A DNA stretch of 64,000 nt, from NCBI GenBank assembly GCA_016125475.1, contig WGLR01000015.1, positions 1 to 64,000 on the forward strand. The letters run 5' to 3'. Made by a program: the position numbers and the translations under genes. The stretch comes from Betaproteobacteria bacterium (GTDB lineage: Bacteria; Pseudomonadota; Gammaproteobacteria; Burkholderiales; Ga0077523). Positions within the stretch are counted from its first letter, which is position 1. The number at the start of each line of letters is the position of its first letter. This document shows positions 1 to 64,000 of the stretch, piece after piece. The notes beneath the pieces were generated by a model. That model ran no database searches and was not told where the DNA came from. It worked only from the letters and a program-made list of their open reading frames with translations.

Positions 1-1
1 G

Positions 2-3000
2 CTGACGGGCGGGATCGTGACGGTGAGCGACGTGTCGGACGAGGGGTTCCAGATCGCGAACGGCGGGACGTCGTACTACGTGAACGACGGATCGCTGGCC
101 GGGGACGTGTACACGAGCGCGGTGGGGAACAACGCGAACTCTGGCAAGAGCGCGGGAGCGCCGATGGCGAGTCTGCTGGCGCTGCTCAATGCGTACGACC
201 TGGACGCGGGGGACGTGATCTACGTGGACACGGGGGTGTACGACCTGGCGGCCAACATCGTGCTGCAGGCGCAGGACTCGGGCGTGCGCATCGTGGGTGC
301 GGGGATGGGCAACACCATCCTCGACCGCGGCAACACGACGTCCACGAGCAGCGTGTTCGTCCTGGCCGACGCCGACGATGTCTCGATCGAAGGCATGACG
401 CTGCGCGGCGGGTACTTCGGGATCCTCGCCGACACGGGCGCGAACGCCGATCGCATCACGGTCCTCGACAACGAGATCGTCGGCAATACGTCGATCGGCC
501 TCTACGTGCGGTCGTCGAACGACGGGTGGCGCATCGAGGGCAACCGGGTCCACGCGAACGCCTGGCACGGCATCGAGGTGCAGGAAGGCGCCGCGGTCAT
601 CCGCGGCAACGAGGTCTTCCTGAACGGGCAGACCGGCATCACCGCGTCGAAGAATGCCGTCGGCGCCCAGTACACGATCACCATCGCCGACAACGTCGTC
701 CGCGACAATGCCACGAACGGCATCGAGGCGTCCTACAACGTGCTCGTCACCGGCAACGACGCCTACAACCAGCGCGGAGGCAACGGTGGCTTCGGTATCC
801 GGCTGACCAGCGGTGCGATCGGCGAGGGCAACACCGTCCACGAGAACCGCCGCGGGCTCTACCTGGGATCGGGTGCAATCGCACGCGGCAACGAAGTGCA
901 CGCGAACGTGCAGGCCGGCATCGAACTGGACAACGCGACGGCGACCGGCAACCGCATCCACTCCAATCCGATCGGCATCGACGGCGCCTTCAGTTCGTTG
1001 ATCGATAACAACGTGATCTACGCGAACACGAACTTCGGCATCGTCGAGAACTACCCGTTCGACGACCCGGGCACCATCGTGAACAACACGATCTACCAGC
1101 CGGTCGGCGACGCCATCCGCTTCAACGGCGGCAGCGCGGTGCGGTACGTGATCGAGAACAACATCTTCTCCGTCGGCGCCGGCGCGGCCATCAACACCAC
1201 CACGGCCAACATCACCGGGTTCGTCTCGGACTTCAACGTGTTCGACCGCATGACGGCGGATGCGGTCGTCGGCGTGTGGGGCAGCGTCCAGCGTGCGACG
1301 CTGGACGCCTGGCGCGCCGCGACGGGTCTCGATGCCCGATCGGTGGCCGGCTCACCCGACTACCTCGACATCGACGGCGCGGACAACGTGCTCGGCACGC
1401 AGGCGGGCATCCTCGTCGGCTCGGGCTTCGACGACAACTTCGGGCTGCGCCGCGGGTCGATCGCGATCGACGCGGGCAACGCGTACGTCGCGCCGGCCAC
1501 CGACATCGAGGGGCGCCCCCGCCGCGACGACGCCGGCACGGTCGACTCGGGCGAGGGGTGGCCGCTCTACGTGCCCGCCGGGGCAGGCGCGAGCGATGTC
1601 GCGGCGCGCGCGGGCGAGGTGGCACTCGGGCTGCGGAGCGGCAACTCGAACTCGCTCCAGAATCTCGGGTTCGGGTTCACCCTGTACGGCCAGACCTACA
1701 CGCAGGTCAGCGTGAACACCAACGGCTACCTGCACTTCGCGGGTCCGGACGGCGCCGGCACGGACGACAACAGCACCGACAGCTTCCTGCGCAACGTGCG
1801 CATTGCCCCGATGTGGGACAACCTCAACACGGGCGTGACGGGCGGGGACGTGTTCGTGGACCGCAGCGTCGCGAACCAGATCCGGTTCCGATGGGTCGGC
1901 CAGACGCAGGGGACGACCCCGGCGTCGTCCGTGTCGTTCGCCGTCACGCTGCACGCGGACGGCACGTTCCGCTTCGACTACGGTGCCGGAAACTCGGGTC
2001 TGACGCCGACCGTGGGTGTCTCGGGCGGCAACGGGCTCGCGTTCGTGCTCGCCGCGGGCTACGACGGCGCGGCAGTGCTCGGCGGTGCCGAGGCGCTCGT
2101 CTGGACGCCGACGCCGGACGTGACCTACTACGACATCGGCGCGTACGAGTTCCAGGGCAATTCGGGTGACACGACACCGCCGGTGGTCGCGTCGGTGGCG
2201 AACCTGCCCGCGAACGGCGGGACGACCGGGGCCGCGTTCACGTCGATCCGGATCGCGTTCTCGGAGTCGATGGACGGCGTGTCCGCGCGCAGTGCCGCCA
2301 ACTACTCGCTGATCTCGGCCGGGGCGGATGGGGTCTTCTACACACCCGACGACCGCGCGATCGCGCTACGGCCGCTCTATTCGTTCCCCGAAACCGATCT
2401 CACGCTCCAGCTCGTCGACGGCGTCCTGCCCGACGGACTCTACCGCCTCACGCTGGCGGGTGCGGCGCCGCGAGGCATCTTCGACACGGCCGGCAACGCG
2501 CTCGACGGCAACGCCGACGGCACGGGTGGCGACGATTACGTGCACGATTTCCGCATCGACCGGCGCGCGAACACGGCACCGGAGGCGACGGACGCGACCG
2601 CGACGCTCGACGAGGACACGTCGGTCGAGGTGGTGCTCGCAGGCACGGATGCAGACGGCGATGCGCTCACGTTCAGCATCGCGGGCAGTCCCGCTCACGG
2701 CGTGATCGAGAGCTTCGATCCGGCCACGCACCGGCTCGTCTACCGGCCCGACGCCGACTTCAACGGTACGGACACGTTCCGGTTCCGGGTCGATGACGGC
2801 AAGCTCGGCACGGACGAGGGCGTCATCACGCTCCGGGTCAGCGCCGTGAACGACGCGCCCGTGTCGGGTGCCGTGTCGCTCACCACCGCGGAGGACACGC
2901 CGGTGACCGTCGTCCTGCCGGGGACGGATCCGGAGACGCCGCGGGCGCAACTCGCCTTCGAACTCGTGACCGCACCCGCCCACGGCAGCCTGGTCCCGGG

Positions 3001-5626
3001 AGATGCGGGAACCTGGCTCTATACGCCCGACGTCGATTTCAACGGCGAGGACGCATTCACCTATCGCGTGCGGGATCGAGGCGATCCGAACGGCAGCGTC
3101 GCGAACGCGCTCGCGTCCGGCGAGGGCTCGGTCACGATCAGTGTCCAGCCCAAGAACGACACGCCGGTCATCGACCCGATCGGCACGCGCGAGGTCGACG
3201 AAGGATCGACCCTCGCGTTCCGCGTGGCGGCGACCGACCCCGACAACGACGTGCTCACGTTCTCGCTGCTCGGGGAGACGTTCGGCGCGTCGCTGGATGC
3301 GTCGACCGGAGACTTCTCGTGGCAGTCCGTCGACGGACCCGATGCACGCAGTTTCACGGTGCAGGTGAGCGACGGCCGGCGTGCGGCCGAGCAGACGTTC
3401 GACGTCGTCGTGCGGGACGTCGCGCCGGACATCACCATCACCGGGGCCGATCAGGTGGACGTCGGCGTGAACTACACCGTCCGGTTCTCCGCGACGGACC
3501 CCGGCACCGACACGATCACGAACTGGATCGTCGACTGGGGTGACGGGCGCTCGACCACATTGCCGGGGACCGCCTCGTCCGCGACGGCCGCCTACGGGCT
3601 CGCCGCCCGCTACACCATCGCGGTGACCGCGATCGACGAGGACGGTACGCATCGCGGTGCCGTGCCGCTCGTCGTCACGGTGGGGCAGCCGAACCGGCCG
3701 CCGGTCGCCGTGAGCCAGACCGTCGTGGTCGCGGAGGACGGCTCCGTGGCGGTGACGCCCGGATTCGATCCCGACGGCGAAGCGCTCGCCTTCGAACTCG
3801 TCTCGGGGCCCCTGCACGGGACGCTGTCCGTGTTCGACCCGGCCACGCGGTCCATCACGTACACGCCCGACGCGAACTTCAACGGTTCCGACAGCGTCGC
3901 GTTCCGGCTGCGCGATGCCACGCTGTCGAGCACGCTCGCCACGCTGTCGTTCACGGTCAATGCCGTGAACGACGCACCGGAGGCACACGACGACGGCCCT
4001 TACGATGCAACGTCGGCCGTTCCACTCGTCGTGGCCGCCGCGGACGGGGTGCTCGCGAACGACGCCGATGTCGACGGTGATGCCCTGACCGCTCGGCTCG
4101 TGACCGGCCCTGCGCACGGCACGATCGACCTTGGCGCCGACGGTGGTTTCGTCTACACGCCGGAGGCCGGATATGTCGGGGCGGACCGATTCGTCTACCG
4201 TGCGACGGACGGCACGGCAGACAGCTCCGACGCGACCGTTTCGCTCGACGTGTCGGGTCCGGCAACGCTTCAGGTCACGGCCGTGGAGGCCACTGCGTCC
4301 GGTGCACACGTCCGGTTCAATCGCGTGATCGATCCGTCCGTCCTCAATCTGTACACGGCGTCGGATGGCAGCTTCGGGGCCGCCGACGTCACGCTCGCCG
4401 GCGCAGTGCACGGGCCGGTGCGCGGCTCTCTCGTGGTGGACGCCGATGCCATGGGCGTGAGTTTCGTGAAGACGGGCGGGGTGCTTCCCGCCGACGCCTA
4501 CACGCTCACGCTGCGCAGTGGGGCGGACGCGTTCCGGGACGCGTTCGGCGACCCGCTCGACGGCAATGGCGACGGGACCGCGGGAGACGCGTTCACGTCC
4601 GGCTTCGTCGTCGCGCCGACGACGGCGATCGGTGTGTCGATCGCGGACTTCATGCGCGGACCGGGGCAGGACGTGATCGTGCCGAACGGCCCGACCGGTG
4701 CGTTGGCACTGCCGCTGCGACTCACCGATGCGGCGGGCGTGAAGTCGCTCGGCGTCGACATCCTCTTCGCTACCGGGTTGCTCGACATCGGGAGCGTGAC
4801 CCTGCCGGCAGGAGTCTCCGGCACGATCACGCGCACGGACATCGCGGGCGGCATCCACCTCGACGTCGTGTTCGACGTGCCGCTCGGCGCCGGCGCAGCG
4901 AACGTGCTGGATCTCGTGGCTCACGTGCCCGAGACGGCAGTTCAAGGTGCGCAGCAGGTCATCGCGCCGCGCAATCTCGAGGTTCGCGATGCCACCGGCG
5001 GCACGATCGCCGCGATCGCGGACGACGCCGTCCACCTCGTCGGCTACTTCTTGGACGCCGACGGCAGTGCGTCGTACACGCGGGCGGACGTCAACCTCGT
5101 GCAGCGGGTGATCGTGGGGCTCGACGGCGGCTTTGCGGCGTGGCGGAACACCGATCCGGTGATCGTCGCGGACCTGAACGGCAACGGTCAGGTCACTTCC
5201 CTCGACGCGAGCCGGTTCCTGCAGTTCGTGCTCGGACAGCCGCGGACCGAAATCCCGCCGCTTCCGGTATCGCCATCCGGATCCCTGTCCATCGCTGCTC
5301 TCGCGAGCCCGGATGCGACGAGCGCCACGACCGCCACGACGGCCACGCGCACGCTCGCGCCCGCGGCGGTCGCATCCTCGCCGGCGATGGCGTCGACGGC
5401 ATCGTCGGCGCCAACGACGTTGCCGGCCGTCGTGGACTGGAGCGCCAGCCTTGCGCCGGCGTCCCTGTCGACCGCAAGCACTTCGCCCGCCGAGACCGCC
5501 ACCCATGCCGACGACTGGAAGAAGGCACCCTGGGCGAAGGACCTCGCACAGCGCCTGGCACAGATGAAGACGTCGACCGAGGGCACGGGGATCCTGCGCA
5601 GCGTGCTGCGTCCGCTGATCCGGTGA
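2..5626 (+). CDS. Giant exported multidomain beta-helix / cadherin-like / cohesin-dockerin protein (5' end outside window)
   Basis: Partial gene: the frame is already open at base 2, so the GTG at 17 is unlikely to be the real start and the signal peptide lies outside. Domains read in order (nucleotide positions): right-handed beta-helix of short N-x-I/V turns (about 200-1200); a nidogen-like sandwich (about 1650-2060); an SbsA-type Ig domain (about 2170-2560); two tandem-95/cadherin-like repeats with the D-x-D-x-D and D-F-N-G signatures (2570-3150); a putative-Ig repeat; a PKD-like domain with DWGDG (about 3430-3690); two more tandem-95 repeats; a second SbsA-type Ig domain; a cohesin-like sandwich (about 4620-5030); and a two-loop type I dockerin (DADGSASYTRAD and DLNGNGQVTSLDAS, 5038-5245). 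An Ala/Thr/Ser-rich linker and a short basic tail end it. The role is inferred as surface adhesion or matrix; no catalytic residues are recognised. Confidence 0.8.
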   Translation: MTGGIVTVSDVSDEGFQIANGGTSYYVNDGSLAGDVYTSAVGNNANSGKSAGAPMASLLALLNAYDLDAGDVIYVDTGVYDLAANIVLQAQDSGVRIVGAGMGNTILDRGNTTSTSSVFVLADADDVSIEGMTLRGGYFGILADTGANADRITVLDNEIVGNTSIGLYVRSSNDGWRIEGNRVHANAWHGIEVQEGAAVIRGNEVFLNGQTGITASKNAVGAQYTITIADNVVRDNATNGIEASYNVLVTGNDAYNQRGGNGGFGIRLTSGAIGEGNTVHENRRGLYLGSGAIARGNEVHANVQAGIELDNATATGNRIHSNPIGIDGAFSSLIDNNVIYANTNFGIVENYPFDDPGTIVNNTIYQPVGDAIRFNGGSAVRYVIENNIFSVGAGAAINTTTANITGFVSDFNVFDRMTADAVVGVWGSVQRATLDAWRAATGLDARSVAGSPDYLDIDGADNVLGTQAGILVGSGFDDNFGLRRGSIAIDAGNAYVAPATDIEGRPRRDDAGTVDSGEGWPLYVPAGAGASDVAARAGEVALGLRSGNSNSLQNLGFGFTLYGQTYTQVSVNTNGYLHFAGPDGAGTDDNSTDSFLRNVRIAPMWDNLNTGVTGGDVFVDRSVANQIRFRWVGQTQGTTPASSVSFAVTLHADGTFRFDYGAGNSGLTPTVGVSGGNGLAFVLAAGYDGAAVLGGAEALVWTPTPDVTYYDIGAYEFQGNSGDTTPPVVASVANLPANGGTTGAAFTSIRIAFSESMDGVSARSAANYSLISAGADGVFYTPDDRAIALRPLYSFPETDLTLQLVDGVLPDGLYRLTLAGAAPRGIFDTAGNALDGNADGTGGDDYVHDFRIDRRANTAPEATDATATLDEDTSVEVVLAGTDADGDALTFSIAGSPAHGVIESFDPATHRLVYRPDADFNGTDTFRFRVDDGKLGTDEGVITLRVSAVNDAPVSGAVSLTTAEDTPVTVVLPGTDPETPRAQLAFELVTAPAHGSLVPGDAGTWLYTPDVDFNGEDAFTYRVRDRGDPNGSVANALASGEGSVTISVQPKNDTPVIDPIGTREVDEGSTLAFRVAATDPDNDVLTFSLLGETFGASLDASTGDFSWQSVDGPDARSFTVQVSDGRRAAEQTFDVVVRDVAPDITITGADQVDVGVNYTVRFSATDPGTDTITNWIVDWGDGRSTTLPGTASSATAAYGLAARYTIAVTAIDEDGTHRGAVPLVVTVGQPNRPPVAVSQTVVVAEDGSVAVTPGFDPDGEALAFELVSGPLHGTLSVFDPATRSITYTPDANFNGSDSVAFRLRDATLSSTLATLSFTVNAVNDAPEAHDDGPYDATSAVPLVVAAADGVLANDADVDGDALTARLVTGPAHGTIDLGADGGFVYTPEAGYVGADRFVYRATDGTADSSDATVSLDVSGPATLQVTAVEATASGAHVRFNRVIDPSVLNLYTASDGSFGAADVTLAGAVHGPVRGSLVVDADAMGVSFVKTGGVLPADAYTLTLRSGADAFRDAFGDPLDGNGDGTAGDAFTSGFVVAPTTAIGVSIADFMRGPGQDVIVPNGPTGALALPLRLTDAAGVKSLGVDILFATGLLDIGSVTLPAGVSGTITRTDIAGGIHLDVVFDVPLGAGAANVLDLVAHVPETAVQGAQQVIAPRNLEVRDATGGTIAAIADDAVHLVGYFLDADGSASYTRADVNLVQRVIVGLDGGFAAWRNTDPVIVADLNGNGQVTSLDASRFLQFVLGQPRTEIPPLPVSPSGSLSIAALASPDATSATTATTATRTLAPAAVASSPAMASTASSAPTTLPAVVDWSASLAPASLSTASTSPAETATHADDWKKAPWAKDLAQRLAQMKTSTEGTGILRSVLRPLIR

Positions 5627-5729
5627 TCACGACAAGGCCGACTGCTCCCCGGTCGACGTCACGGGCACCCCTATACTCCGGCAGATCCGGTTCCGGAGCC
5701 GGGACCCACGTGAAACGGAGGAGCACGCC

Positions 5730-6059
5730 ATGATCGCAGTGATCTTCGAAGTGTGGCCGTCGGAGGGGCGGTTGCAGGACTACCTGGATCTCGCGGCAGG
5801 GTTGCGCAGCGAACTCGAGAAGATCGACGGCTTCCTCTCCGTCGAGCGCTTCACGAGTCTCACGAACGAGGGGAAATATCTGTCGCTGTCGTTCTGGCGG
5901 GACGAGGAGGCGGTGCGGGCGTGGCGTACGCATGCCGAGCACCGTGTGGCACAGGCGTCCGGACGCGCGGGGATCTTTCGGGACTATCGTCTGCGCGTCG
6001 CGTCGGTCATGCGTGATTACGGCATGCAGGCGCGGGACGAGGCGCCGCCGCCTGGCTGA
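5730..6059 (+). CDS. Antibiotic biosynthesis monooxygenase (ABM) fold protein
   Basis: A 109-residue protein beginning MIAVIFEVWPSEG, typical of the small dimeric ABM/EthD alpha-beta barrel family. It has the usual central Y-L-S-L-S-F-W-R-D-E-E-A-V-R-A-W segment (YLSLSFWRDEEAVRAW) and the conserved A-x-H motif after it. Family members are cofactor-free monooxygenases or heme/quinone-handling proteins, so the substrate cannot be read from sequence. An AGGAG ribosome site precedes the ATG (ACGGAGGAGCACGCC). A possible -10 TATACT lies at 5672-5677 but no convincing -35 was found. It is monocistronic between the giant exported gene and the convergent glnS. Confidence 0.75.
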   Translation: MIAVIFEVWPSEGRLQDYLDLAAGLRSELEKIDGFLSVERFTSLTNEGKYLSLSFWRDEEAVRAWRTHAEHRVAQASGRAGIFRDYRLRVASVMRDYGMQARDEAPPPG

Positions 6060-6085
6060 TCCTCTCAAGCGGGCGGAGAGCTTCT

Positions 6086-6168
6086 GGTGCGCGGTGCGCA
6101 CTCTACGTACGCGCGGCGACGCGTTGCCCTCACCCTGGCGGCAGTGCGCAGGGTGCGCACCGCGCACC
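6086..6168. repeat. 16-bp inverted repeat between convergent genes
   Basis: The 16-base arm at 6086-6101 (ending GTGCGCGGTGCGCAC) is the exact reverse complement of 6153-6168. The loop is 51 bases. It sits just after the ABM-fold gene and before the 3' end of glnS, where the two genes converge. There is no T-tract on either side, so a factor-independent terminator is possible but not proved. A second direct repeat, ACGCGTTGCC, occurs at about 6118 and 6210. Confidence 0.5.
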
Positions 6169-6300
6169 GGGCGATGTCCCATCCCTCGCGGAAGGGCCGG
6201 CGGGGAACAACGCGTTGCCTCGTCCGCGTGGGCCGTCTCCACCCTGCGGGCGTGCCCCCCACTCCAACCCTCCTCCGCAAGCGAGCGAGATGGGGCAGAC

Positions 6301-8097
<1,797 letters not shown>

Positions 8098-8202
8098 CGA
8101 AGACGTGGTGGCGCCGGGCCCGATATTCTACGGCCCCGTGCAGGCTGCCGAACGTCCGATCGGCGTCCCTTTCCGTTTCCCGTATCCGGTCACAAGAGCC
8201 CC

Positions 8203-9069
8203 GTGCCACCCGCTTCGCAGCCCTCCTTCCTCATCGGCCTGATCGGCGCGGGCATCCAGGCGTCCCGCACGCCGGCGCTGCACGAGCACGAAGGCGCGGC
8301 GCAGGGCTTCCGCTACTGTTATCGCCTGATCGACACGGAGCGCCTCGGGGTCGGCCCCGAAGCGCTGCCCGAACTCCTGCGTGCGGCCGAGCTCATGGGG
8401 TTCTCCGGCCTCAACGTCACGCACCCGTTCAAGCAGAGCGTGATCCCCCATCTCACGGAACTCTCCGACGACGCACGCGCACTCGGCGCGGTGAACACGG
8501 TGGTGCTGAAGGGGGGCCACCGCATCGGGCACAACACCGACGGCTGGGGATTCGCCGAGAGCTTCCGTCGCGGCCTGCCCGACGCCGCACTCGACCTGGT
8601 CGTCCAGCTCGGCGCCGGTGGCGCAGGCGCGGCCGTCGCGCACGCGCTGCTCGCCATCGGCGCGAAGCGTCTCGTCGTGTTCGACACGGACCACGCGCGT
8701 GCGGAGGCACTGGCCGAGAGGCTGGAGGCGCGTTTCGGGGAAGGGCGTGCGCGGGCGGGCGACGATCTCGAGAGCGCGCTGGGCGGGGCGGACGGTCTCG
8801 TCCACGCCACGCCGACGGGGATGGCCGGTCACCCGGGGCTGCCGCTGCCCGCGGCCTGCCTGCGCCCCGATCTCTGGGTCGCGGAGATCGTCTACTTCCC
8901 GCTCGAGACCGAGCTGCTGCGGGAGGCCGGACGCCTCGGCTGTCGCACGCTCGATGGCGGCGGCATGGCGGTCTTCCAGGCCGTCGGTGCGTTCCGCCTG
9001 TTCACGGGTACCGTTCCGGACGAGGCGCGCATGATCCGGGACTTCGCCGCGATGGCCCGGGGGGCCTGA
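8203..9069 (+). CDS. Shikimate/quinate dehydrogenase family protein
   Basis: 288 residues from a GTG start at 8203, just upstream of the family N-terminus; the open frame runs much further upstream but antisense to glnS. Key residues: substrate-binding SRTP (21-24), catalytic Lys77 in NVTHPFKQ, catalytic Asp113 in HNTDGWGF, and the Rossmann loop GAGGAG (137-142). The strand after it ends VVFDTD, with Asp161 at the position that in NADP-dependent AroE is usually a neutral N-R-T. By family knowledge an acidic residue there favours NAD. It therefore looks more like a quinate/shikimate dehydrogenase of the YdiB/QsuD type than the biosynthetic AroE. It sits divergent to glnS and is convergent with the TctC gene, with only 7 bases between stops. 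Confidence 0.85.
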   Translation: MPPASQPSFLIGLIGAGIQASRTPALHEHEGAAQGFRYCYRLIDTERLGVGPEALPELLRAAELMGFSGLNVTHPFKQSVIPHLTELSDDARALGAVNTVVLKGGHRIGHNTDGWGFAESFRRGLPDAALDLVVQLGAGGAGAAVAHALLAIGAKRLVVFDTDHARAEALAERLEARFGEGRARAGDDLESALGGADGLVHATPTGMAGHPGLPLPAACLRPDLWVAEIVYFPLETELLREAGRLGCRTLDGGGMAVFQAVGAFRLFTGTVPDEARMIRDFAAMARGA

Positions 9070-9076
9070 GGCCCGA

Positions 9077-10051
9077 TCAGCGGGAGGACAGGCCTGCCCG
9101 CTTCGCGATTTGTCGCCAGCGTGCGATCTCGGTGCGCACGTGTTCCGCGAAACGCTCCGGGCTACCGCCGATCGCCTCCACGCCCTCCGCGGCGAACTGC
9201 TTTCGCGTCCGGGGAAGCTGCAGGATGCGGTTCACTTCCTGATTCAGCGCGTCGGTGAACGCGTGAGGCGTGCCGTGCGGCGCGACCAGTCCGAACCAGG
9301 AACTCACGACGAAATCCCGGATGGTCTCGGTCATGGGCGGGACGTGCGGCAGGAGCGCGAAGTGCGATGCCGTCGTGACCGCGAGTGCGCGCAGCCTGCC
9401 CGCCGCGAGATGCGGGAGCACGTTCGGCACGTCGTCGAAGGCCGCCTGGATCTGGCCGCTCACGACGTCCGCGAGTGCTGTCGCACTGCCCTTGTAGGGC
9501 ACGTGCGTGAGTTCGATGCCTGCCTCCCGCTCGAGCATCTCGATGCACAGGTGCGCCGACGAGGCTGGCCCCTCTGATCCGAACGCGATGCTGCTCGGCC
9601 GCGCGCGGGCGGCCGCGATCAGGTCCGCGACGTCGCCATACGGCTGGTCCGCCCCGACGACGAGGAGGTTCGGCGTCGAGGCACAGAGCACCACGGGATC
9701 GAAGTCCTCGAGCGGGTCGAAGGGGAGCGATGCACGCAGGCCGGGGCTCGCGGCGAACGCGAATCCGGCCAGCAGCAGCGTGCGCCCGTCGGGTTCGGCA
9801 CGGGCGACCGCTTCCGTGGCGACGAGCGTTCCGCCCCCCGGGCGGTTCTCGACCGTCACCGACGTACGCCAGGACTCACCCACGCGGCGGGCCAGCAGGC
9901 GCGCAAGCCGGTCGTTGAATCCCCCGGGGGGATACGGCACCACGATGCGGACCGGATGGGAAGGGTGCTCCAGTGCGGTGGCACCCAGCGAGGAAGAGGC
10001 GGCCAGTGCTGCGAGACCCGCGAGCGCGCGGCGGCGCGCGGGGTCAGACAT
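9077..10051 (-). CDS. Bug/TctC-type tripartite tricarboxylate receptor
   Basis: 324 residues with an N-terminal export signal (arginine-rich start, hydrophobic A-G-L-A-A-L-A-A segment, cleavage near G-A-T-A-L-E). The hallmarks of periplasmic Bug receptors are present: IVVPYPPGG near the mature N-terminus, VENRPGGGT, and ELTHVPYKGSATALADVVSGQIQ. Bug proteins bind carboxylates or aromatics and feed a TctAB permease, but no tctA or tctB is nearby. The start codon overlaps the upstream enolase-superfamily gene by 8 bases, placing it last in the minus-strand catabolic operon. The ligand is unknown; the context suggests a sugar-acid or hydroxy-acid. Confidence 0.9.
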   Translation of the reverse strand: MSDPARRRALAGLAALAASSSLGATALEHPSHPVRIVVPYPPGGFNDRLARLLARRVGESWRTSVTVENRPGGGTLVATEAVARAEPDGRTLLLAGFAFAASPGLRASLPFDPLEDFDPVVLCASTPNLLVVGADQPYGDVADLIAAARARPSSIAFGSEGPASSAHLCIEMLEREAGIELTHVPYKGSATALADVVSGQIQAAFDDVPNVLPHLAAGRLRALAVTTASHFALLPHVPPMTETIRDFVVSSWFGLVAPHGTPHAFTDALNQEVNRILQLPRTRKQFAAEGVEAIGGSPERFAEHVRTEIARWRQIAKRAGLSSR

Positions 10052-11198
10052 AGGCAGGTCCGTCGATGAGCGGATGCGCGGCGAGGAAGGCCTCGTCGAC
10101 GTCCACGCCGATGCCGGGGCCGGGCAGCGGATGCACGCACCCGTCCGCGCCGATCGCGTACGGCGTGCTCACGAGTTCGTCCCGGAACAGGTTGTTCTTC
10201 GAGACGTCGGCCTCGAAGTAGCCGCCGTTGTCGATCGCGCAGAGCAGGTGGATCGACGCGGCCATGTTGAGACCGGTCATCGAGGAGTGCGGGTGGATCG
10301 GCAGCTTCCGGACGGACGCGAGGTGCGCGATCCGCAGGACCTCGGTGATCCCGCCGCTCTTCGAGAGGTCCGGCTGCAGGATCGTGATCGCGCCGGAGTC
10401 GACGACGTGCTGGAACTCGAAGCGCGTGTAGTGGTTCTCGCCGGCAGCGAGCGGCGTGCGGCCGAATCCCGCCGCGAGGCGGTAGCTGTGATAGTCGTGC
10501 GCAGGAAAGGGTTCCTCGAGCCACCCGACGCCGAGCGCGTCCAGGCCGGGCATTGCCGCGCGGGCGGCCGCGACGTCGTAGCCGGTGTTCGCGTCCGTGA
10601 GGATCACGAGGTCGTCACCGAACGCGTGCCGCACGGCCTCGATGCGCGCGAGGTCGTCCTTCACCGTGTCGCCGATCCGGAGCTTCACGGCGCGGTACCC
10701 CTGCTCGACGTGCACGCGGGCCTCCTCCACGAGTTCCTCCGGTGGCTGATAGCCCAGGGACACGCCGCCGGCGTAGGCCGGGATCGCGCGGTCGGCGCCG
10801 CCGAGCAGCCGGTAGAGGGGCAGGCCCGCCGCCTTCGCGCGCACGTCCCAGAGCGCCATGTCGATGCCGGACAGGCCGATGCTCGAGCCGGCACCCATGC
10901 CGTGACTCGCGAGCTGCTTGTCGTAGACGCGCTTCCAGATGCCGACCGTGTCGTGGGCGTCGCAGCCGATCACGAGCTGGCGCAGCGTGCTCGAGACGAG
11001 TTTCGCGACCGCGCCGGGCGCACGGCCGTGGTGCGCCTCGCCGTAGCCGCAGAGACCGGACTCGGTGACCACCTTCACGATCACGGCGTCGCGCTTCACG
11101 GCGCGCCCGACCCCGAGGGTCACGCTGTCCTCGGGGCGGACCGGGAACGAGGTCGGGATCGCGACGACGTCCCGTATGCGGAGACTGGAGTCGGTCAC
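10044..11198 (-). CDS. Enolase-superfamily enzyme (mandelate racemase/muconate lactonizing type)
   Basis: 384 residues from a GTG at 11198 that overlaps the stop of the upstream gene as GTGA. Metal ligands are visible as Asp202 (TDANTGYD), Glu228 (LEEPFP) and Glu254 (AAGENHY). Catalytic candidates are Lys172 in VKLRIG (a K-x-R form of the K-x-K motif) and His302 with Asp277, in HPHSSMTGLN and QPDLSKSGG, as in the mandelate racemase subgroup. Such enzymes racemise or dehydrate 2-hydroxy acids. It is the fourth gene of a five-gene operon; the specific substrate is not determinable here. Confidence 0.9.
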   Translation of the reverse strand: MTDSSLRIRDVVAIPTSFPVRPEDSVTLGVGRAVKRDAVIVKVVTESGLCGYGEAHHGRAPGAVAKLVSSTLRQLVIGCDAHDTVGIWKRVYDKQLASHGMGAGSSIGLSGIDMALWDVRAKAAGLPLYRLLGGADRAIPAYAGGVSLGYQPPEELVEEARVHVEQGYRAVKLRIGDTVKDDLARIEAVRHAFGDDLVILTDANTGYDVAAARAAMPGLDALGVGWLEEPFPAHDYHSYRLAAGFGRTPLAAGENHYTRFEFQHVVDSGAITILQPDLSKSGGITEVLRIAHLASVRKLPIHPHSSMTGLNMAASIHLLCAIDNGGYFEADVSKNNLFRDELVSTPYAIGADGCVHPLPGPGIGVDVDEAFLAAHPLIDGPAYV

Positions 11199-11731
11199 GG
11201 GCGGAGACCCTCGGCCGCGACCTCGGGCAGGCGTTCGAGATCGACGACGCGGTACGCGGGCGCATACGCGGCCCGGTAGGCCTGCGAGTGGTGCACAGCC
11301 GGCCAGCCTTCGGCCCCGCGTGCGGACATGTAGGCCTCGACGTCCGCACGCGCGAACGGGATGCCTCCGGCGTCCGCGAGATCGCCGAGACAGCCGCAGA
11401 ACTTCGCGAGCTTGTCCGGGGACCCCGGATAGTCCTGCGCGGTCTGCACGAACGCATCCGCGAGGCGGTCCGGGTCGAGCCCGCGCGCCGCGAACGTCCG
11501 CAGGTGCACGCGCGCGAGCCGTCCGTCGGGCGAGATCACGTCCGCGAGCGGTTCGTCGGGTCCCTGGCCGCACGCAGCCAGCTCGGCGCGCAGCGTCGCG
11601 CGTGCGTCACCGGCCTGCACTAGGTGCGCAGGGCCGAGCGCCGCCTGGTGCAGCAGCTTGTAGATGTCCGCGATCTCCATGGCCGGGTATCGGCTCCTGT
11701 GCGAGCCGAGCAGCTGTCCGACGAACTTCAT
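11195..11731 (-). CDS. Hypothetical protein in catabolic operon
   Basis: 178 residues, no family recognised. The N-terminal block R-Y-P-A-M-E-I-A-D-I-Y-K-L-L-H-Q-A-A-L-G-P-A-H-L-V looks conserved and helical, and a G-C-L-G segment lies near the middle. There is no signal peptide or membrane segment, so it is likely cytosolic. The start at 11731 has an AGGA element 7-10 bases upstream. Its stop overlaps the GTG start of the downstream enolase-superfamily gene by four bases, so it is translated with it. Its conserved position between a TfdA/TauD dioxygenase and a racemase-type enzyme suggests a catabolic partner rather than a housekeeping role, but this is inference. Confidence 0.7.
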   Translation of the reverse strand: MKFVGQLLGSHRSRYPAMEIADIYKLLHQAALGPAHLVQAGDARATLRAELAACGQGPDEPLADVISPDGRLARVHLRTFAARGLDPDRLADAFVQTAQDYPGSPDKLAKFCGCLGDLADAGGIPFARADVEAYMSARGAEGWPAVHHSQAYRAAYAPAYRVVDLERLPEVAAEGLRP

Positions 11732-11801
11732 CGGCGATCCTCCTCGAGAAGCGCGCAGTTTACTGCCAGCGCGAACGCGCTGTCGGTGCGGTCGCGAGCG
11801 T

Positions 11802-12680
11802 TCAGGCAGTCTCGATCGCGTGCGGGAGATCGAGCGTCGTCACGCGACGCATCTCGCGCCTGTGCGTGGCGTCGTCGAAGGGGCGCCCCCGGTGCATGGT
11901 CGCGAGGTTGTCCCAGATCACGAGGTCGTTCGGACGCCAGACGTGCGCGTAGACGAACGACGGCTCCGTGACGTGGTCGATGAGCTCGCGCAGCAGCAGA
12001 CGCCCCTCGGGCAGCGGCCAGTCGACGACGTGTGCCGCGTGCGAGGCGAGGTAGAGCGCGCGTCGACCGGTGCGCGGATTCGTGCGCACGAGCGGCTGGA
12101 CGGCGCCGGGCAGCTTCGCGCGCTCTTCCGCGCTGAACTCGAAGCCGAGCGTCTCGCGGGAGTACGCGATGGAATGATGCACGCGCAGGGTCTCGATCGA
12201 GGTGCGCGTCGCGTCGTCGAGCGCTTCGTACGCGGTGCGGGCGTCGGCGAACTCCGTTTCCGTCCGTACGGGCGGCACGACGCGCGCGGAGAGCATCGAG
12301 TACCGGCCGGACGGATCCTCGAAGGAGGCGTCCGTGTGCCAGAGCCGGTTGCCGAGCGCGTAGGCTCGCCGGCGGTCGTCCGGTGCGAACAGTTCGCCGT
12401 CCGGTGCCACGTTGGAGATGTCCGCGATCGCTTCCGTGCCGAGGCGACTCCTGCCGAGCGCCGCGGCTCCGGTCTTCTCGTGCAGCACGCCGTCGAACCG
12501 TCGCGCGAACGCCATCTGCTCCTCGTCCGTGAAGGGCTGGTCGCGGAAGACGAGCACCGCGAACTCGTCCATGCCCCGGCGAATCGCCTCGAGCGTTTCG
12601 GCGTCGTGCACCTGTCGCAGGTCGACCGCACTCGCCTCCGCGACGAATGTCGGGTGGAGCTTGCGGAACGTGATCGTCAT
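11802..12680 (-). CDS. TauD/TfdA-family Fe(II)/2-oxoglutarate dioxygenase
   Basis: 292 residues with a strong AGGAGG ribosome site before the ATG at 12680. The facial triad is visible: His115 and Asp117 in LWHTDASF and His263 in NLATMHRGRP. An arginine a few residues later (H-R-R-E-M-R-R) would bind 2-oxoglutarate. Length and motifs match the TfdA branch that oxidatively cleaves ether, sulfonate or phosphonate-like C-X bonds. The enzyme is cytosolic and consumes O2 and 2-oxoglutarate. In this operon it sits between two enolase-superfamily enzymes, suggesting oxidative release of a side group from a hydroxy-acid; the exact substrate is unknown. Confidence 0.9.
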   Translation of the reverse strand: MTITFRKLHPTFVAEASAVDLRQVHDAETLEAIRRGMDEFAVLVFRDQPFTDEEQMAFARRFDGVLHEKTGAAALGRSRLGTEAIADISNVAPDGELFAPDDRRRAYALGNRLWHTDASFEDPSGRYSMLSARVVPPVRTETEFADARTAYEALDDATRTSIETLRVHHSIAYSRETLGFEFSAEERAKLPGAVQPLVRTNPRTGRRALYLASHAAHVVDWPLPEGRLLLRELIDHVTEPSFVYAHVWRPNDLVIWDNLATMHRGRPFDDATHRREMRRVTTLDLPHAIETA

Positions 12681-12754
12681 GGCGTCGCCTCCTGGAATCC
12701 GGCCCCGATTTTCCTCCAGGGAGCGTCGGAGGTACATGCGCGCGTGGCGTCCGG

Positions 12755-13960
12755 TCAGGCCGGGCTCCGCCGGACCGTGACGCCCGGGCGCGTCGCGAGA
12801 TCCGGCTGCAGACGCGTTCCGAGACCGGGGCCGTCGAGCGTGTGCACGTATCCGTCGCGGACTTCCGGGAGGTCGGTGAGCAGGTCGCGGTACCAGGTGC
12901 TCGTGTAGGCGCGCACGACCTCCATCACGAGCGCGTTGGGAATGTGCGCCATGAGGTGGATCGACGCGACCCACACGACCGGGCCGTTGCAGTCGTGCGG
13001 TGCGACGGGTCGCTGCCAGGCTTCCGCGAGCGCGGCGATCTTGCGGGCCTCGGTCAGTCCGCCGCACCACCCGACGTCGAGCATCACGACGTCGGCCGCC
13101 TGCCCCTCGAGCACGTCACGAAAGGGATGGAGGCCACCGAGGGTTTCACTCGCGCAGACGGGAATCGAGGTCGAGCGCGCGTACTCCTGCAGCGTCGAGA
13201 CGTCGCACATCCGGATCGGGTCCTCCGACCAGAACGGGGCATACGGTTCGAGCGCAGCGGCGATCTGCTTCGCCTGCTGGAGATTCCAGAGGGAGTGGAA
13301 CTCGGCCATGATCTCGATGCGGTTGCCCACCGCGTGCCGGATCCTGCGAAACGGTTCGAGCGCGAGATCGATGTCCCGGGCCGTCAGGAGGCTGCCGCCG
13401 CGATCCGCGGCGAGCGGGTCGAACGGCCAGATCTTCATCGCCGTATAGCCTTCCTCGAGCAGGCTCAGCGCGAGTTCGTCCGCGCGGTGCGTGAAGGCGA
13501 TCTGGTCGTCGTAGGGACCCTCCGGTTTCGCCGCCGCGTCGCCGACTGCCATCTGCCGCCGCGCGACCGTCGTGGTGTTGTAGTGATACCCGGCGCAGGT
13601 GTTGTAGACGCGGATGCGCTCGCGCGAACGCCCGCCCAGCAACTGGTGGATCGGTTGTCCCGTGGCCTGTCCGAGGATGTCCCAGAGCGCGATGTCGATC
13701 GCGGAGGCGGCGCGCACTTCCGTGCTGCTCGCCGAGAACCCCAGATACGTCGACAGCAGTGCGCGGTTGTGTTTCTGGATCGCGAGCGGATCCTCGCCGA
13801 GCAGGGCCGGTGCGACGATGTCGTGGATCTGGGCCTCGACGGGCCCCGGGCCGCGGGACGTCTCGCCGAGCCCGGTCAGTCCTTCGTCGGTGTGCACCTG
13901 TACCAGCAGGAGATTGGGGCGCTCCGGCAGGCGGAGGGTCTCGATGGTGGTGATCTTCAT
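12755..13960 (-). CDS. Enolase-superfamily sugar-acid dehydratase-like protein
   Basis: 401 residues from ATG 13960 (MKITTIETLRLP); an earlier in-frame ATG at 14005 would add 15 poorly conserved residues. Candidate metal ligands are Glu220 (AEFHSLWN), Glu246 (WSEDPIR) and Glu272 (ASETLGG). His222 next to the first ligand and His322 (PHDCNGP) resemble the D-x-H and H pair of D-galactonate/D-mannonate dehydratases, with Glu replacing the usual Asp. Lys176 lies on the second strand. It dehydrates an acid sugar by inference. It is the first gene of the minus-strand operon that continues through the dioxygenase to the TctC receptor. Confidence 0.88.
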   Translation of the reverse strand: MKITTIETLRLPERPNLLLVQVHTDEGLTGLGETSRGPGPVEAQIHDIVAPALLGEDPLAIQKHNRALLSTYLGFSASSTEVRAASAIDIALWDILGQATGQPIHQLLGGRSRERIRVYNTCAGYHYNTTTVARRQMAVGDAAAKPEGPYDDQIAFTHRADELALSLLEEGYTAMKIWPFDPLAADRGGSLLTARDIDLALEPFRRIRHAVGNRIEIMAEFHSLWNLQQAKQIAAALEPYAPFWSEDPIRMCDVSTLQEYARSTSIPVCASETLGGLHPFRDVLEGQAADVVMLDVGWCGGLTEARKIAALAEAWQRPVAPHDCNGPVVWVASIHLMAHIPNALVMEVVRAYTSTWYRDLLTDLPEVRDGYVHTLDGPGLGTRLQPDLATRPGVTVRRSPA

Positions 13961-14169
13961 GTGCGGCGGCCGGTCGGGACGTTGAGGCCCCTCATTGTGC
14001 GCCACGGTGTCACCCGGGAGGGCCGTCTGTCACCGCAGCGGGCGGTATCGGGAAATTTCTCTGGACAGGAGGGTCCGGTCTTGCTCTAGACTGTGCGTAC
14101 AAATGCAATGGCGTGGATCGCACGCCCGGCGGCGCAAGACCGACCGAAAAGAATAACAGGGAGACCTGT

Positions 14170-16818
14170 GTGGAGATCTGGTCCTGTTTCGTGGGCGCCG
14201 TTCGCCGAGCGGTGCCCGGTATCTGCGTGCCCGTCCTGATCGGCTGTGCGGCGGGAGGCGGTGGCGTGCCCGCCGCGAATCCCGGCCCGGGCGGATCACC
14301 GGCGTCACTGGCCGGGGTGGTGCAGGATCCTTCGGAGCCCGCGCCGATCGCGGAACTCTTCGCGGACCCGAGGGAGGCCGCGTCGGGAAGCGTCACGATC
14401 GCCGACGTCGCGGCCGGGGTATTCGCGCTGTTTCCGGCGTTCTTCGAGGGCGAGCAGCTCGGGACACGATCGGACGACGGTGCGGGCGGCCTGGCCGTGA
14501 CGTACTTCACGACCGGCGGGGCGCGGCGTGTCGTGTTCGCGGGCACGGAGATCGACCGGACCGGTGACGGGATCCTTTACGCCGAACGCGGTGCGGTGTC
14601 GTACCTGGAAGCCTGGGCGGACGAGTCCGGTTTCCGGGCCGAGTTCTCGCGTCTGTATGCGCTGTTCCATCCCGACGGCGCGTCCGGGGCCGCCGAGATC
14701 GGGTACTTCGGCCTCGCGACGCCTCCGGCCGCGATTCCGGCGACCGGTCAGGCGGACTACGGAGGATCCGCGTCCGGGCTGGTTCTGCGTGACGCGGGGA
14801 CCGCCTGGCTGGACGGCACGGTGCGCATGCGTGCCGACTTCTCCGAAGGGGCGGTGAGCGGTCGCATCGAGAACCTTCTCGCGGCCGACCTGGCCACCGG
14901 TGCAGAGACCCCGCTGGGTGCGGACATCCTCTTCACGGCCTCGCGTACCACCGGCGGTCCGGGGCTGCCCGCCTTCGTCGGCGTTCCAACGGCGGAGAGA
15001 TCCGGCACCGGCGAAGTGCTCACCGGACCTTCCAGCGTCGAGTTGCGCGCGTTCGGTCCGGCCGGGACGGAGATCGCGGGCACCTGGGATCTTTCCTGGG
15101 ACGACGCGGGCGGGACCGTGCAGACCTATGGCGCGTTCCTGACCCGGCAGAGCGACACGCCGCTCTTCGCGGACGGCGTCGAGCCCGCGCTGCCCCGGCT
15201 CGCGGGAGACATCACGACCTCGTTCGAGGGCGGCGCCGACGCGGATGTGCTGCTGCCCGTGTACCTGACACCGTTCCGGACCGGCTACGCGACGCGGACG
15301 CGCGCGTCCGACGGATCACTCACGGTGATCGTGCGTCGCAACGACGGTGCACTCCGGACGGAACATTTCGCCGCATCGGATCTCCTCGTGCAGTCCGACG
15401 GCACGACGACGGCGTCCGCCAGCGGTGTGGTCTGGCGTGAGACGGGGGCGCTCGAAGTGACGGGAGATTCCCTGTCGTATGCACGTTTCGGCGAACTGTC
15501 GTACGAGGACACGATTGCGGGAACGCTGCGCTCGCCGGTCCACTTCGGATTCCTCACGCCGGACGCGCGCGTCGACGCGCGAACGGGTTTCGCGGAATAC
15601 GTGGGGGCCTCGATCGGCCACTACCGCGACGCCACCACGGACGACGTTCTCGCGGGCACCGTGCTGCTGCGGGTGGACTTCGACTCCGCGAGGCTGGAAG
15701 GGCGCATCGGCGCGCTCGAAGTCCGGAGCGCATCGGGAGGGACGAGGCCGCTCGACCAGGTGCTGTACGTCTCCGGCGCCACGACCAGCGCGACCGACGC
15801 GCACGTCGTGGGCGCGTCACTGTACGGGGCAGGGTGCTGTGCGACCGCGACAGGCGCACTGTCGGCGCACTTCTTCGGCCCGGGTCTCGAGGAGATGGCG
15901 GGAACGTGGAGCGCGGCTTCCGTCGACTACACGCTGGACGGCGCCTTCGGCGCCCGCATCGCCACCGCGGAACATCCGGCGGGCGAGATCCGGCTGCCGC
16001 CGTTCGCGTCGTCGGTGGCGGAGTCGTTCGGGCTGCGACAGGACGCCGCTGTCGTCGGGCTGTCCGGCACCGGGGGCGTGACGTCCGTGACCGCTGTCGC
16101 GGCCGACGGGTTCCTGCGTCCGGAGGCCGACGGAGGTCTCACGCTGGGGATCGTTCGGAGTGGTGCGGCCGCGGAGGTCACGTTCGCCCGGGACGAACTG
16201 CAGAGCCTCTACCTGGGCCTCGAACCGTACGCGGACACGGATTTCCGGCTGACGGCGGAGAAGCAGCAGACCAGCGTCTTCGTCGCGGGCGAGGGCGTCC
16301 TTTCGTATACGCGCTTCGGCTACTGGGAAGACGGCGGCACGCTGCCGTCGTCGGCGACGTTCGGGGCGTTCCACACGGGTCGCGAAACCCCGTCGGCAGA
16401 GATTCCGTCGACGGGCGAGGCCCGCTACGAAGGCTGGACGGTGGGGGTTCGCGTTTCCGCCGAGGGGCTCGCGCGCGTGGAGGGCGAGGTCGTCCTGAAC
16501 GCGAACTTCGCGGCGCGGACGGTCACGGGGGAAGCGGTCCTTTCGAACGGGGTCTGGCTCACCGGGAACTCGTCGGGTAACGCCACGCCGGCTTTCGAGA
16601 TCGGCCATCTGGAATTCGCTGCCACCATCGATCCCGCGGTGAACCACTTTTCGGGGGCCGCGCAGGCGCGACCCGGGGCCACCGATCCGGTGAGCGCGAG
16701 CGGCACGGTCGACGGCCGATTCTTCGGCCCGGCCGCGACGGAGGCCGGCGGCACGTGGAACGTCGCGACACCGGACGGAACGGTCACGGCCCGCGGCGCA
16801 TTCGGCGTCGCACGATGA
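14170..16818 (+). CDS. Lipoprotein with three TbpB-like beta-barrel repeats
   Basis: 882 residues from a GTG at 14170, chosen because AGGGAG lies at 14158-14163 and the next residues form a lipoprotein signal (basic R-R, hydrophobic stretch, lipobox L-I-G-C). The mature part is three repeats of roughly 275-280 residues. Each has a Y-x-G block about midway (near 14756, 15597, 16426) and ends with a F-G-P-x-x-x-E-x-x-G-T-W motif (near 15050, 15870, 16720) followed by G-A-F. That motif is the signature of transferrin-binding-protein-B/FHbp-type barrels. It is probably an outer-membrane surface lipoprotein; no TonB receptor partner is adjacent, so the ligand is unknown. A stop/start ATGA overlap couples it to the next gene. 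Confidence 0.7.
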   Translation: MEIWSCFVGAVRRAVPGICVPVLIGCAAGGGGVPAANPGPGGSPASLAGVVQDPSEPAPIAELFADPREAASGSVTIADVAAGVFALFPAFFEGEQLGTRSDDGAGGLAVTYFTTGGARRVVFAGTEIDRTGDGILYAERGAVSYLEAWADESGFRAEFSRLYALFHPDGASGAAEIGYFGLATPPAAIPATGQADYGGSASGLVLRDAGTAWLDGTVRMRADFSEGAVSGRIENLLAADLATGAETPLGADILFTASRTTGGPGLPAFVGVPTAERSGTGEVLTGPSSVELRAFGPAGTEIAGTWDLSWDDAGGTVQTYGAFLTRQSDTPLFADGVEPALPRLAGDITTSFEGGADADVLLPVYLTPFRTGYATRTRASDGSLTVIVRRNDGALRTEHFAASDLLVQSDGTTTASASGVVWRETGALEVTGDSLSYARFGELSYEDTIAGTLRSPVHFGFLTPDARVDARTGFAEYVGASIGHYRDATTDDVLAGTVLLRVDFDSARLEGRIGALEVRSASGGTRPLDQVLYVSGATTSATDAHVVGASLYGAGCCATATGALSAHFFGPGLEEMAGTWSAASVDYTLDGAFGARIATAEHPAGEIRLPPFASSVAESFGLRQDAAVVGLSGTGGVTSVTAVAADGFLRPEADGGLTLGIVRSGAAAEVTFARDELQSLYLGLEPYADTDFRLTAEKQQTSVFVAGEGVLSYTRFGYWEDGGTLPSSATFGAFHTGRETPSAEIPSTGEARYEGWTVGVRVSAEGLARVEGEVVLNANFAARTVTGEAVLSNGVWLTGNSSGNATPAFEIGHLEFAATIDPAVNHFSGAAQARPGATDPVSASGTVDGRFFGPAATEAGGTWNVATPDGTVTARGAFGVAR

Positions 16819-17708
16819 ACGGCCGAGCGAACGAGAGGCGCGCACCGTCAGGCGCTATCATGGCCGGTCCGCGCGGCACGCCGCCGCGATCCGCTCTCCC
16901 ATGGTGCCTTTTCCCGATGCTCGCGCTCAAGCTCGTGCTCGTTCCCACCTTTCTCGCACTGCTCACCCTCGCGGCGCGCCGCTGGGGCGCGGCCGTCGCC
17001 GGGCGTCTCGCGGGTCTGCCCGTGGTGACCGGGCCGATCCTGTTCGTGATCGCGCTCGAGCAGGGCGCCCATTTCACGGCGGGCGTCGCGACCTCGGCGC
17101 TTGCGGCGGTCGGTGCGGCGGCTGCGTTCAGCCTGACCTATTCATGGGCGTGTCTCCGGTGGTCCTGGGGGCGGAGCCTGCTCGCGAGTGCCGCGTCGTG
17201 GTTCGTCGTGGCCCTGGGCGCCTCGTTCCTGCCGCACGACGCCGGTGTGTCGCTCGTCGTGGCGGTGGCGGGTCTTGCCGTGGCGCTCGCGCTGCTGCCG
17301 CCGGTGACGCCCGGGACGGTGGGGGGTGCACAGTTCCGGGGACGGGAACTCGTGCTCAGGATGGTGGCGGGTGCCACGCTCACGGTGGTGGTGTCCGGGG
17401 CCGCCGCCACGATCGGGTCGATCTGGACGGGGCTCTTCGCGGTCTTCCCGGTGATGGGAACGGTACTCGCCGTGTTCTCGCACCGCGCGCACGGTGCGGC
17501 GTTCGTGACACCGCTGCTGCGCGGCATGATTCTGGGCATGTACGCGACGGCCGCGTTCTGCGTCGTGCTCGCGACCCTGCTCGACAGGCTCGGCGTCGCC
17601 GGCGCATTCGCGATCGGCGTCGTCGCGGCGCTCGGGGCACAGGCGCTCGTGTGGAAGGCGCTCGAAGTACGCGCGCGCAGAACCGTCGCGAGGGCCGTAC
17701 CGCCCTGA
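16815..17708 (+). CDS. Polytopic membrane protein
   Basis: 297 residues from ATG 16815, which overlaps the previous stop as ATGA. A later in-frame ATG at 16917 (MLALKLVLVPTFLALL) is an equally likely true start, since family members begin there. About nine hydrophobic helices alternate with short loops, with conserved-looking G-L-P-V-V-T-G-P-I-L and F-P-V-M-G-T blocks. It resembles a family of small uncharacterised inner-membrane proteins common in proteobacteria; no transporter motif is recognised. Coupling to the TbpB-like lipoprotein may be incidental. Confidence 0.75.
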   Translation: MNGRANERRAPSGAIMAGPRGTPPRSALPWCLFPMLALKLVLVPTFLALLTLAARRWGAAVAGRLAGLPVVTGPILFVIALEQGAHFTAGVATSALAAVGAAAAFSLTYSWACLRWSWGRSLLASAASWFVVALGASFLPHDAGVSLVVAVAGLAVALALLPPVTPGTVGGAQFRGRELVLRMVAGATLTVVVSGAAATIGSIWTGLFAVFPVMGTVLAVFSHRAHGAAFVTPLLRGMILGMYATAAFCVVLATLLDRLGVAGAFAIGVVAALGAQALVWKALEVRARRTVARAVPP

Positions 17709-17728
17709 CCGGTCGTCGACCGGCCCGC

Positions 17729-18499
17729 TCAGCCTTCCGGAAAGTCCGTGATGCCCAGGGCAGCCAGCTGGCGCTCTGCCGCTTCGGCCCAGCCACGGTT
17801 GGCCGCGGGGCTCGCGGGGCTCGGATGGAGGACCGTGCCGACACGCATCCGTCGGGCAGCCTCTCCGTCGATCAGCGGCCCTTCCACGACGGCCCGGATG
17901 CGCTTCTCCGCGAATGCCCCGACACCGATCGCCCAGTCGGGCTCGAGCGCCTTCAGGGCGGCCGCGAGGTGGCGGTCACACATTGCGTGCAGGTCGGACA
18001 GGACCGCGGCCGGAAGCTTGTCCGGCGTGAAGTTGCGGCCCGACGCCTCGAGGAACACGAGCGGGCAGTAGTTCAGCACGAACCAGTCCGAGAAGAACCG
18101 TCCGGCCGTGCCGAAACGCCGCTGGGCCCAGCCCCAGAGCCGACGGCCGCTCACTTCCGAGCGCGTGCACGCGAAGCCCTCGATCGGACGTTTCGGGTGC
18201 TGTGCGGCGGGTCTGTCGACCGGCGCCTCGATGCCCATCCAGTCGCGCACGGCCGCTATCTCGCCGAACGGCACACCCGTCTGCATCATGCCGAAGGGGC
18301 CGGGGTTCATGCCGAGCAGCACGAACCTCCGGCGACCGGTCGCGAAGCGCGAGACGTACTGCTCGTACGGTGCCCACGCGTAACGCAGCGGGTCGTAGAC
18401 GTGCACGACGGGTTCGGGGAAGCGGAGACGCGACAGTGCATCGGACAGTTCGCGCGCGGCGTCGAGCAGGACTCGGGCGGTGGCGGTGTGGCGGGGCAT
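17729..18499 (-). CDS. SMUG-type uracil-DNA glycosylase
   Basis: 256 residues from ATG 18499; an in-frame ATG at 18535 is possible and neither has a good ribosome site. Motif 1 is LLGMNPGPFGMMQTGVPFGE (61-80), including the Asn65 of the GMNPGPFG signature. Motif 2 is the HPSPASP loop with His225, followed by A-N-R-G-W. These are the two active-site motifs of SMUG1, which removes uracil and oxidised pyrimidines from DNA, including single-stranded substrates. SMUG proteins are rarer in bacteria than Ung. It is flanked by unrelated genes and converges with the membrane protein gene. Confidence 0.88.
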   Translation of the reverse strand: MPRHTATARVLLDAARELSDALSRLRFPEPVVHVYDPLRYAWAPYEQYVSRFATGRRRFVLLGMNPGPFGMMQTGVPFGEIAAVRDWMGIEAPVDRPAAQHPKRPIEGFACTRSEVSGRRLWGWAQRRFGTAGRFFSDWFVLNYCPLVFLEASGRNFTPDKLPAAVLSDLHAMCDRHLAAALKALEPDWAIGVGAFAEKRIRAVVEGPLIDGEAARRMRVGTVLHPSPASPAANRGWAEAAERQLAALGITDFPEG

Positions 18500-18550
18500 C
18501 GATGGCGCAGCGGTGCGTACGGAAGCGCGGAGCATACCGCGGAAGGGGAT

Positions 18551-18609
18551 GTCAGGCCGGCAAACAATACAACAACGCAAGCCTGACCCCGAAGTTTCCC
18601 CCGAAGTTT
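18551..18609. repeat. REP-like element: 7-bp inverted repeat plus duplicated GAAACTTCGG
   Basis: On the plus strand GTCAGGC at 18551-18557 pairs with GCCTGAC at 18581-18587, enclosing an A-rich loop (CAAACAATACAACAACGC) unlike the local GC-rich sequence. Next to it the unit CCGAAGTTTC/CCGAAGTTTC is repeated at 18589 and 18601. Read on the minus strand this gives GAAACTTCGG twice and then GGGGTCAGGCTT, a pattern resembling dispersed REP-type elements of proteobacteria. It lies immediately after the stop of the dehydrogenase gene on the minus strand. Confidence 0.5.
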
Positions 18610-19655
18610 CAGCTGTTCGGGCCGCGGGTCATGGACACGGGCTGCCAGCGCCGGAGCTTCGTGTGCATGAGCACTGCCGGGTCCACGCAGCTCATGGGCC
18701 AGCGGCCGCTCAGCACGAGGGCGAGTTCGCGCCCGACGTGACGCTTGCGCGCGGGGTCGAAGCGCGCGGAGGCCGACGCGGTGTGGGCACTCAGCGTCAC
18801 GTTGGTCATCGCGAGGAGCGGGTTGTCGGGGGCAGGCGGTTCGGTCTCGAGCACGTCGAGACCCGCGTGCGCGATCCAGCCCTCCTGCAGCGCGCGGATC
18901 AGCGCGCTTTCCCGGACCGTCGGGCCGCGGCCCGTGTTGATGAACACGGCGGTGGGTTTCATCATGCGGAAGTGCTTTTCCTGGAGCATGCCGTGCGCTT
19001 CCGGCGTGGCGGGCGCGTGCATGGACACGAAGTCCGAGTGCGTGAGCACCTCCTCGAGCGTGGCCGGCACCACACCGTGCTCCACCATCACGAGTTCCTC
19101 GACGAAGGGGTCGTACGCGATCACGTGCAGACCGAATGCCTTCGCGCGCCGGGCGACCGCGCGCGCGACGTGACCGAACGCGACGAGTCCGAGCGTCTGC
19201 CCCATGAGCCGGGGGATCTTCAGCAGTGCGGGCCGCCCTTCCTTCCACCGGTTCTCGCGGACCATGCGGTCCTGCTCGACGGTACGGCGAAGGCTCGCGA
19301 GCAGGAGCATCATCGCGTGGTCCGCGACTTCCTCGATGAACGTGTCCGGGCAGTTCGTCACGGGCAGGCCGCGAGCCGTCGCGGCTTCGATGTCGACGCT
19401 GTCGACACCGACCGACCCCAGCACGATCGCGCGGCACCGCTCGGGCAGTGCGTCCACGAGCCTGCGCGTGAAGCGCAGCCCCTTCGCGTACACCGCATCG
19501 GCGTCCTGCACGAACGCGATGAAGCCGTCCTCGTCGACCGGCCCCTCGACGATCGCGGCGTCGACGCCCGCGAGCGGCTCCATCTCGAAGGCATAGGCGT
19601 CCGCCGCGGAAGCGGATGCGGGCCACGCGGGGGTGGCGATCTTGAACGCGGGCAT
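18609..19655 (-). CDS. D-isomer-specific 2-hydroxyacid dehydrogenase
   Basis: 348 residues with GGAGGAG upstream of ATG 19655. The catalytic set is intact: Arg in INTGRGP, Glu in LDVLETEPP and His in SAHTAS. The nucleotide loop reads AFGHVA where the family normally has G-F-G-x-I-G, so the first and third glycines of GxGxxG are alanine; the third-position change is known in some NADP-preferring enzymes. Overall it resembles phosphoglycerate/CtBP-like dehydrogenases that reduce 2-oxo acids in the cytosol. It follows the oxo-acid oxidoreductase on the same strand but is separated from it by a strong hairpin, so it is likely its own unit. Confidence 0.88.
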   Translation of the reverse strand: MPAFKIATPAWPASASAADAYAFEMEPLAGVDAAIVEGPVDEDGFIAFVQDADAVYAKGLRFTRRLVDALPERCRAIVLGSVGVDSVDIEAATARGLPVTNCPDTFIEEVADHAMMLLLASLRRTVEQDRMVRENRWKEGRPALLKIPRLMGQTLGLVAFGHVARAVARRAKAFGLHVIAYDPFVEELVMVEHGVVPATLEEVLTHSDFVSMHAPATPEAHGMLQEKHFRMMKPTAVFINTGRGPTVRESALIRALQEGWIAHAGLDVLETEPPAPDNPLLAMTNVTLSAHTASASARFDPARKRHVGRELALVLSGRWPMSCVDPAVLMHTKLRRWQPVSMTRGPNS

Positions 19656-19795
19656 GAGAGTTCTCCTCCGGGTGGCTGTCGGATCACGGGTCGCGAACCT
19701 GCACGGGGCCACGAGAGCGTGCGGGCTGCGTGTGGCGGGGATGGTACGCCTCGGCACGAGGCCGCGTCCCGCGGGAGGCCGGGCCCGAAACGGAA

Positions 19796-19841
19796 ACGGG
19801 GGTGGCACACACGACCGCGGTGGCCGTGGTGTCACCCCCGT
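19796..19841 (-). terminator. Probable terminator of the indolepyruvate oxidoreductase gene
   Basis: The arm ACGGGGGTGGCAC (19796-19808) pairs with GTGTCACCCCCGT (19829-19841), 13 pairs with one G-T wobble and a 20-base loop. It lies about 55 bases beyond the oxidoreductase stop on the minus strand. On that strand the stem is followed by TTCCGTTTC, a modest T-rich tail. This fits an intrinsic terminator separating the oxidoreductase from the dehydrogenase downstream. Confidence 0.55.
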
Positions 19842-19895
19842 CCGGGGAGTGCGCCGGCGTCCGCGTGACGAACGACGACGCCGGGGTGGAGAGGG

Positions 19896-22800
19896 TCAGG
19901 CGGCGCTGCGCTCCGGTCGGGCGCCGGCCTTCCCGGGCGCGTCCTGCTTCGGAGCACCGGTGAGGGTCCCCTCGAGTTCCTGCCAGCGCGCCTTCACGGT
20001 CTGCACGGCGGCTTCCTTCACGTGGCCGAAGCCGCGGATCTTCTGCGGCAGGCTCGCGAGTTCGACGGCCACCGGCAGCGTCTCCGCGTCGAGCGTGTTC
20101 AGGATCTTCCCGACCGTGGCCTCGTAGTCCGTGATGAGCTGGCGTTCCATGCGGCGTTCCTCGGTCCGGCCGAACGGGTCGAGCGCGCCGCCCCGCAGGA
20201 ACCGGAACTTTGCGAGCAGCCGGAACGCACGCCACATCCACGAACCGTACCGCGCCTTGACGAGGTGACCGTCCGCGTCGCGCTTCGCGAGCAGCGGGGG
20301 CGCGAGGTGGAACGTGAGCGTGAAGTCGCCGTCGAACGTCTCCTTGAGCTTGCGCTCGAACTCGCCGTTCGTGTACAGGCGCGCGACCTCGTACTCGTCC
20401 TTGTAGGCCATGAGCTTGAAGAGCGACTGGGCGACGGCCCGCGTGAGGGCCTCGCCCTTGCCGAGCGCGGCTTCCGCCGAGCGCACGCGCTGCACGAGCG
20501 TTTCGTAGCGCTCGGCATAGCGGGCGTCCTGGTACTCGGTCAGGAACCCGACGCGGGTCCTGATCAGCGCGTCGAGGTTCTCGGGCATCTTGACGACGAC
20601 GGGCTGGCCCGGCCTGGCGGCACGCCGCACGCGCTCGATGTCCACGGCCGCGCGCCGGCCCCAGAGGAAGGCCTGCTTGTTCGCCTCGATCGCCACGCCG
20701 TTCAGTTCGATCGCGCGATCGAGGGACGCCTCGGTCACGGGCACCAGTCCCTTCTGGAACGCGAAACCGAGCATGAACAGGTTCGCGGCGATCGCGTCGC
20801 CGAGCAGCGCAGTCGCGAGTTCGGTCGCTTCCACGAAGTGGGCGTTGTCCTCGACGGACTCGAGGATCAGGGAGTGCACCTGCGCGTTCGGGAACTGCCA
20901 GTCCGGATTGCGTGCGAACTGGCCGGGCGGCTGTTCGTGCGAGTTGATCACCGCGACCGTGCGGCCGGGACGCGTCTTCGAGATGGCATCGGCCGCACCC
21001 GCGGTCAGCATGTCGCACCCGAGTATCAGGTTCGCTTCGCCCGTCGCGATCCGCTGTGCGCGGATCTCGTCGGGGCGGGCCGCGATCCGAACGTGGGAGG
21101 TGACGGCACCGTTTTTCTGGGACATCCCGGTCATGTCGAGCACGGAGACGCCCCGGCCCTCGAGGTGCGAGGCCATGCCGAGCAGTGCGCCGATCGTGAT
21201 GACGCCGGTGCCGCCGACGCCCGTGATGAGGATGTTGTAGGCCTCGTTCCCGAGTTCGGGGACTTCGGGGGCGGGCACCGGGCCGAAGTCGTCCGCGGTC
21301 TTCGCGGCATTCGACCTGTGCACCTTCGCGCCCGCGACCGTCACGAAGCTCGGACAGAATCCCTCGAGGCACGACATGTCCTGGTTGCACGCCGACTGGT
21401 CGATCATGCGCTTGCGGCCGAACGTCGTCTCGAGCGGCAGGATGGACACGCAGTTCGATTTCAGGCCGCAGTCGCCGCAGCCTTCGCAGACGGCGTCGTT
21501 GATGAACGCGCGTTCGGGGGCCTGCGGAAACTCGCCCTTCTTGCGGCGACGACGTTTCTCGGCCGCGCAGGTCTGGTCGTAGATCAGGACGGAGACGCCC
21601 GGCACCTCGCGCATCTCGCGCTGCACCGCCGTGAGCTCCTTGCGGTCGTGCAGCGTCACGATGTCCGGCAGCTGCGAGCGGTCCGTGTAGCGTCCGAGAT
21701 CCTCCGTCACGAGCGCGATGCGCTTGACGCCCTCGGCGGCCATCTGCTGGGCGATCATCGGCACGGTGACGGTGCCGTCCACGGGCTGGCCGCCCGTCAT
21801 CGCGACGGCGTCGTTGTAGAGGATCTTGTAGGTGATGTTCGCGCCCGAAGCGATCACGGCACGGATCGCGAGACTGCCCGAATGGAAGTACGTGCCGTCC
21901 CCGAGGTTCTGGAACACGTGCTTGCGCTTCGAGAACGGTGCGGCTCCGATCCACGGCGCGCCCTCGCCACCCATGTGGGTCGTGGTGCGGTTGTGCTCGG
22001 GGTAGATCGCGGTCGCCATGACGTGACAGCCGATGCCCGCGAGCGCGAGGCTGCCGTCCGGTACCTTGGTGGAGCGGTTGTGCGGGCAGCCGGAGCAGTA
22101 GTAGGCCGGGCGCGGCGGCGTGTCGACGGCCTTGCGCAGCACGGCTTCCTTGGCCTCGAGGAACGCGAGGCGCGCACGGATGCGGTCGCTCGGATGGAAG
22201 CGCGCGACGCGCCCGGCGATCACGCGCGCGATCTGCGCGATGGAGAAGTCGCCCTTCGCGGGGAGCAGCCACTCGCCACGCGGGGCGACCCACTCGCCGC
22301 GCTCGTCGAACTTGCCGATCACGCGGGGACGCACGTCCGGGTCCCAGTTGTAGAGGTGCTCCTTGAGCTGGTATTCGACGACCTGGCGCTTTTCCTCGAC
22401 CACGAGGATTTCCTCGAGCCCCTTCGCGAACTCGCGGATGCTGTCGGCCTCCAGAGGCCAGGGCATCGATACCTTGAAGACGCGGATGCCGATCTCGGCG
22501 GCCTCGCGCTCGCCGATGCCGAGCTCGTCCAGGGCTTCCAGCACGTCGAGATAGGACTTCCCGGCGGTGACGATCCCGAGTCGCGCACGCGGCGAGTCGA
22601 TCATCGTGCGGTTCAGCCGGTTCGCGCGCGCGTAGGCGATCGCGGCGTAGATCTTGTAGTCCTGCATGAGCTCTTCCTGCCGGCGCGCCTGGAGTCCCAG
22701 CGGCTCGTTCGAGAGCCGGCAGTTGACCCCGCCGGGAGGCATCACGAAGTCCTGCGGCAGCACGATGCGCGGCTCGTGGATGTTCGCGTCGATCGACGAG

Positions 22801-23420
22801 GACGACTCGACCGTGTCCGCCAGCGCCTTGAACGCGACCGCGCAGCCGGAGTAGCGCGACATCGCGAAGCCGTGCAGGCCCAGTTCGATGTATTCCGAGA
22901 CGTTGCAGGGGTACAGCACGGGGATCATCGAGGCCGAGAACAGGTGGTCGCTCTGGTGCGGCAGCGTCGAGGAGTACGCGCCGTGATCGTCCCCGGCCAC
23001 GAGCAGCACGCCGCCGTGCTTCGACGTACCTGCGAAGTTCATGTGCTTGAAGACGTCGCCGCAGCGGTCGACGCCGGGGCCCTTGCCGTACCAGAGCCCG
23101 AACACGCCGTCGTAGTCGGTGTCGCCGAGCAGGCCGACCTGCTGGGTGCCCCAGACGGCCGTGGCGGCGAGTTCCTCGTTCACGCCGGGCTGGAACCGGA
23201 TGTCGTGCGCGTCGAGGTGGGGGCGGGCCTTCCAGAGGGCCTCGTCGAGACCGCCGAGCGGCGAACCGCGGTATCCGGAAACGAAACCTGCCGTGCGCAG
23301 GCCGGCGAGACGGTCGCGCTCGCGCTGCACCATCATGAGGCGCACGATCGCCTGGATGCCGGTCAGGTATATCCGGCCGTCGTGGGCGACGTACTTGTCG
23401 TCCAGGGTGACTGATTTCAT
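19896..23420 (-). CDS. Single-chain indolepyruvate:ferredoxin oxidoreductase (fused alpha and gamma)
   Basis: 1174 residues from ATG 23420 with AGGAG upstream; longer in-frame starts up to 23516 lack support. It decarboxylates indolepyruvate or related aryl 2-oxo acids to acyl-CoA with thiamine diphosphate, passing electrons to ferredoxin. The N-terminal two thirds is the alpha-type pyrimidine/TPP half (YRGSPLGGLDEALW; CSGCPHN with the G-I-G-C-H-V region). A cysteine-rich segment follows (CEGCGDCGLKSNC, then C-N-Q-D-M-S-C-L-E-G-F-C) for iron-sulphur clusters. The C-terminal third is the gamma-type domain starting GVGGTGVITIG. Fusion into one polypeptide is usual in proteobacteria. It faces the acetolactate synthase-like gene on the same strand, 140 bases apart. 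Confidence 0.95.
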   Translation of the reverse strand: MKSVTLDDKYVAHDGRIYLTGIQAIVRLMMVQRERDRLAGLRTAGFVSGYRGSPLGGLDEALWKARPHLDAHDIRFQPGVNEELAATAVWGTQQVGLLGDTDYDGVFGLWYGKGPGVDRCGDVFKHMNFAGTSKHGGVLLVAGDDHGAYSSTLPHQSDHLFSASMIPVLYPCNVSEYIELGLHGFAMSRYSGCAVAFKALADTVESSSSIDANIHEPRIVLPQDFVMPPGGVNCRLSNEPLGLQARRQEELMQDYKIYAAIAYARANRLNRTMIDSPRARLGIVTAGKSYLDVLEALDELGIGEREAAEIGIRVFKVSMPWPLEADSIREFAKGLEEILVVEEKRQVVEYQLKEHLYNWDPDVRPRVIGKFDERGEWVAPRGEWLLPAKGDFSIAQIARVIAGRVARFHPSDRIRARLAFLEAKEAVLRKAVDTPPRPAYYCSGCPHNRSTKVPDGSLALAGIGCHVMATAIYPEHNRTTTHMGGEGAPWIGAAPFSKRKHVFQNLGDGTYFHSGSLAIRAVIASGANITYKILYNDAVAMTGGQPVDGTVTVPMIAQQMAAEGVKRIALVTEDLGRYTDRSQLPDIVTLHDRKELTAVQREMREVPGVSVLIYDQTCAAEKRRRRKKGEFPQAPERAFINDAVCEGCGDCGLKSNCVSILPLETTFGRKRMIDQSACNQDMSCLEGFCPSFVTVAGAKVHRSNAAKTADDFGPVPAPEVPELGNEAYNILITGVGGTGVITIGALLGMASHLEGRGVSVLDMTGMSQKNGAVTSHVRIAARPDEIRAQRIATGEANLILGCDMLTAGAADAISKTRPGRTVAVINSHEQPPGQFARNPDWQFPNAQVHSLILESVEDNAHFVEATELATALLGDAIAANLFMLGFAFQKGLVPVTEASLDRAIELNGVAIEANKQAFLWGRRAAVDIERVRRAARPGQPVVVKMPENLDALIRTRVGFLTEYQDARYAERYETLVQRVRSAEAALGKGEALTRAVAQSLFKLMAYKDEYEVARLYTNGEFERKLKETFDGDFTLTFHLAPPLLAKRDADGHLVKARYGSWMWRAFRLLAKFRFLRGGALDPFGRTEERRMERQLITDYEATVGKILNTLDAETLPVAVELASLPQKIRGFGHVKEAAVQTVKARWQELEGTLTGAPKQDAPGKAGARPERSAA

Positions 23421-23561
23421 GTCGGGCTCCTGTGGGATTCGACGTTTCATGACCCCTGTGCCTTGGGTGCGGCGACGGGCATTGTGCATGCATCGCGGCG
23501 GGTAATCCGCGTGCATGCCATTAGTGTATCCGGACCCGGGAGCAAGTCCCGTTCCGTTCCG

Positions 23562-25346
23562 TCAGCGCGTCTGCGTGAGCGCGACGAATTCGTCCTCGTC
23601 GAGCGCGACCTCGTGGTGTCCGCGGCCCGGCGGGATCATCGGGAAGCAGTTCTCCTGGGGCGGGACGACCACGTCGAGCAGGAAAGGGCCGTCGCTCTCG
23701 AGGCACGCCGCGAGTGCCGCGTCGAGATCCGCGGGCGCCTCGACGCGCTCGGCCTGCCAGCCGAACCCGCGCGCCACGACCACGAAGTCGGGCAGCGCTT
23801 CCGTATAGCTGTGGCTCCGGCGGCCTTCGTGGATGAGGTCCTGCCACTGACGCACCATCCCCATACGACCGTTGTTCACCACGATGAGTTTTACGGGCGT
23901 GCCGTGCTGCATTGCGGTCGACAGTTCCTGGAGGTTCATCAGCACCGACGCATCGCCGCTCACGCACACCACGAGGCGGTCGGGATGCGCGATCTGCGCG
24001 CCGATCGCGGCGGGCAGTCCGTAGCCCATCGTGCCCGCGCCGCCGGAAGTCAGCCAGCGTCCGGGTTCGTCGAACGCGAGCCGCTGGGCGGCCCACATCT
24101 GGTGCTGGCCGACGTCCGTCGCGACGACGGTGTCGCGTCCCGCGAGGGCCGTCCGGAGAGTCTCCATGAGGCGCTGGGGCAGGATGGCGTCGGCACGGTC
24201 CGTGTACGCGAGGCAGTCGCGCGAACGCCATTCGGCGACCTGCTCCCACCATGCGCGGGTGTGTTCCGGATCGAAGGGCTCCGGGCCGAGCGCGTCGAGC
24301 AGTTCCGGGAGCAGTTCGGCGCAGTCGCCCACGATCGGAACGTCCGCGCGCACGATCTTGTTGATCGACGACGCGTCCACGTCCATGTGGACGAACTTCG
24401 CATCGGGGCAGAAATCGGCGAGCCGGCCGGTGACGCGATCGTCGAAGCGCGCCCCGATGCAGATCACGAGATCGGCCGCGTGCATCGCGTTGTTCGCCTC
24501 GACGGTGCCGTGCATCCCGAGCATGCCGAGGAACTGCGGGTCGGACGTGGGGAACGCGCCGAGCCCCATGAGCGTGAGCGTGCACGGTGCACCGGTGGCA
24601 CGCACGAGCCGGGTGAAGGCGGCGCACGCGGCCGGGCCGCCGTTCACGAGCCCGCCTCCCCCGTAGAACACGGGACGCCGTGCGGACCGGATCAGTGCGG
24701 CGGCCTCGGCGATCCGGCGCCGCGGGAGCGCCCGCCCCGCGGCGGGCGATACCGGCCGCACGGCCGGCGCGTCGACGACTTCGGGCACGGGGGCGAGCTG
24801 GACGTCCTTCGGGAAATCGATCAGCACGGGCCCCGGCCGGTTGCCCGTCGCGACCGCGAAGGCCTTGCGGACCGTGGGCGCCACGTCCTCCGCGCGACGA
24901 ACCTGGGCATTCCACTTCGTGACCGGACGCGAGAGGCCGAGCGCGTCGCACTCCTGGAACGCATCGGTGCCGATCAGGGGCGTGGCGACCTGCCCGCTGA
25001 TGACGACGACCGGGACGGAATCGCAGATGGCGTCCAGCAGCCCCGTGACGGTGTTGCTCATGCCGGGGCCGGAGGTCACGAACACGACGCCGGGCCTGCC
25101 CGTCGAGCGCGCGTAGCCTTCCGCCGCGTGGACCGCCGCCTGCTCGTGCCGCACGAGCACGTGACGCAGCCGGGGTTCGCCGTGCAGCGCGTCGTAGACC
25201 GGCAGGATCGCCCCGCCCGGATAGCCGAACACGACTTCCACGCCGAGTTCGATGAGCGTGTCGAGCAGCGCACGCGCACCGCTCGGAGCCGGGAGGTCCG
25301 GGGCGGCGGCACGTGCCAGGAGGGCGGGAAGGGTCATGTCGTTCAT
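23562..25346 (-). CDS. Acetolactate synthase large-subunit-like ThDP enzyme
   Basis: 594 residues from ATG 25346 (MNDM; a second ATG at 25337 is possible). It condenses two pyruvates, or pyruvate and 2-oxobutyrate, using thiamine diphosphate, FAD and Mg. Catalytic Glu68 lies in [13 protein letters not shown]. The cofactor motif is [15 protein letters not shown] with N-N[10 protein letters not shown] following. The C-terminal MIPPG is typical of IlvB/IlvG. No small regulatory subunit (ilvN/ilvH) is adjacent, so this may be a second, specialised copy. It is divergent from an Lrp-type gene with a 103-base AT-rich gap, suggesting amino-acid-responsive control. Confidence 0.9.
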
Positions 25347-25412
25347 GGTGGGTAGCTTAGCCTCGGGGGCTCGGAAAAGGCGTCCTGTTTTTCTGCAAAA
25401 TGGCGCACAATT

Positions 25413-25427
25413 CAGAAATATTTTCCG
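25413..25427 (+). promoter_or_regulatory. Candidate Lrp-family binding site
   Basis: CAGAAATATTTTCCG matches 12 of 15 positions of the E. coli Lrp consensus YAGHAWATTWTDCTR as remembered. It overlaps the perfect palindrome TTTTCCGGGAAAA at 25421-25433. The whole 25385-25440 stretch is strikingly AT-rich for this genome. It lies between the divergent acetolactate synthase-like and lrp-like genes, so one site could control both. Confidence 0.5.
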
Positions 25428-25449
25428 GGAAAAGACTTCTGGAGAGAAA

Positions 25450-25983
25450 ATGGAGCTGGACAAGTTCGATCTCGCGATCCTGTCGTTCCTGCAGCGCGAC
25501 GCGCGCGCGAGCCTGCAGGACATCAGTGCCGCCGTGGGGCTTTCGACGACGCCGTGCTGGAACAGGATCAAGCGCATGGAGGAGGCGGGCGTGATCCTCG
25601 GCTACACGGTGCGCGTGGACCCGGCCGCGATCGGGTTCACGGAAACCGTGATGGTCCAGGTCACGCTCGAGAACCACAACGACGAGACGATCTCGGCGTT
25701 CGGGCGCGCGCTCGAGGAGATTCCGGAGGTGCTCGAGGCCTTCCTGATCTCGGGCGAGTACGACTATCTGATGCGCATCGCGGTGCGCGACACGCGCGAC
25801 TACGAACGGCTGCTGCGCGAGAAGCTCTACCGGATTCCCGGCATCCGTCACAGCATCTCGAGCTTCGTGCTGCGGCGGCTCAAGGAAAGCGCGATGCCGA
25901 TCACGCCCCCCGCGTCGGTGCCCCGCTCGGGGAAGCGTGGCGCCGGGCCCGCGGGCCCGCGCCGCGGGCGCGCCACGAAGTGA
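25450..25983 (+). CDS. Lrp/AsnC-family transcriptional regulator
   Basis: 177 residues with GGAGAG seven bases before ATG. An N-terminal winged helix-turn-helix (L-D-K-F-D-L-A-I-L through [13 protein letters not shown]) is followed by the RAM/AsnC ligand-binding domain ([20 protein letters not shown]). The last 25 residues are a basic, low-complexity extension ([18 protein letters not shown]) that typical Lrp proteins lack. Lrp-type proteins form octamers and sense amino acids. Divergence from the acetolactate synthase-like gene suggests local control of that gene and autoregulation. Confidence 0.93.
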
Positions 25984-26061
25984 CGGCGCTCGTCGTGCGG
26001 GAGAAGCGACGCGGGCGCAGCCCGGAAGCTGCGCCCGCAGGGCCCGGAACGCCGGGCAGGT

Positions 26062-26505
26062 TCACCGGACCACGAGGACCGGGATCTTGGAGTGCGTGAG
26101 TACCTTGGTCGTTTCGCTGCCGAGCAGGACGCCCGTAAGGCCCTTCCTGCCGTGGGAGGCCATCACGATCAGGTCGCAGCGCTTCTTGCGTGCGGCCTCG
26201 ATGATCGCTTCCCAGGGCATGCGGCTCGGCTCGTGGAACGTGTCGCACGCGACGCCGGCTGTCTCGGCTTCCTTGCGCACGGTCGAGAGAATCTTCTCGG
26301 CGTTCTTCTTCGCGCGCGCCTCGTACTCCTCGCGTGGCAGCAGGTCCGGCGGGAAGTATTCGCCGTAGATCAGCACCTCGTACTCCGGCGGGGAGAAGAA
26401 CCCCGTCACCTTTGCGCCACTCAGCTTCGCGATCTTCAACGCTTCCCGGATGGCCTTCTTCGACAGCGGCGTGCCATCCACGGGAACCAGAATTCTCTTG
26501 TACAT
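26062..26505 (-). CDS. Universal stress protein (UspA family)
   Basis: 147 residues from ATG 26505, chosen because GGGAGGAAAAGAGC precedes it and MYKRILVPVDGT is the family start. The C-terminal loop M-A-S-H-G-R-K-G-L-T-G-V-L-L-G-S is the nucleotide-binding type. It is a single Usp domain, cytosolic, and usually induced on stress or oxygen limitation. A perfect FNR-type box lies upstream at the correct distance for activation, which suggests anaerobic induction. It is monocistronic and divergent from birA. Confidence 0.93.
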   Translation of the reverse strand: MYKRILVPVDGTPLSKKAIREALKIAKLSGAKVTGFFSPPEYEVLIYGEYFPPDLLPREEYEARAKKNAEKILSTVRKEAETAGVACDTFHEPSRMPWEAIIEAARKKRCDLIVMASHGRKGLTGVLLGSETTKVLTHSKIPVLVVR

Positions 26506-26573
26506 GCTCTTTTCCTCCCTCGAGTGTCCGGGGCCGATGACAGGGGATTGTCGGCGCAACCCCGTGGTCGCGA

Positions 26574-26587
26574 TTGATGCAGATCAA
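26574..26587 (-). promoter_or_regulatory. Perfect FNR/Anr-type box upstream of the universal stress gene
   Basis: TTGATGCAGATCAA is an exact match to the TTGAT-N4-ATCAA consensus. On the minus strand the hexamer GACAAT (26552-26547) is a reasonable -10, placing a start near 26540. The box centre is then at about -41, the class II activator position. The same box lies about 120 bases upstream of birA on the other strand. Confidence 0.65.
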
Positions 26588-26706
26588 TGCTGCTCGCGGT
26601 CGGGGCGCATCCGAGCGACACGTCGACCCGGCCGGAGTTCAACGGGAACGCGGCACGGCGGCCGGGGTCCGCAAGCCCGCGCGCGTGCAATATCATTCGC
26701 CCCGGC

Positions 26707-27684
26707 ATGCACACCCATACCCTGAACGTCGTCAGGCACCTGAGCGCGCGCGAATTCGTCTCCGGAGAGGCGATCGCGGGCCGGCTCGGCGTCACGCGCG
26801 CGACCGTCTGGAACGCGATCCGCGAGGCCGAATCGCTCGGCGTCGTGATCGAGAAGGTCCGCGGGCTCGGCTACCGGCTCGGTCACGATGCGGTCTGGCT
26901 CGATGCGGCGCACATCGGCGCGGCGCTCGGTCCGGACGCTGCGCGTTTCCACGTCGAGGTGGTCCCGGTGACCGAGTCCACCAACTCCGATCTCATGGCC
27001 CGTGCGGCCGGATCCGCCGCGAGCGGCACCGTGCTCGTCGCCGAGATGCAGACCCGCGGCCGCGGGCGGCGTGGCCGCCAGTGGCTGAGCCCGCTCGGGT
27101 CGGCGCTCACGTTCTCGGTGCTCTGGCGATTCGAACAGGCCGCCGCGAGCCTGTCCGGCCTGAGCCTCGTCGTGGGGCTCGCGTGTGCCGAGGCGATCGC
27201 GGCGACGGGCGCGCGCGGCGTCGGCGTGAAGTGGCCGAACGATCTGCTCGTCGACCACCGCAAGCTCGGCGGGATTCTCATCGAACTGCAGGGGGATGCG
27301 CTCGGACCGTCGACTGCCGTGATCGGCATCGGCGTGAACGTGGACCTCCCGGACGCGACGATCCGCGCCATCGACCAGCCCGTGACGGACGTGCGCCGTG
27401 CGGGCGGTGCGGGCGACCGCAACGTGCTGCTCGCGATGCTGCTCCGATCGCTCGCCGCGTGGATCGACCGGTTCGACGCCGGGGGCTTCGCCCCGATCGA
27501 GCCCGCCTTCCGGGACCGGCACGTGCTGCAGGGACAGGCGGTGAACGTGTCGCTGCCGAACGGCGACTCGGTCGGCGGGACCGTGGAAGGTGTGGCGCCC
27601 GACGGCGCGCTGCTGATCCGGACGGGCGGCGGTATCCGGCGCTTCCACGGCGGGGAAGTGAGCGTGCGCCGGGACGGCGCATGA
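26707..27684 (+). CDS. birA: Bifunctional biotin ligase/repressor
   Basis: 325 residues from ATG 26707. An N-terminal winged helix (I-A-G-R-L-G-V-T-R-A-T-V-W-N-A-I) is followed by the biotin-protein ligase domain with the GRGRRGRQW loop that binds biotinyl-AMP, KWPNDLLVDHRKLGGIL, and a C-terminal SH3-like domain. It attaches biotin to acetyl-CoA carboxylase carrier protein and, with the HTH present, may repress biotin genes. Its stop overlaps coaX as ATGA, giving the cluster typical of betaproteobacteria. Confidence 0.95.
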   Translation: MHTHTLNVVRHLSAREFVSGEAIAGRLGVTRATVWNAIREAESLGVVIEKVRGLGYRLGHDAVWLDAAHIGAALGPDAARFHVEVVPVTESTNSDLMARAAGSAASGTVLVAEMQTRGRGRRGRQWLSPLGSALTFSVLWRFEQAAASLSGLSLVVGLACAEAIAATGARGVGVKWPNDLLVDHRKLGGILIELQGDALGPSTAVIGIGVNVDLPDATIRAIDQPVTDVRRAGGAGDRNVLLAMLLRSLAAWIDRFDAGGFAPIEPAFRDRHVLQGQAVNVSLPNGDSVGGTVEGVAPDGALLIRTGGGIRRFHGGEVSVRRDGA

Positions 27685-28433
27685 GCGGGGTCCGGGCGAT
27701 GCTCGCCGTGGATGCCGGCAACACCCGCATCAAGTGGGGCCTGGCGACGGGGGACGACTGGATCGCGCGCGGCGCGGTCGACTCGCGGGAGCCCGAGAGG
27801 CTCGGCGCCGCGTGGGCCGTCCTCGGGCCCCGTCCGGTTGCCGCCATCGGCTGCAACGTCGCGGGGGAAGCCGTGCGCGTCGCCATCGAGGCGGCTGCGG
27901 CGGCCGTCGGTCTCGGAATGCGCTGGGTGACGTCCCGCGCGGCACAGTGCGGTGTGGTGAGCGGCTACGACGATCCGGGGCAGCTCGGCGCCGACCGCTG
28001 GGTCGCCGCGATCGCCGCCTGGCGGCGCACGGGAGGTGCCTGCGTGGTCGTGAGTGCGGGGACGGCCATCACGGTCGACGCGCTCGGACCGGACGGTCGT
28101 TTCCGGGGCGGGCTGATCCTGCCGGGTGTCGACACGATGCTGCACGCGCTGGAAGCCCGCACGGCCGGTCTCCGGCGTGCACCGGGCCGGTACGCGACGT
28201 TTCCCGCGAACACGGCGGATGCGATGTTCACCGGGGCGGTGGATGCGGCTGCGGGCGCCGTCGAACGGCTGCGTGCGAGACTCGGCGACGAGGCCGGTGG
28301 GCCGGTGCCCGTCATCCTGTCCGGCGGTGCCGCCGGGCTGCTCGCACCCTGTCTCGACGGCGACGTGCGGCAGGCGGAGTCCCTCGTCCTCGAGGGGCTG
28401 CAGGTCATCGCACGCGAGGAACCGGTGTCGTGA
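27681..28433 (+). CDS. coaX: Type III pantothenate kinase
   Basis: 250 residues, ATG overlapping the birA stop by four bases. The ASKHA-fold signatures are present: A-V-D-A-G-N-T-R-I-K-W-G-L at the N-terminus, L-G-A-D-R-W-V-A in the middle, V-S-A-G-T-A-I-T-V-D-A-L, and a late L-S-G-G-A-A-G. It phosphorylates pantothenate as the first step of coenzyme A synthesis and, unlike CoaA, is not feedback-inhibited by CoA. No coaA is visible in this window. Confidence 0.95.
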   Translation: MSGVRAMLAVDAGNTRIKWGLATGDDWIARGAVDSREPERLGAAWAVLGPRPVAAIGCNVAGEAVRVAIEAAAAAVGLGMRWVTSRAAQCGVVSGYDDPGQLGADRWVAAIAAWRRTGGACVVVSAGTAITVDALGPDGRFRGGLILPGVDTMLHALEARTAGLRRAPGRYATFPANTADAMFTGAVDAAAGAVERLRARLGDEAGGPVPVILSGGAAGLLAPCLDGDVRQAESLVLEGLQVIAREEPVS

Positions 28434-29086
28434 GGGTGGTGCTCGCGATCCTGATCGTGGCGAACGTCGCGCTCGCGGCATTCGGGCTCGTCGTGTGGAA
28501 CCAGCATCGGCAACCGGGCGCCGTGCCGGCCGACCCCGAGGTGAACGCGGACCAGATCCGGATCGTGCGCGGGGAGCCCGAACCCGTCGCCCCCCCTCCG
28601 CCCGCACCCGCCGCACCTGCCGTCTGTCTCCGGATAGGGCCGCTTTCCGGTGACGAGGTGGCGCAGGTCCGGAAATCCCTGGCACCGATCGATGCGTCGG
28701 GGCGACTGTCCGTCGCGCCGATGTCGGCGGCCGCGGAGTGGTGGGTATACGTTCCGCCGAAGCGCACGCGGACGCTCGCGGAGCGGGAGGTCGCGCGCCT
28801 GAAGGCGCTCGGGATCGACGAGCACTACGTGGTGCAGGACGACTCCGACATGCGCTTCGCGATCTCTCTCGGGATCTTCCGCACGCGCGACAGCGCGGAG
28901 CGCTTCGCGAACCGCATGCGGAGCCGGGGCGTGCGCAACGTGGTGGTCGGCACCCGGGGGCAGCAGATCGAGCTGTCCGCGGTATTCGTGACGGCTCCGA
29001 CGGACGCAGACACGGCCCGGGTCGTCGAGGTGAAGGCGGACTATCCCGGCGCGGAGGTGCGCCCCGTGCCCTGCCCGGACGAATGA
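28430..29086 (+). CDS. SPOR-domain membrane-anchored protein
   Basis: 218 residues from a GTG at 28430 that overlaps the coaX stop (GTGA). A single N-terminal membrane helix (VVLAILIVANVALAAFGLVVW) is followed by a Pro-rich linker (PPPPAPAAPA) and a C-terminal SPOR-like fold (Y-V-V-Q-D-D-S-D-M-R-F-A-I-S-L-G-I-F with R-D-S-A-E-R-F-A-N-R-M). SPOR domains bind denuded peptidoglycan at the division site. The birA-coaX-SPOR order recurs in betaproteobacteria, but a functional link is not established. Confidence 0.85.
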   Translation: MRVVLAILIVANVALAAFGLVVWNQHRQPGAVPADPEVNADQIRIVRGEPEPVAPPPPAPAAPAVCLRIGPLSGDEVAQVRKSLAPIDASGRLSVAPMSAAAEWWVYVPPKRTRTLAEREVARLKALGIDEHYVVQDDSDMRFAISLGIFRTRDSAERFANRMRSRGVRNVVVGTRGQQIELSAVFVTAPTDADTARVVEVKADYPGAEVRPVPCPDE

Positions 29087-29126
29087 CACCGCGCGTTCGA
29101 CGCGCGACGTCCGGAGGGCGGCGCGC

Positions 29127-30866
29127 TCAGGCCGGGACGGGCTGCTCGTGCGCGCGCAGGGTGCCGCCGTCCGTCGGATCCAGCTCGAGCGCGTGCTCGT
29201 GGAACCGCGAGGGCCCGGGACGGTGGGCAATGCTCACGATCGCGGTGTGCGGCAGCCTTTCCTCTAGGAGTGCGTAGAGGCGGTGCTCGGACGACTCGTC
29301 GAGGTTGGACGTCGCCTCGTCGAGGAAGAGCCAGCGGGGTTCGTGCAGCAGCGCACGCGCGAACGCGACGCGCTGCTGTTCGCCCCCGGACAGCTGCTGC
29401 GCCCAGATCGCGGTCTCGTCCAGTCGGTCCGCGAGGTGGGGCAGGCCGACGTCCGTGAGCGTCGCGCGGATGCGCTCGTCGCCGAAAACCTCGGCCGCGG
29501 CGGGATAGGCGACCGCCTGCCTCAGCGTGCCCAGCGGAAAGTACGGGCGCTGCGGCAGGAAAAGCGGTTCGAAGTCTTCCGGCACCTTCATCTTCCCGCT
29601 CGCGAAGGGCCAGATGCCCGCGAGCGTGCGGAACAGGGTGCTCTTGCCCGAGCCGGACGGACCGCGCACGATCACGCGCTCGCCGGGCAGGATCTTCATG
29701 TCGGCCTGCCTGAGGAGCGAGCGTCCGTCCGGTAGCGCGATCGCGACGCCTTCGACGGACAGCACCTCGGATGCCGTGCGCTCGGTCGCGAGCCCTTGCG
29801 GGGCGCTCGCTTGCTTCGCGTCGGCGATCGCGTTGTGGAATCCGGTCAGACGTTCGACGGCGGCGCGCCATTCCGCGAAGGTCGTGTACGCGTTGATGAA
29901 CCACGACAGCGCGCCCTGCACCTGTCCGAATGCGTTCGAGATCTGGATCAGGCCGCCGAGCGGAATCGCACCCGAGAAGTAGCGTGGCGCGCCGACGAGG
30001 AACGGAAAGACGACCGCGACCTGGCTGTAGCCGTTCGTGTAGAAGTTGAGCAGTTTCTGGCGCTTCATGATCCGCCACCAGTTTCCGAGCACGTTGCCGA
30101 AACGCCCTCGGAACCCGGCCATCTCGTCCGCTTCCCCCCGGTAGAGCGCCACGCCCTCCGTGTTCTCGCGGAATCGCGCGAGGCCGAAACGGAAATCGGC
30201 CTCGTAGCGCTGCTGGTCGAAATTCAGGCGCACGAGCGGGAAGCCCAGCCTGTGGGTGAGCCACGAGCCGATCACCGCGTACACGATCGCCACCCAGACC
30301 ATGTAGCCGTAGATCTCGTAGGTCTTGCCGCCGAAGCCGAACTCCAGCGAGCCCGACAGGCCCCACAGGATGCCGACGAAGGACACGAACGTGACGACCG
30401 CGTTCAGCAGGCCGAGCGAGAGATCGAGCGTCTGCGCGACGAACAGGTTCATGTCCTCCGCGATCCGCTGGTCGGGGTTGTCCGTGCCGTTGCCCCGGAG
30501 CTGCATGCGGTAGTAGGTCCGTTCCCCGAGCCAGTCGGTCAGGTAGCGGTCGGTCATCCAGCGACGCCACCGGATCTGGAGCATCTGCCGCAGGTACACC
30601 GCGTACACCGCGATAACGATGTAGATGCCAGCCAGCCACATGAACCGGCCCATCTGGTGGAAGAACTCCGTCTTGTCCTTGTTCTGGAGCGCGTTGTAGA
30701 AGGCGTTGTACCAGCTGTTGAACTGGACGCTCAGGTACACCATCGCGAGCGTGAGCGCCACGATCGCGGCGAGGAGCAGGCGTGCCGAACCCTTTTCCTC
30801 CGAGAACCAGTACGGACGTGCGAGCCGCCAGAGCTCACCCAGGAAGGCGCGGGATTTCCGGACCAT
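29127..30866 (-). CDS. SbmA/ABCD-type ABC transporter, fused permease-ATPase
   Basis: 579 residues. The N-terminal half has six membrane helices and the SbmA/BacA-like ABC_membrane_2 features (FNSWYNAFYNALQNKD; W-W-R-I-M-K-R-Q-K-L-L-N). The C-terminal half is a nucleotide-binding domain: Walker A GPSGSGKST, signature LSGGEQQR, Walker B WLFLDEATSN, and a switch His in SIAHRP. Homologues (YddA and peroxisomal ABCD) move acyl-CoA, vitamin B12 or peptides; the substrate here is unknown. It is a homodimer by inference. It stands alone between convergent and same-strand unrelated genes. Confidence 0.9.
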   Translation of the reverse strand: MVRKSRAFLGELWRLARPYWFSEEKGSARLLLAAIVALTLAMVYLSVQFNSWYNAFYNALQNKDKTEFFHQMGRFMWLAGIYIVIAVYAVYLRQMLQIRWRRWMTDRYLTDWLGERTYYRMQLRGNGTDNPDQRIAEDMNLFVAQTLDLSLGLLNAVVTFVSFVGILWGLSGSLEFGFGGKTYEIYGYMVWVAIVYAVIGSWLTHRLGFPLVRLNFDQQRYEADFRFGLARFRENTEGVALYRGEADEMAGFRGRFGNVLGNWWRIMKRQKLLNFYTNGYSQVAVVFPFLVGAPRYFSGAIPLGGLIQISNAFGQVQGALSWFINAYTTFAEWRAAVERLTGFHNAIADAKQASAPQGLATERTASEVLSVEGVAIALPDGRSLLRQADMKILPGERVIVRGPSGSGKSTLFRTLAGIWPFASGKMKVPEDFEPLFLPQRPYFPLGTLRQAVAYPAAAEVFGDERIRATLTDVGLPHLADRLDETAIWAQQLSGGEQQRVAFARALLHEPRWLFLDEATSNLDESSEHRLYALLEERLPHTAIVSIAHRPGPSRFHEHALELDPTDGGTLRAHEQPVPA

Positions 30867-31049
30867 GTCGTGATTGCCTCGTATGAAGGGGGCCGGACCC
30901 GACGCGGTGTCGGACGGACTTGAGGGATCGCAAAGTTAGCAGAAGTCGGTTCACCGCAAGGCCGGGAAGGCGTGAAGGTCGCGGAAATCGGGAACGCGCA
31001 TGCGCTCTCCTCCGAGACACGACGTCCGGCGAGAAGTTCTGAACGCGCG

Positions 31050-31067
31050 GCCCGGGTCCACCCGGGC
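31050..31067 (-). terminator. Candidate hairpin after the signalling operon
   Basis: GCCCGGG-TCCA-CCCGGGC forms a perfect 7-bp stem with a 4-base loop, 27 bases beyond the stop of the PAS protein on the minus strand. No T-run follows on that strand, so it may act with Rho or only protect the 3' end. Confidence 0.35.
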
Positions 31068-31093
31068 GGGCCGACGGGCGGGATGCGGGACCG

Positions 31094-32344
31094 CTACTCG
31101 CGGTCCGTCGCGCGTGCGCCGAAGAGGCCGTCGGTCCGCGCGCGGCCGTGCGCGGCTTCGCGCTCGCGGGCGTCCGGCGGGCCGGGTTCCGCGGGAACGC
31201 GGCCGACTGTACCGGTCTTGCGTGCGTCGTGCACGGGTAGGGCGGGACGCGTGAGCCGGGCGTCCAGACCGCGGGGGGTGGCGACGAGTTCGGACAGGCG
31301 ACCGGGCCGCACGGTGTGCGCACCCGTGCCGCCGTCCTTGTGCTCCGCCACCAGAGCGAGTTCCAGCAGGGTTTCGTGCGGGGCGCGTGCGAGGGCCCCC
31401 GGCGCGGCGTCGCATCCGGCGAGCAGCCGTCGCAGGTCCTGCGTGGTGCGATACGGTCCGGTGGGCACGCGATCGTGCCCGCGTTCCACGTTCCCGGCCC
31501 GTACGGCAGTCGTGTCGAGCTTCGCGCAGGCGCCGCGTCCGTCCCGGTCGGACGACGGGAATCCATTCTGCGGGAGGGCGGGGGCCGAATCGGGCCGGTC
31601 GGTGTGAGCCGCGTGCGCGGGTTCCTCGCTGATGGCCGCGCGCAGCACGCCGAGCCCTGTCCGGTCGGAGTCGTCCCGATGCAGGAACCCACGGGTTGTG
31701 CCGGGAATCCTTCCCGCCCTGTATCCCGCGATCTGTCGGAAGGCGCGATCCGCGTCGGCCACGGGATGCGAGGGGCTGGTCTTGTCCGTGACTACCATCC
31801 CGTTCGGCGTCGAGCCGGATTCGCGATCGTCGCGGCGCGGCGCTCGCTCCGCGAGCACCTGCCGCGTGATGTCGGTGGCGATGCCGTCGATGCGCACGGC
31901 GCGTCCTGCACCGTCACGGACCATCGACATCCTGTCCCGGAGCCAGCGGACGCCCCCGGAGCGAAGCGCTATGCGGTACTCGACCTCGCAGCATCCTTCG
32001 CGGAAGAGCGCGGGCAGGCGCTGCCGCACGGCGTCGCGGTCGGCTTCGTGGATGCGGAGGAACCACTCTCGCGGCCTGCCGGTGACGTCCTGCGGGAGCA
32101 TCACGAAGAGATGGTCCGCCGAAGGACTCGCGCAGAGCACTTCCCCGCCATCGGGCGTGAGGGAATAGATCACGTCGCGCATCGAGTCGGGGGCTCCCGT
32201 CGGCCCGTCAGATGCGGGGGCGCGGTCGGAAGGCGCGGGCCAGCGTGCCCTGTTCCCGACAGGGCTCCGCAGAGCGTCGAGGGCGGCCCGGTAGGCCGCC
32301 AGCGCGTCGGTGCGTCGGGTGTCCGATGAGGCGTGGAAGGGCAT
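31094..32344 (-). CDS. PAS-domain signalling protein with degenerate, truncated HD-GYP domain
   Basis: 416 residues. Residues about 55-165 form a PAS/PAC unit (GGVRWLRDRMSMVRDGAG; DGIATDITRQ). A second, LOV-like PAS follows (NGMVVTDKTSPSHPVADADR, then G-F-L-H-R-D-D); its flavin Cys position reads Arg. The last ~110 residues align by eye with an HD-GYP domain: H-E-T-L-L-E-L-A-L-V-A-E-H-K-D, T-G-A-H-T-V-R, P-V-H-D-A-R-K-T-G (normally H-D-V-G-K-I-G) and E-P-G-P-P-D-A-R-E-R-E-A. The frame stops before the GYP half, so cyclic-di-GMP cleavage is not expected. Prolines and charged substitutions throughout suggest decay. It is last in a three-gene operon behind two response regulators. Confidence 0.65.
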   Translation of the reverse strand: MPFHASSDTRRTDALAAYRAALDALRSPVGNRARWPAPSDRAPASDGPTGAPDSMRDVIYSLTPDGGEVLCASPSADHLFVMLPQDVTGRPREWFLRIHEADRDAVRQRLPALFREGCCEVEYRIALRSGGVRWLRDRMSMVRDGAGRAVRIDGIATDITRQVLAERAPRRDDRESGSTPNGMVVTDKTSPSHPVADADRAFRQIAGYRAGRIPGTTRGFLHRDDSDRTGLGVLRAAISEEPAHAAHTDRPDSAPALPQNGFPSSDRDGRGACAKLDTTAVRAGNVERGHDRVPTGPYRTTQDLRRLLAGCDAAPGALARAPHETLLELALVAEHKDGGTGAHTVRPGRLSELVATPRGLDARLTRPALPVHDARKTGTVGRVPAEPGPPDAREREAAHGRARTDGLFGARATDRE

Positions 32345-32373
32345 GAGCGTTCGATCCGGGTAGTGTCGGGTGG

Positions 32374-32751
32374 TCAGAGAGGCGGGGCGGTGAGTTCGTC
32401 GACCGTCGCGATCAGTTCGAACGGACTGAACGGCTTCACGAGGTATGCGTCGCAGCCCACCCGTTCGCCGTGTTCGAGGTCCGTGCGCTGGCCTCGCGCC
32501 GTGAGGAGCACGACCTTCACGCCCGACAGAGATTCGTCACGCTTGATGCGCTCGCACACCTGATAGCCATCGAGTTCGCCCGGCATCATCACGTCGAGCA
32601 GGACGATGTCCGGTCGGAGTTCCCTGGCCTTCAGCAGGCCGGAGGCGCCGTCCCCGGCCTCCTCGATCTCCACGTCACCGTACTCGAGGGTCATGCGCAC
32701 GAGCTTGCGAAGGTCCGCCTGGTCCTCGACGATGAGAATCCTTTTCGCCAT
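32374..32751 (-). CDS. Single-domain response regulator (REC)
   Basis: 125 residues, CheY-like. The start at 32751 (MAKRILIVEDQ) is chosen because GGAGG lies seven bases upstream; a longer frame to 32862 overlaps the upstream stop but lacks support. Conserved residues: Glu-Asp pair in VEDQ, phospho-acceptor Asp in VLLDVMMPGELDGY, Thr in LLTARG and Lys in VKPFSP. No output domain, so it works by protein contact. The partner kinase is not in the window. Confidence 0.93.
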   Translation of the reverse strand: MAKRILIVEDQADLRKLVRMTLEYGDVEIEEAGDGASGLLKARELRPDIVLLDVMMPGELDGYQVCERIKRDESLSGVKVVLLTARGQRTDLEHGERVGCDAYLVKPFSPFELIATVDELTAPPL

Positions 32752-32858
32752 GGTCATGCCTCCATGCGTGAAGAGTGGCTGGCGGCGCGCGGGGCGTGCC
32801 GCCCACGGCGTCCGTGCCCGCTGCACGGGGTGGTCGGCAGTCGGCAGCGGGGTGATCG

Positions 32859-33455
32859 TCATGGGCCGTTTCCCGGCCCGCGCGCATCCGTCTCCGCGTC
32901 GAGCAACTCCTCGAGCCGGTCGAACGGAATCGGCTTGCCGAGCACGGTGACCCCTTCGGGCAGGCCCCCCTGCTCGTCGATGTCCCGGGACTGCAGGCCG
33001 GTGACGACGATGACCTTCATCGCAGCCAGGTCGGGCTGTGCGCAGAGTGTGCGCAACATCTGGAAGCCGTCGATCCCGGGCATCATCAGATCCGTGACGA
33101 GCACGTCGGGTCGACGCTCGCCGATCCGGATAAGCCCTTCGTACCCGTTCGTCGCGTGTCGCATTTCGGGGGGGCGGGCGAACGTCTCGAAACTCATGCG
33201 GTACAGGTCGAGCAGTGTCGCCTCGTCCTCGACGACGAGCACGTCGAGCCGCCGCGCACCCGTGGCGCGCGCCGCCGGCTGCCGCTCGGCGAGGAGTCGT
33301 TCGACGGACGACTGCAGGACGCGCCTGTGACCGCCCGGTGTCTTCCAGGCCTCGAGTACACCGCTTTCCGTCCAGAGCTGGACGGTTCTCAGCGAGACGC
33401 CGAGGCGTCGGGCTGCCTCACGGGTGGTGCAGGTATCGGGGTTGCGCGGTGTCAT
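32859..33455 (-). CDS. Excisionase/MerR-like HTH fused to response-regulator receiver
   Basis: 198 residues with an unusual order: an N-terminal helix-turn-helix of the excisionase/MerR type (TTREAARRLGVSLRTVQLW, then T-P-G-G-H-R-R-V) and a C-terminal REC domain with V-V-E-D-E-A, phospho-acceptor Asp in VTDLMMPGIDGF and Lys in VLGKPIPFD. It probably couples phosphorylation to DNA binding. A GGGGG element precedes ATG 33455, and the upstream 33470-33510 stretch is very AT-rich (CATTTTTTTCATTTAA), likely the operon promoter and operator. It heads the operon with the REC and PAS genes. Confidence 0.88.
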   Translation of the reverse strand: MTPRNPDTCTTREAARRLGVSLRTVQLWTESGVLEAWKTPGGHRRVLQSSVERLLAERQPAARATGARRLDVLVVEDEATLLDLYRMSFETFARPPEMRHATNGYEGLIRIGERRPDVLVTDLMMPGIDGFQMLRTLCAQPDLAAMKVIVVTGLQSRDIDEQGGLPEGVTVLGKPIPFDRLEELLDAETDARGPGNGP

Positions 33456-33565
33456 GCCCCCGTTTACGGTTTCAGATTTGCAAGCTTTAGCATTTTTTTC
33501 ATTTAAGGCGCGAGCACCGTCCCGAGCGCGAAGGAGCGCCCCTTCGCGAGGCGCCGTTCCGGCGC

Positions 33566-34063
33566 TCAGCCCTTCCGGATGCGGGAAACGAGGTCCGTGG
33601 TCGACCGGTCGTGCTGGAACGCGATCGCGTGTACCTGGCCACCCCAGCCCAGCACCTCGCGGGCACCGACGATCTGCTCGACGGGCCAGTCGCCGCCCTT
33701 CACGAGCACGTCCGGGCGCGCCTCGAGGATCAGGTCGAGCGGCGTGTCGGCATCGAAGGAAGTCACTAGATCGACGGACTCGAGTGCCGCGAGGACCGCC
33801 ATGCGGTCGGCGAGGGCATTGATCGGGCGATCGGTCCCCTTGCCCAGCCGGCGGACCGAGGCGTCCGAGTTGACGGCAACCATGAGACTCGCGCCGAGGG
33901 CACGGGCCTGTGCGAGATACGTCGCGTGCCCGCGGTGCAGGATGTCGAACACACCGTTCGTGAACACGAGCGGGCGGGGGAGGTCACGCACGCCGATCGC
34001 CATGACCTGGGGCGAGACGATCTTGCGTTCGAAACTCGGGGTCGGAAGAGCGGTAGCGTTCAT
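33566..34063 (-). CDS. rfaE2: D-glycero-beta-D-manno-heptose 1-phosphate adenylyltransferase
   Basis: 165 residues from ATG 34063. It is the stand-alone C-terminal half of HldE: the cytidylyltransferase-like fold with FTNGVFDILHRGHATYLAQA (H-R-G-H nucleotide motif) and NSDASVRRLGKG. It makes ADP-heptose precursor for lipopolysaccharide core, so the organism is Gram-negative. The kinase half is elsewhere. Its start lies eight bases after the ferritin-like gene's stop, so the two are co-transcribed. Confidence 0.93.
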   Translation of the reverse strand: MNATALPTPSFERKIVSPQVMAIGVRDLPRPLVFTNGVFDILHRGHATYLAQARALGASLMVAVNSDASVRRLGKGTDRPINALADRMAVLAALESVDLVTSFDADTPLDLILEARPDVLVKGGDWPVEQIVGAREVLGWGGQVHAIAFQHDRSTTDLVSRIRKG

Positions 34064-34071
34064 GGTCGGTG

Positions 34072-34923
34072 TCAGGCGGCCTCGGCGGGTCGGCCCGCGC
34101 CGCGCAGGAGTGACTTGCGGTAGCGGCTCAGGTCCTGGACCGAGGCGAGTGTGCTGTCGAAAAGGAGGGACAGATTCTTGAGGATCATGTTCACGACGCG
34201 TGTCTCCCACTCGGCGTCGAACCGGATCTGTTCGTCCAGCCAGCGCTCGAGCCAGCCGGGGTCGGGCAGGCGGGACTGCACGGTGTCGTTCGGGAACATC
34301 TCCTGGTTCACGTGCAGGTTCGTCGGATGCAGCGGCTTGCGGGTGCGGGCGGAGTTCGCCATCAGCATGCCGATCTTCGCGAAGGCGGCCCGTGCCTCGT
34401 CACCGAGCGCGGCGATCATGCGTTTCATGTACTGGAGGTAGGCCCCTGCGTGGCGCGCCTCGTCGCGCGAGACGAGCGTGTAGATGTGCCGGATGACGGG
34501 TTCCGTGTGCCATTCGGCCGCGCACCGGTACCAGTGGTTCAGGCGGATCTCGCCACAGAAGTGCAGCATGAGTGTTTCCTGCGGCGGTGCGGGATCGAAC
34601 GCGAACCTGACCGCGTGGAGTTCGTGCTCGGTCGGCGCGAACTCGGGCCGGAAGCGGCGGAGGTACTCCATGAGCACGAGCGAGTGCTTCTGTTCCTCGA
34701 AGAACCATACGGACATGAACGCGGAGAAGTCGCTGTCGTGCACGTTGTCGCGCAGAAACATTTCGGTCGCCGGCAGCGCGGCCCACTCCGTGATCGCGTT
34801 CATCTTCACGGTCGCTGCCTGTTCGTCCGTGAGCAGGGTGCCGTCGAAGGCGTCCCAGGGGATGTCCCGTTCCATGTTCCAGCGCACGCGTTCGAGGGAC
34901 TTGAAAATTTCGGGGTAGAGCAT
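34072..34923 (-). CDS. Ferritin-like di-iron protein
   Basis: 283 residues from ATG 34923 with GAGG eight bases upstream. Helices carry di-iron ligand pairs: E-W-A-A-L-P-A-T-E-M, F-F-E-E-Q-K-H-S, F-C-G-E-I-R-L-N-H-W and S-R-D-E-A-R-H-A-G (two E-x-x-H sites). This is the ferritin-like/fatty-acid-desaturase-2 type scaffold often found near heptose genes in betaproteobacteria. The substrate is unknown; it may be a desaturase or hydroxylase. It is upstream of rfaE2 in the same unit. Confidence 0.82.
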   Translation of the reverse strand: MLYPEIFKSLERVRWNMERDIPWDAFDGTLLTDEQAATVKMNAITEWAALPATEMFLRDNVHDSDFSAFMSVWFFEEQKHSLVLMEYLRRFRPEFAPTEHELHAVRFAFDPAPPQETLMLHFCGEIRLNHWYRCAAEWHTEPVIRHIYTLVSRDEARHAGAYLQYMKRMIAALGDEARAAFAKIGMLMANSARTRKPLHPTNLHVNQEMFPNDTVQSRLPDPGWLERWLDEQIRFDAEWETRVVNMILKNLSLLFDSTLASVQDLSRYRKSLLRGAGRPAEAA

Positions 34924-35016
34924 TCGAAAAACCTCAGCAATGGACAACAGATCCGTCCGGATGGATCGACCGGCCCTGCCGGACGGCAAATCGCGGGTGT
35001 GATGCGACGGTCGAGA

Positions 35017-36606
35017 TCACTGCCTGTCGAGCGTCGAAAGGACCCGACCGGCTTCCCGACGCAGGCTGCGTCGATCGGAATCGCCCAGGCGCACGATGTT
35101 CCGCGCCATCAGGGCCGTGCGGGGGTTCGAGGACAGCAGACGTTCGTTTGCATCGAGGAAATTCCAGTATAGCAGCGTGATGGGGCAGGCCCGCTCGCCC
35201 GAGCGCTCGCGCGGCGAGTACCGGCAGCCCCGGCAGTGATTGCTCATCCTGTCGACATAGGCGCCCGAGGCCACGTAGGGTTTGCTCGTGAAACGTCCAC
35301 CGTCGGCGTAGAGCGCCATGCCGGCGGTATTCGGCAGCTCGACCCACTCCACGGCATCCACGTAGACCGCCAGGAACCAGTCGCTCACGGCGGACGGGGC
35401 GAGCCCTGCGAGCAGGGCGAAGTTGCCGATGACCATGAGGCGCTGGATGTGGTGGGCGTAGCCGTACCGGAGCGTCTGGCCGACTGCGTCGCGCAGGCAG
35501 TTCATGGCCGTCGCGCCGGTCCAGAACCAGCCGGGCAGTTCCCGCGCGTGGCCGAAGTGATTCGCGGTCGCCAGCCCGGGCATCGTGTGCCAGTAGATGC
35601 CGCGCACGAACTCGCGCCAGCCGAGGATCTGGCGAACGAAGCCTTCGAGACTCGCGAGGGGCACGGGCTCGGCCGCATGACGCTCGAGCGCGCGGTCGAT
35701 GACTTCCCGGGGGGCGAGCAGCTTCAGGTTCAGGGCCGGGGAGAGCAGGCTGTGCGACAGAAACGGGTCGCCGCCCCACATGGCGTCCTGGTGGGCGCCG
35801 AACCCGGGCAGCCGGTGTTCCACGAAATCGTCCAGTGCCCGGAGCGCCTCCTCGCGCGTGGTCGGCCAGCCGAACGTGTCCAGGTCTCCGGGGTGATCGG
35901 CGAAGAGTCGCCCGACGGTGCGGATCACCTCCGCCGTGACCGGGTCCGGCGTGAAACGTACCGGGGCCGGGCGGGGCGCCGGGCCTTTCGACCCGAAGCC
36001 CTTGCGGTTCTCGCTGTCGAAGTTCCAGCGTCCCCCCACGGGCTCGTCGCCGTCCATGAGGATGCCCGTCGCGCGTCGCTGGTCCCGATAGAAGAACTCC
36101 ATGCGCCACTGCTTCCGGCTTCCAGCCCAGCGCGAGAACGTCCGCGTGGGGACGATGAAATGGGTGTCTGGCCGGACGTCGAGAGGCGTGGCGGTTTCGC
36201 GGCACACGCGTTCGAGGGTCTCGCGCACGCGGTACTCGCCCGGTTCGCAGACGACCAGCGCGGACGGTCGATGGCGCGCGAGCCACCCACGCAGCCGTTC
36301 GGCGAGCGGGGCGGCAATCGGCGCGTCGATGTCGATGTAGTCGACGCGCACACCATTCGCCCGCAGTGTGTCCGCGAACCGTCGCATCGCCGCGAGGAAC
36401 AGCGCGATCCTGGCCTTGTGCGACCAGACGTGCCGCGCTTCCCCGGGGGCCTCGATCATCAGCACGCTGCCGCCGTGTGCGAGCGCTTCGGCGATCGCCG
36501 GATTGTCGAGGGAAAGCTGGTCGCCCAGCACGAGCGCGAACGGGCGGCTGCGAGGCGGCGGACCGGAGGGGGCTGGCGGCATGCTCGGCGCGGGTCCGGC
36601 CGTCAC
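35017..36606 (-). CDS. Iron-sulphur photolyase/cryptochrome (FeS-BCP, PhrB type)
   Basis: 529 residues from a GTG at 36606 immediately after the regulator's stop; ATG 36582 is an alternative. It repairs (6-4) photoproducts in light, using FAD and a 4Fe-4S cluster. Four cysteines (Cys370, Cys458, Cys461, Cys474) have exactly the spacing of those in Agrobacterium PhrB (350, 438, 441, 454 as remembered), each offset by 20. The YGYAHHIQRLMVIGN block contains the active-site histidines. The gene abuts the B12-type photoreceptor gene, so it is under its autoregulated promoter. Confidence 0.93.
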   Translation of the reverse strand: MTAGPAPSMPPAPSGPPPRSRPFALVLGDQLSLDNPAIAEALAHGGSVLMIEAPGEARHVWSHKARIALFLAAMRRFADTLRANGVRVDYIDIDAPIAAPLAERLRGWLARHRPSALVVCEPGEYRVRETLERVCRETATPLDVRPDTHFIVPTRTFSRWAGSRKQWRMEFFYRDQRRATGILMDGDEPVGGRWNFDSENRKGFGSKGPAPRPAPVRFTPDPVTAEVIRTVGRLFADHPGDLDTFGWPTTREEALRALDDFVEHRLPGFGAHQDAMWGGDPFLSHSLLSPALNLKLLAPREVIDRALERHAAEPVPLASLEGFVRQILGWREFVRGIYWHTMPGLATANHFGHARELPGWFWTGATAMNCLRDAVGQTLRYGYAHHIQRLMVIGNFALLAGLAPSAVSDWFLAVYVDAVEWVELPNTAGMALYADGGRFTSKPYVASGAYVDRMSNHCRGCRYSPRERSGERACPITLLYWNFLDANERLLSSNPRTALMARNIVRLGDSDRRSLRREAGRVLSTLDRQ

Positions 36607-37494
36607 TCAGGGCATGCCGTGCGAGGATCTCCACGCCCCGACGAGCTGGCTCACCTGATCGAGCGACTTCACGACCTGCACGCCGTCGATGCCCCGCCGC
36701 AATCGACGTACGCAGCTGCCGCCGGCCCAGATCTCGATCCCGCGCGGCAGCAGGGCCCGCAGTTCGCGAAGGCCCGACGACGCCTGGCGGTCCGGGAACG
36801 CGGCACTGAACGACAGTGCGACCGCGTTGGCCCGGTGGGCGTCTGCCGCCCGCACGATCTCGACGGCCGGCGTCTCGGTCCCCAGGGGGATGCAGATGAC
36901 ACCCTCGACCACGAGCAGCGCTTCCACCATGAGCAGGCCGAGGTTGTGCTGCTCGGTCGGAAACGAGGTCAGCAGCACTCTCGGCGAGCGCCCCTGACCC
37001 TGCGCCGAGGCAATCGCGTTGCGCAGGACGCCCTGCACCTGCTCGGTGTAGAGGTGCTCCTCGAATACCGCGAATTCGCCGCGGACCCAGGCCTCCCCGA
37101 CCGCCACGGTGAGGGGGGCGACCGTGTCCATCACGAAGCGCTGCAGGCCCTGGCGCATGAGCATCTGCTGCAGCCGTTGCCGGAAATCCGGCAGCCGGTG
37201 CGCGCGGATCAGCTCGATCACCTCGACGATCCCGGCGTCGCGCTGCTCCGAGGAAGCGTGCGACGTCCCGAGCGCGCTCAGTTCGTCGATCGGGAGCCCG
37301 ATGATCTTGCCCGGCCGGAAACCCCGGTCCATGAGCCGCTTGATCGCGCGGAGCTTCGTCACCTGCTCCGGCGGGTAGACGCGCTCGCCGTGCTCGTCGC
37401 GCAGGGGGGTCGGGTACCGGTATCGCCGCTCCCACATGCGCAGGACGTCCTTCGACAGTCCCGTGTCACGCTCTACCGCACCAATGCTCAGCAT
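36607..37494 (-). CDS. B12-dependent MerR-family photoreceptor/repressor (CarH/LitR type)
   Basis: 295 residues if started at ATG 37494 (MLSIGAVERDTGLSKDVLRM), the family's usual N-terminus. The frame is open to 37881, and a GTG at 37593 is possible. The winged helix carries W-E-R-R-Y. The cobalamin cap motif W-x9-EH is intact (Trp136, Glu146, His147). The base-off ligand motif E-x-H-x-x-G is intact as Glu181-His183-Gly186 in PTEQHNLG. Such proteins bind adenosylcobalamin as dark tetramers and release DNA when light cleaves the Co-C bond. The position equivalent to the light-state upper His of Thermus CarH appears to be Val137. It is divergent from the light-locus operon and abuts the photolyase. 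Confidence 0.9.
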   Translation of the reverse strand: MLSIGAVERDTGLSKDVLRMWERRYRYPTPLRDEHGERVYPPEQVTKLRAIKRLMDRGFRPGKIIGLPIDELSALGTSHASSEQRDAGIVEVIELIRAHRLPDFRQRLQQMLMRQGLQRFVMDTVAPLTVAVGEAWVRGEFAVFEEHLYTEQVQGVLRNAIASAQGQGRSPRVLLTSFPTEQHNLGLLMVEALLVVEGVICIPLGTETPAVEIVRAADAHRANAVALSFSAAFPDRQASSGLRELRALLPRGIEIWAGGSCVRRLRRGIDGVQVVKSLDQVSQLVGAWRSSHGMP

Positions 37495-37602
37495 CACGCC
37501 GTGCTCGACAGACGGGGCGCGCTCCGCCACGAGAGCCGGACTCGTGTCGCCGGCGTCCCGTTCGCTGCTCTCCGTTCGGACCAATGTGATCACCTTGATT
37601 GT

Positions 37603-37681
37603 TTTGTCCAAGACAAAGTGTTGACAACTACCGAAAGCGCCCTTAGTGTACGGCCGAAAGGTAGTTTTGACTAGGACAAAA
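37603..37681. promoter_or_regulatory. Divergent promoter region with two operator dyads
   Basis: Dyad 1 is TTTGTC-CAA-GACAAA (37603-37617, perfect). Dyad 2 is TTTTGAC-TAG-GACAAAA (37665-37681, one mismatch). Their centres are 63 bp apart, six helical turns. The forward promoter reads TTGACA (37621-37626), 17 bases, TAGTGT (37644-37649). The reverse promoter reads TAGTCA, 17 bases, TACACT, its -35 lying inside dyad 2. Dyad 1 abuts the forward -35. This layout lets one repressor block both directions, as expected for an autoregulated LitR/CarH protein. Assignment of the dyads to this regulator is inference. Confidence 0.7.
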
Positions 37682-37693
37682 CAGGAGGCGTGC

Positions 37694-38029
37694 ATGCGCG
37701 ATTCAAAATGTAGGACTCTCGTCGTCTTCATGCCGCACGTTCTTGCGTCAGTGCTGTTCGCCGCTGCTCCCACAGCGTGGGCGGAGATGGCCGACGTGGC
37801 AGGTCCGGCCGTCATCCGTGGCGGAAATGCCTGCACCGTGTCTGCCGCACAGGATCGAGGCTCCGAAAATGTCCTGGACAAACACGCCCGTAACGATGGG
37901 GATGTCGACCAGGACGACAGTGTGATGCTCGGCTATCTCGCCCTCCACGAACGTTCCGTCGCACCCACCCTCATCGGCCGGCTGATGCCCTGGTTCGCGC
38001 TGTCCCGACACGATTTCGGTGCGAACTGA
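37694..38029 (+). CDS. Small exported protein of the light locus
   Basis: 111 residues with AGGAGG six bases before ATG 37694. A clear signal peptide (M-R-D-S-K-C-R then hydrophobic V-V-F-M-P-H-V-L-A-S-V-L-F-A-A-A) ends at A-W-A/E. The mature part of about 80 residues is acidic in the middle (LDKHARNDGDVDQDDSVM), has one Cys, and ends with W-F-A-L-S-R-H. No family is recognised. It is the first gene downstream of the dyad-controlled promoter, so it is likely light-induced. A long hairpin follows its stop. Confidence 0.65.
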   Translation: MRDSKCRTLVVFMPHVLASVLFAAAPTAWAEMADVAGPAVIRGGNACTVSAAQDRGSENVLDKHARNDGDVDQDDSVMLGYLALHERSVAPTLIGRLMPWFALSRHDFGAN

Positions 38030-38039
38030 GGGGCCACGA

Positions 38040-38109
38040 GGTTCAGGTCGCGGGCGAGTCTCCCCTCACCCGCGTGCCACCCCCGCGCGGATTGCCTGCG
38101 ACCTGAACC
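38040..38109 (+). repeat. 16-bp stem-loop between the exported protein and folE2
   Basis: Arm 38040-38055 (GGTTCAGGTCGC then GGGC) pairs with 38094-38109, 16 pairs with one G-T wobble and a 38-base loop. No T-run follows on the plus strand, so it is not a classical terminator. It sits in the leader of folE2 and could attenuate transcription, mark a processing site or be a repeat insertion. Confidence 0.6.
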
Positions 38110-38164
38110 CCCTGCCGTTGCGAGACCACTCCCGACCACACTCTGCCTGCGGACCGACCTGACC

Positions 38165-38977
38165 GTGAACGCCCCTGAACGCATTTCCCTGCCGGACATC
38201 CAGTCGAGACCCGACACCCGGTCGATCGTGATCGACCGGGTCGGCATCAAGGATCTCCTGCATCCCATCCGCGTCCGCACTGCCGGAGGCGAATCCGTCG
38301 CGACCGTGGCGACCGCCGAGATGTACGTGCGCCTGCCGGCCCATGCGACCGGCACGCACATGTCCCGCTTCGTCGAGCTTCTCGAGGCGCACGAACATCC
38401 CGTGGACCTCCCGGGACTGCGGGAACTGACCGGGCGGATGCTGCAGCGCCTCGACGCCGAGTCGGGGTTCCTCGGGCTCTCGTTTCCGTATTTCATCCGC
38501 AAGCTCGCGCCCGTGTCGGGTGTGGCGAGCCGGGTCGACTATCGGGTGGTGATGTCCTGCGACATGCGCGCGGACCGCGGGGTCGTGCAGACCCTCGAGG
38601 TCACGGCGCCCGTCACGAGCCTGTGTCCGTGCTCAAGGGAGATCTCCGACTACGGTGCGCACAACCAGCGCTCACACATCACGATCGCGGCGACGCTCTG
38701 CGGCGACCTGACGATCGAGGACCTCGTCGCGGTGGCCGAGCAGGAGGCCTCCTGCGAGGTGTTCGGACTGCTCAAGCGTCCCGACGAGAAGTGGGTGACC
38801 GAGCGTGCATACGACAACCCGAAGTTCGTCGAGGACCTGGTCCGGGACATCGCGCTGAGGCTGGACGCAGACGACCGCATCGCTCGCTACGTGGTGGAAT
38901 CCGAGAACTTCGAGTCGATCCACAATCATTCCGCCTACGCACGGATCGAGCGCGACCGTCGCGTCCCGGCGGCGTGA
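38165..38977 (+). CDS. folE2: GTP cyclohydrolase FolE2
   Basis: 270 residues from GTG 38165. The FolE2/MptA family replaces FolE for the first step of folate and queuosine synthesis, GTP to dihydroneopterin triphosphate. The metal Cys region [20 protein letters not shown] is intact. FolE2 uses varied divalent metals and is often induced when zinc is short or under stress. Here it lies inside a photoreceptor-controlled locus, as in some light regulons, where pterin supply for photolyase antenna chromophores (folate) is a reasonable reason; this link is inference. Confidence 0.93.
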
Positions 38978-38999
38978 TGCGCCGGTTCGCGAGTCCGCG

Positions 39000-40283
39000 A
39001 TGAGGCGCAGACGGATCGCCGTGGTCGGCGCGGGAATTTCGGGTCTCGGCGCCGCCTGGCTGCTGCGTGGCCACCACCGCGTGACGCTCTTCGAATCCGC
39101 GCACTACGCGGGCGGCCACACGAATACCGTGGACGTCACCCTCGAAGGGCGGACGTTTCCGGTCGACACCGGATTTCTCGTGTTCAACGCGCGCACCTAT
39201 CCGAACCTGTGCGCGCTGTTCGAGAATATCGGCGTGTCATGGGTCGAGAGCGACATGTCGTTCAGCGTGCGCGTGGATTCCGAGAACCTCGAATGGGCGG
39301 GGAGCAGCGTGGGCGGCGTGTTCGCCCAGCGTCGCAATCTGGTCCGGCCGGAATTCTGGCGCATGCTCCAGGACATCCTGCGTTTCAACCGCGAGGCCTC
39401 GGGCGCCGTCGAGCGGTCCGCGAGCGGGCTCGGGACGCTCGGGGAGTTCCTGGACCGCCAGCGTTACGGGCGTGCCTTCCGGGACTGGTATCTGCTGCCG
39501 ATGGGTGCAGCCATCTGGTCGTGCCCGGCTGCCCGGATGCTGGACTATCCCGCGCGTCCGTTCCTGCAGTTCTGCCACAACCACGGCCTGCTCCAGCTGA
39601 GCGGCCGACCCCGCTGGCGGACCGTGTCGGGCGGTGGCAGATCCTACGTGGCGCGCGTGATCTCGGACCTCGACGACGTACGCCTCGGGAGCCCCGTCAG
39701 ACGCATCCGGCGCGCGGACGGCTGGGTGGAAGTCGTCACGGACGCGGGCACCGAGACCTTCGACGACGTCATCCTCGCGACCCACGCGGACCGATCGCTC
39801 GCGATGCTCGCGGATCCGACGCCCGACGAGGCGGCCGTGCTGGGTGCGTTCCGCTACCAGCCCAACGTCGCGTACCTCCACACCGACCGCTCGCTGCTGC
39901 CCCGCGCACGCGAGGCCTGGTCCGCGTGGAACTACCTCGCCGGTGCCGGAAGGTCGGACGACCGGCCCGTGTCGGTGAGCTACCTCATCAATCGGCTTCA
40001 GCCGCTGCCGTGCGAGACGGCCGTGATCGTCACGCTCAATCCGCCACGGGAGCCGGATCCGGACAGCTGCATCCGTCGGATCGACTACAGCCATCCCGTG
40101 TTCGATGCCGCGGCGATCGCCGCGCAGCAGCGCCTCCCGGGCCTCCAGGGCGGACGTCGCACCTGGTTCTGCGGCGCGTGGACCGGGCACGGGTTCCACG
40201 AAGACGGCCTGCGCTCGGCGGTGGCAGTCGCGAACGCCCTGGGCGTGAAGGCGCCGTGGCAGTACGAGGCGGTCGCCGCATGA
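39000..40283 (+). CDS. FAD/NAD-binding amine-oxidase-like protein (COG2907)
   Basis: 427 residues. N-terminal dinucleotide fold I-A-V-V-G-A-G-I-S-G-L-G-A-A-W followed by E-S-A-H-Y-A-G-G-H-T-N-T, and a C-terminal FAD-contact block W-F-C-G-A-W-T-G-H-G-F-H-E-D-G. COG2907 genes almost always accompany DUF1365 and cyclopropane synthase genes, and work on fatty acyl chains of phospholipids is suspected. It follows folE2 by 22 bases and overlaps the DUF1365 start as ATGA. Confidence 0.9.
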   Translation: MRRRRIAVVGAGISGLGAAWLLRGHHRVTLFESAHYAGGHTNTVDVTLEGRTFPVDTGFLVFNARTYPNLCALFENIGVSWVESDMSFSVRVDSENLEWAGSSVGGVFAQRRNLVRPEFWRMLQDILRFNREASGAVERSASGLGTLGEFLDRQRYGRAFRDWYLLPMGAAIWSCPAARMLDYPARPFLQFCHNHGLLQLSGRPRWRTVSGGGRSYVARVISDLDDVRLGSPVRRIRRADGWVEVVTDAGTETFDDVILATHADRSLAMLADPTPDEAAVLGAFRYQPNVAYLHTDRSLLPRAREAWSAWNYLAGAGRSDDRPVSVSYLINRLQPLPCETAVIVTLNPPREPDPDSCIRRIDYSHPVFDAAAIAAQQRLPGLQGGRRTWFCGAWTGHGFHEDGLRSAVAVANALGVKAPWQYEAVAA

Positions 40284-41080
40284 CCGCGCTCGCGACAGTC
40301 GTCCTCACGGACGGCGCCAGACCGGCGGCGCTCCTGTTCCGGGGAGAGGTGATGCACGCGCGTGTCCGGCCGCGGCGACACGCGTTCCGCTACCGGGTCT
40401 TCTTCCTCCGTCTGCGGCTCGGAGACGAGGATCGCGCGCGCCGTGGCCTGCTGTCCGTCGACCGCTTCAACCTGTTCAGCTTTCACCGGCGAGATCACGG
40501 GCCCCGCGACGGACGGGACCTGCTGGGCTGGATCCGGGAACTGTTGCGGAACGAGGGCGTGGCCGGGGCGGACGGCGAGGTCTGGCTGCAGGCCTTTCCC
40601 CGGGTGCTCGGCTACGTCTTCAACCCGGTGAGCTTCTGGCTCTGCCACGACCGCGAGGGCCGGCTGCGCGCCGTGCTGTGCGAGGTGAACAACACCTTCG
40701 GCGAGTCCCACAACTATCTCGTCTGCCACGCCGACGGGCGGCCGATCGAGCCCGGTGACGAACTGAGTGCGCGCAAGGTCTTTCATGTCTCGCCCTTCTT
40801 TCGGGTCGAAGGGGCGTACCGGTTCCGGTTCGAGACGGCACCTGCCCGGACGTGCATCCGCATCGACTACGACGGTCCCGACGGCAGGCTGCTCGCCACC
40901 TCGGTGTCCGGTTCGGGCGAGGCGCTGACCACGACTTCGCTCATCCGCTGCTTCTTCGTTTACCCTTGGCTCACCCTGGGGGTGATCCTGCGCATCCACT
41001 GGCAGGCGCTGAAGCTCTGGAGGAAGGGCATGCCGTTCTTCGGCAAGCCGGAGCCACCGGTCCGGGGGACAACTCGATGA
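40280..41080 (+). CDS. DUF1365 family protein
   Basis: 266 residues, ATG 40280 overlapping the previous stop. DUF1365 signatures: HARVRPRRHAFRYRVFFLRL near the N-terminus, YVFNPVSFWLCHD, E-V-N-N-T-F-G-E-S-H-N-Y and K-V-F-H-V-S-P-F-F. A helical segment near the C-terminus (FFVYPWLTLGVILRIHW) could be membrane-associated. Its biochemical role is unknown, but it travels with COG2907 and Cfa in photo-oxidative stress regulons, suggesting a role in branched or furan fatty acid formation. Confidence 0.9.
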   Translation: MTALATVVLTDGARPAALLFRGEVMHARVRPRRHAFRYRVFFLRLRLGDEDRARRGLLSVDRFNLFSFHRRDHGPRDGRDLLGWIRELLRNEGVAGADGEVWLQAFPRVLGYVFNPVSFWLCHDREGRLRAVLCEVNNTFGESHNYLVCHADGRPIEPGDELSARKVFHVSPFFRVEGAYRFRFETAPARTCIRIDYDGPDGRLLATSVSGSGEALTTTSLIRCFFVYPWLTLGVILRIHWQALKLWRKGMPFFGKPEPPVRGTTR

Positions 41081-42303
41081 AACTGGACGACATGCCCGCC
41101 GGCTCCTATCACATCGGCTCCGCCCCGCCCTCGCGGGCCGCGCGCTTCGTGCTCGCGCTGCTCGAGCGCATCCAGGTCGGACGTCTCGATCTGATCGCGC
41201 CGGACGGCATCGCCCGTACGTTCGACAGCCGGTTCCCGGGGCCGCACGCGATGATCAGGCTGTCCGACTGGGAAGTCTGCGGCGAGATTCTGCGCCGTGG
41301 GGACATCGGCTTCGGCGAGACGTACATGGCGCGGCGCTGGGACACGCCGGACCTCGCGGAACTGCTCACGCTCGTCGCGCGCAACTACGTCGCGCTCGAG
41401 AAGGCCATCTACGGGCGCTGGTGGGGCCGGCTGGCGGACCGGATCCGGCACCTCATGCGCTCCAACCGTCGCATCCAGGCGAAACGCAACATCCGCGCGC
41501 ACTACGACCTCGGCAACGAGTTCTACCGCCTCTGGCTGGACGAGACCATGACCTACTCGTGCGCGATGTTCGAGGGGCGGACGTCCCGCAGCCTCGGCGA
41601 CGCCCAGCGGGCCAAGTACGAGCGCATCTGCGAGCATCTCGACCTGCGGCCCGGGCAGCGCGTGCTCGAGATAGGCTGCGGGTGGGGAGGCTTCGCCGAA
41701 CATGCCGCGAAAACGCGCGCGTGCTACGTGCACGGCCTCACGCTGTCGCGCGAACAGCGCGCCTACGCGTGCGAGCGCATTGCGGCGGCCGACCTCGACG
41801 ACCTCGTGAAGATCGAACTGCGGGACTACCGCGACGTTCGCGGCGAGTTCGACCACGTCGTGTCCATCGAGATGTTCGAAGCCGTGGGCGAGCGGTACTG
41901 GCCCGTCTTCTTCGACGTGATCCGGAAGCGCCTGCGGACGGGCGGGCGCGCGCTGATCCAGACCATCGTGATCGCCGACGAGCGCTTCGAGTCCTACCGG
42001 CGCGGGACGGACTTCATCCAGAAGTACATCTTCCCGGGCGGCATGCTGCCGTCCGAGGAGGTCTTCCGGGACCACGCCGCCCGGAAAGGCCTGCTGATCG
42101 GTGCGCGGCGGGCTCTCGGGCTCGACTACGCGGCCACGCTGCGGCACTGGCGACACGGGTTCAATCGTCGGGTCGGGGAACTGAACGCCATGGGGTTCGA
42201 CGAGCGGTTCATCCGCATGTGGAACTTCTACCTCGCGTACTGCGAGGGCGGATTCCGCGCAGGCACGATCGATCTCGTTCAGCAGGAACTGAAGCGTGTC
42301 TGA
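41077..42303 (+). CDS. cfa: Cyclopropane-fatty-acyl-phospholipid synthase
   Basis: 408 residues from ATG 41077 overlapping the DUF1365 stop. The SAM-binding motif is VLEIGCGWGGFAEHAAK; upstream A-H-Y-D-L-G-N-E-F-Y and M-T-Y-S-C-A-M-F, and downstream V-S-I-E-M-F-E-A-V-G and F-I-Q-K-Y-I-F-P-G-G-M-L-P-S are all family hallmarks. It adds a methylene bridge to unsaturated acyl chains, which protects membranes against singlet oxygen and acid. The gene is part of the overlapping light-locus operon. Confidence 0.95.
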   Translation: MKLDDMPAGSYHIGSAPPSRAARFVLALLERIQVGRLDLIAPDGIARTFDSRFPGPHAMIRLSDWEVCGEILRRGDIGFGETYMARRWDTPDLAELLTLVARNYVALEKAIYGRWWGRLADRIRHLMRSNRRIQAKRNIRAHYDLGNEFYRLWLDETMTYSCAMFEGRTSRSLGDAQRAKYERICEHLDLRPGQRVLEIGCGWGGFAEHAAKTRACYVHGLTLSREQRAYACERIAAADLDDLVKIELRDYRDVRGEFDHVVSIEMFEAVGERYWPVFFDVIRKRLRTGGRALIQTIVIADERFESYRRGTDFIQKYIFPGGMLPSEEVFRDHAARKGLLIGARRALGLDYAATLRHWRHGFNRRVGELNAMGFDERFIRMWNFYLAYCEGGFRAGTIDLVQQELKRV

Positions 42304-42859
42304 GGCCCGCCGTCCCGCTTCCCTCGCGCGACGTGTACTGAGCGTCGCTTGCCTGGCGATCGTGCTCGCCGCGGGGGCGGGGCCGGCGGATGCGAACGCG
42401 TCGCTCGACCCTGTGCGGAAGGTCGTCCCCGACCTGCGGATGCTCGGGCAGGGGGTGATGACGTGGTTCGGGCTGCGTCTCTACGAGGCGGCGCTCTGGG
42501 CGCCGGACGACCGGCTCGACTGGCGTCGGCCGTTCGCGCTCGACATCCGTTACGCGCGGGCATTCTCCGGCGCCCGGCTCGCTCGCGCGAGCGCGGACGA
42601 GATGAAGCGGCTGGGCATGCGCGATTCCGCGCGCCTCGCGCGATGGCAGGCGGAGATGGCCGCCGTGTTTCCCGACGTCGAGGCTGGCGATCACATAACG
42701 GGACTGTACAGGCCCGGCGAGGGAGCCGAGTTCTTCCACAACGGCCAGCTTGCCGGTCGCATCGACGACCCGGAATTCGCGCGCACGTTCTTCGGGATAT
42801 GGCTGGACCCGCGAACGAGGGAGCCGGATCTGCGCGCGGACCTGCTCGGAGCACGGTGA
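42296..42859 (+). CDS. Chalcone-isomerase-like exported protein
   Basis: 187 residues from GTG 42296, overlapping cfa by eight bases. A signal peptide (A-R-R-V-L-S-V-A-C-L-A-I-V-L-A-A-G-A-G-P-A-D-A) precedes a chalcone-isomerase-type fold with L-G-Q-G-V-M-T-W-F-G-L-R-L-Y-E-A-A-L-W and R-Y-A-R-A-F-S-G. The catalytic residues of plant enzymes cannot be verified. Bacterial members often occur with COG2907/Cfa genes and may bind fatty acids in the periplasm. Confidence 0.85.
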   Translation: MSEARRPASLARRVLSVACLAIVLAAGAGPADANASLDPVRKVVPDLRMLGQGVMTWFGLRLYEAALWAPDDRLDWRRPFALDIRYARAFSGARLARASADEMKRLGMRDSARLARWQAEMAAVFPDVEAGDHITGLYRPGEGAEFFHNGQLAGRIDDPEFARTFFGIWLDPRTREPDLRADLLGAR

Positions 42860-44181
42860 AACAGCCGAGCGTCGCGCCGATGCTGCTCGCGCGCTACGCG
42901 GCCCTCGCGCTGCCGCTCGCGATGGCGGCACTGCCGGTGTACGTGTACGTGCCCAAGCTCTACGCGGACGAGGGCGGCATGGGTCTCGCCGTCGTGGGAA
43001 CGGTCCTGCTGATCACCCGGGCCTTCGACGCGATCCAGGATCCGGTCATCGGCTGGTGGAGCGACCGTGCGGCCGTCCGCGCCGGCGGTCGCAGCGGGGC
43101 ACTGGTCGCCTCCGTCGCGCTGCTGGGCGTCGGCGTCCTCGGGCTCTTCCACCCGCCGGGCTGGCCGGCCGGAGCCGGGGCCGCCTGGCTCGCGACCTGT
43201 CTCGTCGTCACGTACCTGGGGTTCAGCATCGGCACGATCAACTACTTCGCGATGGGCGCGGAGATCTCGGACGACTATCACCAGCGCACGCGCGTGACCG
43301 CTACCCGCAGTGCCGCCGGGGTCGCCGGCGTCCTGCTCGCGGCCGTGCTGCCGGAGGTATTCGGCGGTGACCGCGGTCTCGCGCACGGTCTCGCGACGTT
43401 CTCCCTCGTCTTCACCGGCGCGCTCGTCGCGGGCGCGTTCCTGACGACCTTCGGTGTGCCTCCTTCCGCGCGCGTGCAGGCAGCCGCGCGCGGAACCTTT
43501 TCCTGGCGCGCCATCGGTCGTCCGCTCGCGAACCGTCACTTCCGCTGGCTGCTCGCGACGTTCGTCGCGAGTGGTGTCGCCTCCGCGATTCCCGCGACGC
43601 TGATCCTGTTCTACGTGCAGGACCTGCTCGGCCGCGCGGACCTGAACGGCGTCTTCCTGTGCACATACTTCGCGTTCGCGGCACTCGGCATGCCGCTCTG
43701 GGTCCGTGCCTCGCGACGGCTCGGGAAGAAGGGGGCGTGGCTGCTCGGCATGGCGATGAGCATCGGCGCCTTCGTCTGGGCCTTCCTGCTGGGACCGGGA
43801 GACGTCGGTGCGTTCGCGGTCGTCTGCGCGCTTTCCGGGATCGCCTACGGCGCCGAACTCGCGATCCCGCCGTCGCTGCTCGCGGACGTCGCGGCGACGA
43901 CGCGGTCGGGGCCGGACGGCACGGGGGACGCCTCCTATTTCGGGTTCTGGCAACTGGCGGAGAAAGCCAACCTCGCGCTGGCGGCGGGGTTCGCACTGCC
44001 CGTGCTGGCGCTCGCGGGGTACCGGCCCGGAGACGCGCAGGCCGCGATGGGCGACCTCAGCGCCATGTACGCGCTCGTTCCATGCCTGATCAAGTCCGGC
44101 GCGCTCGCCGTGCTGTGGCTGTCTCCCGTCGACTCGGCCGGGGCAGGGCAGCCCCGCCCATCGAACGGAGAATTCCGATGA
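42856..44181 (+). CDS. MFS transporter (GPH/MelB-like)
   Basis: 441 residues from GTG 42856 overlapping the previous stop (GTGA). Twelve hydrophobic helices, with the family motif R-A-F-D-A-I-Q-D-P-V-I-G-W-W-S-D-R between helices 2 and 3 and F-S-I-G-T-I-N-Y-F-A-M-G-A-E in helix 4. MelB-type carriers move sugars or lipids with cations; homologues in this gene neighbourhood are thought to handle lipids, but that is not shown. It is coupled to the DUF3833 gene (ATGA). Confidence 0.9.
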   Translation: MKQPSVAPMLLARYAALALPLAMAALPVYVYVPKLYADEGGMGLAVVGTVLLITRAFDAIQDPVIGWWSDRAAVRAGGRSGALVASVALLGVGVLGLFHPPGWPAGAGAAWLATCLVVTYLGFSIGTINYFAMGAEISDDYHQRTRVTATRSAAGVAGVLLAAVLPEVFGGDRGLAHGLATFSLVFTGALVAGAFLTTFGVPPSARVQAAARGTFSWRAIGRPLANRHFRWLLATFVASGVASAIPATLILFYVQDLLGRADLNGVFLCTYFAFAALGMPLWVRASRRLGKKGAWLLGMAMSIGAFVWAFLLGPGDVGAFAVVCALSGIAYGAELAIPPSLLADVAATTRSGPDGTGDASYFGFWQLAEKANLALAAGFALPVLALAGYRPGDAQAAMGDLSAMYALVPCLIKSGALAVLWLSPVDSAGAGQPRPSNGEFR

Positions 44182-44720
44182 ACCGACGCAGGCTGTTCCT
44201 GGCCGGAGGGTGCGCGATGCTGCTTTCGGGCTGTTCTTCCACGGGGATCGAGGCGTTCCGGAACGAGCGTCCGGAACTGGATCTCCGCGCGTACTTCGAT
44301 GGCAGGGTCGACGCGTGGGGCATCGTCCGCAACCGTGACGGCGCGATCTCGCAGCGCTTCCTCGTGACGATCGACGCGAGCTGGCAGGGCGACACCGGCA
44401 CGCTCGACGAACGTTTCCGGTACTCGGACGGGCACGAACAGCGGCGCGTCTGGACGCTCAGGAAGTCCGGAGACCGCTACGTCGGCACGGCGGCAGACGT
44501 GGTCGGCGAGGCGCACGGCGAGACGGCCGGCAACGCGTTCCGGTTCCGGTACGTGCTCGACTTTCCCTACGGCAGGTCGACGATCCACCTCGACGTCGAC
44601 GACTGGATGTACCTGATGGACGACGAGGTGCTGCTGAACCGGTCGAGCATCCGCAAGTTCGGATTCGAGGTGGCCCAGGTGTTCATCAGCTTTCGCCGGC
44701 AGGGCCCGCGCGAGCCGTGA
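44178..44720 (+). CDS. DUF3833 lipoprotein
   Basis: 180 residues from ATG 44178. Lipoprotein signal with lipobox L-S-G-C at residues 17-20. The DUF3833 core is Y-F-D-G-R-V-D-A-W-G-I-V-R-N-R-D-G, then F-L-V-T-I-D-A-S-W and D-D-W-M-Y-L-M-D-D-E-V-L-L-N-R-S. The function is unknown; its fixed place among Cfa, DUF1365 and MFS genes points to envelope lipid work in the photo-oxidative response. It overlaps the SDR start. Confidence 0.9.
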   Translation: MNRRRLFLAGGCAMLLSGCSSTGIEAFRNERPELDLRAYFDGRVDAWGIVRNRDGAISQRFLVTIDASWQGDTGTLDERFRYSDGHEQRRVWTLRKSGDRYVGTAADVVGEAHGETAGNAFRFRYVLDFPYGRSTIHLDVDDWMYLMDDEVLLNRSSIRKFGFEVAQVFISFRRQGPREP

Positions 44721-45490
44721 TGAACACGCCGATTCGCGACTGGTCCCGGCTTCGCGTCTGGGTGGTGGGCGCGTCCACGGGCATCGGATGTGCGCTGGCG
44801 GCCGAGCTGCTGCGAAGCGGAGCGCGCGTCGCACTGTCCGCGCGAACGCCGGAATCCCTCGAGGCCGTGGCGGGGACGAGCCCCGGGAACGCGCTCGTGC
44901 TCCCGGTCGACGTCACGGACGCTGCGGGTGTGAGAGCGGCCTTCCGCACGTGCCTGGATCGCTGGCAGGGCCTGGACGTCGTCTTTCACGTCGCCGGGAC
45001 CTATGAGCCGATGCGGGCGGTCGATTTCGATGCGCAGCGTCTCGCCCGCCACCTCGACGTGAACGTGATGGGCGTGGCGAGAGTGCTCGATCACGTGCTG
45101 CCCCATTTCACGCAGCACCGGTCGGGACACGTCGTGATCGTCGCGAGCGTGGCGGGCTACCGCGGTCTTCCCAAGGCGCTGGCGTACGGTCCGACGAAGG
45201 CCGCACTCATCAATCTCGCGGAGGGGCTCTATCTCGATCTCGCGCCGACCGGCATCGGCGTGCACCTGGTGAACCCCGGTTTCGTTCGCACCCCGCTCAC
45301 CGCGGGCAACGACTTCGAGATGCCGGCGCTCATCGAGCCGGAAGAAGCGGCGCGTGCGACGCTGCGGGGGCTGGCCCGGGGCGAGTTCGAGATCCACTAC
45401 CCCACCCGCTTCACGCGCTGGCTCAAGCTGCTGAGGGTTCTCCCCTACTCATGGTACTTCCCGATCGTGCACCGGATCACGGGGCTGTAG
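44717..45490 (+). CDS. Short-chain dehydrogenase/reductase
   Basis: 257 residues; GTG 44717 and ATG 44720 are adjacent possible starts. Cofactor loop G-A-S-T-G-I-G, active-site Ser in I-V-A-S-V-A-G and Tyr/Lys in Y-G-P-T-K-A-A are intact. The C-terminal 40 residues (T-R-F-T-R-W-L-K-L-L-R-V-L-P-Y-S-W-Y-F) are hydrophobic and basic, suggesting membrane contact as in lipid-acting SDRs. Its 3' end overlaps the next gene by 40 bases. Confidence 0.9.
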   Translation: MMNTPIRDWSRLRVWVVGASTGIGCALAAELLRSGARVALSARTPESLEAVAGTSPGNALVLPVDVTDAAGVRAAFRTCLDRWQGLDVVFHVAGTYEPMRAVDFDAQRLARHLDVNVMGVARVLDHVLPHFTQHRSGHVVIVASVAGYRGLPKALAYGPTKAALINLAEGLYLDLAPTGIGVHLVNPGFVRTPLTAGNDFEMPALIEPEEAARATLRGLARGEFEIHYPTRFTRWLKLLRVLPYSWYFPIVHRITGL

Positions 45491-45930
45491 GCGGCCACGT
45501 CGACGCGCTCGCGCGCTTCTACGAGTCCCTCCGCCCGGAGTCCCTCGACGGCCTCGGACGCTTCTACGCGGACGAGGCGCGTTTCCGCGATCCGTTCAAC
45601 GACGTGTCCCGACTGCCGGAGATCCGGGCCATATTCGAGCACATGTTCAGGACACTCGAGGAGCCGAGGTTCGAGATCGTGAACCGCGTCGTCGACGGGG
45701 ATCAGGCCATGCTGGAATGGGTGTTCACGTTCCGTGTGCGCCGTTTCCGCCCCGCGACACGCCGGCGGGTGCACGGCGTGAGTCACGTCCGTTTCGGCCC
45801 CGACGGTCGCGTGATCTATCATCGCGACTACTGGGACACGGGAGAGGAACTCTATGCGCATCTGCCAGTCATCGGCATGCTCTGGCGGCGTCTGCGCGCG
45901 GCACTCGCGACACCGCGCGGGTCCGGCTGA
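45451..45930 (+). CDS. NTF2/SnoaL-like protein
   Basis: 159 residues if started at ATG 45451, inside the SDR gene; no better start is visible. The cone-shaped NTF2-like fold is suggested by L-A-R-F-Y-E-S-L, Y-A-D-E-A-R-F-R-D-P-F-N-D-V and a C-terminal V-I-Y-H-R-D-Y-W-D-T-G-E-E-L-Y. Such proteins accompany SDRs in the light locus of many proteobacteria. Catalysis is not established. This is the last member of the overlapping run before photolyase. Confidence 0.85.
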   Translation: MVLPDRAPDHGAVGGHVDALARFYESLRPESLDGLGRFYADEARFRDPFNDVSRLPEIRAIFEHMFRTLEEPRFEIVNRVVDGDQAMLEWVFTFRVRRFRPATRRRVHGVSHVRFGPDGRVIYHRDYWDTGEELYAHLPVIGMLWRRLRAALATPRGSG

Positions 45931-45999
45931 TGGCCGTGCCGCCCCGGTGACGCGGGCCGCCCCCCGGTCATGCACCTGGAATCGTCTCCGCCTCTTTCC

Positions 46000-47451
46000 A
46001 TGACCTCCTGCGATCGCGCACTCGTCTGGTTCCGTCGGGACCTGCGCGCCTCCGATCACGCTGCGCTCTCCCACGCGCTCATGTCCGCGCGCGCGGTCTG
46101 GTGCGTGTTCGTCTTCGACACCGATATTCTCGACGCGCTGCCGTCCCGGGAGGACCGGCGCGTCGAGTTCATCTGGCACACGATCGTCGAACTGCGTCTC
46201 GCGCTCGAGGCGCTGGGGGGCGGTCTGTCCGTCGCGCACGGACGCGCGCGCGAGGTCATTCCGCGGCTCGCCGACGAACTGGGCGTGGATGCCGTGTTCG
46301 CGAACCGGGATTACGAGCCCGACGCGATCGCGCGCGACGTGGCCGTGGCGGAGACGCTCGCCGCATCCGGACGTCGTCTGGTCACGTTCAAGGACCAGTG
46401 CATCTTCGAGAAGGACGAGATCCTCACCCAGGCGGGCAAGCCTTACTCGGTGTTCACGGCCTACAAGAACGCGTGGCTCAAGCGCGTCGATGCGCAGGCG
46501 CTCTCGCCCTGTCCGGTGGAAGCCCATGCCGGCGCGCTGGTGCCGGACGCAGGCGGACCGGTGCCCTCGCTCGCCTCGCTCGGTTTCTCGCGCACGAACC
46601 TGACGGACCTGAAGCTGCCGCTCGGCATCGCGGGCGGGCGCGCGCTCCTGGAGGATTTCGCGGGTCGTATCGACCATTACGCCGAGCGCCGCGATTTCCC
46701 GGCGGTCCGCGGACCGTCCTATCTGTCGGTCCACCTGCGTTTCGGAACGGTCTCGCTGCGCGAACTCGCGCGGCTCGCGTACGGGCGCAACTCGCAGGGC
46801 GCGCGGACGTGGCTGTCGGAGCTGGTCTGGCGGGATTTCTACTTCCAGATCCTCTGGCACTTTCCACGCGTGGTGAATCGTTCGTTCAAGCCCGAGTTCG
46901 ACACGCTGCGATTCGAGAATCGCGACGACTGGTTCGAGGCGTGGTGCGAAGGGCGGACGGGCTACCCGATCGTCGACGCGGCGATGCGGCAGCTGAACAC
47001 CACCGGCTACATGCACAACCGGCTGCGCATGATCTCGGCATCCTTCCTCGTGAAGGACCTCCGCATCGACTGGCGGCGGGGCGAGCGGTATTTTGCCGCA
47101 CGTCTCAACGACTACGATCTCGCGGCCAACAACGGCGGCTGGCAGTGGGCGGCGTCGACGGGGTGCGACGCGCAGCCGTATTTCCGGATCTTCAACCCCG
47201 TGTCGCAGTCGGAGAAGTTCGACCCCGAGGGCCGCTTCATCCGCCAGTACCTCCCGGTTCTCGCCGAAGTGCCGAACCGCTGCATCCACGCGCCCTGGAC
47301 CATGTCGCCTATCGAGGCACGGGCCGCGCGTGTCGTCATCGGGGAGAACTATCCCGCGCCGATCGTCGACCACGCGGAGGCCCGGAAACTCGCGCTCGCG
47401 ATGTTCGCCGCCGTGAAGTCGTCCGCCGGTCGCGGGCCGGCAGCCGGATGA
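46000..47451 (+). CDS. phrB: Class I CPD photolyase
   Basis: 483 residues from ATG 46000 (MTSCDRALVWFRRDLRASDH); ATG 45970 is an alternative. The N-terminal alpha/beta antenna domain is followed by the FAD domain. W-C-E-G-R-T-G-Y-P-I-V-D-A-A-M-R-Q-L, D-W-R-R-G-E-R-Y-F and N-N-G-G-W-Q-W-A-A-S-T-G supply the active-site and electron-transfer tryptophans. It splits cyclobutane pyrimidine dimers with blue light. It lies about 70 bases after the NTF2-like gene. With the FeS photolyase the locus covers both main UV lesions. Confidence 0.95.
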   Translation: MTSCDRALVWFRRDLRASDHAALSHALMSARAVWCVFVFDTDILDALPSREDRRVEFIWHTIVELRLALEALGGGLSVAHGRAREVIPRLADELGVDAVFANRDYEPDAIARDVAVAETLAASGRRLVTFKDQCIFEKDEILTQAGKPYSVFTAYKNAWLKRVDAQALSPCPVEAHAGALVPDAGGPVPSLASLGFSRTNLTDLKLPLGIAGGRALLEDFAGRIDHYAERRDFPAVRGPSYLSVHLRFGTVSLRELARLAYGRNSQGARTWLSELVWRDFYFQILWHFPRVVNRSFKPEFDTLRFENRDDWFEAWCEGRTGYPIVDAAMRQLNTTGYMHNRLRMISASFLVKDLRIDWRRGERYFAARLNDYDLAANNGGWQWAASTGCDAQPYFRIFNPVSQSEKFDPEGRFIRQYLPVLAEVPNRCIHAPWTMSPIEARAARVVIGENYPAPIVDHAEARKLALAMFAAVKSSAGRGPAAG

Positions 47452-47545
47452 GCACGCGCTGACCGCAGTCGTCGGGGCGGGCGCAGTGCGAGCGGGTTCC
47501 GGGAAATCCGCGCCGGACGAGCCCTTCACCCTGTCGTGCCCCCGC

Positions 47546-48889
47546 TCAGAGGGATTCCACGAACCTCACGAGGGTCTCGCGGGCCTCGCGCGGGAGTTCG
47601 ACGAACCTTTCCCGCGCATCCGCTGCCTCGCCACCGTGCCAGAGGATCGCTTCCGTCACGTCGCGTGCGCGTCCGTCGTGCAGCAGCGCCGCGTCGTGGT
47701 GTGCACGGACGCGCACGCCCAGGCCCCAGAGCGGTGCGGTGCGCCATTCGTCCGGTCGCGCATCGAAGTCAGGTCGCCCGTCGGACAGACCTGCCCCCAT
47801 GTCGTGCACGAGGAGATCGGTGTACGGTCGAATCGTCCTGCCCGCGAGCGGGCCGAGTGCCGTGTCGTCCCCGGTTCTCCATTCGGGGACGTGGCACCGC
47901 GTGCAGCCCGTCCGCCCGAACAGCGTCCGGCCTGCGTCGATGCGGGCGTCGTCCGGTGCGCGCGCGGGAGGCGGGGCGCTCAGACGCAGGTAGGCGACGA
48001 GCGCGTCGAGCTGTCCCGGGTGCAGGTCGACGTGGCTTCCCGCGGTTTCGGCGGCGCACGCCGTCTGTACCGGCGGGCAGTTCTCGCGAGGATGGAGCGA
48101 CGAGGTCACACCCAGATCCTCGAGCAGGGCCGTGGCGATCTGCTGACGGATGCCGGGCTGGTTGGCCTTCCAGCCGAAACGACCTATCGCGATGCGTGAT
48201 GCGGCGGCGTCCCAGACGCGGTTGACGCGGCCGTGGGTCGCGAGCCCTGCCGTGCGCGCGTAGTGGGCCTCGATGGCCTCGTCCGGAATGGCTTCGAGCA
48301 GGCCCAGGCCGATCAGTCGCGGAGCCACGCGGGGCGAGCGCATCGTCGTCGGGCCGAGCGCACCGAACGCGAGCCGTGTCACGCGGACCGCCGGCACGCG
48401 CAGGGACACGGTCGTTCCGTCCGGAAAGCGGAACGTGCGTGGCGTCCGGGTCACGGTCACGCGGGCTTCCGGGGGAACTCGCCCGAGGATGCCCTGCGTC
48501 TGGATCTGCAGGCCGTATCGCGGGTGCGGCACGGGACCGCCGTGGATCGAGCGGCCCGGTACCGACACGTGGAGCACGACGACCGGCGAGGACTCCGGCC
48601 CGAGGCCGTCCTGCCCGTGGCAGTCGGTGCAGACCTCCGCATTCGACGTCGGGCCACGTCCCCACTGTCCGAACGGTGACGGGGCGACGACCCAGCGCCG
48701 ATGCATGAGGTCGCGTCCTCGGGCCCAGGCCGCCCGCTGTCCGGCGTCGAGCGCAGGCAATGCGGACGGTGCGGCCGCTGGCCCGGGAAGCGGTTCGGTG
48801 TGCGCCGGTGTCAGGAAGGCGGTGAGCGCCAGGAGAACGCCCGCGTGGCACGTGCCTCGTCGCGATCTCCTGATCCGGCCGCTGCCCAC
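47546..48889 (-). CDS. Di-heme cytochrome c oxidoreductase (DUF1111/DHOR family)
   Basis: 447 residues from GTG 48889 with GGAG seven bases upstream. An N-terminal signal (R-R-S-R-R then V-L-L-A-L-T-A-F-L-T-P-A-H-T) exports it. Two heme c sites, C-T-D-C-H and C-T-R-C-H, lie about 250 residues apart. The family is related to di-heme peroxidases and called thiol oxidoreductase-like; electron partners are unknown. It follows a YqgE-like gene by 18 bases on the same strand, forming a two-gene unit. Confidence 0.88.
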   Translation of the reverse strand: MGSGRIRRSRRGTCHAGVLLALTAFLTPAHTEPLPGPAAAPSALPALDAGQRAAWARGRDLMHRRWVVAPSPFGQWGRGPTSNAEVCTDCHGQDGLGPESSPVVVLHVSVPGRSIHGGPVPHPRYGLQIQTQGILGRVPPEARVTVTRTPRTFRFPDGTTVSLRVPAVRVTRLAFGALGPTTMRSPRVAPRLIGLGLLEAIPDEAIEAHYARTAGLATHGRVNRVWDAAASRIAIGRFGWKANQPGIRQQIATALLEDLGVTSSLHPRENCPPVQTACAAETAGSHVDLHPGQLDALVAYLRLSAPPPARAPDDARIDAGRTLFGRTGCTRCHVPEWRTGDDTALGPLAGRTIRPYTDLLVHDMGAGLSDGRPDFDARPDEWRTAPLWGLGVRVRAHHDAALLHDGRARDVTEAILWHGGEAADARERFVELPREARETLVRFVESL

Positions 48890-48907
48890 GGTGCCGCTCC
48901 GGGGTTG

Positions 48908-49645
48908 TCAGCGCACCGCCGTTGCCGCGACCGACATCCCGCTTCCGCCGCGATTCCCGGGTGCCAGGCGCGCGCGGAGCGCGGTCGCGCGGGCGAGCAG
49001 CGTCTCCCAGAGCCTGGTCGTGTCGCGGGCGAGCAGGGAGTCCGCGTCCGCCGGGAGAACGTACCACTCGCCGCGGTCGATCTCGGCGTCGAGCTGGCCG
49101 TCGGCCCAGCCCGCGTGGCCGGCGAAGAACCGGCGATCCGCGATGGCGTCGGGTCTCGCGACGAGCGATTCGAACACGGTGTCGTCTCCGGACAGGTAGA
49201 CGTCGCCCGCGACCGGAAGCGCGCGATCGGCGGGCGTGCGCGACCGGAAGAGGAACAGCATGCTCGCGGGCGCGACCGGGCCGCCCAGATAGATCGGGTC
49301 CCGGTGCTGTGCGAGTTCGGGCCGGTCCTGACCGAACAGTTCGCCCAGCGTCATGCCCGACGGGCGGTTGAGCACCAGACCCACCGGCCCGGCGTTCGGC
49401 GGGAACGTCACGACGATCACCGTTTCGGCGAACGCGGGTTCGCTGATGCCCGGGTGCGCGACGAGGATCACGGGCACACCGTCGGATTCGACGCCGGCCC
49501 GCGCGGCGACGCCGAACAGCGCCAGAAATGCCGCGACGGTCACGATGGCGAGATGCATCGCCACCGGTCGGCCCTTCGGGATGGGTGCGGCGCGCGCCGC
49601 GTCTGCGGGTGCCGCGACGGGACGTGCGGCTCGTGTTGCGTTCAT
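48908..49645 (-). CDS. YqgE/AlgH-family protein with N-terminal export/anchor segment
   Basis: 245 residues from ATG 49645 with GGAG upstream. The YqgE core is clear: F-A-E-T-V-I-V-V, G-P-V-G-L-V-L-N-R-P-S-G-M-T-L, I-Y-L-G-G-P-V and F-F-A-G-H-A-G-W-A-D-G-Q-L-D-A-E-I. Typical YqgE is a 185-190-residue cytosolic protein. Here about 50 extra residues include a hydrophobic stretch (L-A-I-V-T-V-A-A-F-L-A-L-F-G-V-A-A-R-A-G) that would serve as signal peptide or anchor. It is paired with the di-heme cytochrome, consistent with a periplasmic role. Confidence 0.85.
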   Translation of the reverse strand: MNATRAARPVAAPADAARAAPIPKGRPVAMHLAIVTVAAFLALFGVAARAGVESDGVPVILVAHPGISEPAFAETVIVVTFPPNAGPVGLVLNRPSGMTLGELFGQDRPELAQHRDPIYLGGPVAPASMLFLFRSRTPADRALPVAGDVYLSGDDTVFESLVARPDAIADRRFFAGHAGWADGQLDAEIDRGEWYVLPADADSLLARDTTRLWETLLARATALRARLAPGNRGGSGMSVAATAVR

Positions 49646-49838
49646 GACGAAGCTCCGTGCCAGGGCGTCGATTATCGCCTCCGGGGGCGCCAGAGGCTAT
49701 CATCGGCCGACGACCGGATTCTGATCGGGGAGCGAGTCGAAATGAGTGCGAGTCCACGCGAACACCGGACGAACGATGGACACCGTGGTCCCGCCGACGG
49801 GACGTGGCGGTGCGCGCGCGCATGCGTGGAGGCATGAC

Positions 49839-50204
49839 ATGGGACCCTTCGACGTCATCGCGGAGCGGCGCATCCAGGAGGCTGTCGATCGTGGTGAACT
49901 GGACGATCTCCCCGGCGCCGGGCGGCCGCTCGCGCTGGAGGACGATCCCCTCGTTCCCGAGGATCTGCGCATGGCGTACCGCATCCTCAGGAATGCCGGG
50001 TTCGTGCCTCCCGAGGTGGAGATGCTGCGGGACGTCCGGGATCTCGAGCGCTGCATCGCGTCCGCACCGGACGAGACCACGCGGTCCCGCGCGCTGCGCA
50101 GGCTCCAGGCGCTGGAGCGGCAACTCGCCGCGCGTGGTCGCCATGCCCGGGGTGTCTCGATCGGATCCGCGTATCACGCGCGGCTCCTCGCGCGCTTCGG
50201 CTGA
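49839..50204 (+). CDS. DUF1992 protein (DnaJ homologue C28-like)
   Basis: 121 residues from ATG 49839 with GGAGG six bases upstream. The DUF1992 block is P-F-D-V-I-A-E-R-R-I-Q-E-A-V-D-R-G-E-L-D followed by L-P-G-A-G-R-P-L-A-L-E-D-D and an N-A-G-F-V-P-P-E-V-E helix. The function is unknown. It precedes the 5-oxoprolinase genes by 21 bases and may be co-transcribed with them. Confidence 0.88.
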   Translation: MGPFDVIAERRIQEAVDRGELDDLPGAGRPLALEDDPLVPEDLRMAYRILRNAGFVPPEVEMLRDVRDLERCIASAPDETTRSRALRRLQALERQLAARGRHARGVSIGSAYHARLLARFG

Positions 50205-50225
50205 GACGGGACGGGCGCGCGACGC

Positions 50226-50957
50226 ATGACCAACGAAACGCTGCCGGGCGCGAACATCGTCGCGATGGGTGAATCCGCGGTGGTCGTGGAGTTCGGGCGC
50301 ACGGTCAACCGCGAGACGAATGCTCGCGCACGCGCACTCGGGGACTATCTGCGCGCGAATCCGCTCCCCGGCGTCACCGACGTGGTGCCGGCGTACGCGG
50401 CCGTGACCGTCCACTTCGACACGCGGGAGACCGCCGGACTCCTGCGCGTGGACAATCCGCTCGAGGCGATGAAGGCCGCGATCGAGGCGCTGCTGCCCAG
50501 GGTGCCAGCCGTGCCTCGACGCAAGCCTCGCGTGCTCGAGATCCCGGTCTGCTACGGGGGCGAGCACGGGCCGGACCTCGAGCGCGTCGCCGCGCACTGC
50601 CGGCTCCCCGCGGAGGAGGTCGTGGCGCGCCACTGCGCGCCACTCTACGACGTCTATTTTCTCGGGTTCGTCCCCGGTTTCGGTTACCTGGGCACCCTCG
50701 ATCGCCGGCTGCACACCCCGCGTCTGGACACGCCCAGGAAGCGCATTCCCGCGGGCAGCGTCGGCATCGGCGGCGAACAGACCGGCGTCTATCCGATGGA
50801 ATCGCCGGGCGGGTGGAATCTGATCGGGCGCACCCCGCGAAGGCTTTTCCGCCTCGATGCGGACGGCGCGCCGAACGTGATGGACGCGGGTGACCAGGTC
50901 AGGTTCGTGCCGGTCCCCGCAGCGGAATACGACCGACTGAAGGCGACGCAGCGATGA
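50226..50957 (+). CDS. pxpB: 5-oxoprolinase subunit PxpB
   Basis: 243 residues, the KipI-like subunit of the ATP-dependent PxpABC complex that opens 5-oxoproline to glutamate. Signature blocks: G-E-S-A-V-V-V-E-F-G, E-I-P-V-C-Y-G-G, Y-D-V-Y-F-L-G-F-V-P-G-F-G-Y-L-G and R-I-P-A-G-S-V-G-I-G-G-E-Q-T-G-V-Y-P. It overlaps pxpC (ATGA). Confidence 0.93.
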   Translation: MTNETLPGANIVAMGESAVVVEFGRTVNRETNARARALGDYLRANPLPGVTDVVPAYAAVTVHFDTRETAGLLRVDNPLEAMKAAIEALLPRVPAVPRRKPRVLEIPVCYGGEHGPDLERVAAHCRLPAEEVVARHCAPLYDVYFLGFVPGFGYLGTLDRRLHTPRLDTPRKRIPAGSVGIGGEQTGVYPMESPGGWNLIGRTPRRLFRLDADGAPNVMDAGDQVRFVPVPAAEYDRLKATQR

Positions 50958-51958
50958 GCATCGTCGTCGTTCGACCGGGGCTCCTCACGACGCTTCAGGA
51001 CCTGGGCCGTCCGGGCCATCAGCATCTCGGCGTGCCCGTGAACGGCGCGATGGACCAGATCTCGCACCGCCTCGCGAACATGCTGGTCGGCAACGACGAA
51101 TCCGAGGCGACGCTGGAACTCACGCTGAACGGTCCGACGCTCGAGTTCCGCACCGACGCGGTCATCGCGCTGTGCGGGGCCGCGATGCCGAGCGACGGGG
51201 GCGGCGAGGAAGTGCCGTGGTGGCGGCCCGTGCGCGTTCCCGCGGGGACGACGATCACGATCGGCCGTCCGGAGATCGGCTGCCGCGCCTATCTCGCGGT
51301 GGCGGGCGGGTTCGACGTGCCGGCCGTGCTCGGCAGCCGGGCGACCGCGCTGACCGGTGGCTATGGCGGCTTTCGCGGACGCGCGCTCAAGAAGGGCGAC
51401 GTCCTGGCACTGCGGTCGCCGCAGGAAGCCCAGACGGTACGCTGGGTCCGGCTGCTCGTGCGGCATCACCGCGGTCTCGCGTATCCCAACTGGTCGGTGA
51501 GCCGTGCGCGGATGCCGTACAGGGTCCAGCCGCAGACCGTGCGGGTCGTGCCGGGTCGGCACTGGCAGACCTTCCCGGTCGCGGCGCGCGAGCAGCTCAC
51601 GCGCGCGTTGTACCGCGTGGCGCTGGATTCCAACCGGATGGGCTATCGTCTCGAAGGCGCGCCGCTGGAGGCGCGGCGTGGTTCCGACGTGCTGTCGGAG
51701 GCCGTGGTGATGGGGGCCGTACAGATTCCCTCCGGAGGAGACCCGATCGTGCTGATGGCCGACCGTCAGACGACGGGCGGGTACCCCGTGATCGCGGTCG
51801 TCGCGGGCATCGATCTGCCCGTGATGGCCCAGATCGCGCCAGGCGAGGACGTGCAGTTCCGCATGACCACGATCGAGGAGAGCTACGAGGCGGCCGCCGA
51901 GCGGGAGCATCAGCTCGGCCGGGTCAAGCAGGCGCTGGACGCGAGGCTGCAGCACTGA
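50954..51958 (+). CDS. pxpC: 5-oxoprolinase subunit PxpC (biotin-dependent carboxyltransferase-like)
   Basis: 334 residues, KipA-like. Blocks V-R-P-G-L-L-T-T-L-Q-D-L-G-R-P-G, G-V-P-V-N-G-A-M-D, L-A-V-A-G-G-F-D-V-P and L-M-A-D-R-Q-T-T-G-G-Y-P are characteristic. It works with PxpB and PxpA on 5-oxoproline, which arises from spontaneous glutamine cyclisation. It overlaps pxpB and is followed 95 bases later by pxpA. Confidence 0.93.
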   Translation: MSIVVVRPGLLTTLQDLGRPGHQHLGVPVNGAMDQISHRLANMLVGNDESEATLELTLNGPTLEFRTDAVIALCGAAMPSDGGGEEVPWWRPVRVPAGTTITIGRPEIGCRAYLAVAGGFDVPAVLGSRATALTGGYGGFRGRALKKGDVLALRSPQEAQTVRWVRLLVRHHRGLAYPNWSVSRARMPYRVQPQTVRVVPGRHWQTFPVAAREQLTRALYRVALDSNRMGYRLEGAPLEARRGSDVLSEAVVMGAVQIPSGGDPIVLMADRQTTGGYPVIAVVAGIDLPVMAQIAPGEDVQFRMTTIEESYEAAAEREHQLGRVKQALDARLQH

Positions 51959-52052
51959 ACACGACCGTGCCCCGTGCGGGTGCGGTCATCGACGGGTGGC
52001 ACGACGCGCGGTCCCTGGCGGCCGCGCGGCCCGCTGCCGGAGGACGGGAAAC

Positions 52053-52808
52053 ATGCGCATTGTCGACCTGAACGCGGATCTCGGCGAGAGCTTCGGTGCG
52101 TGGAAGATGGGGGACGACGAACGTCTGCTCGAGGTCGTGACGTCCGCGAACGTCGCATGCGGATTTCACGCGGGCGATCCGGTCACGATCCGACACACGG
52201 TGCACGAAGCCGTGCGTCGCGACGTGGCAGTCGGGGCGCATCCCTCCCTGCCGGACCTGCAGGGATTCGGCAGGCGCCGCATGGAAATCACGGCGGGGGA
52301 GGTCTACGATCTCGTCGTGTACCAGATCGCGGCCGTCGCGGGGTTCGCGAAGATCGCCGGGACCAGGCTGCATCACGTCAAGGCCCACGGTGCGCTCTAC
52401 AACATGGCTGCCACGAACCCGTCGCTCGCTCAGGCCATCGTCGCCGCGGTGCGCGACTTCGATGCCGACCTCGTGCTCTATGCCGCCGCCGGGAGCCAGA
52501 TGATCGACGCGGCCGAAGCCGCCGGCATCGCGGTCGCGTCGGAGGTCTTCGCGGATCGCGCCTACCGCAAGGACGGCACGCTCGTGCCCCGTTCCGAAGC
52601 GGGGGCGGTGATCGTCGACCAGGCGCGCGCGATCGCCCAGGCACTCGACATGATCTGCGACCGGCGAGTCCTGAGCGTCGACGGGTTGTGGGTGCCGTTA
52701 CGGGCCGACACGATCTGCGTGCACGGAGACTCGCCCGGGGCAGTGACGCTCGCGGTGGCACTCAGGAGCAGACTGGAGTCCGAAGGCGTGACGGTCCGGA
52801 TTCCCTGA
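52053..52808 (+). CDS. pxpA: 5-oxoprolinase subunit PxpA (LamB/YcsF)
   Basis: 251 residues from ATG 52053 with GGAGG upstream. The family start D-L-N-A-D-L-G-E-S-F-G is followed by S-A-N-V-A-C-G-F-H-A-G-D-P, G-A-H-P-S-L-P-D and V-K-A-H-G-A-L-Y-N. Gene order B-C-A matches other proteobacteria. The three subunits act together in the cytosol. Confidence 0.94.
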   Translation: MRIVDLNADLGESFGAWKMGDDERLLEVVTSANVACGFHAGDPVTIRHTVHEAVRRDVAVGAHPSLPDLQGFGRRRMEITAGEVYDLVVYQIAAVAGFAKIAGTRLHHVKAHGALYNMAATNPSLAQAIVAAVRDFDADLVLYAAAGSQMIDAAEAAGIAVASEVFADRAYRKDGTLVPRSEAGAVIVDQARAIAQALDMICDRRVLSVDGLWVPLRADTICVHGDSPGAVTLAVALRSRLESEGVTVRIP

Positions 52809-52837
52809 ACGCGTGACGCCACATGGAGGGGTGAGAC

Positions 52838-53083
52838 ATGTTGCTGCTGAAGCCTGGCTGCGAGTGCTGTGACCGGAATCTTCCCGCGGCGTCGCCCGAC
52901 GCACGCATCTGCTCCTACGAATGCACGTTCTGCGTCGAGTGCGCGGAGGGCGTCCTCGCCGGCATCTGCCCCAACTGTGGCGGGGAACTCGTGCGGCGTC
53001 CGATCCGGCCCGAGGCGAGGCTGCTCAGGGATCCGGCTTCCACGGTACGGGTCTTCAAGCCGTCGGGCTGCGGTCGCGGGTGA
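52838..53083 (+). CDS. DUF1272 cysteine-rich protein
   Basis: 81 residues from ATG 52838 with GGAGG upstream. C-E-C-C-D-R-N-L-P, I-C-S-Y-E-C-T-F-C-V-E-C and I-C-P-N-C-G-G-E-L-V form a treble-clef-like zinc-binding protein. The function is unknown. Its stop overlaps the GTG start of the methyltransferase gene. Confidence 0.9.
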   Translation: MLLLKPGCECCDRNLPAASPDARICSYECTFCVECAEGVLAGICPNCGGELVRRPIRPEARLLRDPASTVRVFKPSGCGRG

Positions 53084-54246
53084 CCGCGCAACCCACGCAG
53101 CCGGCCTCGCCCGGCGAGGCACCCGTCCACTGGCAGGAGGACGGAGCACCTCGCGCCGCATGCTGGCGCTCCGCGGCGGGGGCGCCACCGCCCTCGCATG
53201 TCGAAATCGCGGACGACCGGACTTCCGCCGACGCGGCATACCGCCTGGCCTGCGAGGGCACCGCGCTGCTCTGGCGCGGTGACTTCCAGAATGCGAGGCA
53301 GCTGCTGCAGGCGATGGACCGCCGGATCGCCGGACGCTCGCGGCGTTCGGGCCGTGCGCGTGCGGAGGCTTCGCCGGCGGATGCCTTTCACCGTTACCGT
53401 CAGGCGCAGGGGCTGCGTGCACACATCCTCGGCAGCGTGCTGATCCCGTTCGATGCAGACTTCGGCATTCCGCTGCGGCGGGCTCCCGACGTGCGACAGG
53501 CGTGCCGCGAGGCCTACGGCGACACGCCGGGCCCGTTCGTCGCGTCACTGCGCGAACTGCTCGGAATCGTCGGCGCACACGAATGGCGTCGAAGAGGGGT
53601 GGAGATCGCCGCGCTCGGCGGGCGCATCCATCCGCACTACGGCGTGTTCGCACCGGTGCGCGGAGAGTACGTCGCACTCGTCGCGGACGCTCCGCTTCCA
53701 CGGGGTGACACGGCATTCGACGTGGGGACAGGTACGGGCGTGCTCGCCATCCTGCTCGCGCGTCGCGGCTGTGCGCGAGTCGTCGCGACCGACCGGGACC
53801 CGCGTGCGCTCGCGTGTGCGCGCGAGAACGTGTCCCGGTTCGCACTCGCGGACCGCATCTCCGTCATCGACGCCGACCTGTTTCCGGACGGACAGGCGTC
53901 CCTGATCGTCTGCAATCCGCCCTGGATTCCGGGAAGACCTGCGTCACCGCTCGAACACGCCGTCTACGATCCGGACAGTCGCATGCTGAAAGGTTTCCTG
54001 GCGGGCCTTGCCGGACACCTCGCGCCCGGCGGCGAAGGGTGGCTCGTGCTGTCCGACATCGCCGAGCATCTCGGATTGCGCACACGCGAGGACCTGCTCG
54101 ACTGGATCACGCGGGCCGGCCTGCGCGTTGTCGAACGGCGTGACACGAGACCGACGCATCCGCGTTCACGGGATCCGGACGATCCCCTGCACGCCGCGCG
54201 CGCGAAGGAAACGACCTCGCTCTGGCGTCTCGCCGCGGAGGCCTGA
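53080..54246 (+). CDS. Class I SAM-dependent methyltransferase
   Basis: 388 residues from GTG 53080 (overlap with DUF1272). The C-terminal half has motif I F-D-V-G-T-G-T-G-V-L-A, a motif II acidic residue in A-T-D-R-D-P, and N-P-P-W-I-P-G, the NPP(Y/W) signature of N6-adenine or glutamine N-methyltransferases (PrmC/RlmG-like). The N-terminal 150 residues are not recognised. The target is unknown; protein or rRNA is likely. Confidence 0.83.
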   Translation: MTAQPTQPASPGEAPVHWQEDGAPRAACWRSAAGAPPPSHVEIADDRTSADAAYRLACEGTALLWRGDFQNARQLLQAMDRRIAGRSRRSGRARAEASPADAFHRYRQAQGLRAHILGSVLIPFDADFGIPLRRAPDVRQACREAYGDTPGPFVASLRELLGIVGAHEWRRRGVEIAALGGRIHPHYGVFAPVRGEYVALVADAPLPRGDTAFDVGTGTGVLAILLARRGCARVVATDRDPRALACARENVSRFALADRISVIDADLFPDGQASLIVCNPPWIPGRPASPLEHAVYDPDSRMLKGFLAGLAGHLAPGGEGWLVLSDIAEHLGLRTREDLLDWITRAGLRVVERRDTRPTHPRSRDPDDPLHAARAKETTSLWRLAAEA

Positions 54247-54745
54247 AGCGGGTCAGTTCGGAGCGCGATTCCGTCGTCCGGTGCCTGGCGTCCGGCCATC
54301 GCGGCTTCGGGCCTCCGGGGCCACGCCTGTTGCCCAACCGCGACAGGCCGCTTATCCTCCCCCCACCCTACACATTCGAAATGCCCTGCGGCTGCGCAGC
54401 GAGGAATCAGGCGGACGACCATGCGGTCCGCGCCTCGTGACGGATCCGGCGCGAGCTGTCGACGTCGAAGAACACACCAACTCGGCGCGCGCGGACACCG
54501 GCATGCAGGCCACGTTGTGGAAGGAGCGCTCCCGCGTTGCCGCGTCCAGAAACATTGCATTCAAAGCAAATTCAGATGCCGGCGCGAAGCGGGGAATTCG
54601 ACGCATGGACGCGTATCGCACGAACGACGTCGCAGCCCGCGGGCGGGTGTCACCGGGCACGGGGAGAACCCGTGTGCGGGTGACCGCCGGCCGTGCGGAG
54701 GTTCGCGAGAGCGGACCGCGCGACAAATCAGAGGGAGAGTTCATC
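54247..54745. other. Intergenic stretch before TRAP receptor; no gene recognised
   Basis: No credible gene in 499 bases. The 54545-54585 stretch (ACATTGCATTCAAAGCAAAT) is AT-rich against the background and is the best place for the TRAP operon promoter, but no clear -35/-10 pair or sigma-54 site was found. AGGGAGAG at 54731 serves the dctP gene. Confidence 0.5.
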
Positions 54746-55903
54746 ATGACCGATATCAGGAAGCCCGAAGACAACGTCACGCCGACGTGCAGCCGCGAGG
54801 ACGCGGCACCCCGCCGCCGGCAGATGCTGAAGACCGCCGTGGTCGCGGGGGGTGCCGCGATCCTCGGTGCACCGTACGTCCGGGACGCGGAAGCGGCCAG
54901 GAGCCAGACCTGGAAGGTTCAGACCACCTGGGACGCCGGCACGACCGGCTACAAGCTCTTCGAGGCGTGGTGCAACAGCATCCAGGACAAGTCCGGCGGC
55001 GAACTCGCCTTCAAGCCGTTTCCCGCGAAGTCCGTGGCCGCCGACAACAATGCACTGTTCGACGCGGTGCGAACCGGCGTGCTCCAGGCGATGAATCCGT
55101 TCACGCTCTACTGGTCCGGCAAGATTCCCGCATCGGTGTTCCTCTCCTCGTATCCCGCCGGCCCCGACCTCCCGAGCCAGTGGGAGACGATGTTCTACGG
55201 GCTCGGGATGCTCGAGATGACCCGTGAGATCTACAGGAAGTACGGTCTGTTCTACGTCGGACCGATCCAGCACGACGCCAACATCATCCACTCCAAGAAG
55301 CCCGTGGACACGCTCGGCGAGCTGAAGGGCATGAAGGTGCGTCTGCCCGGCGGCATGGTCGCGCAGGTGTTCGAGAAGTTCGGCGTGAGCACGACGAGCA
55401 TGCCGGGGTCGGACATCTACCCGGCGCTCGAGAAGGGCACCATCGACGCCGCGGACTACGTGGGCCCGGCCATCAACTGGGATCTCGGATTCTCCGAGGT
55501 CACGAAGTACATCATCTGCATGGGGCCGCCCGGACACACCTCGCTCTACCAGCCCGTGGACCTCATGGACCTCACGGTGAACATGGGCGCCTGGAAGCGC
55601 CTGTCGAAGAAGATGCAGCGGTTCGTGGAGGAGCAGGTGCAGACCTATTCCGTCCATCACTACACCACGATCCAGGAGGCCGATCTCGTCGCGATGGACA
55701 AGTTCCTGAAGGCCGGCACGACGGTGTCGCGTCTGTCCCCGGACGACGTGACGCGCTTCCGCCGCGCGGCCATTCCCGTCTGGTACGAGTGGGCCAAGAA
55801 GAACGCGGACTCCCGCAAGATCTTCAAGCTGCAGCTCGACTACATGCTCAACCCCTACATGGGCTACGTGACGAAGGGCGACCTGAAGGGGCTCAGCCTC
55901 TAG
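54746..55903 (+). CDS. TRAP transporter solute receptor (DctP family)
   Basis: 385 residues from ATG 54746 with AGGGAGAG upstream. The N-terminus P-R-R-R-Q-M-L-K followed by a hydrophobic stretch and A-E-A resembles a Tat signal. The DctP fold shows Q-T-T-W-D-A-G-T, M-K-V-R-L-P-G-G and G-T-I-D-A-A-D-Y-V-G-P. This branch resembles receptors for 2-oxo and hydroxy acids (TakP-like) rather than sialic acid, but the ligand is inference. The fused permease follows 91 bases downstream. Confidence 0.92.
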   Translation: MTDIRKPEDNVTPTCSREDAAPRRRQMLKTAVVAGGAAILGAPYVRDAEAARSQTWKVQTTWDAGTTGYKLFEAWCNSIQDKSGGELAFKPFPAKSVAADNNALFDAVRTGVLQAMNPFTLYWSGKIPASVFLSSYPAGPDLPSQWETMFYGLGMLEMTREIYRKYGLFYVGPIQHDANIIHSKKPVDTLGELKGMKVRLPGGMVAQVFEKFGVSTTSMPGSDIYPALEKGTIDAADYVGPAINWDLGFSEVTKYIICMGPPGHTSLYQPVDLMDLTVNMGAWKRLSKKMQRFVEEQVQTYSVHHYTTIQEADLVAMDKFLKAGTTVSRLSPDDVTRFRRAAIPVWYEWAKKNADSRKIFKLQLDYMLNPYMGYVTKGDLKGLSL

Positions 55904-55994
55904 GGCTCCCCGGAGCGTTCGCGACTCCGCCCGGCGGACGGCGCACGGCCGTCCGCCGTTCGTTTCCTTCACCCTCTGTCCGGTAACCCCGACC

Positions 55995-58208
55995 ATGTCC
56001 GAATCCGTCAACATCGTTCTGCCCCACTGGGTCTACTGGGGATGGCTGGCCATCATGCCGCTCATCTTCATGTGGCTCACGCGCAAGGGAGACAAGTCCG
56101 CCGATCAACCGCCGACGCCCGACGAGGAGACGGCGCTGCAGGTGCTCGCCGAGGAAGACCCGGCACTGCACGCGCCCGGCAATGTGCTTACCCGCGCAAT
56201 CGACTGGGTGAGCGAGAAGACGGGCCTGTTCGTCGCGCTCTGGACCGTGAATGCGGTCTGCGCGTACTTCTACGAGGTCGTGTCGCGCTACATCTTCGAT
56301 GCACCGACCATCTGGGTGCACCAGGCCTCGTACCTGATGTTCGGCATGCAGTACGTGATCGCGGGCGCCTACGCGCTGCTGCACGGCGACCACGTGCGGG
56401 TCGACGTGATCTACGTGAAGCTCTCGAAGCTCGGGCAGATCGGACTCGACATCTTCACCTCCGCGTTCTTCTTCATGTTCTCGGCGGCGATGCTCGGTAC
56501 CTCCTGGACGTTCTTCTGGGACTCCCTGGGGATGCGCGAAGTCACCGACGAGACCTGGCGCATCCAGTTCTACCCCATCAAGGCCACGATGGTGCTGGGC
56601 GCCGTGCTGCTCACGCTCGCAGGCCTGTCCAGGCTCGTGAAGGACATCCAGCTCTACCGTCTCACCCGGCGCGCGAACGCCGACGCGGCGGGGCGCAGCC
56701 AGAGCGGGAAGATCGGCACCTACGTGCTGATCGGCGCCATGGCGATCGTCGTCGCCGTGACCGCTGTCGAGCTCGTGAACATCCTGTTCTACGATCCGTG
56801 GGGCGACACGCACTTCCTCTTCACGCTGAGCGGTGTCTTCGAGAACATGGACGTCGCGACACTCACGATCCTCATGTTCGTGTCGCTCGCGATCCTGCTC
56901 ATGATGGGGCTCCCGATGGCCTTCGTGGTCGGCGGGCTCGGTGTCGTCTGGATCTACCTGGTCGGCGGGCAGACGATGCTCAACATCATCCCGACCCGCA
57001 TCTTCCCGCTCATGGCGAACTCGGATCTCGCCGCGATTCCGCTGTTCATCTTCATGGCGTCGATGCTCGAGCGCGCGGGGCTCATCGAGGAGATGTTCGA
57101 CGTCGTCTACAAGTGGATGGGGGGCCTGAGAGGGGGCCTCGCGGCCGCGACGATCGTCGCGTCGACCATCCTCGCGGCGATGGTCGGCGTGATCGGTGCG
57201 GCCGTCGTCACGATGGGCATCATCGCGCTGCCCGCGATGCTCAAGCGCAAGTACGACCCGCAGATCGCGCTCGGCTCGATCATGGCGGGCGGCACGCTCG
57301 GCATCCTCATCCCGCCGTCCATCCTGGCCATCCTCTACGCGGTGGTCGCGCAGCAGTCGGTCGGCCGCCTCTATCTCGGCTCGGTGCTGCCCGGTCTGAT
57401 GCTGTCGGGCACCTACATTCTCTACGTGCTCGTCCGCACCTGGCTCAAGCCTTCGATGGGGCCGGCGCTGCCGGTGGAGGAACGCGTGAACCTACCGGAG
57501 AAGTTGCGGCTCGTGTTCAGGCTTGCCGCACCGGTCGCGCTCGTATTTCTCGTGCTCGGGCTTCTGTTCGCCGGCATCGCGACACCCGTGGAGGCGGCGG
57601 GCATCGGGTCGTTCGGCGCGATGGCCGTGGCCGCGATGCACAAACGCTTCAGCCTCCAGGGCGTGCGTGAAGCCTCGATAACCACCGCGCGCGCGTCGGC
57701 GATGGTGCTCTGGATCATCTTCGGCGCGTCGATCTTCGTCGGCTTCTTCATCCTGCAGGGCGGACAGCAGTTCATCACCGAGAGCATCCTCGGGTCCGGA
57801 CTGTCGCCCTACGGCATCCTGCTCGTGATGATGGTGATGCTGATCTTCCTCGGCATGTTCCTGGACTGGGTGGGCATCCTGCTCCTCACCGTGCCGATCT
57901 TCGTGCCGATCATCAAGGGGCTCGCGTTCGGCGGCGCGTTCGGCATGCCCGCGCCCGAGGCAGACGATCTCGCGCTGTGGTTCGGCGTGCTGTTCCTCGT
58001 GAACATGCAGATGTCGTTCCTGAGCCCGCCCTTCGGATACGCGCTGTTCTACATCCGCGGGGTGTGCCCGCCCGAGATCAGCATGGGGACCATCTTCCGG
58101 TCCTCCATCCCGTTCCTGATCATGCAGCTGATCGGGCTGATCCTGTGCATCCTCGTGCCGGGCATCGTCACGTGGCTGCCGGATCTGGTCTACGGGGCGG
58201 GGTCGTGA
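55995..58208 (+). CDS. TRAP transporter permease, fused DctQ-DctM
   Basis: 737 residues. The first ~290 residues carry a membrane helix, a linker and the four-helix DctQ domain (S-R-Y-I-F-D-A-P-T-I-W-V-H-Q). The rest is the DctM domain with F-V-S-L-A-I-L-L-M-M-G-L-P-M-A and A-G-G-T-L-G-I-L-I-P-P-S. It drives sodium-coupled import with the DctP receptor. The extra N-terminal helix is longer than in most DctQM fusions. Confidence 0.92.
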   Translation: MSESVNIVLPHWVYWGWLAIMPLIFMWLTRKGDKSADQPPTPDEETALQVLAEEDPALHAPGNVLTRAIDWVSEKTGLFVALWTVNAVCAYFYEVVSRYIFDAPTIWVHQASYLMFGMQYVIAGAYALLHGDHVRVDVIYVKLSKLGQIGLDIFTSAFFFMFSAAMLGTSWTFFWDSLGMREVTDETWRIQFYPIKATMVLGAVLLTLAGLSRLVKDIQLYRLTRRANADAAGRSQSGKIGTYVLIGAMAIVVAVTAVELVNILFYDPWGDTHFLFTLSGVFENMDVATLTILMFVSLAILLMMGLPMAFVVGGLGVVWIYLVGGQTMLNIIPTRIFPLMANSDLAAIPLFIFMASMLERAGLIEEMFDVVYKWMGGLRGGLAAATIVASTILAAMVGVIGAAVVTMGIIALPAMLKRKYDPQIALGSIMAGGTLGILIPPSILAILYAVVAQQSVGRLYLGSVLPGLMLSGTYILYVLVRTWLKPSMGPALPVEERVNLPEKLRLVFRLAAPVALVFLVLGLLFAGIATPVEAAGIGSFGAMAVAAMHKRFSLQGVREASITTARASAMVLWIIFGASIFVGFFILQGGQQFITESILGSGLSPYGILLVMMVMLIFLGMFLDWVGILLLTVPIFVPIIKGLAFGGAFGMPAPEADDLALWFGVLFLVNMQMSFLSPPFGYALFYIRGVCPPEISMGTIFRSSIPFLIMQLIGLILCILVPGIVTWLPDLVYGAGS

Positions 58209-58740
58209 GGGCGGGCGTCGGCGCGTCCCGGAGGTAATCGGCGTGGGCGGCCGGGCCATCGTCCCGGCCGCTCGCCGCTGCGGCCACGTTTCCCGTCGAT
58301 TCGTTCGCCCAGGAGTCGTCGATGTCGGGTTTAGAGTCCCCCGGCGAACGGATGGGCATCTGTACCAGCTTCATGGCAATGTCGACGAGTGCTGCGGGAC
58401 GGACTCGGGGAATTCGGACCAGAAGCCGTGGCGGATCCGGAAGGGCCTACGGGAGAGGGTGCTGACCGCGCCGTGCGCGGTGGGTCCTGGGCCCTCGGCG
58501 CCGGAAGGCGCCGAGGTCAGGGCCAGCGACCGGAGGTCGCTGGCGTGGAGCGCATGTTGATGGTGACTTGTCCGCCAGCGGCTCGGAGAGAGTGGTCAAG
58601 CAGAAGACGGCCGTCCAAGCGCGCGTCTCGCAGGCCATGCACGCAACGATCCGAACGATGATGCATCGGCTCGACACGATCCGCACCGCGAGGCCATGTG
58701 CTCCGGCGAACCATCGCCTCCGGCGACCCCCCTCTTGTGG
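58209..58740. other. Gene-free stretch with clustered hairpins
   Basis: 532 bases without a credible gene; a 105-codon frame at 58243-58560 has no recognisable domain or ribosome site. It separates the TRAP operon from the lower-GC HxlR/methyltransferase block. Three hairpins cluster near its centre. No inverted terminal repeats or transposase remnants were identified. Confidence 0.5.
58465..58544 (+). repeat. Three tandem perfect hairpins
   Basis: ACCGCGC-CGT-GCGCGGT (58465-58481), CCTCGGCGCC-GGAA-GGCGCCGAGG (58493-58516, a GNRA-type tetraloop) and GCCAGCGACC-GGA-GGTCGCTGGC (58522-58544). Stems are 7, 10 and 10 bp with no mismatches, spaced 11 and 5 bases. No T-run follows. This could be a structured RNA, the tail of the TRAP transcript, or a repeat unit. 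Confidence 0.65.
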
Positions 58741-59097
58741 CTACAGGGGGCAGACATGGGCCGCATAGGTCTGCTGCACGATCCTGCCGTCCTTGATCAC
58801 GAACGTGTCCGTGCCCAGTGGCACCATCTCGCCAATGGTCCACACGATGTAGCCCACGTCGTCGTGTGCCTCCTGCCTCTGGAGGCGAAAGATCTCGAGC
58901 GCTCGCTGCGGCAGATTGTCGAGAAACGTCTGGAAGAAGCAACGGATTTCATCGACGCCACGGTAGACGCGATCCGGCGCATGGAATACGGCATGCTCGT
59001 CATAGTCGCTGACGATGGCGTCGACTCCCTGGTTCGTCATGAAGGCCTCGAGGTGATGGTTCATCACGTCGAGGGTCTGCTCGGTTCGGGTGATCAT
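58741..59097 (-). CDS. SnoaL/NTF2-like protein
   Basis: 118 residues from ATG 59097 with GGAA just upstream. V-D-A-I-V-S-D-Y-D-E-H-A-V-F-H-A-P-D, then Y-R-G-V-D-E-I-R-C-F-F and F-V-I-K-D-G-R-I-V-Q-Q-T-Y match small SnoaL-like proteins. Ligand or reaction unknown. It lies 37 bases after the membrane methyltransferase gene on the same strand and shares its lower GC. Confidence 0.85.
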   Translation of the reverse strand: MITRTEQTLDVMNHHLEAFMTNQGVDAIVSDYDEHAVFHAPDRVYRGVDEIRCFFQTFLDNLPQRALEIFRLQRQEAHDDVGYIVWTIGEMVPLGTDTFVIKDGRIVQQTYAAHVCPL

Positions 59098-59134
59098 GGA
59101 AAGTTCCTCGGTGTGGGTTATGGACAGGGATGGA

Positions 59135-59896
59135 TCATTCGTCGACGAGCGGCATCGGGGGGCGTGCCCTGGTCCAGCGCAACGGGATCAGCTTGGGCGT
59201 GCTGCGCTGGTAAGCGCGGTAACGCTCACCAAACTGCCGGACCAGGTCTCGCTCTTCGTAATACAGGCCAATGAGCACGTAGGCGGTCATGCCGCTCGCG
59301 AGCAACAGGTGACTGGCCGTCATTTGAGGAGTGAACCAGAGGCCGATCAGCACACCGAACTGCATCGGATGGCGGACGCGCCCGTAGAGAGCCGGTGTCC
59401 TGAATTCGACGGGTGTGTAAGGCAGCCCCTTCGCAGCCAGATAGATCTGACGCAGTCCAAACAGATCGGTGTGGCTGATGAGGAAAGTCGTCAGCAGCAC
59501 GAGCCCCCAGCCGCCGAGCGCGATCCCCGTCAGGATTCCCGCGGGTAATCTGCCTTCGACCTGCCAGACGTGCCCCGGAACGGGTTCCCAGAAGGCGATG
59601 AGCATACCCAGGACCAGAGCGGTGGCCAGCAGATAGGTGCTACGCTCCAGATGTGCGGGAACATGCCGGAGCAGCCGGTTCTTGAAGCTCGGGCGCGCCA
59701 TGGCACTGTGCTGCAGCCCGAAGAGGGCGACGAGCACGAAGTCGGCGAGCCAGGCCCATCCAGTCGAAGCTGCTCCGGGACTGTCGACGTTGACCGGGGT
59801 CAGGACGCCCACGGTGAATCCGATGAAATACAGCAGAGCGACGAAGCCCGTCAGATATGCGGCCAGACCGTAGATCCAGTTCAGCAGTGTCTTCAC
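59135..59896 (-). CDS. Membrane methyltransferase, methanethiol S-methyltransferase (MddA)/NnrU-like
   Basis: 253 residues from GTG 59896 with GGAGAA seven bases upstream. Six or seven hydrophobic helices. The blocks F-G-L-Q-H-S-A-M-A-R-P-S-F-K, F-L-I-S-H-T-D-L-F-G-L-R-Q, L-Y-G-R-V-R-H-P-M-Q-F-G and Y-Y-E-E-R-D-L-V-R-Q-F-G-E-R-Y fit the isoprenylcysteine-methyltransferase-like fold, closest by memory to MddA, which makes dimethylsulfide from methanethiol. NnrU-like alternatives cannot be excluded. Divergent from the HxlR regulator. Confidence 0.75.
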   Translation of the reverse strand: MKTLLNWIYGLAAYLTGFVALLYFIGFTVGVLTPVNVDSPGAASTGWAWLADFVLVALFGLQHSAMARPSFKNRLLRHVPAHLERSTYLLATALVLGMLIAFWEPVPGHVWQVEGRLPAGILTGIALGGWGLVLLTTFLISHTDLFGLRQIYLAAKGLPYTPVEFRTPALYGRVRHPMQFGVLIGLWFTPQMTASHLLLASGMTAYVLIGLYYEERDLVRQFGERYRAYQRSTPKLIPLRWTRARPPMPLVDE

Positions 59897-59983
59897 GATG
59901 ATTCTCCCATTCAGGGGGTTGCAGGTGAATCCAATCCAGGCCGCGAGGCCCTGACTCTCCAGTGCGCAATCTGTAATAACCAG

Positions 59984-59998
59984 CTACGCATTGCGTAG
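59984..59998. promoter_or_regulatory. Palindromic operator candidate for HxlR regulator
   Basis: CTACGCA-T-TGCGTAG is a perfect 15-base palindrome ending 15 bases before the HxlR start codon. A -10-like TGTAAT (59972-59977) lies just upstream, so a bound protein would block the regulator's own promoter. It is also 88 bases upstream of the divergent methyltransferase gene. Confidence 0.5.
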
Positions 59999-60013
59999 TT
60001 GCCCGGAGGCGGC

Positions 60014-60733
60014 ATGCTGAGATACGGCCAGTTTTGCCCGATCGCCAAGGCGAGCGAGTTGCTCGGCGAGAAGTGGACGGTGTTGATCGTTCGTGAACTG
60101 CTGCTGGGGACCAGACGCTTCAACGACTTTCAGCGCGCGATATCGTTGATCTCACCGACCGTGCTCGCGAAGCGGCTGAAGACACTGGAAGAACAGGGCG
60201 TGGTATTTCGGAAGACGGTCGCCGGCGGACGGTCGGCCGAGTATCACCTCACGCCCGCCGGAAAGGAACTTCACCAGATCATCGCAGAGCTCGCGGTATG
60301 GGGCATGCGTTGGGCGCGCGGGCAGATGGAAGAATCCGAGCTCGATGTCGAACTGCTGATGTGGGACATCGGCCGTCGCATCGACCGCGAGGCCCTGCCG
60401 GGCGGGCGGGCCGTGATTCGCTTCAGCTTTCCCCAGCTCAGGAGCTATCGCGACTGGTGGGTGGTCGTCGACGAGAGTGGCGCCGATCTGTGTACGAAGA
60501 ACCCCGGCAAGGACGTCGACCTGCACGTGGTGGGTGACCTGCGCGCGCTCATCGAGGTGTGGATGTGCGACATCACTCTGAGTCAGGCCAAGGCGTCGGG
60601 CAAGCTGACGCTGGTCGGCTCCCCACTGTATTCACGCACCATGAAGAACTGGTTCATGCTGAACAATGCGCGGGAACTCATGCGGGAACCGCACATCGCC
60701 GAGAGGCTGTCGAATGCGCCGCGGCCGCGATGA
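60014..60733 (+). CDS. HxlR-family transcriptional regulator
   Basis: 239 residues from ATG 60014 with GGAGG five bases upstream. The HxlR winged helix is at the N-terminus (C-P-I-A-K-A-S-E-L-L-G-E-K-W-T-V-L-I-V-R-E-L-L and R-R-F-N-D-F-Q-R-A-I), with Cys in the usual redox-sensing position. A C-terminal extension of about 130 residues resembles the SCP2-like sterol-binding domain found in some HxlR proteins. Divergent from the methyltransferase gene it probably controls. GC near 60% in sampled lines. Confidence 0.9.
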   Translation: MLRYGQFCPIAKASELLGEKWTVLIVRELLLGTRRFNDFQRAISLISPTVLAKRLKTLEEQGVVFRKTVAGGRSAEYHLTPAGKELHQIIAELAVWGMRWARGQMEESELDVELLMWDIGRRIDREALPGGRAVIRFSFPQLRSYRDWWVVVDESGADLCTKNPGKDVDLHVVGDLRALIEVWMCDITLSQAKASGKLTLVGSPLYSRTMKNWFMLNNARELMREPHIAERLSNAPRPR

Positions 60734-60816
60734 CGAGGTTGTCTGGCCGTCGAACGCCAGCCGTCAGCGTCCAGTGTGTCCGCAACGAACGATCTGAAGG
60801 GGTTCGCTGCCCCGCA

Positions 60817-60866
60817 GACAGGCGGGTGAACGTCGTCGACCGGATCCGGTTGCCAGCTCGCCTGTC
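60817..60866. terminator. Weak stem-loop between convergent HxlR and TRAP genes
   Basis: GACAGGCG (60817-60824) pairs with CGCCTGTC (60859-60866), extended by three inner pairs including two wobbles. It lies between two convergent stops and may end both transcripts; no T-run supports it. Confidence 0.3.
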
Positions 60867-60911
60867 CTGCGCGACGGTTTCAGCAGCCTGCGATCCATGT
60901 TTGAGAAAGGC

Positions 60912-62753
60912 TCACGCAGCGCTTCGTCTGGCCACGGTCTGCGAAGCGATCACGAGCGCGATCATGATCGCACCGGCAATGTCGGTAGCGACCCCCGGCT
61001 TGATCAGCGCGAAGGCGGCGCCGACGAGCAGGACGCGCTGCCACATCGTGGCGTTCCTCAGGAAATATCCAGACAGACCACCCGCGAGGCAGACCACTCC
61101 CACGATCGCGGTGACCGCCGCGAGCGTGATTCTGGCGGGTGAACCGATCATGAGCAGGGCGGGCCCGAACACGAACATGAAGGGCACGATGTATCCCGTC
61201 GCGCCGAGGCGCAGGGCCGCCCAGCTCGATTCCCAGAGGGCCGCGCGCGAGATGCCGTTCGCGGCGTAGACGGCCAGCGCGACGGGCGGCGTGATCGCGG
61301 ACAGGATCGCGAAGTAGAACACGAACATGTGCGCGGCCTCGACCACGACGCCGAGCTTCACGAGCGCGGGCACGAGCAGGGCGGTCTGCATGATGTAGGC
61401 CGGTGCGGTGGGCATGCCCATGCCGAGCACGATACCCGCGATCATGGTGAGCACGAGGGCGACGATCAGGTGGCTTGCCGCGGCGTTCAGCACGAGGTCG
61501 GTGAACTCCAGTCCCAGCCCCGTGAGGTAGATCACCCCGATCACGATGCCCGCGCACGCGCACGAGAGTGCGACCGACACGGTGTTGCGTGCGCCGAACT
61601 CGAGCGCCTCGAGCAGGTTGCCGAGCCGGACGTACTGGCGCGTCGACCGACGCAGCAGTGCGGTGGGGATCGTCGACGCGATGCCGCAGAGCGCCGAGAA
61701 CGGCGCGCTGTAGCCTGACATGAGCACACCCACGATCACGACGAGCGGGAGGAAAAGGTGCCCGCGCTCCCTCAGGACGGTTCCGAGCCGGGGCAGGTCG
61801 GCACGCGGCAGCCCCTTCATGCCGAGCCGGCGGGCCTCGAAGTGCACGGTCATGAATACCGAGAGGTAATAGAGCACTGCCGGCAGCAGCGCGAAGCTCG
61901 CGACCGTGAGGTAGCTGATGCCGAGGAACTCCGCCATGATGAAGGCGGCGGCGCCCATGATCGGAGGCATGATCTGGCCGCCCGTCGACGCGACGGCTTC
62001 CACCGCCCCCGCGAACGCGGGGGAATAGCCGATGCGCTTCATGAGCGGGATCGTGAACGTTCCCGTCGTCATCACGTTCGCGACCGCGCTCCCGGACACC
62101 GTGCCGAACATGCCGCTCGTGATGCACGCGACCTTCGCGGGACCGCCGGCGGAGTGGCCCGCGAGACTCATCGCGAAATCCATGAAGAGCTGGCCCGTCC
62201 CCGTTCGCTCCACGAGTGCACCGAACAGGATGAAGAGCATCACGTACGTGGCCGACACGTAGAGCGGAATGCCGAAGATGCCCTCGGTGCCGAGGTACAT
62301 CTGTTCCGCGAGCTGGGGGAGACTCGCCCCCGCCGGCCCCACCGCGTAGAGCAGGAAGGCGAGTGCGGTGAGCGGCAGCGTGAGGCCCACCACCCGACGG
62401 GTTCCCTCGAGCACGAGCAGACAGGCACCCCCTGCCATGAACCAGTCGATGGTGCGCAGCGGGTCGACATACGCCATGCGGTTGATCACGTAGTCGCGTT
62501 CGACCACGAGGTAACCGCAGACGACGACGGACGCCACCACCCAGACGATGTCGAGCCAGCCGGGGTGGTCCATCTCGCCGCTGCGGCGCGCGGGCATCAT
62601 GAGGAACGCGAGCGCGAGCGCGAAGCCCAGGTGGACGCTGCGCAGCGTGAGGGCGTCCGGCGGGCCGTACCAGGCGATGAACAGGTGGAAACAGGACATC
62701 GCGACGCTCACGATCGCGATCGCCCATCCGGCGGGAGTCAGTCGTCTGGTCAT
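60912..62753 (-). CDS. TRAP-TAXI transporter fused permease
   Basis: 613 residues from ATG 62753. About 17 hydrophobic helices: a four-helix N-terminal (DctQ-like) portion, then the DctM-type domain with T-S-G-M-F-G-T-V-S-G-S-A-V-A-N-V, A-S-T-G-G-Q-I-M-P-P-I-M-G and G-M-G-M-P-T-A-P-A-Y. These are the hallmarks of TAXI-associated 4TM/12TM permeases. It pairs with the lipoprotein receptor gene upstream. Confidence 0.92.
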   Translation of the reverse strand: MTRRLTPAGWAIAIVSVAMSCFHLFIAWYGPPDALTLRSVHLGFALALAFLMMPARRSGEMDHPGWLDIVWVVASVVVCGYLVVERDYVINRMAYVDPLRTIDWFMAGGACLLVLEGTRRVVGLTLPLTALAFLLYAVGPAGASLPQLAEQMYLGTEGIFGIPLYVSATYVMLFILFGALVERTGTGQLFMDFAMSLAGHSAGGPAKVACITSGMFGTVSGSAVANVMTTGTFTIPLMKRIGYSPAFAGAVEAVASTGGQIMPPIMGAAAFIMAEFLGISYLTVASFALLPAVLYYLSVFMTVHFEARRLGMKGLPRADLPRLGTVLRERGHLFLPLVVIVGVLMSGYSAPFSALCGIASTIPTALLRRSTRQYVRLGNLLEALEFGARNTVSVALSCACAGIVIGVIYLTGLGLEFTDLVLNAAASHLIVALVLTMIAGIVLGMGMPTAPAYIMQTALLVPALVKLGVVVEAAHMFVFYFAILSAITPPVALAVYAANGISRAALWESSWAALRLGATGYIVPFMFVFGPALLMIGSPARITLAAVTAIVGVVCLAGGLSGYFLRNATMWQRVLLVGAAFALIKPGVATDIAGAIMIALVIASQTVARRSAA

Positions 62754-62798
62754 GCGAAGGGGTCCGCGCAGTCGTGGTCGGGTCTGGGCGATGCGACT

Positions 62799-63737
62799 TC
62801 AGTGCACGCCGTGGTCGTGGTACCAGCGCACGGCGCCAGGATGCATCGGCACGCCGATGTCCACGCTCATGCTGAGGGGTGTCGCGTGCTTGAGCGCTCT
62901 CGCGATCGATGCGAGATCGCCGAGACCGTCGTGGATGCTGTCGAGGATCCCGTAAACGATGTCGTCGTCGAGATCACAGCGCGCGATGAAGTGTGTCCAG
63001 TATCCGACCGTGGCCGCCGGTCGGTCCTGCTTCGGATAGGTGCCGGCCGGGATCACGACGGGCCGGTAGCCGGGGTTCAGTTCGCGCATGCGCTCGATAC
63101 CGTCCTGGGGGATCGACACCACGTTGATGTCGCGCGCGCTCGCGAGATCCATCACGGCACCGGACGGGATGGACGTGCCGACCGTGAAGATGTCCGCATT
63201 GCCGTCCTTCATGAGCGTGACGGAGTCGGTGTACGAACCGTAGTTGACGCGGCCCATGTCGCGATAGCTCATGCCGAAGGCCTCGAGCAGATGGGCCGTG
63301 ATGGCCTCGCCCGTGTTGCCGCGCTTCTGTATCGCGAGCGAGCGGCCCTTGAACTGGGACGGATCGGTGAGACCCGAGGAGCGCAGCGTGATGATCTGGA
63401 AGTACTGCGGGTAGAGGGTCGCGACGTTGCACACGTGCGTGGCCTTCTCCCTGAACGGCGGCTGCGCGTTCAGCGCGTCGACCGTCGAGACGGAATTCGC
63501 GAAGCCGATCTGCGCCTGCCCTCGTTCGACGGCGAGCACGTTCGCGATGCCGCCGCCGGGCATCACCTGCACCGACACGCCCTTCATGTGGGCCTCGATG
63601 ATGCTCTTCAGTGCACCGGCGAGCGGGTACCAGGAGCCGCCCTGCGGACCGGACACGAGCTTGATCCGATCCGACGACGGGGAACACGCGCTCAGCAACA
63701 CGGCCAGGCAGGCCGCAAGGATTCTGCGATGCAGCAA
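62799..63737 (-). CDS. TAXI-family TRAP solute receptor, lipoprotein
   Basis: 312 residues from a TTG at 63737, chosen because GGAG lies nine bases upstream and the next residues form a lipoprotein signal ending L-L-S-A-C. A GTG at 63806 would add 23 unsupported residues. TAXI blocks: S-G-P-Q-G-G-S-W-Y-P-L-A-G-A-L, M-P-G-G-G-I-A-N-V, and P-S-G-A-V-M-D-L-A. TAXI receptors bind 2-oxoglutarate or glutamate-like acids in some cases; here the ligand is unknown. The permease follows 45 bases downstream. Confidence 0.9.
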   Translation of the reverse strand: MLHRRILAACLAVLLSACSPSSDRIKLVSGPQGGSWYPLAGALKSIIEAHMKGVSVQVMPGGGIANVLAVERGQAQIGFANSVSTVDALNAQPPFREKATHVCNVATLYPQYFQIITLRSSGLTDPSQFKGRSLAIQKRGNTGEAITAHLLEAFGMSYRDMGRVNYGSYTDSVTLMKDGNADIFTVGTSIPSGAVMDLASARDINVVSIPQDGIERMRELNPGYRPVVIPAGTYPKQDRPAATVGYWTHFIARCDLDDDIVYGILDSIHDGLGDLASIARALKHATPLSMSVDIGVPMHPGAVRWYHDHGVH

Positions 63738-63835
63738 GAGGACCGTCTCCGTGATGGCCGCGCCACGGGAATCCCGTGTGCGAGCGGGCAGGGCGCACCG
63801 TAGCACGCGCCCCCGGGCCGCTCAAGGCACGGGAA

Positions 63836-64000
63836 TCACGAGAGGATCGCCGCGAGATCGACGGAAGGATAGAAACGCGCGAGCACTTCCGTCGCGCAGG
63901 CCTCCATCTCTGCGCCGAGCGCTCTCGCGAGTTCCACGTCTTCGCGTTCGTCGCGCAGTGACCAGAGGTGTGCGAAGGTCTCGCCGCGGCTCGCGAGCAC
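63836..64000 (-). CDS. 3' end of unidentified gene (partial)
   Basis: The last 54 codons of a minus-strand frame that continues past the window edge, ending in TGA at 63836-63838. The sequence is helical and acidic (W-S-L-R-D-E-R-E-D-V-E-L-A-R-A-L-G) and ends L-A-R-F-Y-P-S-V-D-L-A-A-I-L-S. No family is recognised from this fragment. Confidence 0.6.
   Translation of the reverse strand: MLASRGETFAHLWSLRDEREDVELARALGAEMEACATEVLARFYPSVDLAAILS

Follow-up and report, generated by a model that had tools for sequence, protein, structure and literature searches.

A gene cluster in a Betaproteobacteria bacterium very probably senses light through vitamin B12 and then turns on genes for DNA repair and unusual membrane lipids, judging by its sequence within the window (the whole 64,000-nucleotide stretch of DNA that we analyzed). 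Clusters of this kind are already known; what is new here is a conserved RNA hairpin without a known family and a regulator without the upper histidine (H132) of Thermus CarH. We consider the following overall explanation likely: a class I CarH/LitR repressor loaded with adenosylcobalamin (AdoCbl), two operators, release by light and a single operon. In the dark, the repressor would carry AdoCbl and, bound to operator O1 at the -35 box and operator O2 just past the transcription start, would sandwich a sigma-70-type promoter, blocking the divergent operon and, via O1, also its own gene. Light would then cleave the Co-C bond, the repressor would leave its operators, and one transcript would encode a small protein for secretion, the structured RNA, FolE2, a furan fatty acid set with accessories and a class I photolyase. 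FolE2 could raise the supply of pterin or folate, possibly to equip a photolyase with its antenna, and the FeS photolyase would be co-transcribed with the regulator. The protein-coding genes concerned, apart from the small first gene of the operon, are as follows.

33566..34075, minus strand: rfaE2, RfaE domain II (heptose-1-phosphate adenylyltransferase); TIGR02199, 192.5 bits, cut-off 181.5
34072..34926, minus strand: diiron protein related to acyl-ACP desaturase/AurF; PF03405, 30.6 bits, cut-off 22.7
35017..36606, minus strand: FeS-type (6-4) photolyase/CryB relative; PF04244, 245.7 bits
36607..37494, minus strand: MerR regulator of CarH/LitR type, 295 aa; Pfam, CarH match and structure model
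38165..38977, plus strand: FolE2, second GTP cyclohydrolase I; NF010200, 274.4 bits, cut-off 215
39000..40283, plus strand: flavin oxidase (COG2907 type), candidate UfaD by inference; PF01593, 57.7 bits
40280..41080, plus strand: DUF1365 protein, candidate UfaO; PF07103, 271.9 bits
41077..42303, plus strand: CFA-synthase-like methyltransferase (Cfa), candidate UfaM by inference; PF02353, 298.8 bits
42296..42859, plus strand: chalcone isomerase-like protein; PF16036, 53.2 bits
42856..44181, plus strand: MFS_2/GPH-family carrier; PF13347, 222.4 bits
44178..44720, plus strand: DUF3833 protein; PF12915, 214.9 bits
44720..45490, plus strand: short-chain dehydrogenase (SDR); PF00106, 142.9 bits
45451..45930, plus strand: SnoaL/NTF2-like protein; PF12680, 70 bits
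45970..47451, plus strand: class I photolyase; PF03441, 304 bits, and PF00875, 149.7 bits

Pfam and NCBIfam matches placed all twelve genes named by the first-pass annotation where it had put them, and every junction from the COG2907 gene to the NTF2 gene overlaps, as it had reported, by 1 to 40 bases. For the flavin oxidase labelled COG2907, the Pfam family is the computed basis. The FeS photolyase matched R. sphaeroides CryB (3zxs) at E 2.1e-142 with four cysteines aligned (this and the Pfam comparison were run on 35017-36600); these cysteines presumably bind the cluster. A FolE1-family gene is also present in the genome (C12:64528). CMAS, amine-oxidase and DUF1365 family members are adjacent in the operon (family-level Pfam matches) and are candidates, at the level of families, for UfaM, UfaD and UfaO of the furan fatty acid pathway; the lipid remodelling proposed earlier can be narrowed to furan fatty acids at this level, following the accessible text of PMC7380195. 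The diiron and rfaE2 genes (33566-34926), which lie just outside the span first annotated and were missed there, often accompany the locus: rfaE2 was found in 20/40 and the diiron gene in 12/40 named loci whose sequence extended 9 kb to either side of merR (40 of the best 80 of 579 loci, four of them, L074, L077, L082 and L095, from the same genus), in counts that took any place in the locus and may include distant paralogues. The same table undercounts the class I photolyase, which sits at the far edge. Residues E47, E78, H81, E126, E156 and H159 of the diiron protein were invariant (25/25 aligned).

A CarH/LitR-type regulator without the upper histidine

Within the MerR family, the regulator is related to CarH/LitR, and its predicted fold agrees with that of solved Thermus CarH. 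Its DNA-binding domain was recovered by Pfam profile search (PF13411, 51.7 bits), it keeps the RxWERRY helix of CarH/LitR class I as LRMWERRY, and it matched Thermus CarH (5c8d) at E 1.4e-24. B12-binding_2 scored above its Pfam cut-off (23.9 bits against 23), B12-binding scored below (29.7 against 32.1), and the NCBIfam CarH equivalog gave 117.6 bits where 400 are needed. The structure model (mean pLDDT 90.5) had 112 PDB matches at E <=0.001; all of those listed (50/50) were T. thermophilus CarH/LitR chains, and most cobalamin-domain chains among them gave a target TM of 0.75-0.83 at an rmsd of ~3 Å. In the model, the cobalamin-binding part shares the CarH fold.

Both cobalamin motifs are intact, as the first-pass annotation had claimed: the four-helix-bundle motif Wx9EH reads W136-x9-E146-H147 and the lower-ligand motif E/DxHxxG reads E181-x-H183-x-x-G186, while the GG of the Rossmann domain corresponds to G258 and G259. 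Equivalents of CarH W131, E141, H142 and H177 were found in 80/80 rows with residues there (81 rows in total), and those of E181, H183, G186, G258 and G259 likewise in 80/80; these counts come from the named set (best 80 of 579 loci), and one of the two homologue-search patterns contained the EH of Wx9EH, a source of bias, the W being in neither. Outside the named set, homologue L072 has, by eye, lost the W, the EH and the lower His. Alignment A1 comprised the window and 19 of 24 fetched loci, omitting L051 and L057 (close kin of kept rows), L071 (truncated), L072 and L073. A PduO-type adenosyltransferase gene is present in the organism's own genome, and no CobA-type adenosyltransferase was found there. 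The same regulator occurs in Dechloromonas agitata, Rhodocyclus purpureus and a Zoogloea (records without a MAG label), which offers practical tests.

The position after the Trp, occupied by H132 in CarH, is V137 in the window protein, and none of the named set carried His there (0/80 rows). In the GxxH signature (described in the accessible text of PMC11796333), Gly is replaced by Thr and was kept in 11/80 rows. In Thermus CarH, H132 caps the cobalt after light (bis-His), whereas the window regulator has no such residue; since it is absent in 80/80, the light-release step may differ from textbook CarH, and the predicted switch might not copy the Thermus bis-His route. The upper His is carried by 'many', not all, Myxococcales CarH proteins as PMC9304148 describes them in its accessible part, and hence is not class-defining. 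According to the available text of PMC10442372, one study found H132A CarH still largely tetrameric after illumination, whereas an earlier report has it disassemble. The absence of the histidine here amounts to a natural experiment on whether bis-His ligation is needed for light disassembly of CarH.

The same absence, together with a Rossmann B12 domain slightly under the Pfam cut-off, would fit a regulator that is no longer a B12 light sensor and instead acts as a class II LitR-like repressor released by another photoreceptor, such as a short LOV protein, and a Pseudomonas class II LitR is described as running a very similar operon in this way (PMC9758184, available text). We consider this unlikely, because class II proteins are said in that text to keep the four-helix bundle only, whereas the window regulator, by its sequence and model, appears to retain the two subdomains along with those AdoCbl contacts that were compared. 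The earlier proposal that light switches repair and lipid genes together is partly supported: family membership, predicted operator sites, the PduO gene and the conserved gene set speak for a B12-based light switch, and the absence of H132 calls for caution.

Predicted operator sites flanking the divergent promoter

37603..37617, no strand assigned: predicted operator O1, TTTGTCCAAGACAAA, 1 mismatch to the motif; ends 3 bp ahead of the -35 box
37621..37649, plus strand: predicted promoter TTGACA-N17-TAGTGT, from its sequence pattern
37666..37680, no strand assigned: predicted operator O2, TTTGACTAGGACAAA, 2 mismatches; between the likely transcription start and the first gene
37868..37882, no strand assigned: candidate third operator O3, AATGTCCTGGACAAA, 2 mismatches; within the gene for a 111-aa protein; weak

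The divergent region 37590-37690, singled out by the first-pass annotation, contains both predicted operators, O1 and O2. Predicted O1 overlaps a weak promoter-like site on the merR strand (37627-37598, minus) and is an inverted repeat overlapping direct repeats, so it is not purely tandem. The predicted promoter was not listed by a promoter scan and its -10 box is poor; the pattern TTGACA-N14-19-TA...T was found in 55/83 distinct gaps. Predicted O2 starts 45 bases from the start of the -35 box, and the same +45 offset was found in 48/53 gaps with a downstream site (<=4 mismatches). Transcription is predicted to begin some 10 bp ahead of O2. As for O3, no such small gene was seen in L058, yet a site lies at a similar place.

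Across merR-divergent gaps, the operator motif (<=3 mismatches) was present in 74/83 distinct gaps, twice or more in 56/83 and not at all in 9/83, compared with 52/1638 and 10/1638 control stretches having the motif and two or more copies, respectively. Sites were counted in the 83 distinct gaps of 92, each cut at 450 bases, and the controls (1638 stretches; 152 TTGACA) were drawn over 84 gaps including L087, a duplicate of L061. Where an upstream site existed (<=4 mismatches), it started at -29 (26/51) or -18 (22/51) relative to the -35 box, positions separated by an 11-bp step, the repeat unit of CarH. The divergent promoter is usually flanked on both sides by like sites (83 distinct loci). 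ACA stood exactly 11 bp ahead of TTGACA in 44/58 TTGACA-bearing gaps versus 5/152 TTGACA elsewhere in the loci; the window has the same spacing, which would match an 11-bp repeat operator over the -35 box. Thermus and Bacillus CarH operators are described as tandem 11-bp repeats (PMC9304148, accessible part). This operator geometry supports the regulatory claim, and the predicted operator code could be used for genome scans. In the organism's own genome, the pattern at <=1 mismatch matched this locus and C17:161095 only; the latter lies inside an open frame, ATPase-like by eye, so we took it as a chance match and rejected it as a further repressor target. At <=2 mismatches there were 13 matches versus 8 for a reversed control, the extras including the C17 second strand.

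The promoter also bears on whether the trigger might be photo-oxidative stress, with singlet oxygen or another ROS as the signal, acting through the MerR protein or a ChrR/ECF11 pair, and not AdoCbl photolysis. Precedents exist: the core sigmaE-ChrR regulon includes furan fatty acid genes (PMC6852236, in its available text), and V. cholerae employs ChrR plus a MerR-like protein (PMC5241685, likewise). Here, however, the promoter is of TTGACA type and overlaps CarH-type repeats, and the own genome gave two weak ChrR-like matches of 31.2 and 30.4 bits against a cut-off of 124.5, which makes this trigger very unlikely.

A small protein and a conserved RNA hairpin at the head of the operon

37694..38029, plus strand: 111-aa protein; AGGAGG at 37683
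38042..38107, plus strand: RNA hairpin, 66 nt; folding z -6.24 and identity among relatives

Both features went unnoticed in the first-pass annotation. The 111-aa protein, which by eye has a signal-peptide-like N-terminal stretch and a C-terminal MPW motif, is probably secreted; it had no Pfam and no NCBIfam match, similar proteins are present at related loci, and comparison of a single pair of closely related loci gave its gene a pN/pS of 0.37.

The hairpin, predicted to form a long stem with an inner hairpin and C-rich unpaired stretches, is far better conserved than its flanks and lacks an Rfam family match. It was 83-94% identical in 8/10 same-genus loci, with flanks at the random level, and was present in 9/12 genus genomes, lacking in the same-genus loci L055 and L058 and absent from every other genus searched. 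At gathering score, Rfam gave no matches in the window, L053, L054 or L056; below threshold, six matches (E 0.068 to 9.8) fell within 37400-38300. The best counterpart hairpins reached z -2.2 and -1.6 in L055 and L058 (25 shuffles per step), and -4.1 (L151), -3.1 (L080), -2.0 (L063) and -1.6 (L085) in other genera, so some loci without the hairpin may have a weaker, unrelated structure. Because it occupies one place per genome, we rejected a mobile repeat, and since L056 and L057 keep the RNA without a FolE2 match, a role serving FolE2 alone was likewise rejected. A search for trans targets gave no clear signal, the complement of one C-rich stretch matching 16 other sites at 1 mismatch and its reversed control matching 10.

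The element could be a mere transcript stabilizer or terminator-like structure without a partner, a reading of the RNA that we consider possible but less likely than not. Its GC-rich long stem follows the first small gene and precedes the operon, and its pairing has no two-sided covariation as proof (five pairs had one-sided changes only). Against this, conservation is roughly equal in the stem and in the unpaired C-rich stretches, and no site resembling a terminator was found. We tentatively propose, at somewhat less than even confidence, a twofold extension of the B12 light switch: that a new structured RNA is part of the genus's light-induced transcript and works either on the operon itself or, once processed, on other messages by way of its C-rich loops, and that the Betaproteobacterial CarH clade releases without bis-His ligation. 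If so, a B12 light switch would govern a riboregulator besides repair and lipid genes.

Relation to known light and stress regulons

The locus offers a testable B12 light regulon beyond carotenoid synthesis, in many Betaproteobacteria. PhrR was rejected as a name for it, as the literature leads to an unrelated regulator.

The LitR regulon of P. mendocina/P. putida (pmlR1/pplR1 operon), as described in the available text of PMC9758184, shares the MerR gene, phrB, an SDR, a FAD oxidoreductase, ufaM and hypothetical genes, one of which comes first in the operon as in the window. It also has two operators, located at -35 and between the transcription start and the first gene, and the P. mendocina class II relative represses a like promoter and is released by light. 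Unlike the window's regulator, those of Pseudomonas belong to class II, lacking a full B12 domain in that account, and obey a LOV protein; the operators read TRTACA-N12-TGTAYA there versus TTTGTCCNGGACAAA here, and FolE, FolM and FolX there stand against FolE2 here.

In Vibrio cholerae, MerR VCA0056 and phr VCA0057 share with the window a MerR-like protein, a photolyase and a CFA synthase gene, light-induced in that species; ChrR also governs much of its blue-light response, and the MerR protein was proposed as a ROS sensor (PMC5241685, accessible part). Rhodobacter sphaeroides RSP1087-1091 and ufaM share UfaD, UfaO and UfaM at family level, the R. sphaeroides UfaO containing DUF1365 (PMC7380195), but its furan genes are described as under sigmaE/ChrR and singlet oxygen, whereas here the candidate genes adjoin a CarH-type repressor (available text of PMC6852236 and PMC7380195). 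Thermus thermophilus CarH shares the fold, the AdoCbl contacts W131/E141/H142/H177 and the 11-bp operator repeat unit; it controls carotenoid genes, whereas photolyase and fatty acid genes are the predicted targets in the window, and the locus differs from it further in its second, downstream operator.

The probable light-regulator locus and its cargo genes

All genes that the first-pass annotation had assigned to a complete B12-photoreceptor light locus were found at the positions it proposed, and the overlaps it described at every junction from COG2907 through NTF2 are likewise present. Contig C38, which carries the window, belongs to a 4.88 Mb genome in 48 contigs. Besides the listed genes, we found a gene for a 111-aa protein, an RNA hairpin, and, to the left, genes for RfaE2 and a diiron protein of the desaturase/AurF type. 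The features discussed here are:

34072-34926 (-), diiron protein
36607-37494 (-), MerR regulator, 295 aa
37603-37617 and 37666-37680, predicted operators O1 and O2
37621-37649 (+), predicted promoter
37694-38029, gene for the 111-aa protein
38042-38107, RNA hairpin
38165-47451 (+), predicted operon from FolE2 to class I photolyase

The locus is very probably a CarH-type B12 light switch adjoining photolyases and candidate furan fatty acid genes, and recurrent in Betaproteobacteria. Among the best 80 of 579 named relatives, most labels were of Betaproteobacteria type (Betaproteobacteria, Burkholderiales, Rhodocyclaceae and their genera) and part read only Proteobacteria or similar. Metagenome assemblies formed the majority of these 80; records not so labelled included Dechloromonas agitata, Rhodocyclus purpureus, Azoarcus taiwanensis, Zoogloea sp. 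1C4 and Variovorax sp. PCZ-1. Gene content was counted in 40 named loci with 9 kb either side of merR. COG2907, DUF1365 and Cfa were each present in 39/40, MFS, DUF3833 and SDR in 35/40, and the chalcone-isomerase-like protein and NTF2 in 34/40, followed by FolE2 (25/40), RfaE2 (20/40), the diiron protein (12/40), FeS photolyase (7/40) and class I photolyase (6/40, an undercount).

In R. sphaeroides, UfaM, UfaD and UfaO are described as sufficient for furan fatty acid synthesis, UfaO carrying DUF1365 (PMC7380195). We infer that the flavin oxidase is the equivalent of UfaD and Cfa that of UfaM. Since a FolE1-family gene lies on contig C12, FolE2 is a second enzyme of the genome. The diiron protein (70-83% identity in 24 relatives) could, at a guess, act on the same lipids; its gene often adjoins merR together with rfaE2, and is located after NTF2 in three loci (L062, L065, L105).

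Two further regions were also recorded. At 32859-33455 (-), the window encodes a small protein in which an excisionase-type HTH is fused with a response-regulator receiver domain. Near a contig end in L068 (G000:C17), open frames at 8997-12112 labelled by eye as Doc-like, transposase-like and ATPase-like are perhaps a defence or mobile region.

Cobalamin residues of the regulator

In sequence, the regulator matched T. thermophilus CarH (E 1.4e-24); it carries MerR_1, B12-binding_2 (23.9 bits; cut-off 23) and, below its cut-off, B12-binding (29.7 bits; cut-off 32.1). CarH/LitR chains made up 50/50 among the PDB matches listed for its AlphaFold model (mean pLDDT 90.5). Cobalamin-binding domains mostly gave target TM 0.75-0.83 at about 3 Å rmsd; full-length chains gave a large rmsd (14-22 Å), which we read as a different placement of domains.

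We aligned 81 regulators (80 named plus the window's), one of which was gapped, so that counts are over 80. Equivalents of Thermus W131, E141, H142 and H177 were found in 80/80, conservation of E141/H142 being partly selected by an EH motif in one of two search patterns and that of W131 and H177 not. Within ExHxxG, E and G were likewise present in 80/80, as were GxxxP and GG. AdoCbl binding, as predicted from sequence and model, is well supported. Separately, a homologue from another genus (L072, 9942-10892, -) lacks the W, EH and lower His, with FeS photolyase and FolE2 adjoining; it is a possible B12-independent switch.

No aligned regulator had His at the H132 position (0/80), which held M (31), E (24), V (14, including the window) or L, S, I, A, G or R (11). 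His132 is described as the upper ligand in light-exposed Thermus CarH, H132A CarH remaining mostly tetrameric after light; an earlier report cited there holds that H132A does come apart (PMC10442372). The upper His is described as present in many CarH, not all (PMC9304148). The chemistry by which light releases the present regulator may therefore differ from that of Thermus CarH.

A small gene and a predicted RNA hairpin

Between promoter and operon, 30/83 distinct gaps (L088, L120, L151 and others) carry a glutathione peroxidase motif, and the genus counterpart at this position is the small protein. By an MPW/LPW test it occurs in 6/11 genus loci (the window, L049, L050, L051, L053 and L054) and, beyond the genus, in L085 and weakly in L080. 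Because one close pair gave a pN/pS of 0.37, with 32/56 changes at third positions, the ORF looks like a real gene by its substitution pattern. The 111-aa product, judged by eye, is probably a secreted protein.

The stretch 38034-38118 has a predicted fold of -46.3 kcal/mol (z -6.24; 0/200 shuffles as good). In 8/10 fetched same-genus loci 38042-38107 was 83-94% identical, against 53-57% for the preceding 150 nt and 35-54% for the following 47 nt (random pairs of such flank stretches averaged 53% and 51%). A covariance model found the hairpin in 9/12 genus genomes, always adjoining the present locus, and in 0/387 other genomes of the order, where its filters can miss weak matches. The hairpin was absent from G009, a genus genome without a regulator match, and from G003 and G011, which have the regulator; it was kept where FolE2 is lost (L056, L057). 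All 180/180 alignment cells pair; since changes are one-sided only, covariation does not prove the fold. No Rfam family matched at threshold (sub-threshold matches exist), the complement of one C-rich hairpin stretch gave no clear target, and a limited look at the literature found no such RNA in a LitR/CarH operon.

Predicted operators, predicted promoter and known systems

After removal of duplicates, 83 of 92 divergent gaps were distinct. The palindrome TTTGTCCNGGACAAA (up to 3 mismatches) occurred in 74/83, with at least 2 copies in 56/83 and no site in 9/83; random stretches from the same loci gave 52/1638 and, for at least 2 copies, 10/1638. The first two sites lay 74 bp apart in 25/56 and 63 bp apart in 20/56, a difference of 11 bp. 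A TTGACA-N14-19-TA...T promoter was present in 55 gaps of 83. In promoter-bearing gaps, site starts (allowing up to 4 mismatches) counted from the -35 box fell at -29 in 26/51 or -18 in 22/51 on the upstream side and at +45 in 48/53 on the downstream side. A third, weak candidate site lies inside the small gene (37868-37882), and L058, where no such small gene was seen, has a site at a similar place.

Among 58 TTGACA-bearing gaps, ACA stood exactly 11 bp 5' of TTGACA in 44 and three tandem 11-bp units in 23; for TTGACA elsewhere in the loci (n = 152), one 11-bp step was found in 5 and two in 0. Thermus and Bacillus CarH operators are described as tandem 11-bp repeats (PMC9304148). The general kind of system is already known and the present locus is a variant, in which we expect the RNA hairpin and the absent H132 to surprise a specialist. 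Compared with Site 1 and Site 2 as described for P. mendocina (PMC9758184), the predicted sites form a similar two-site sandwich but differ in sequence.
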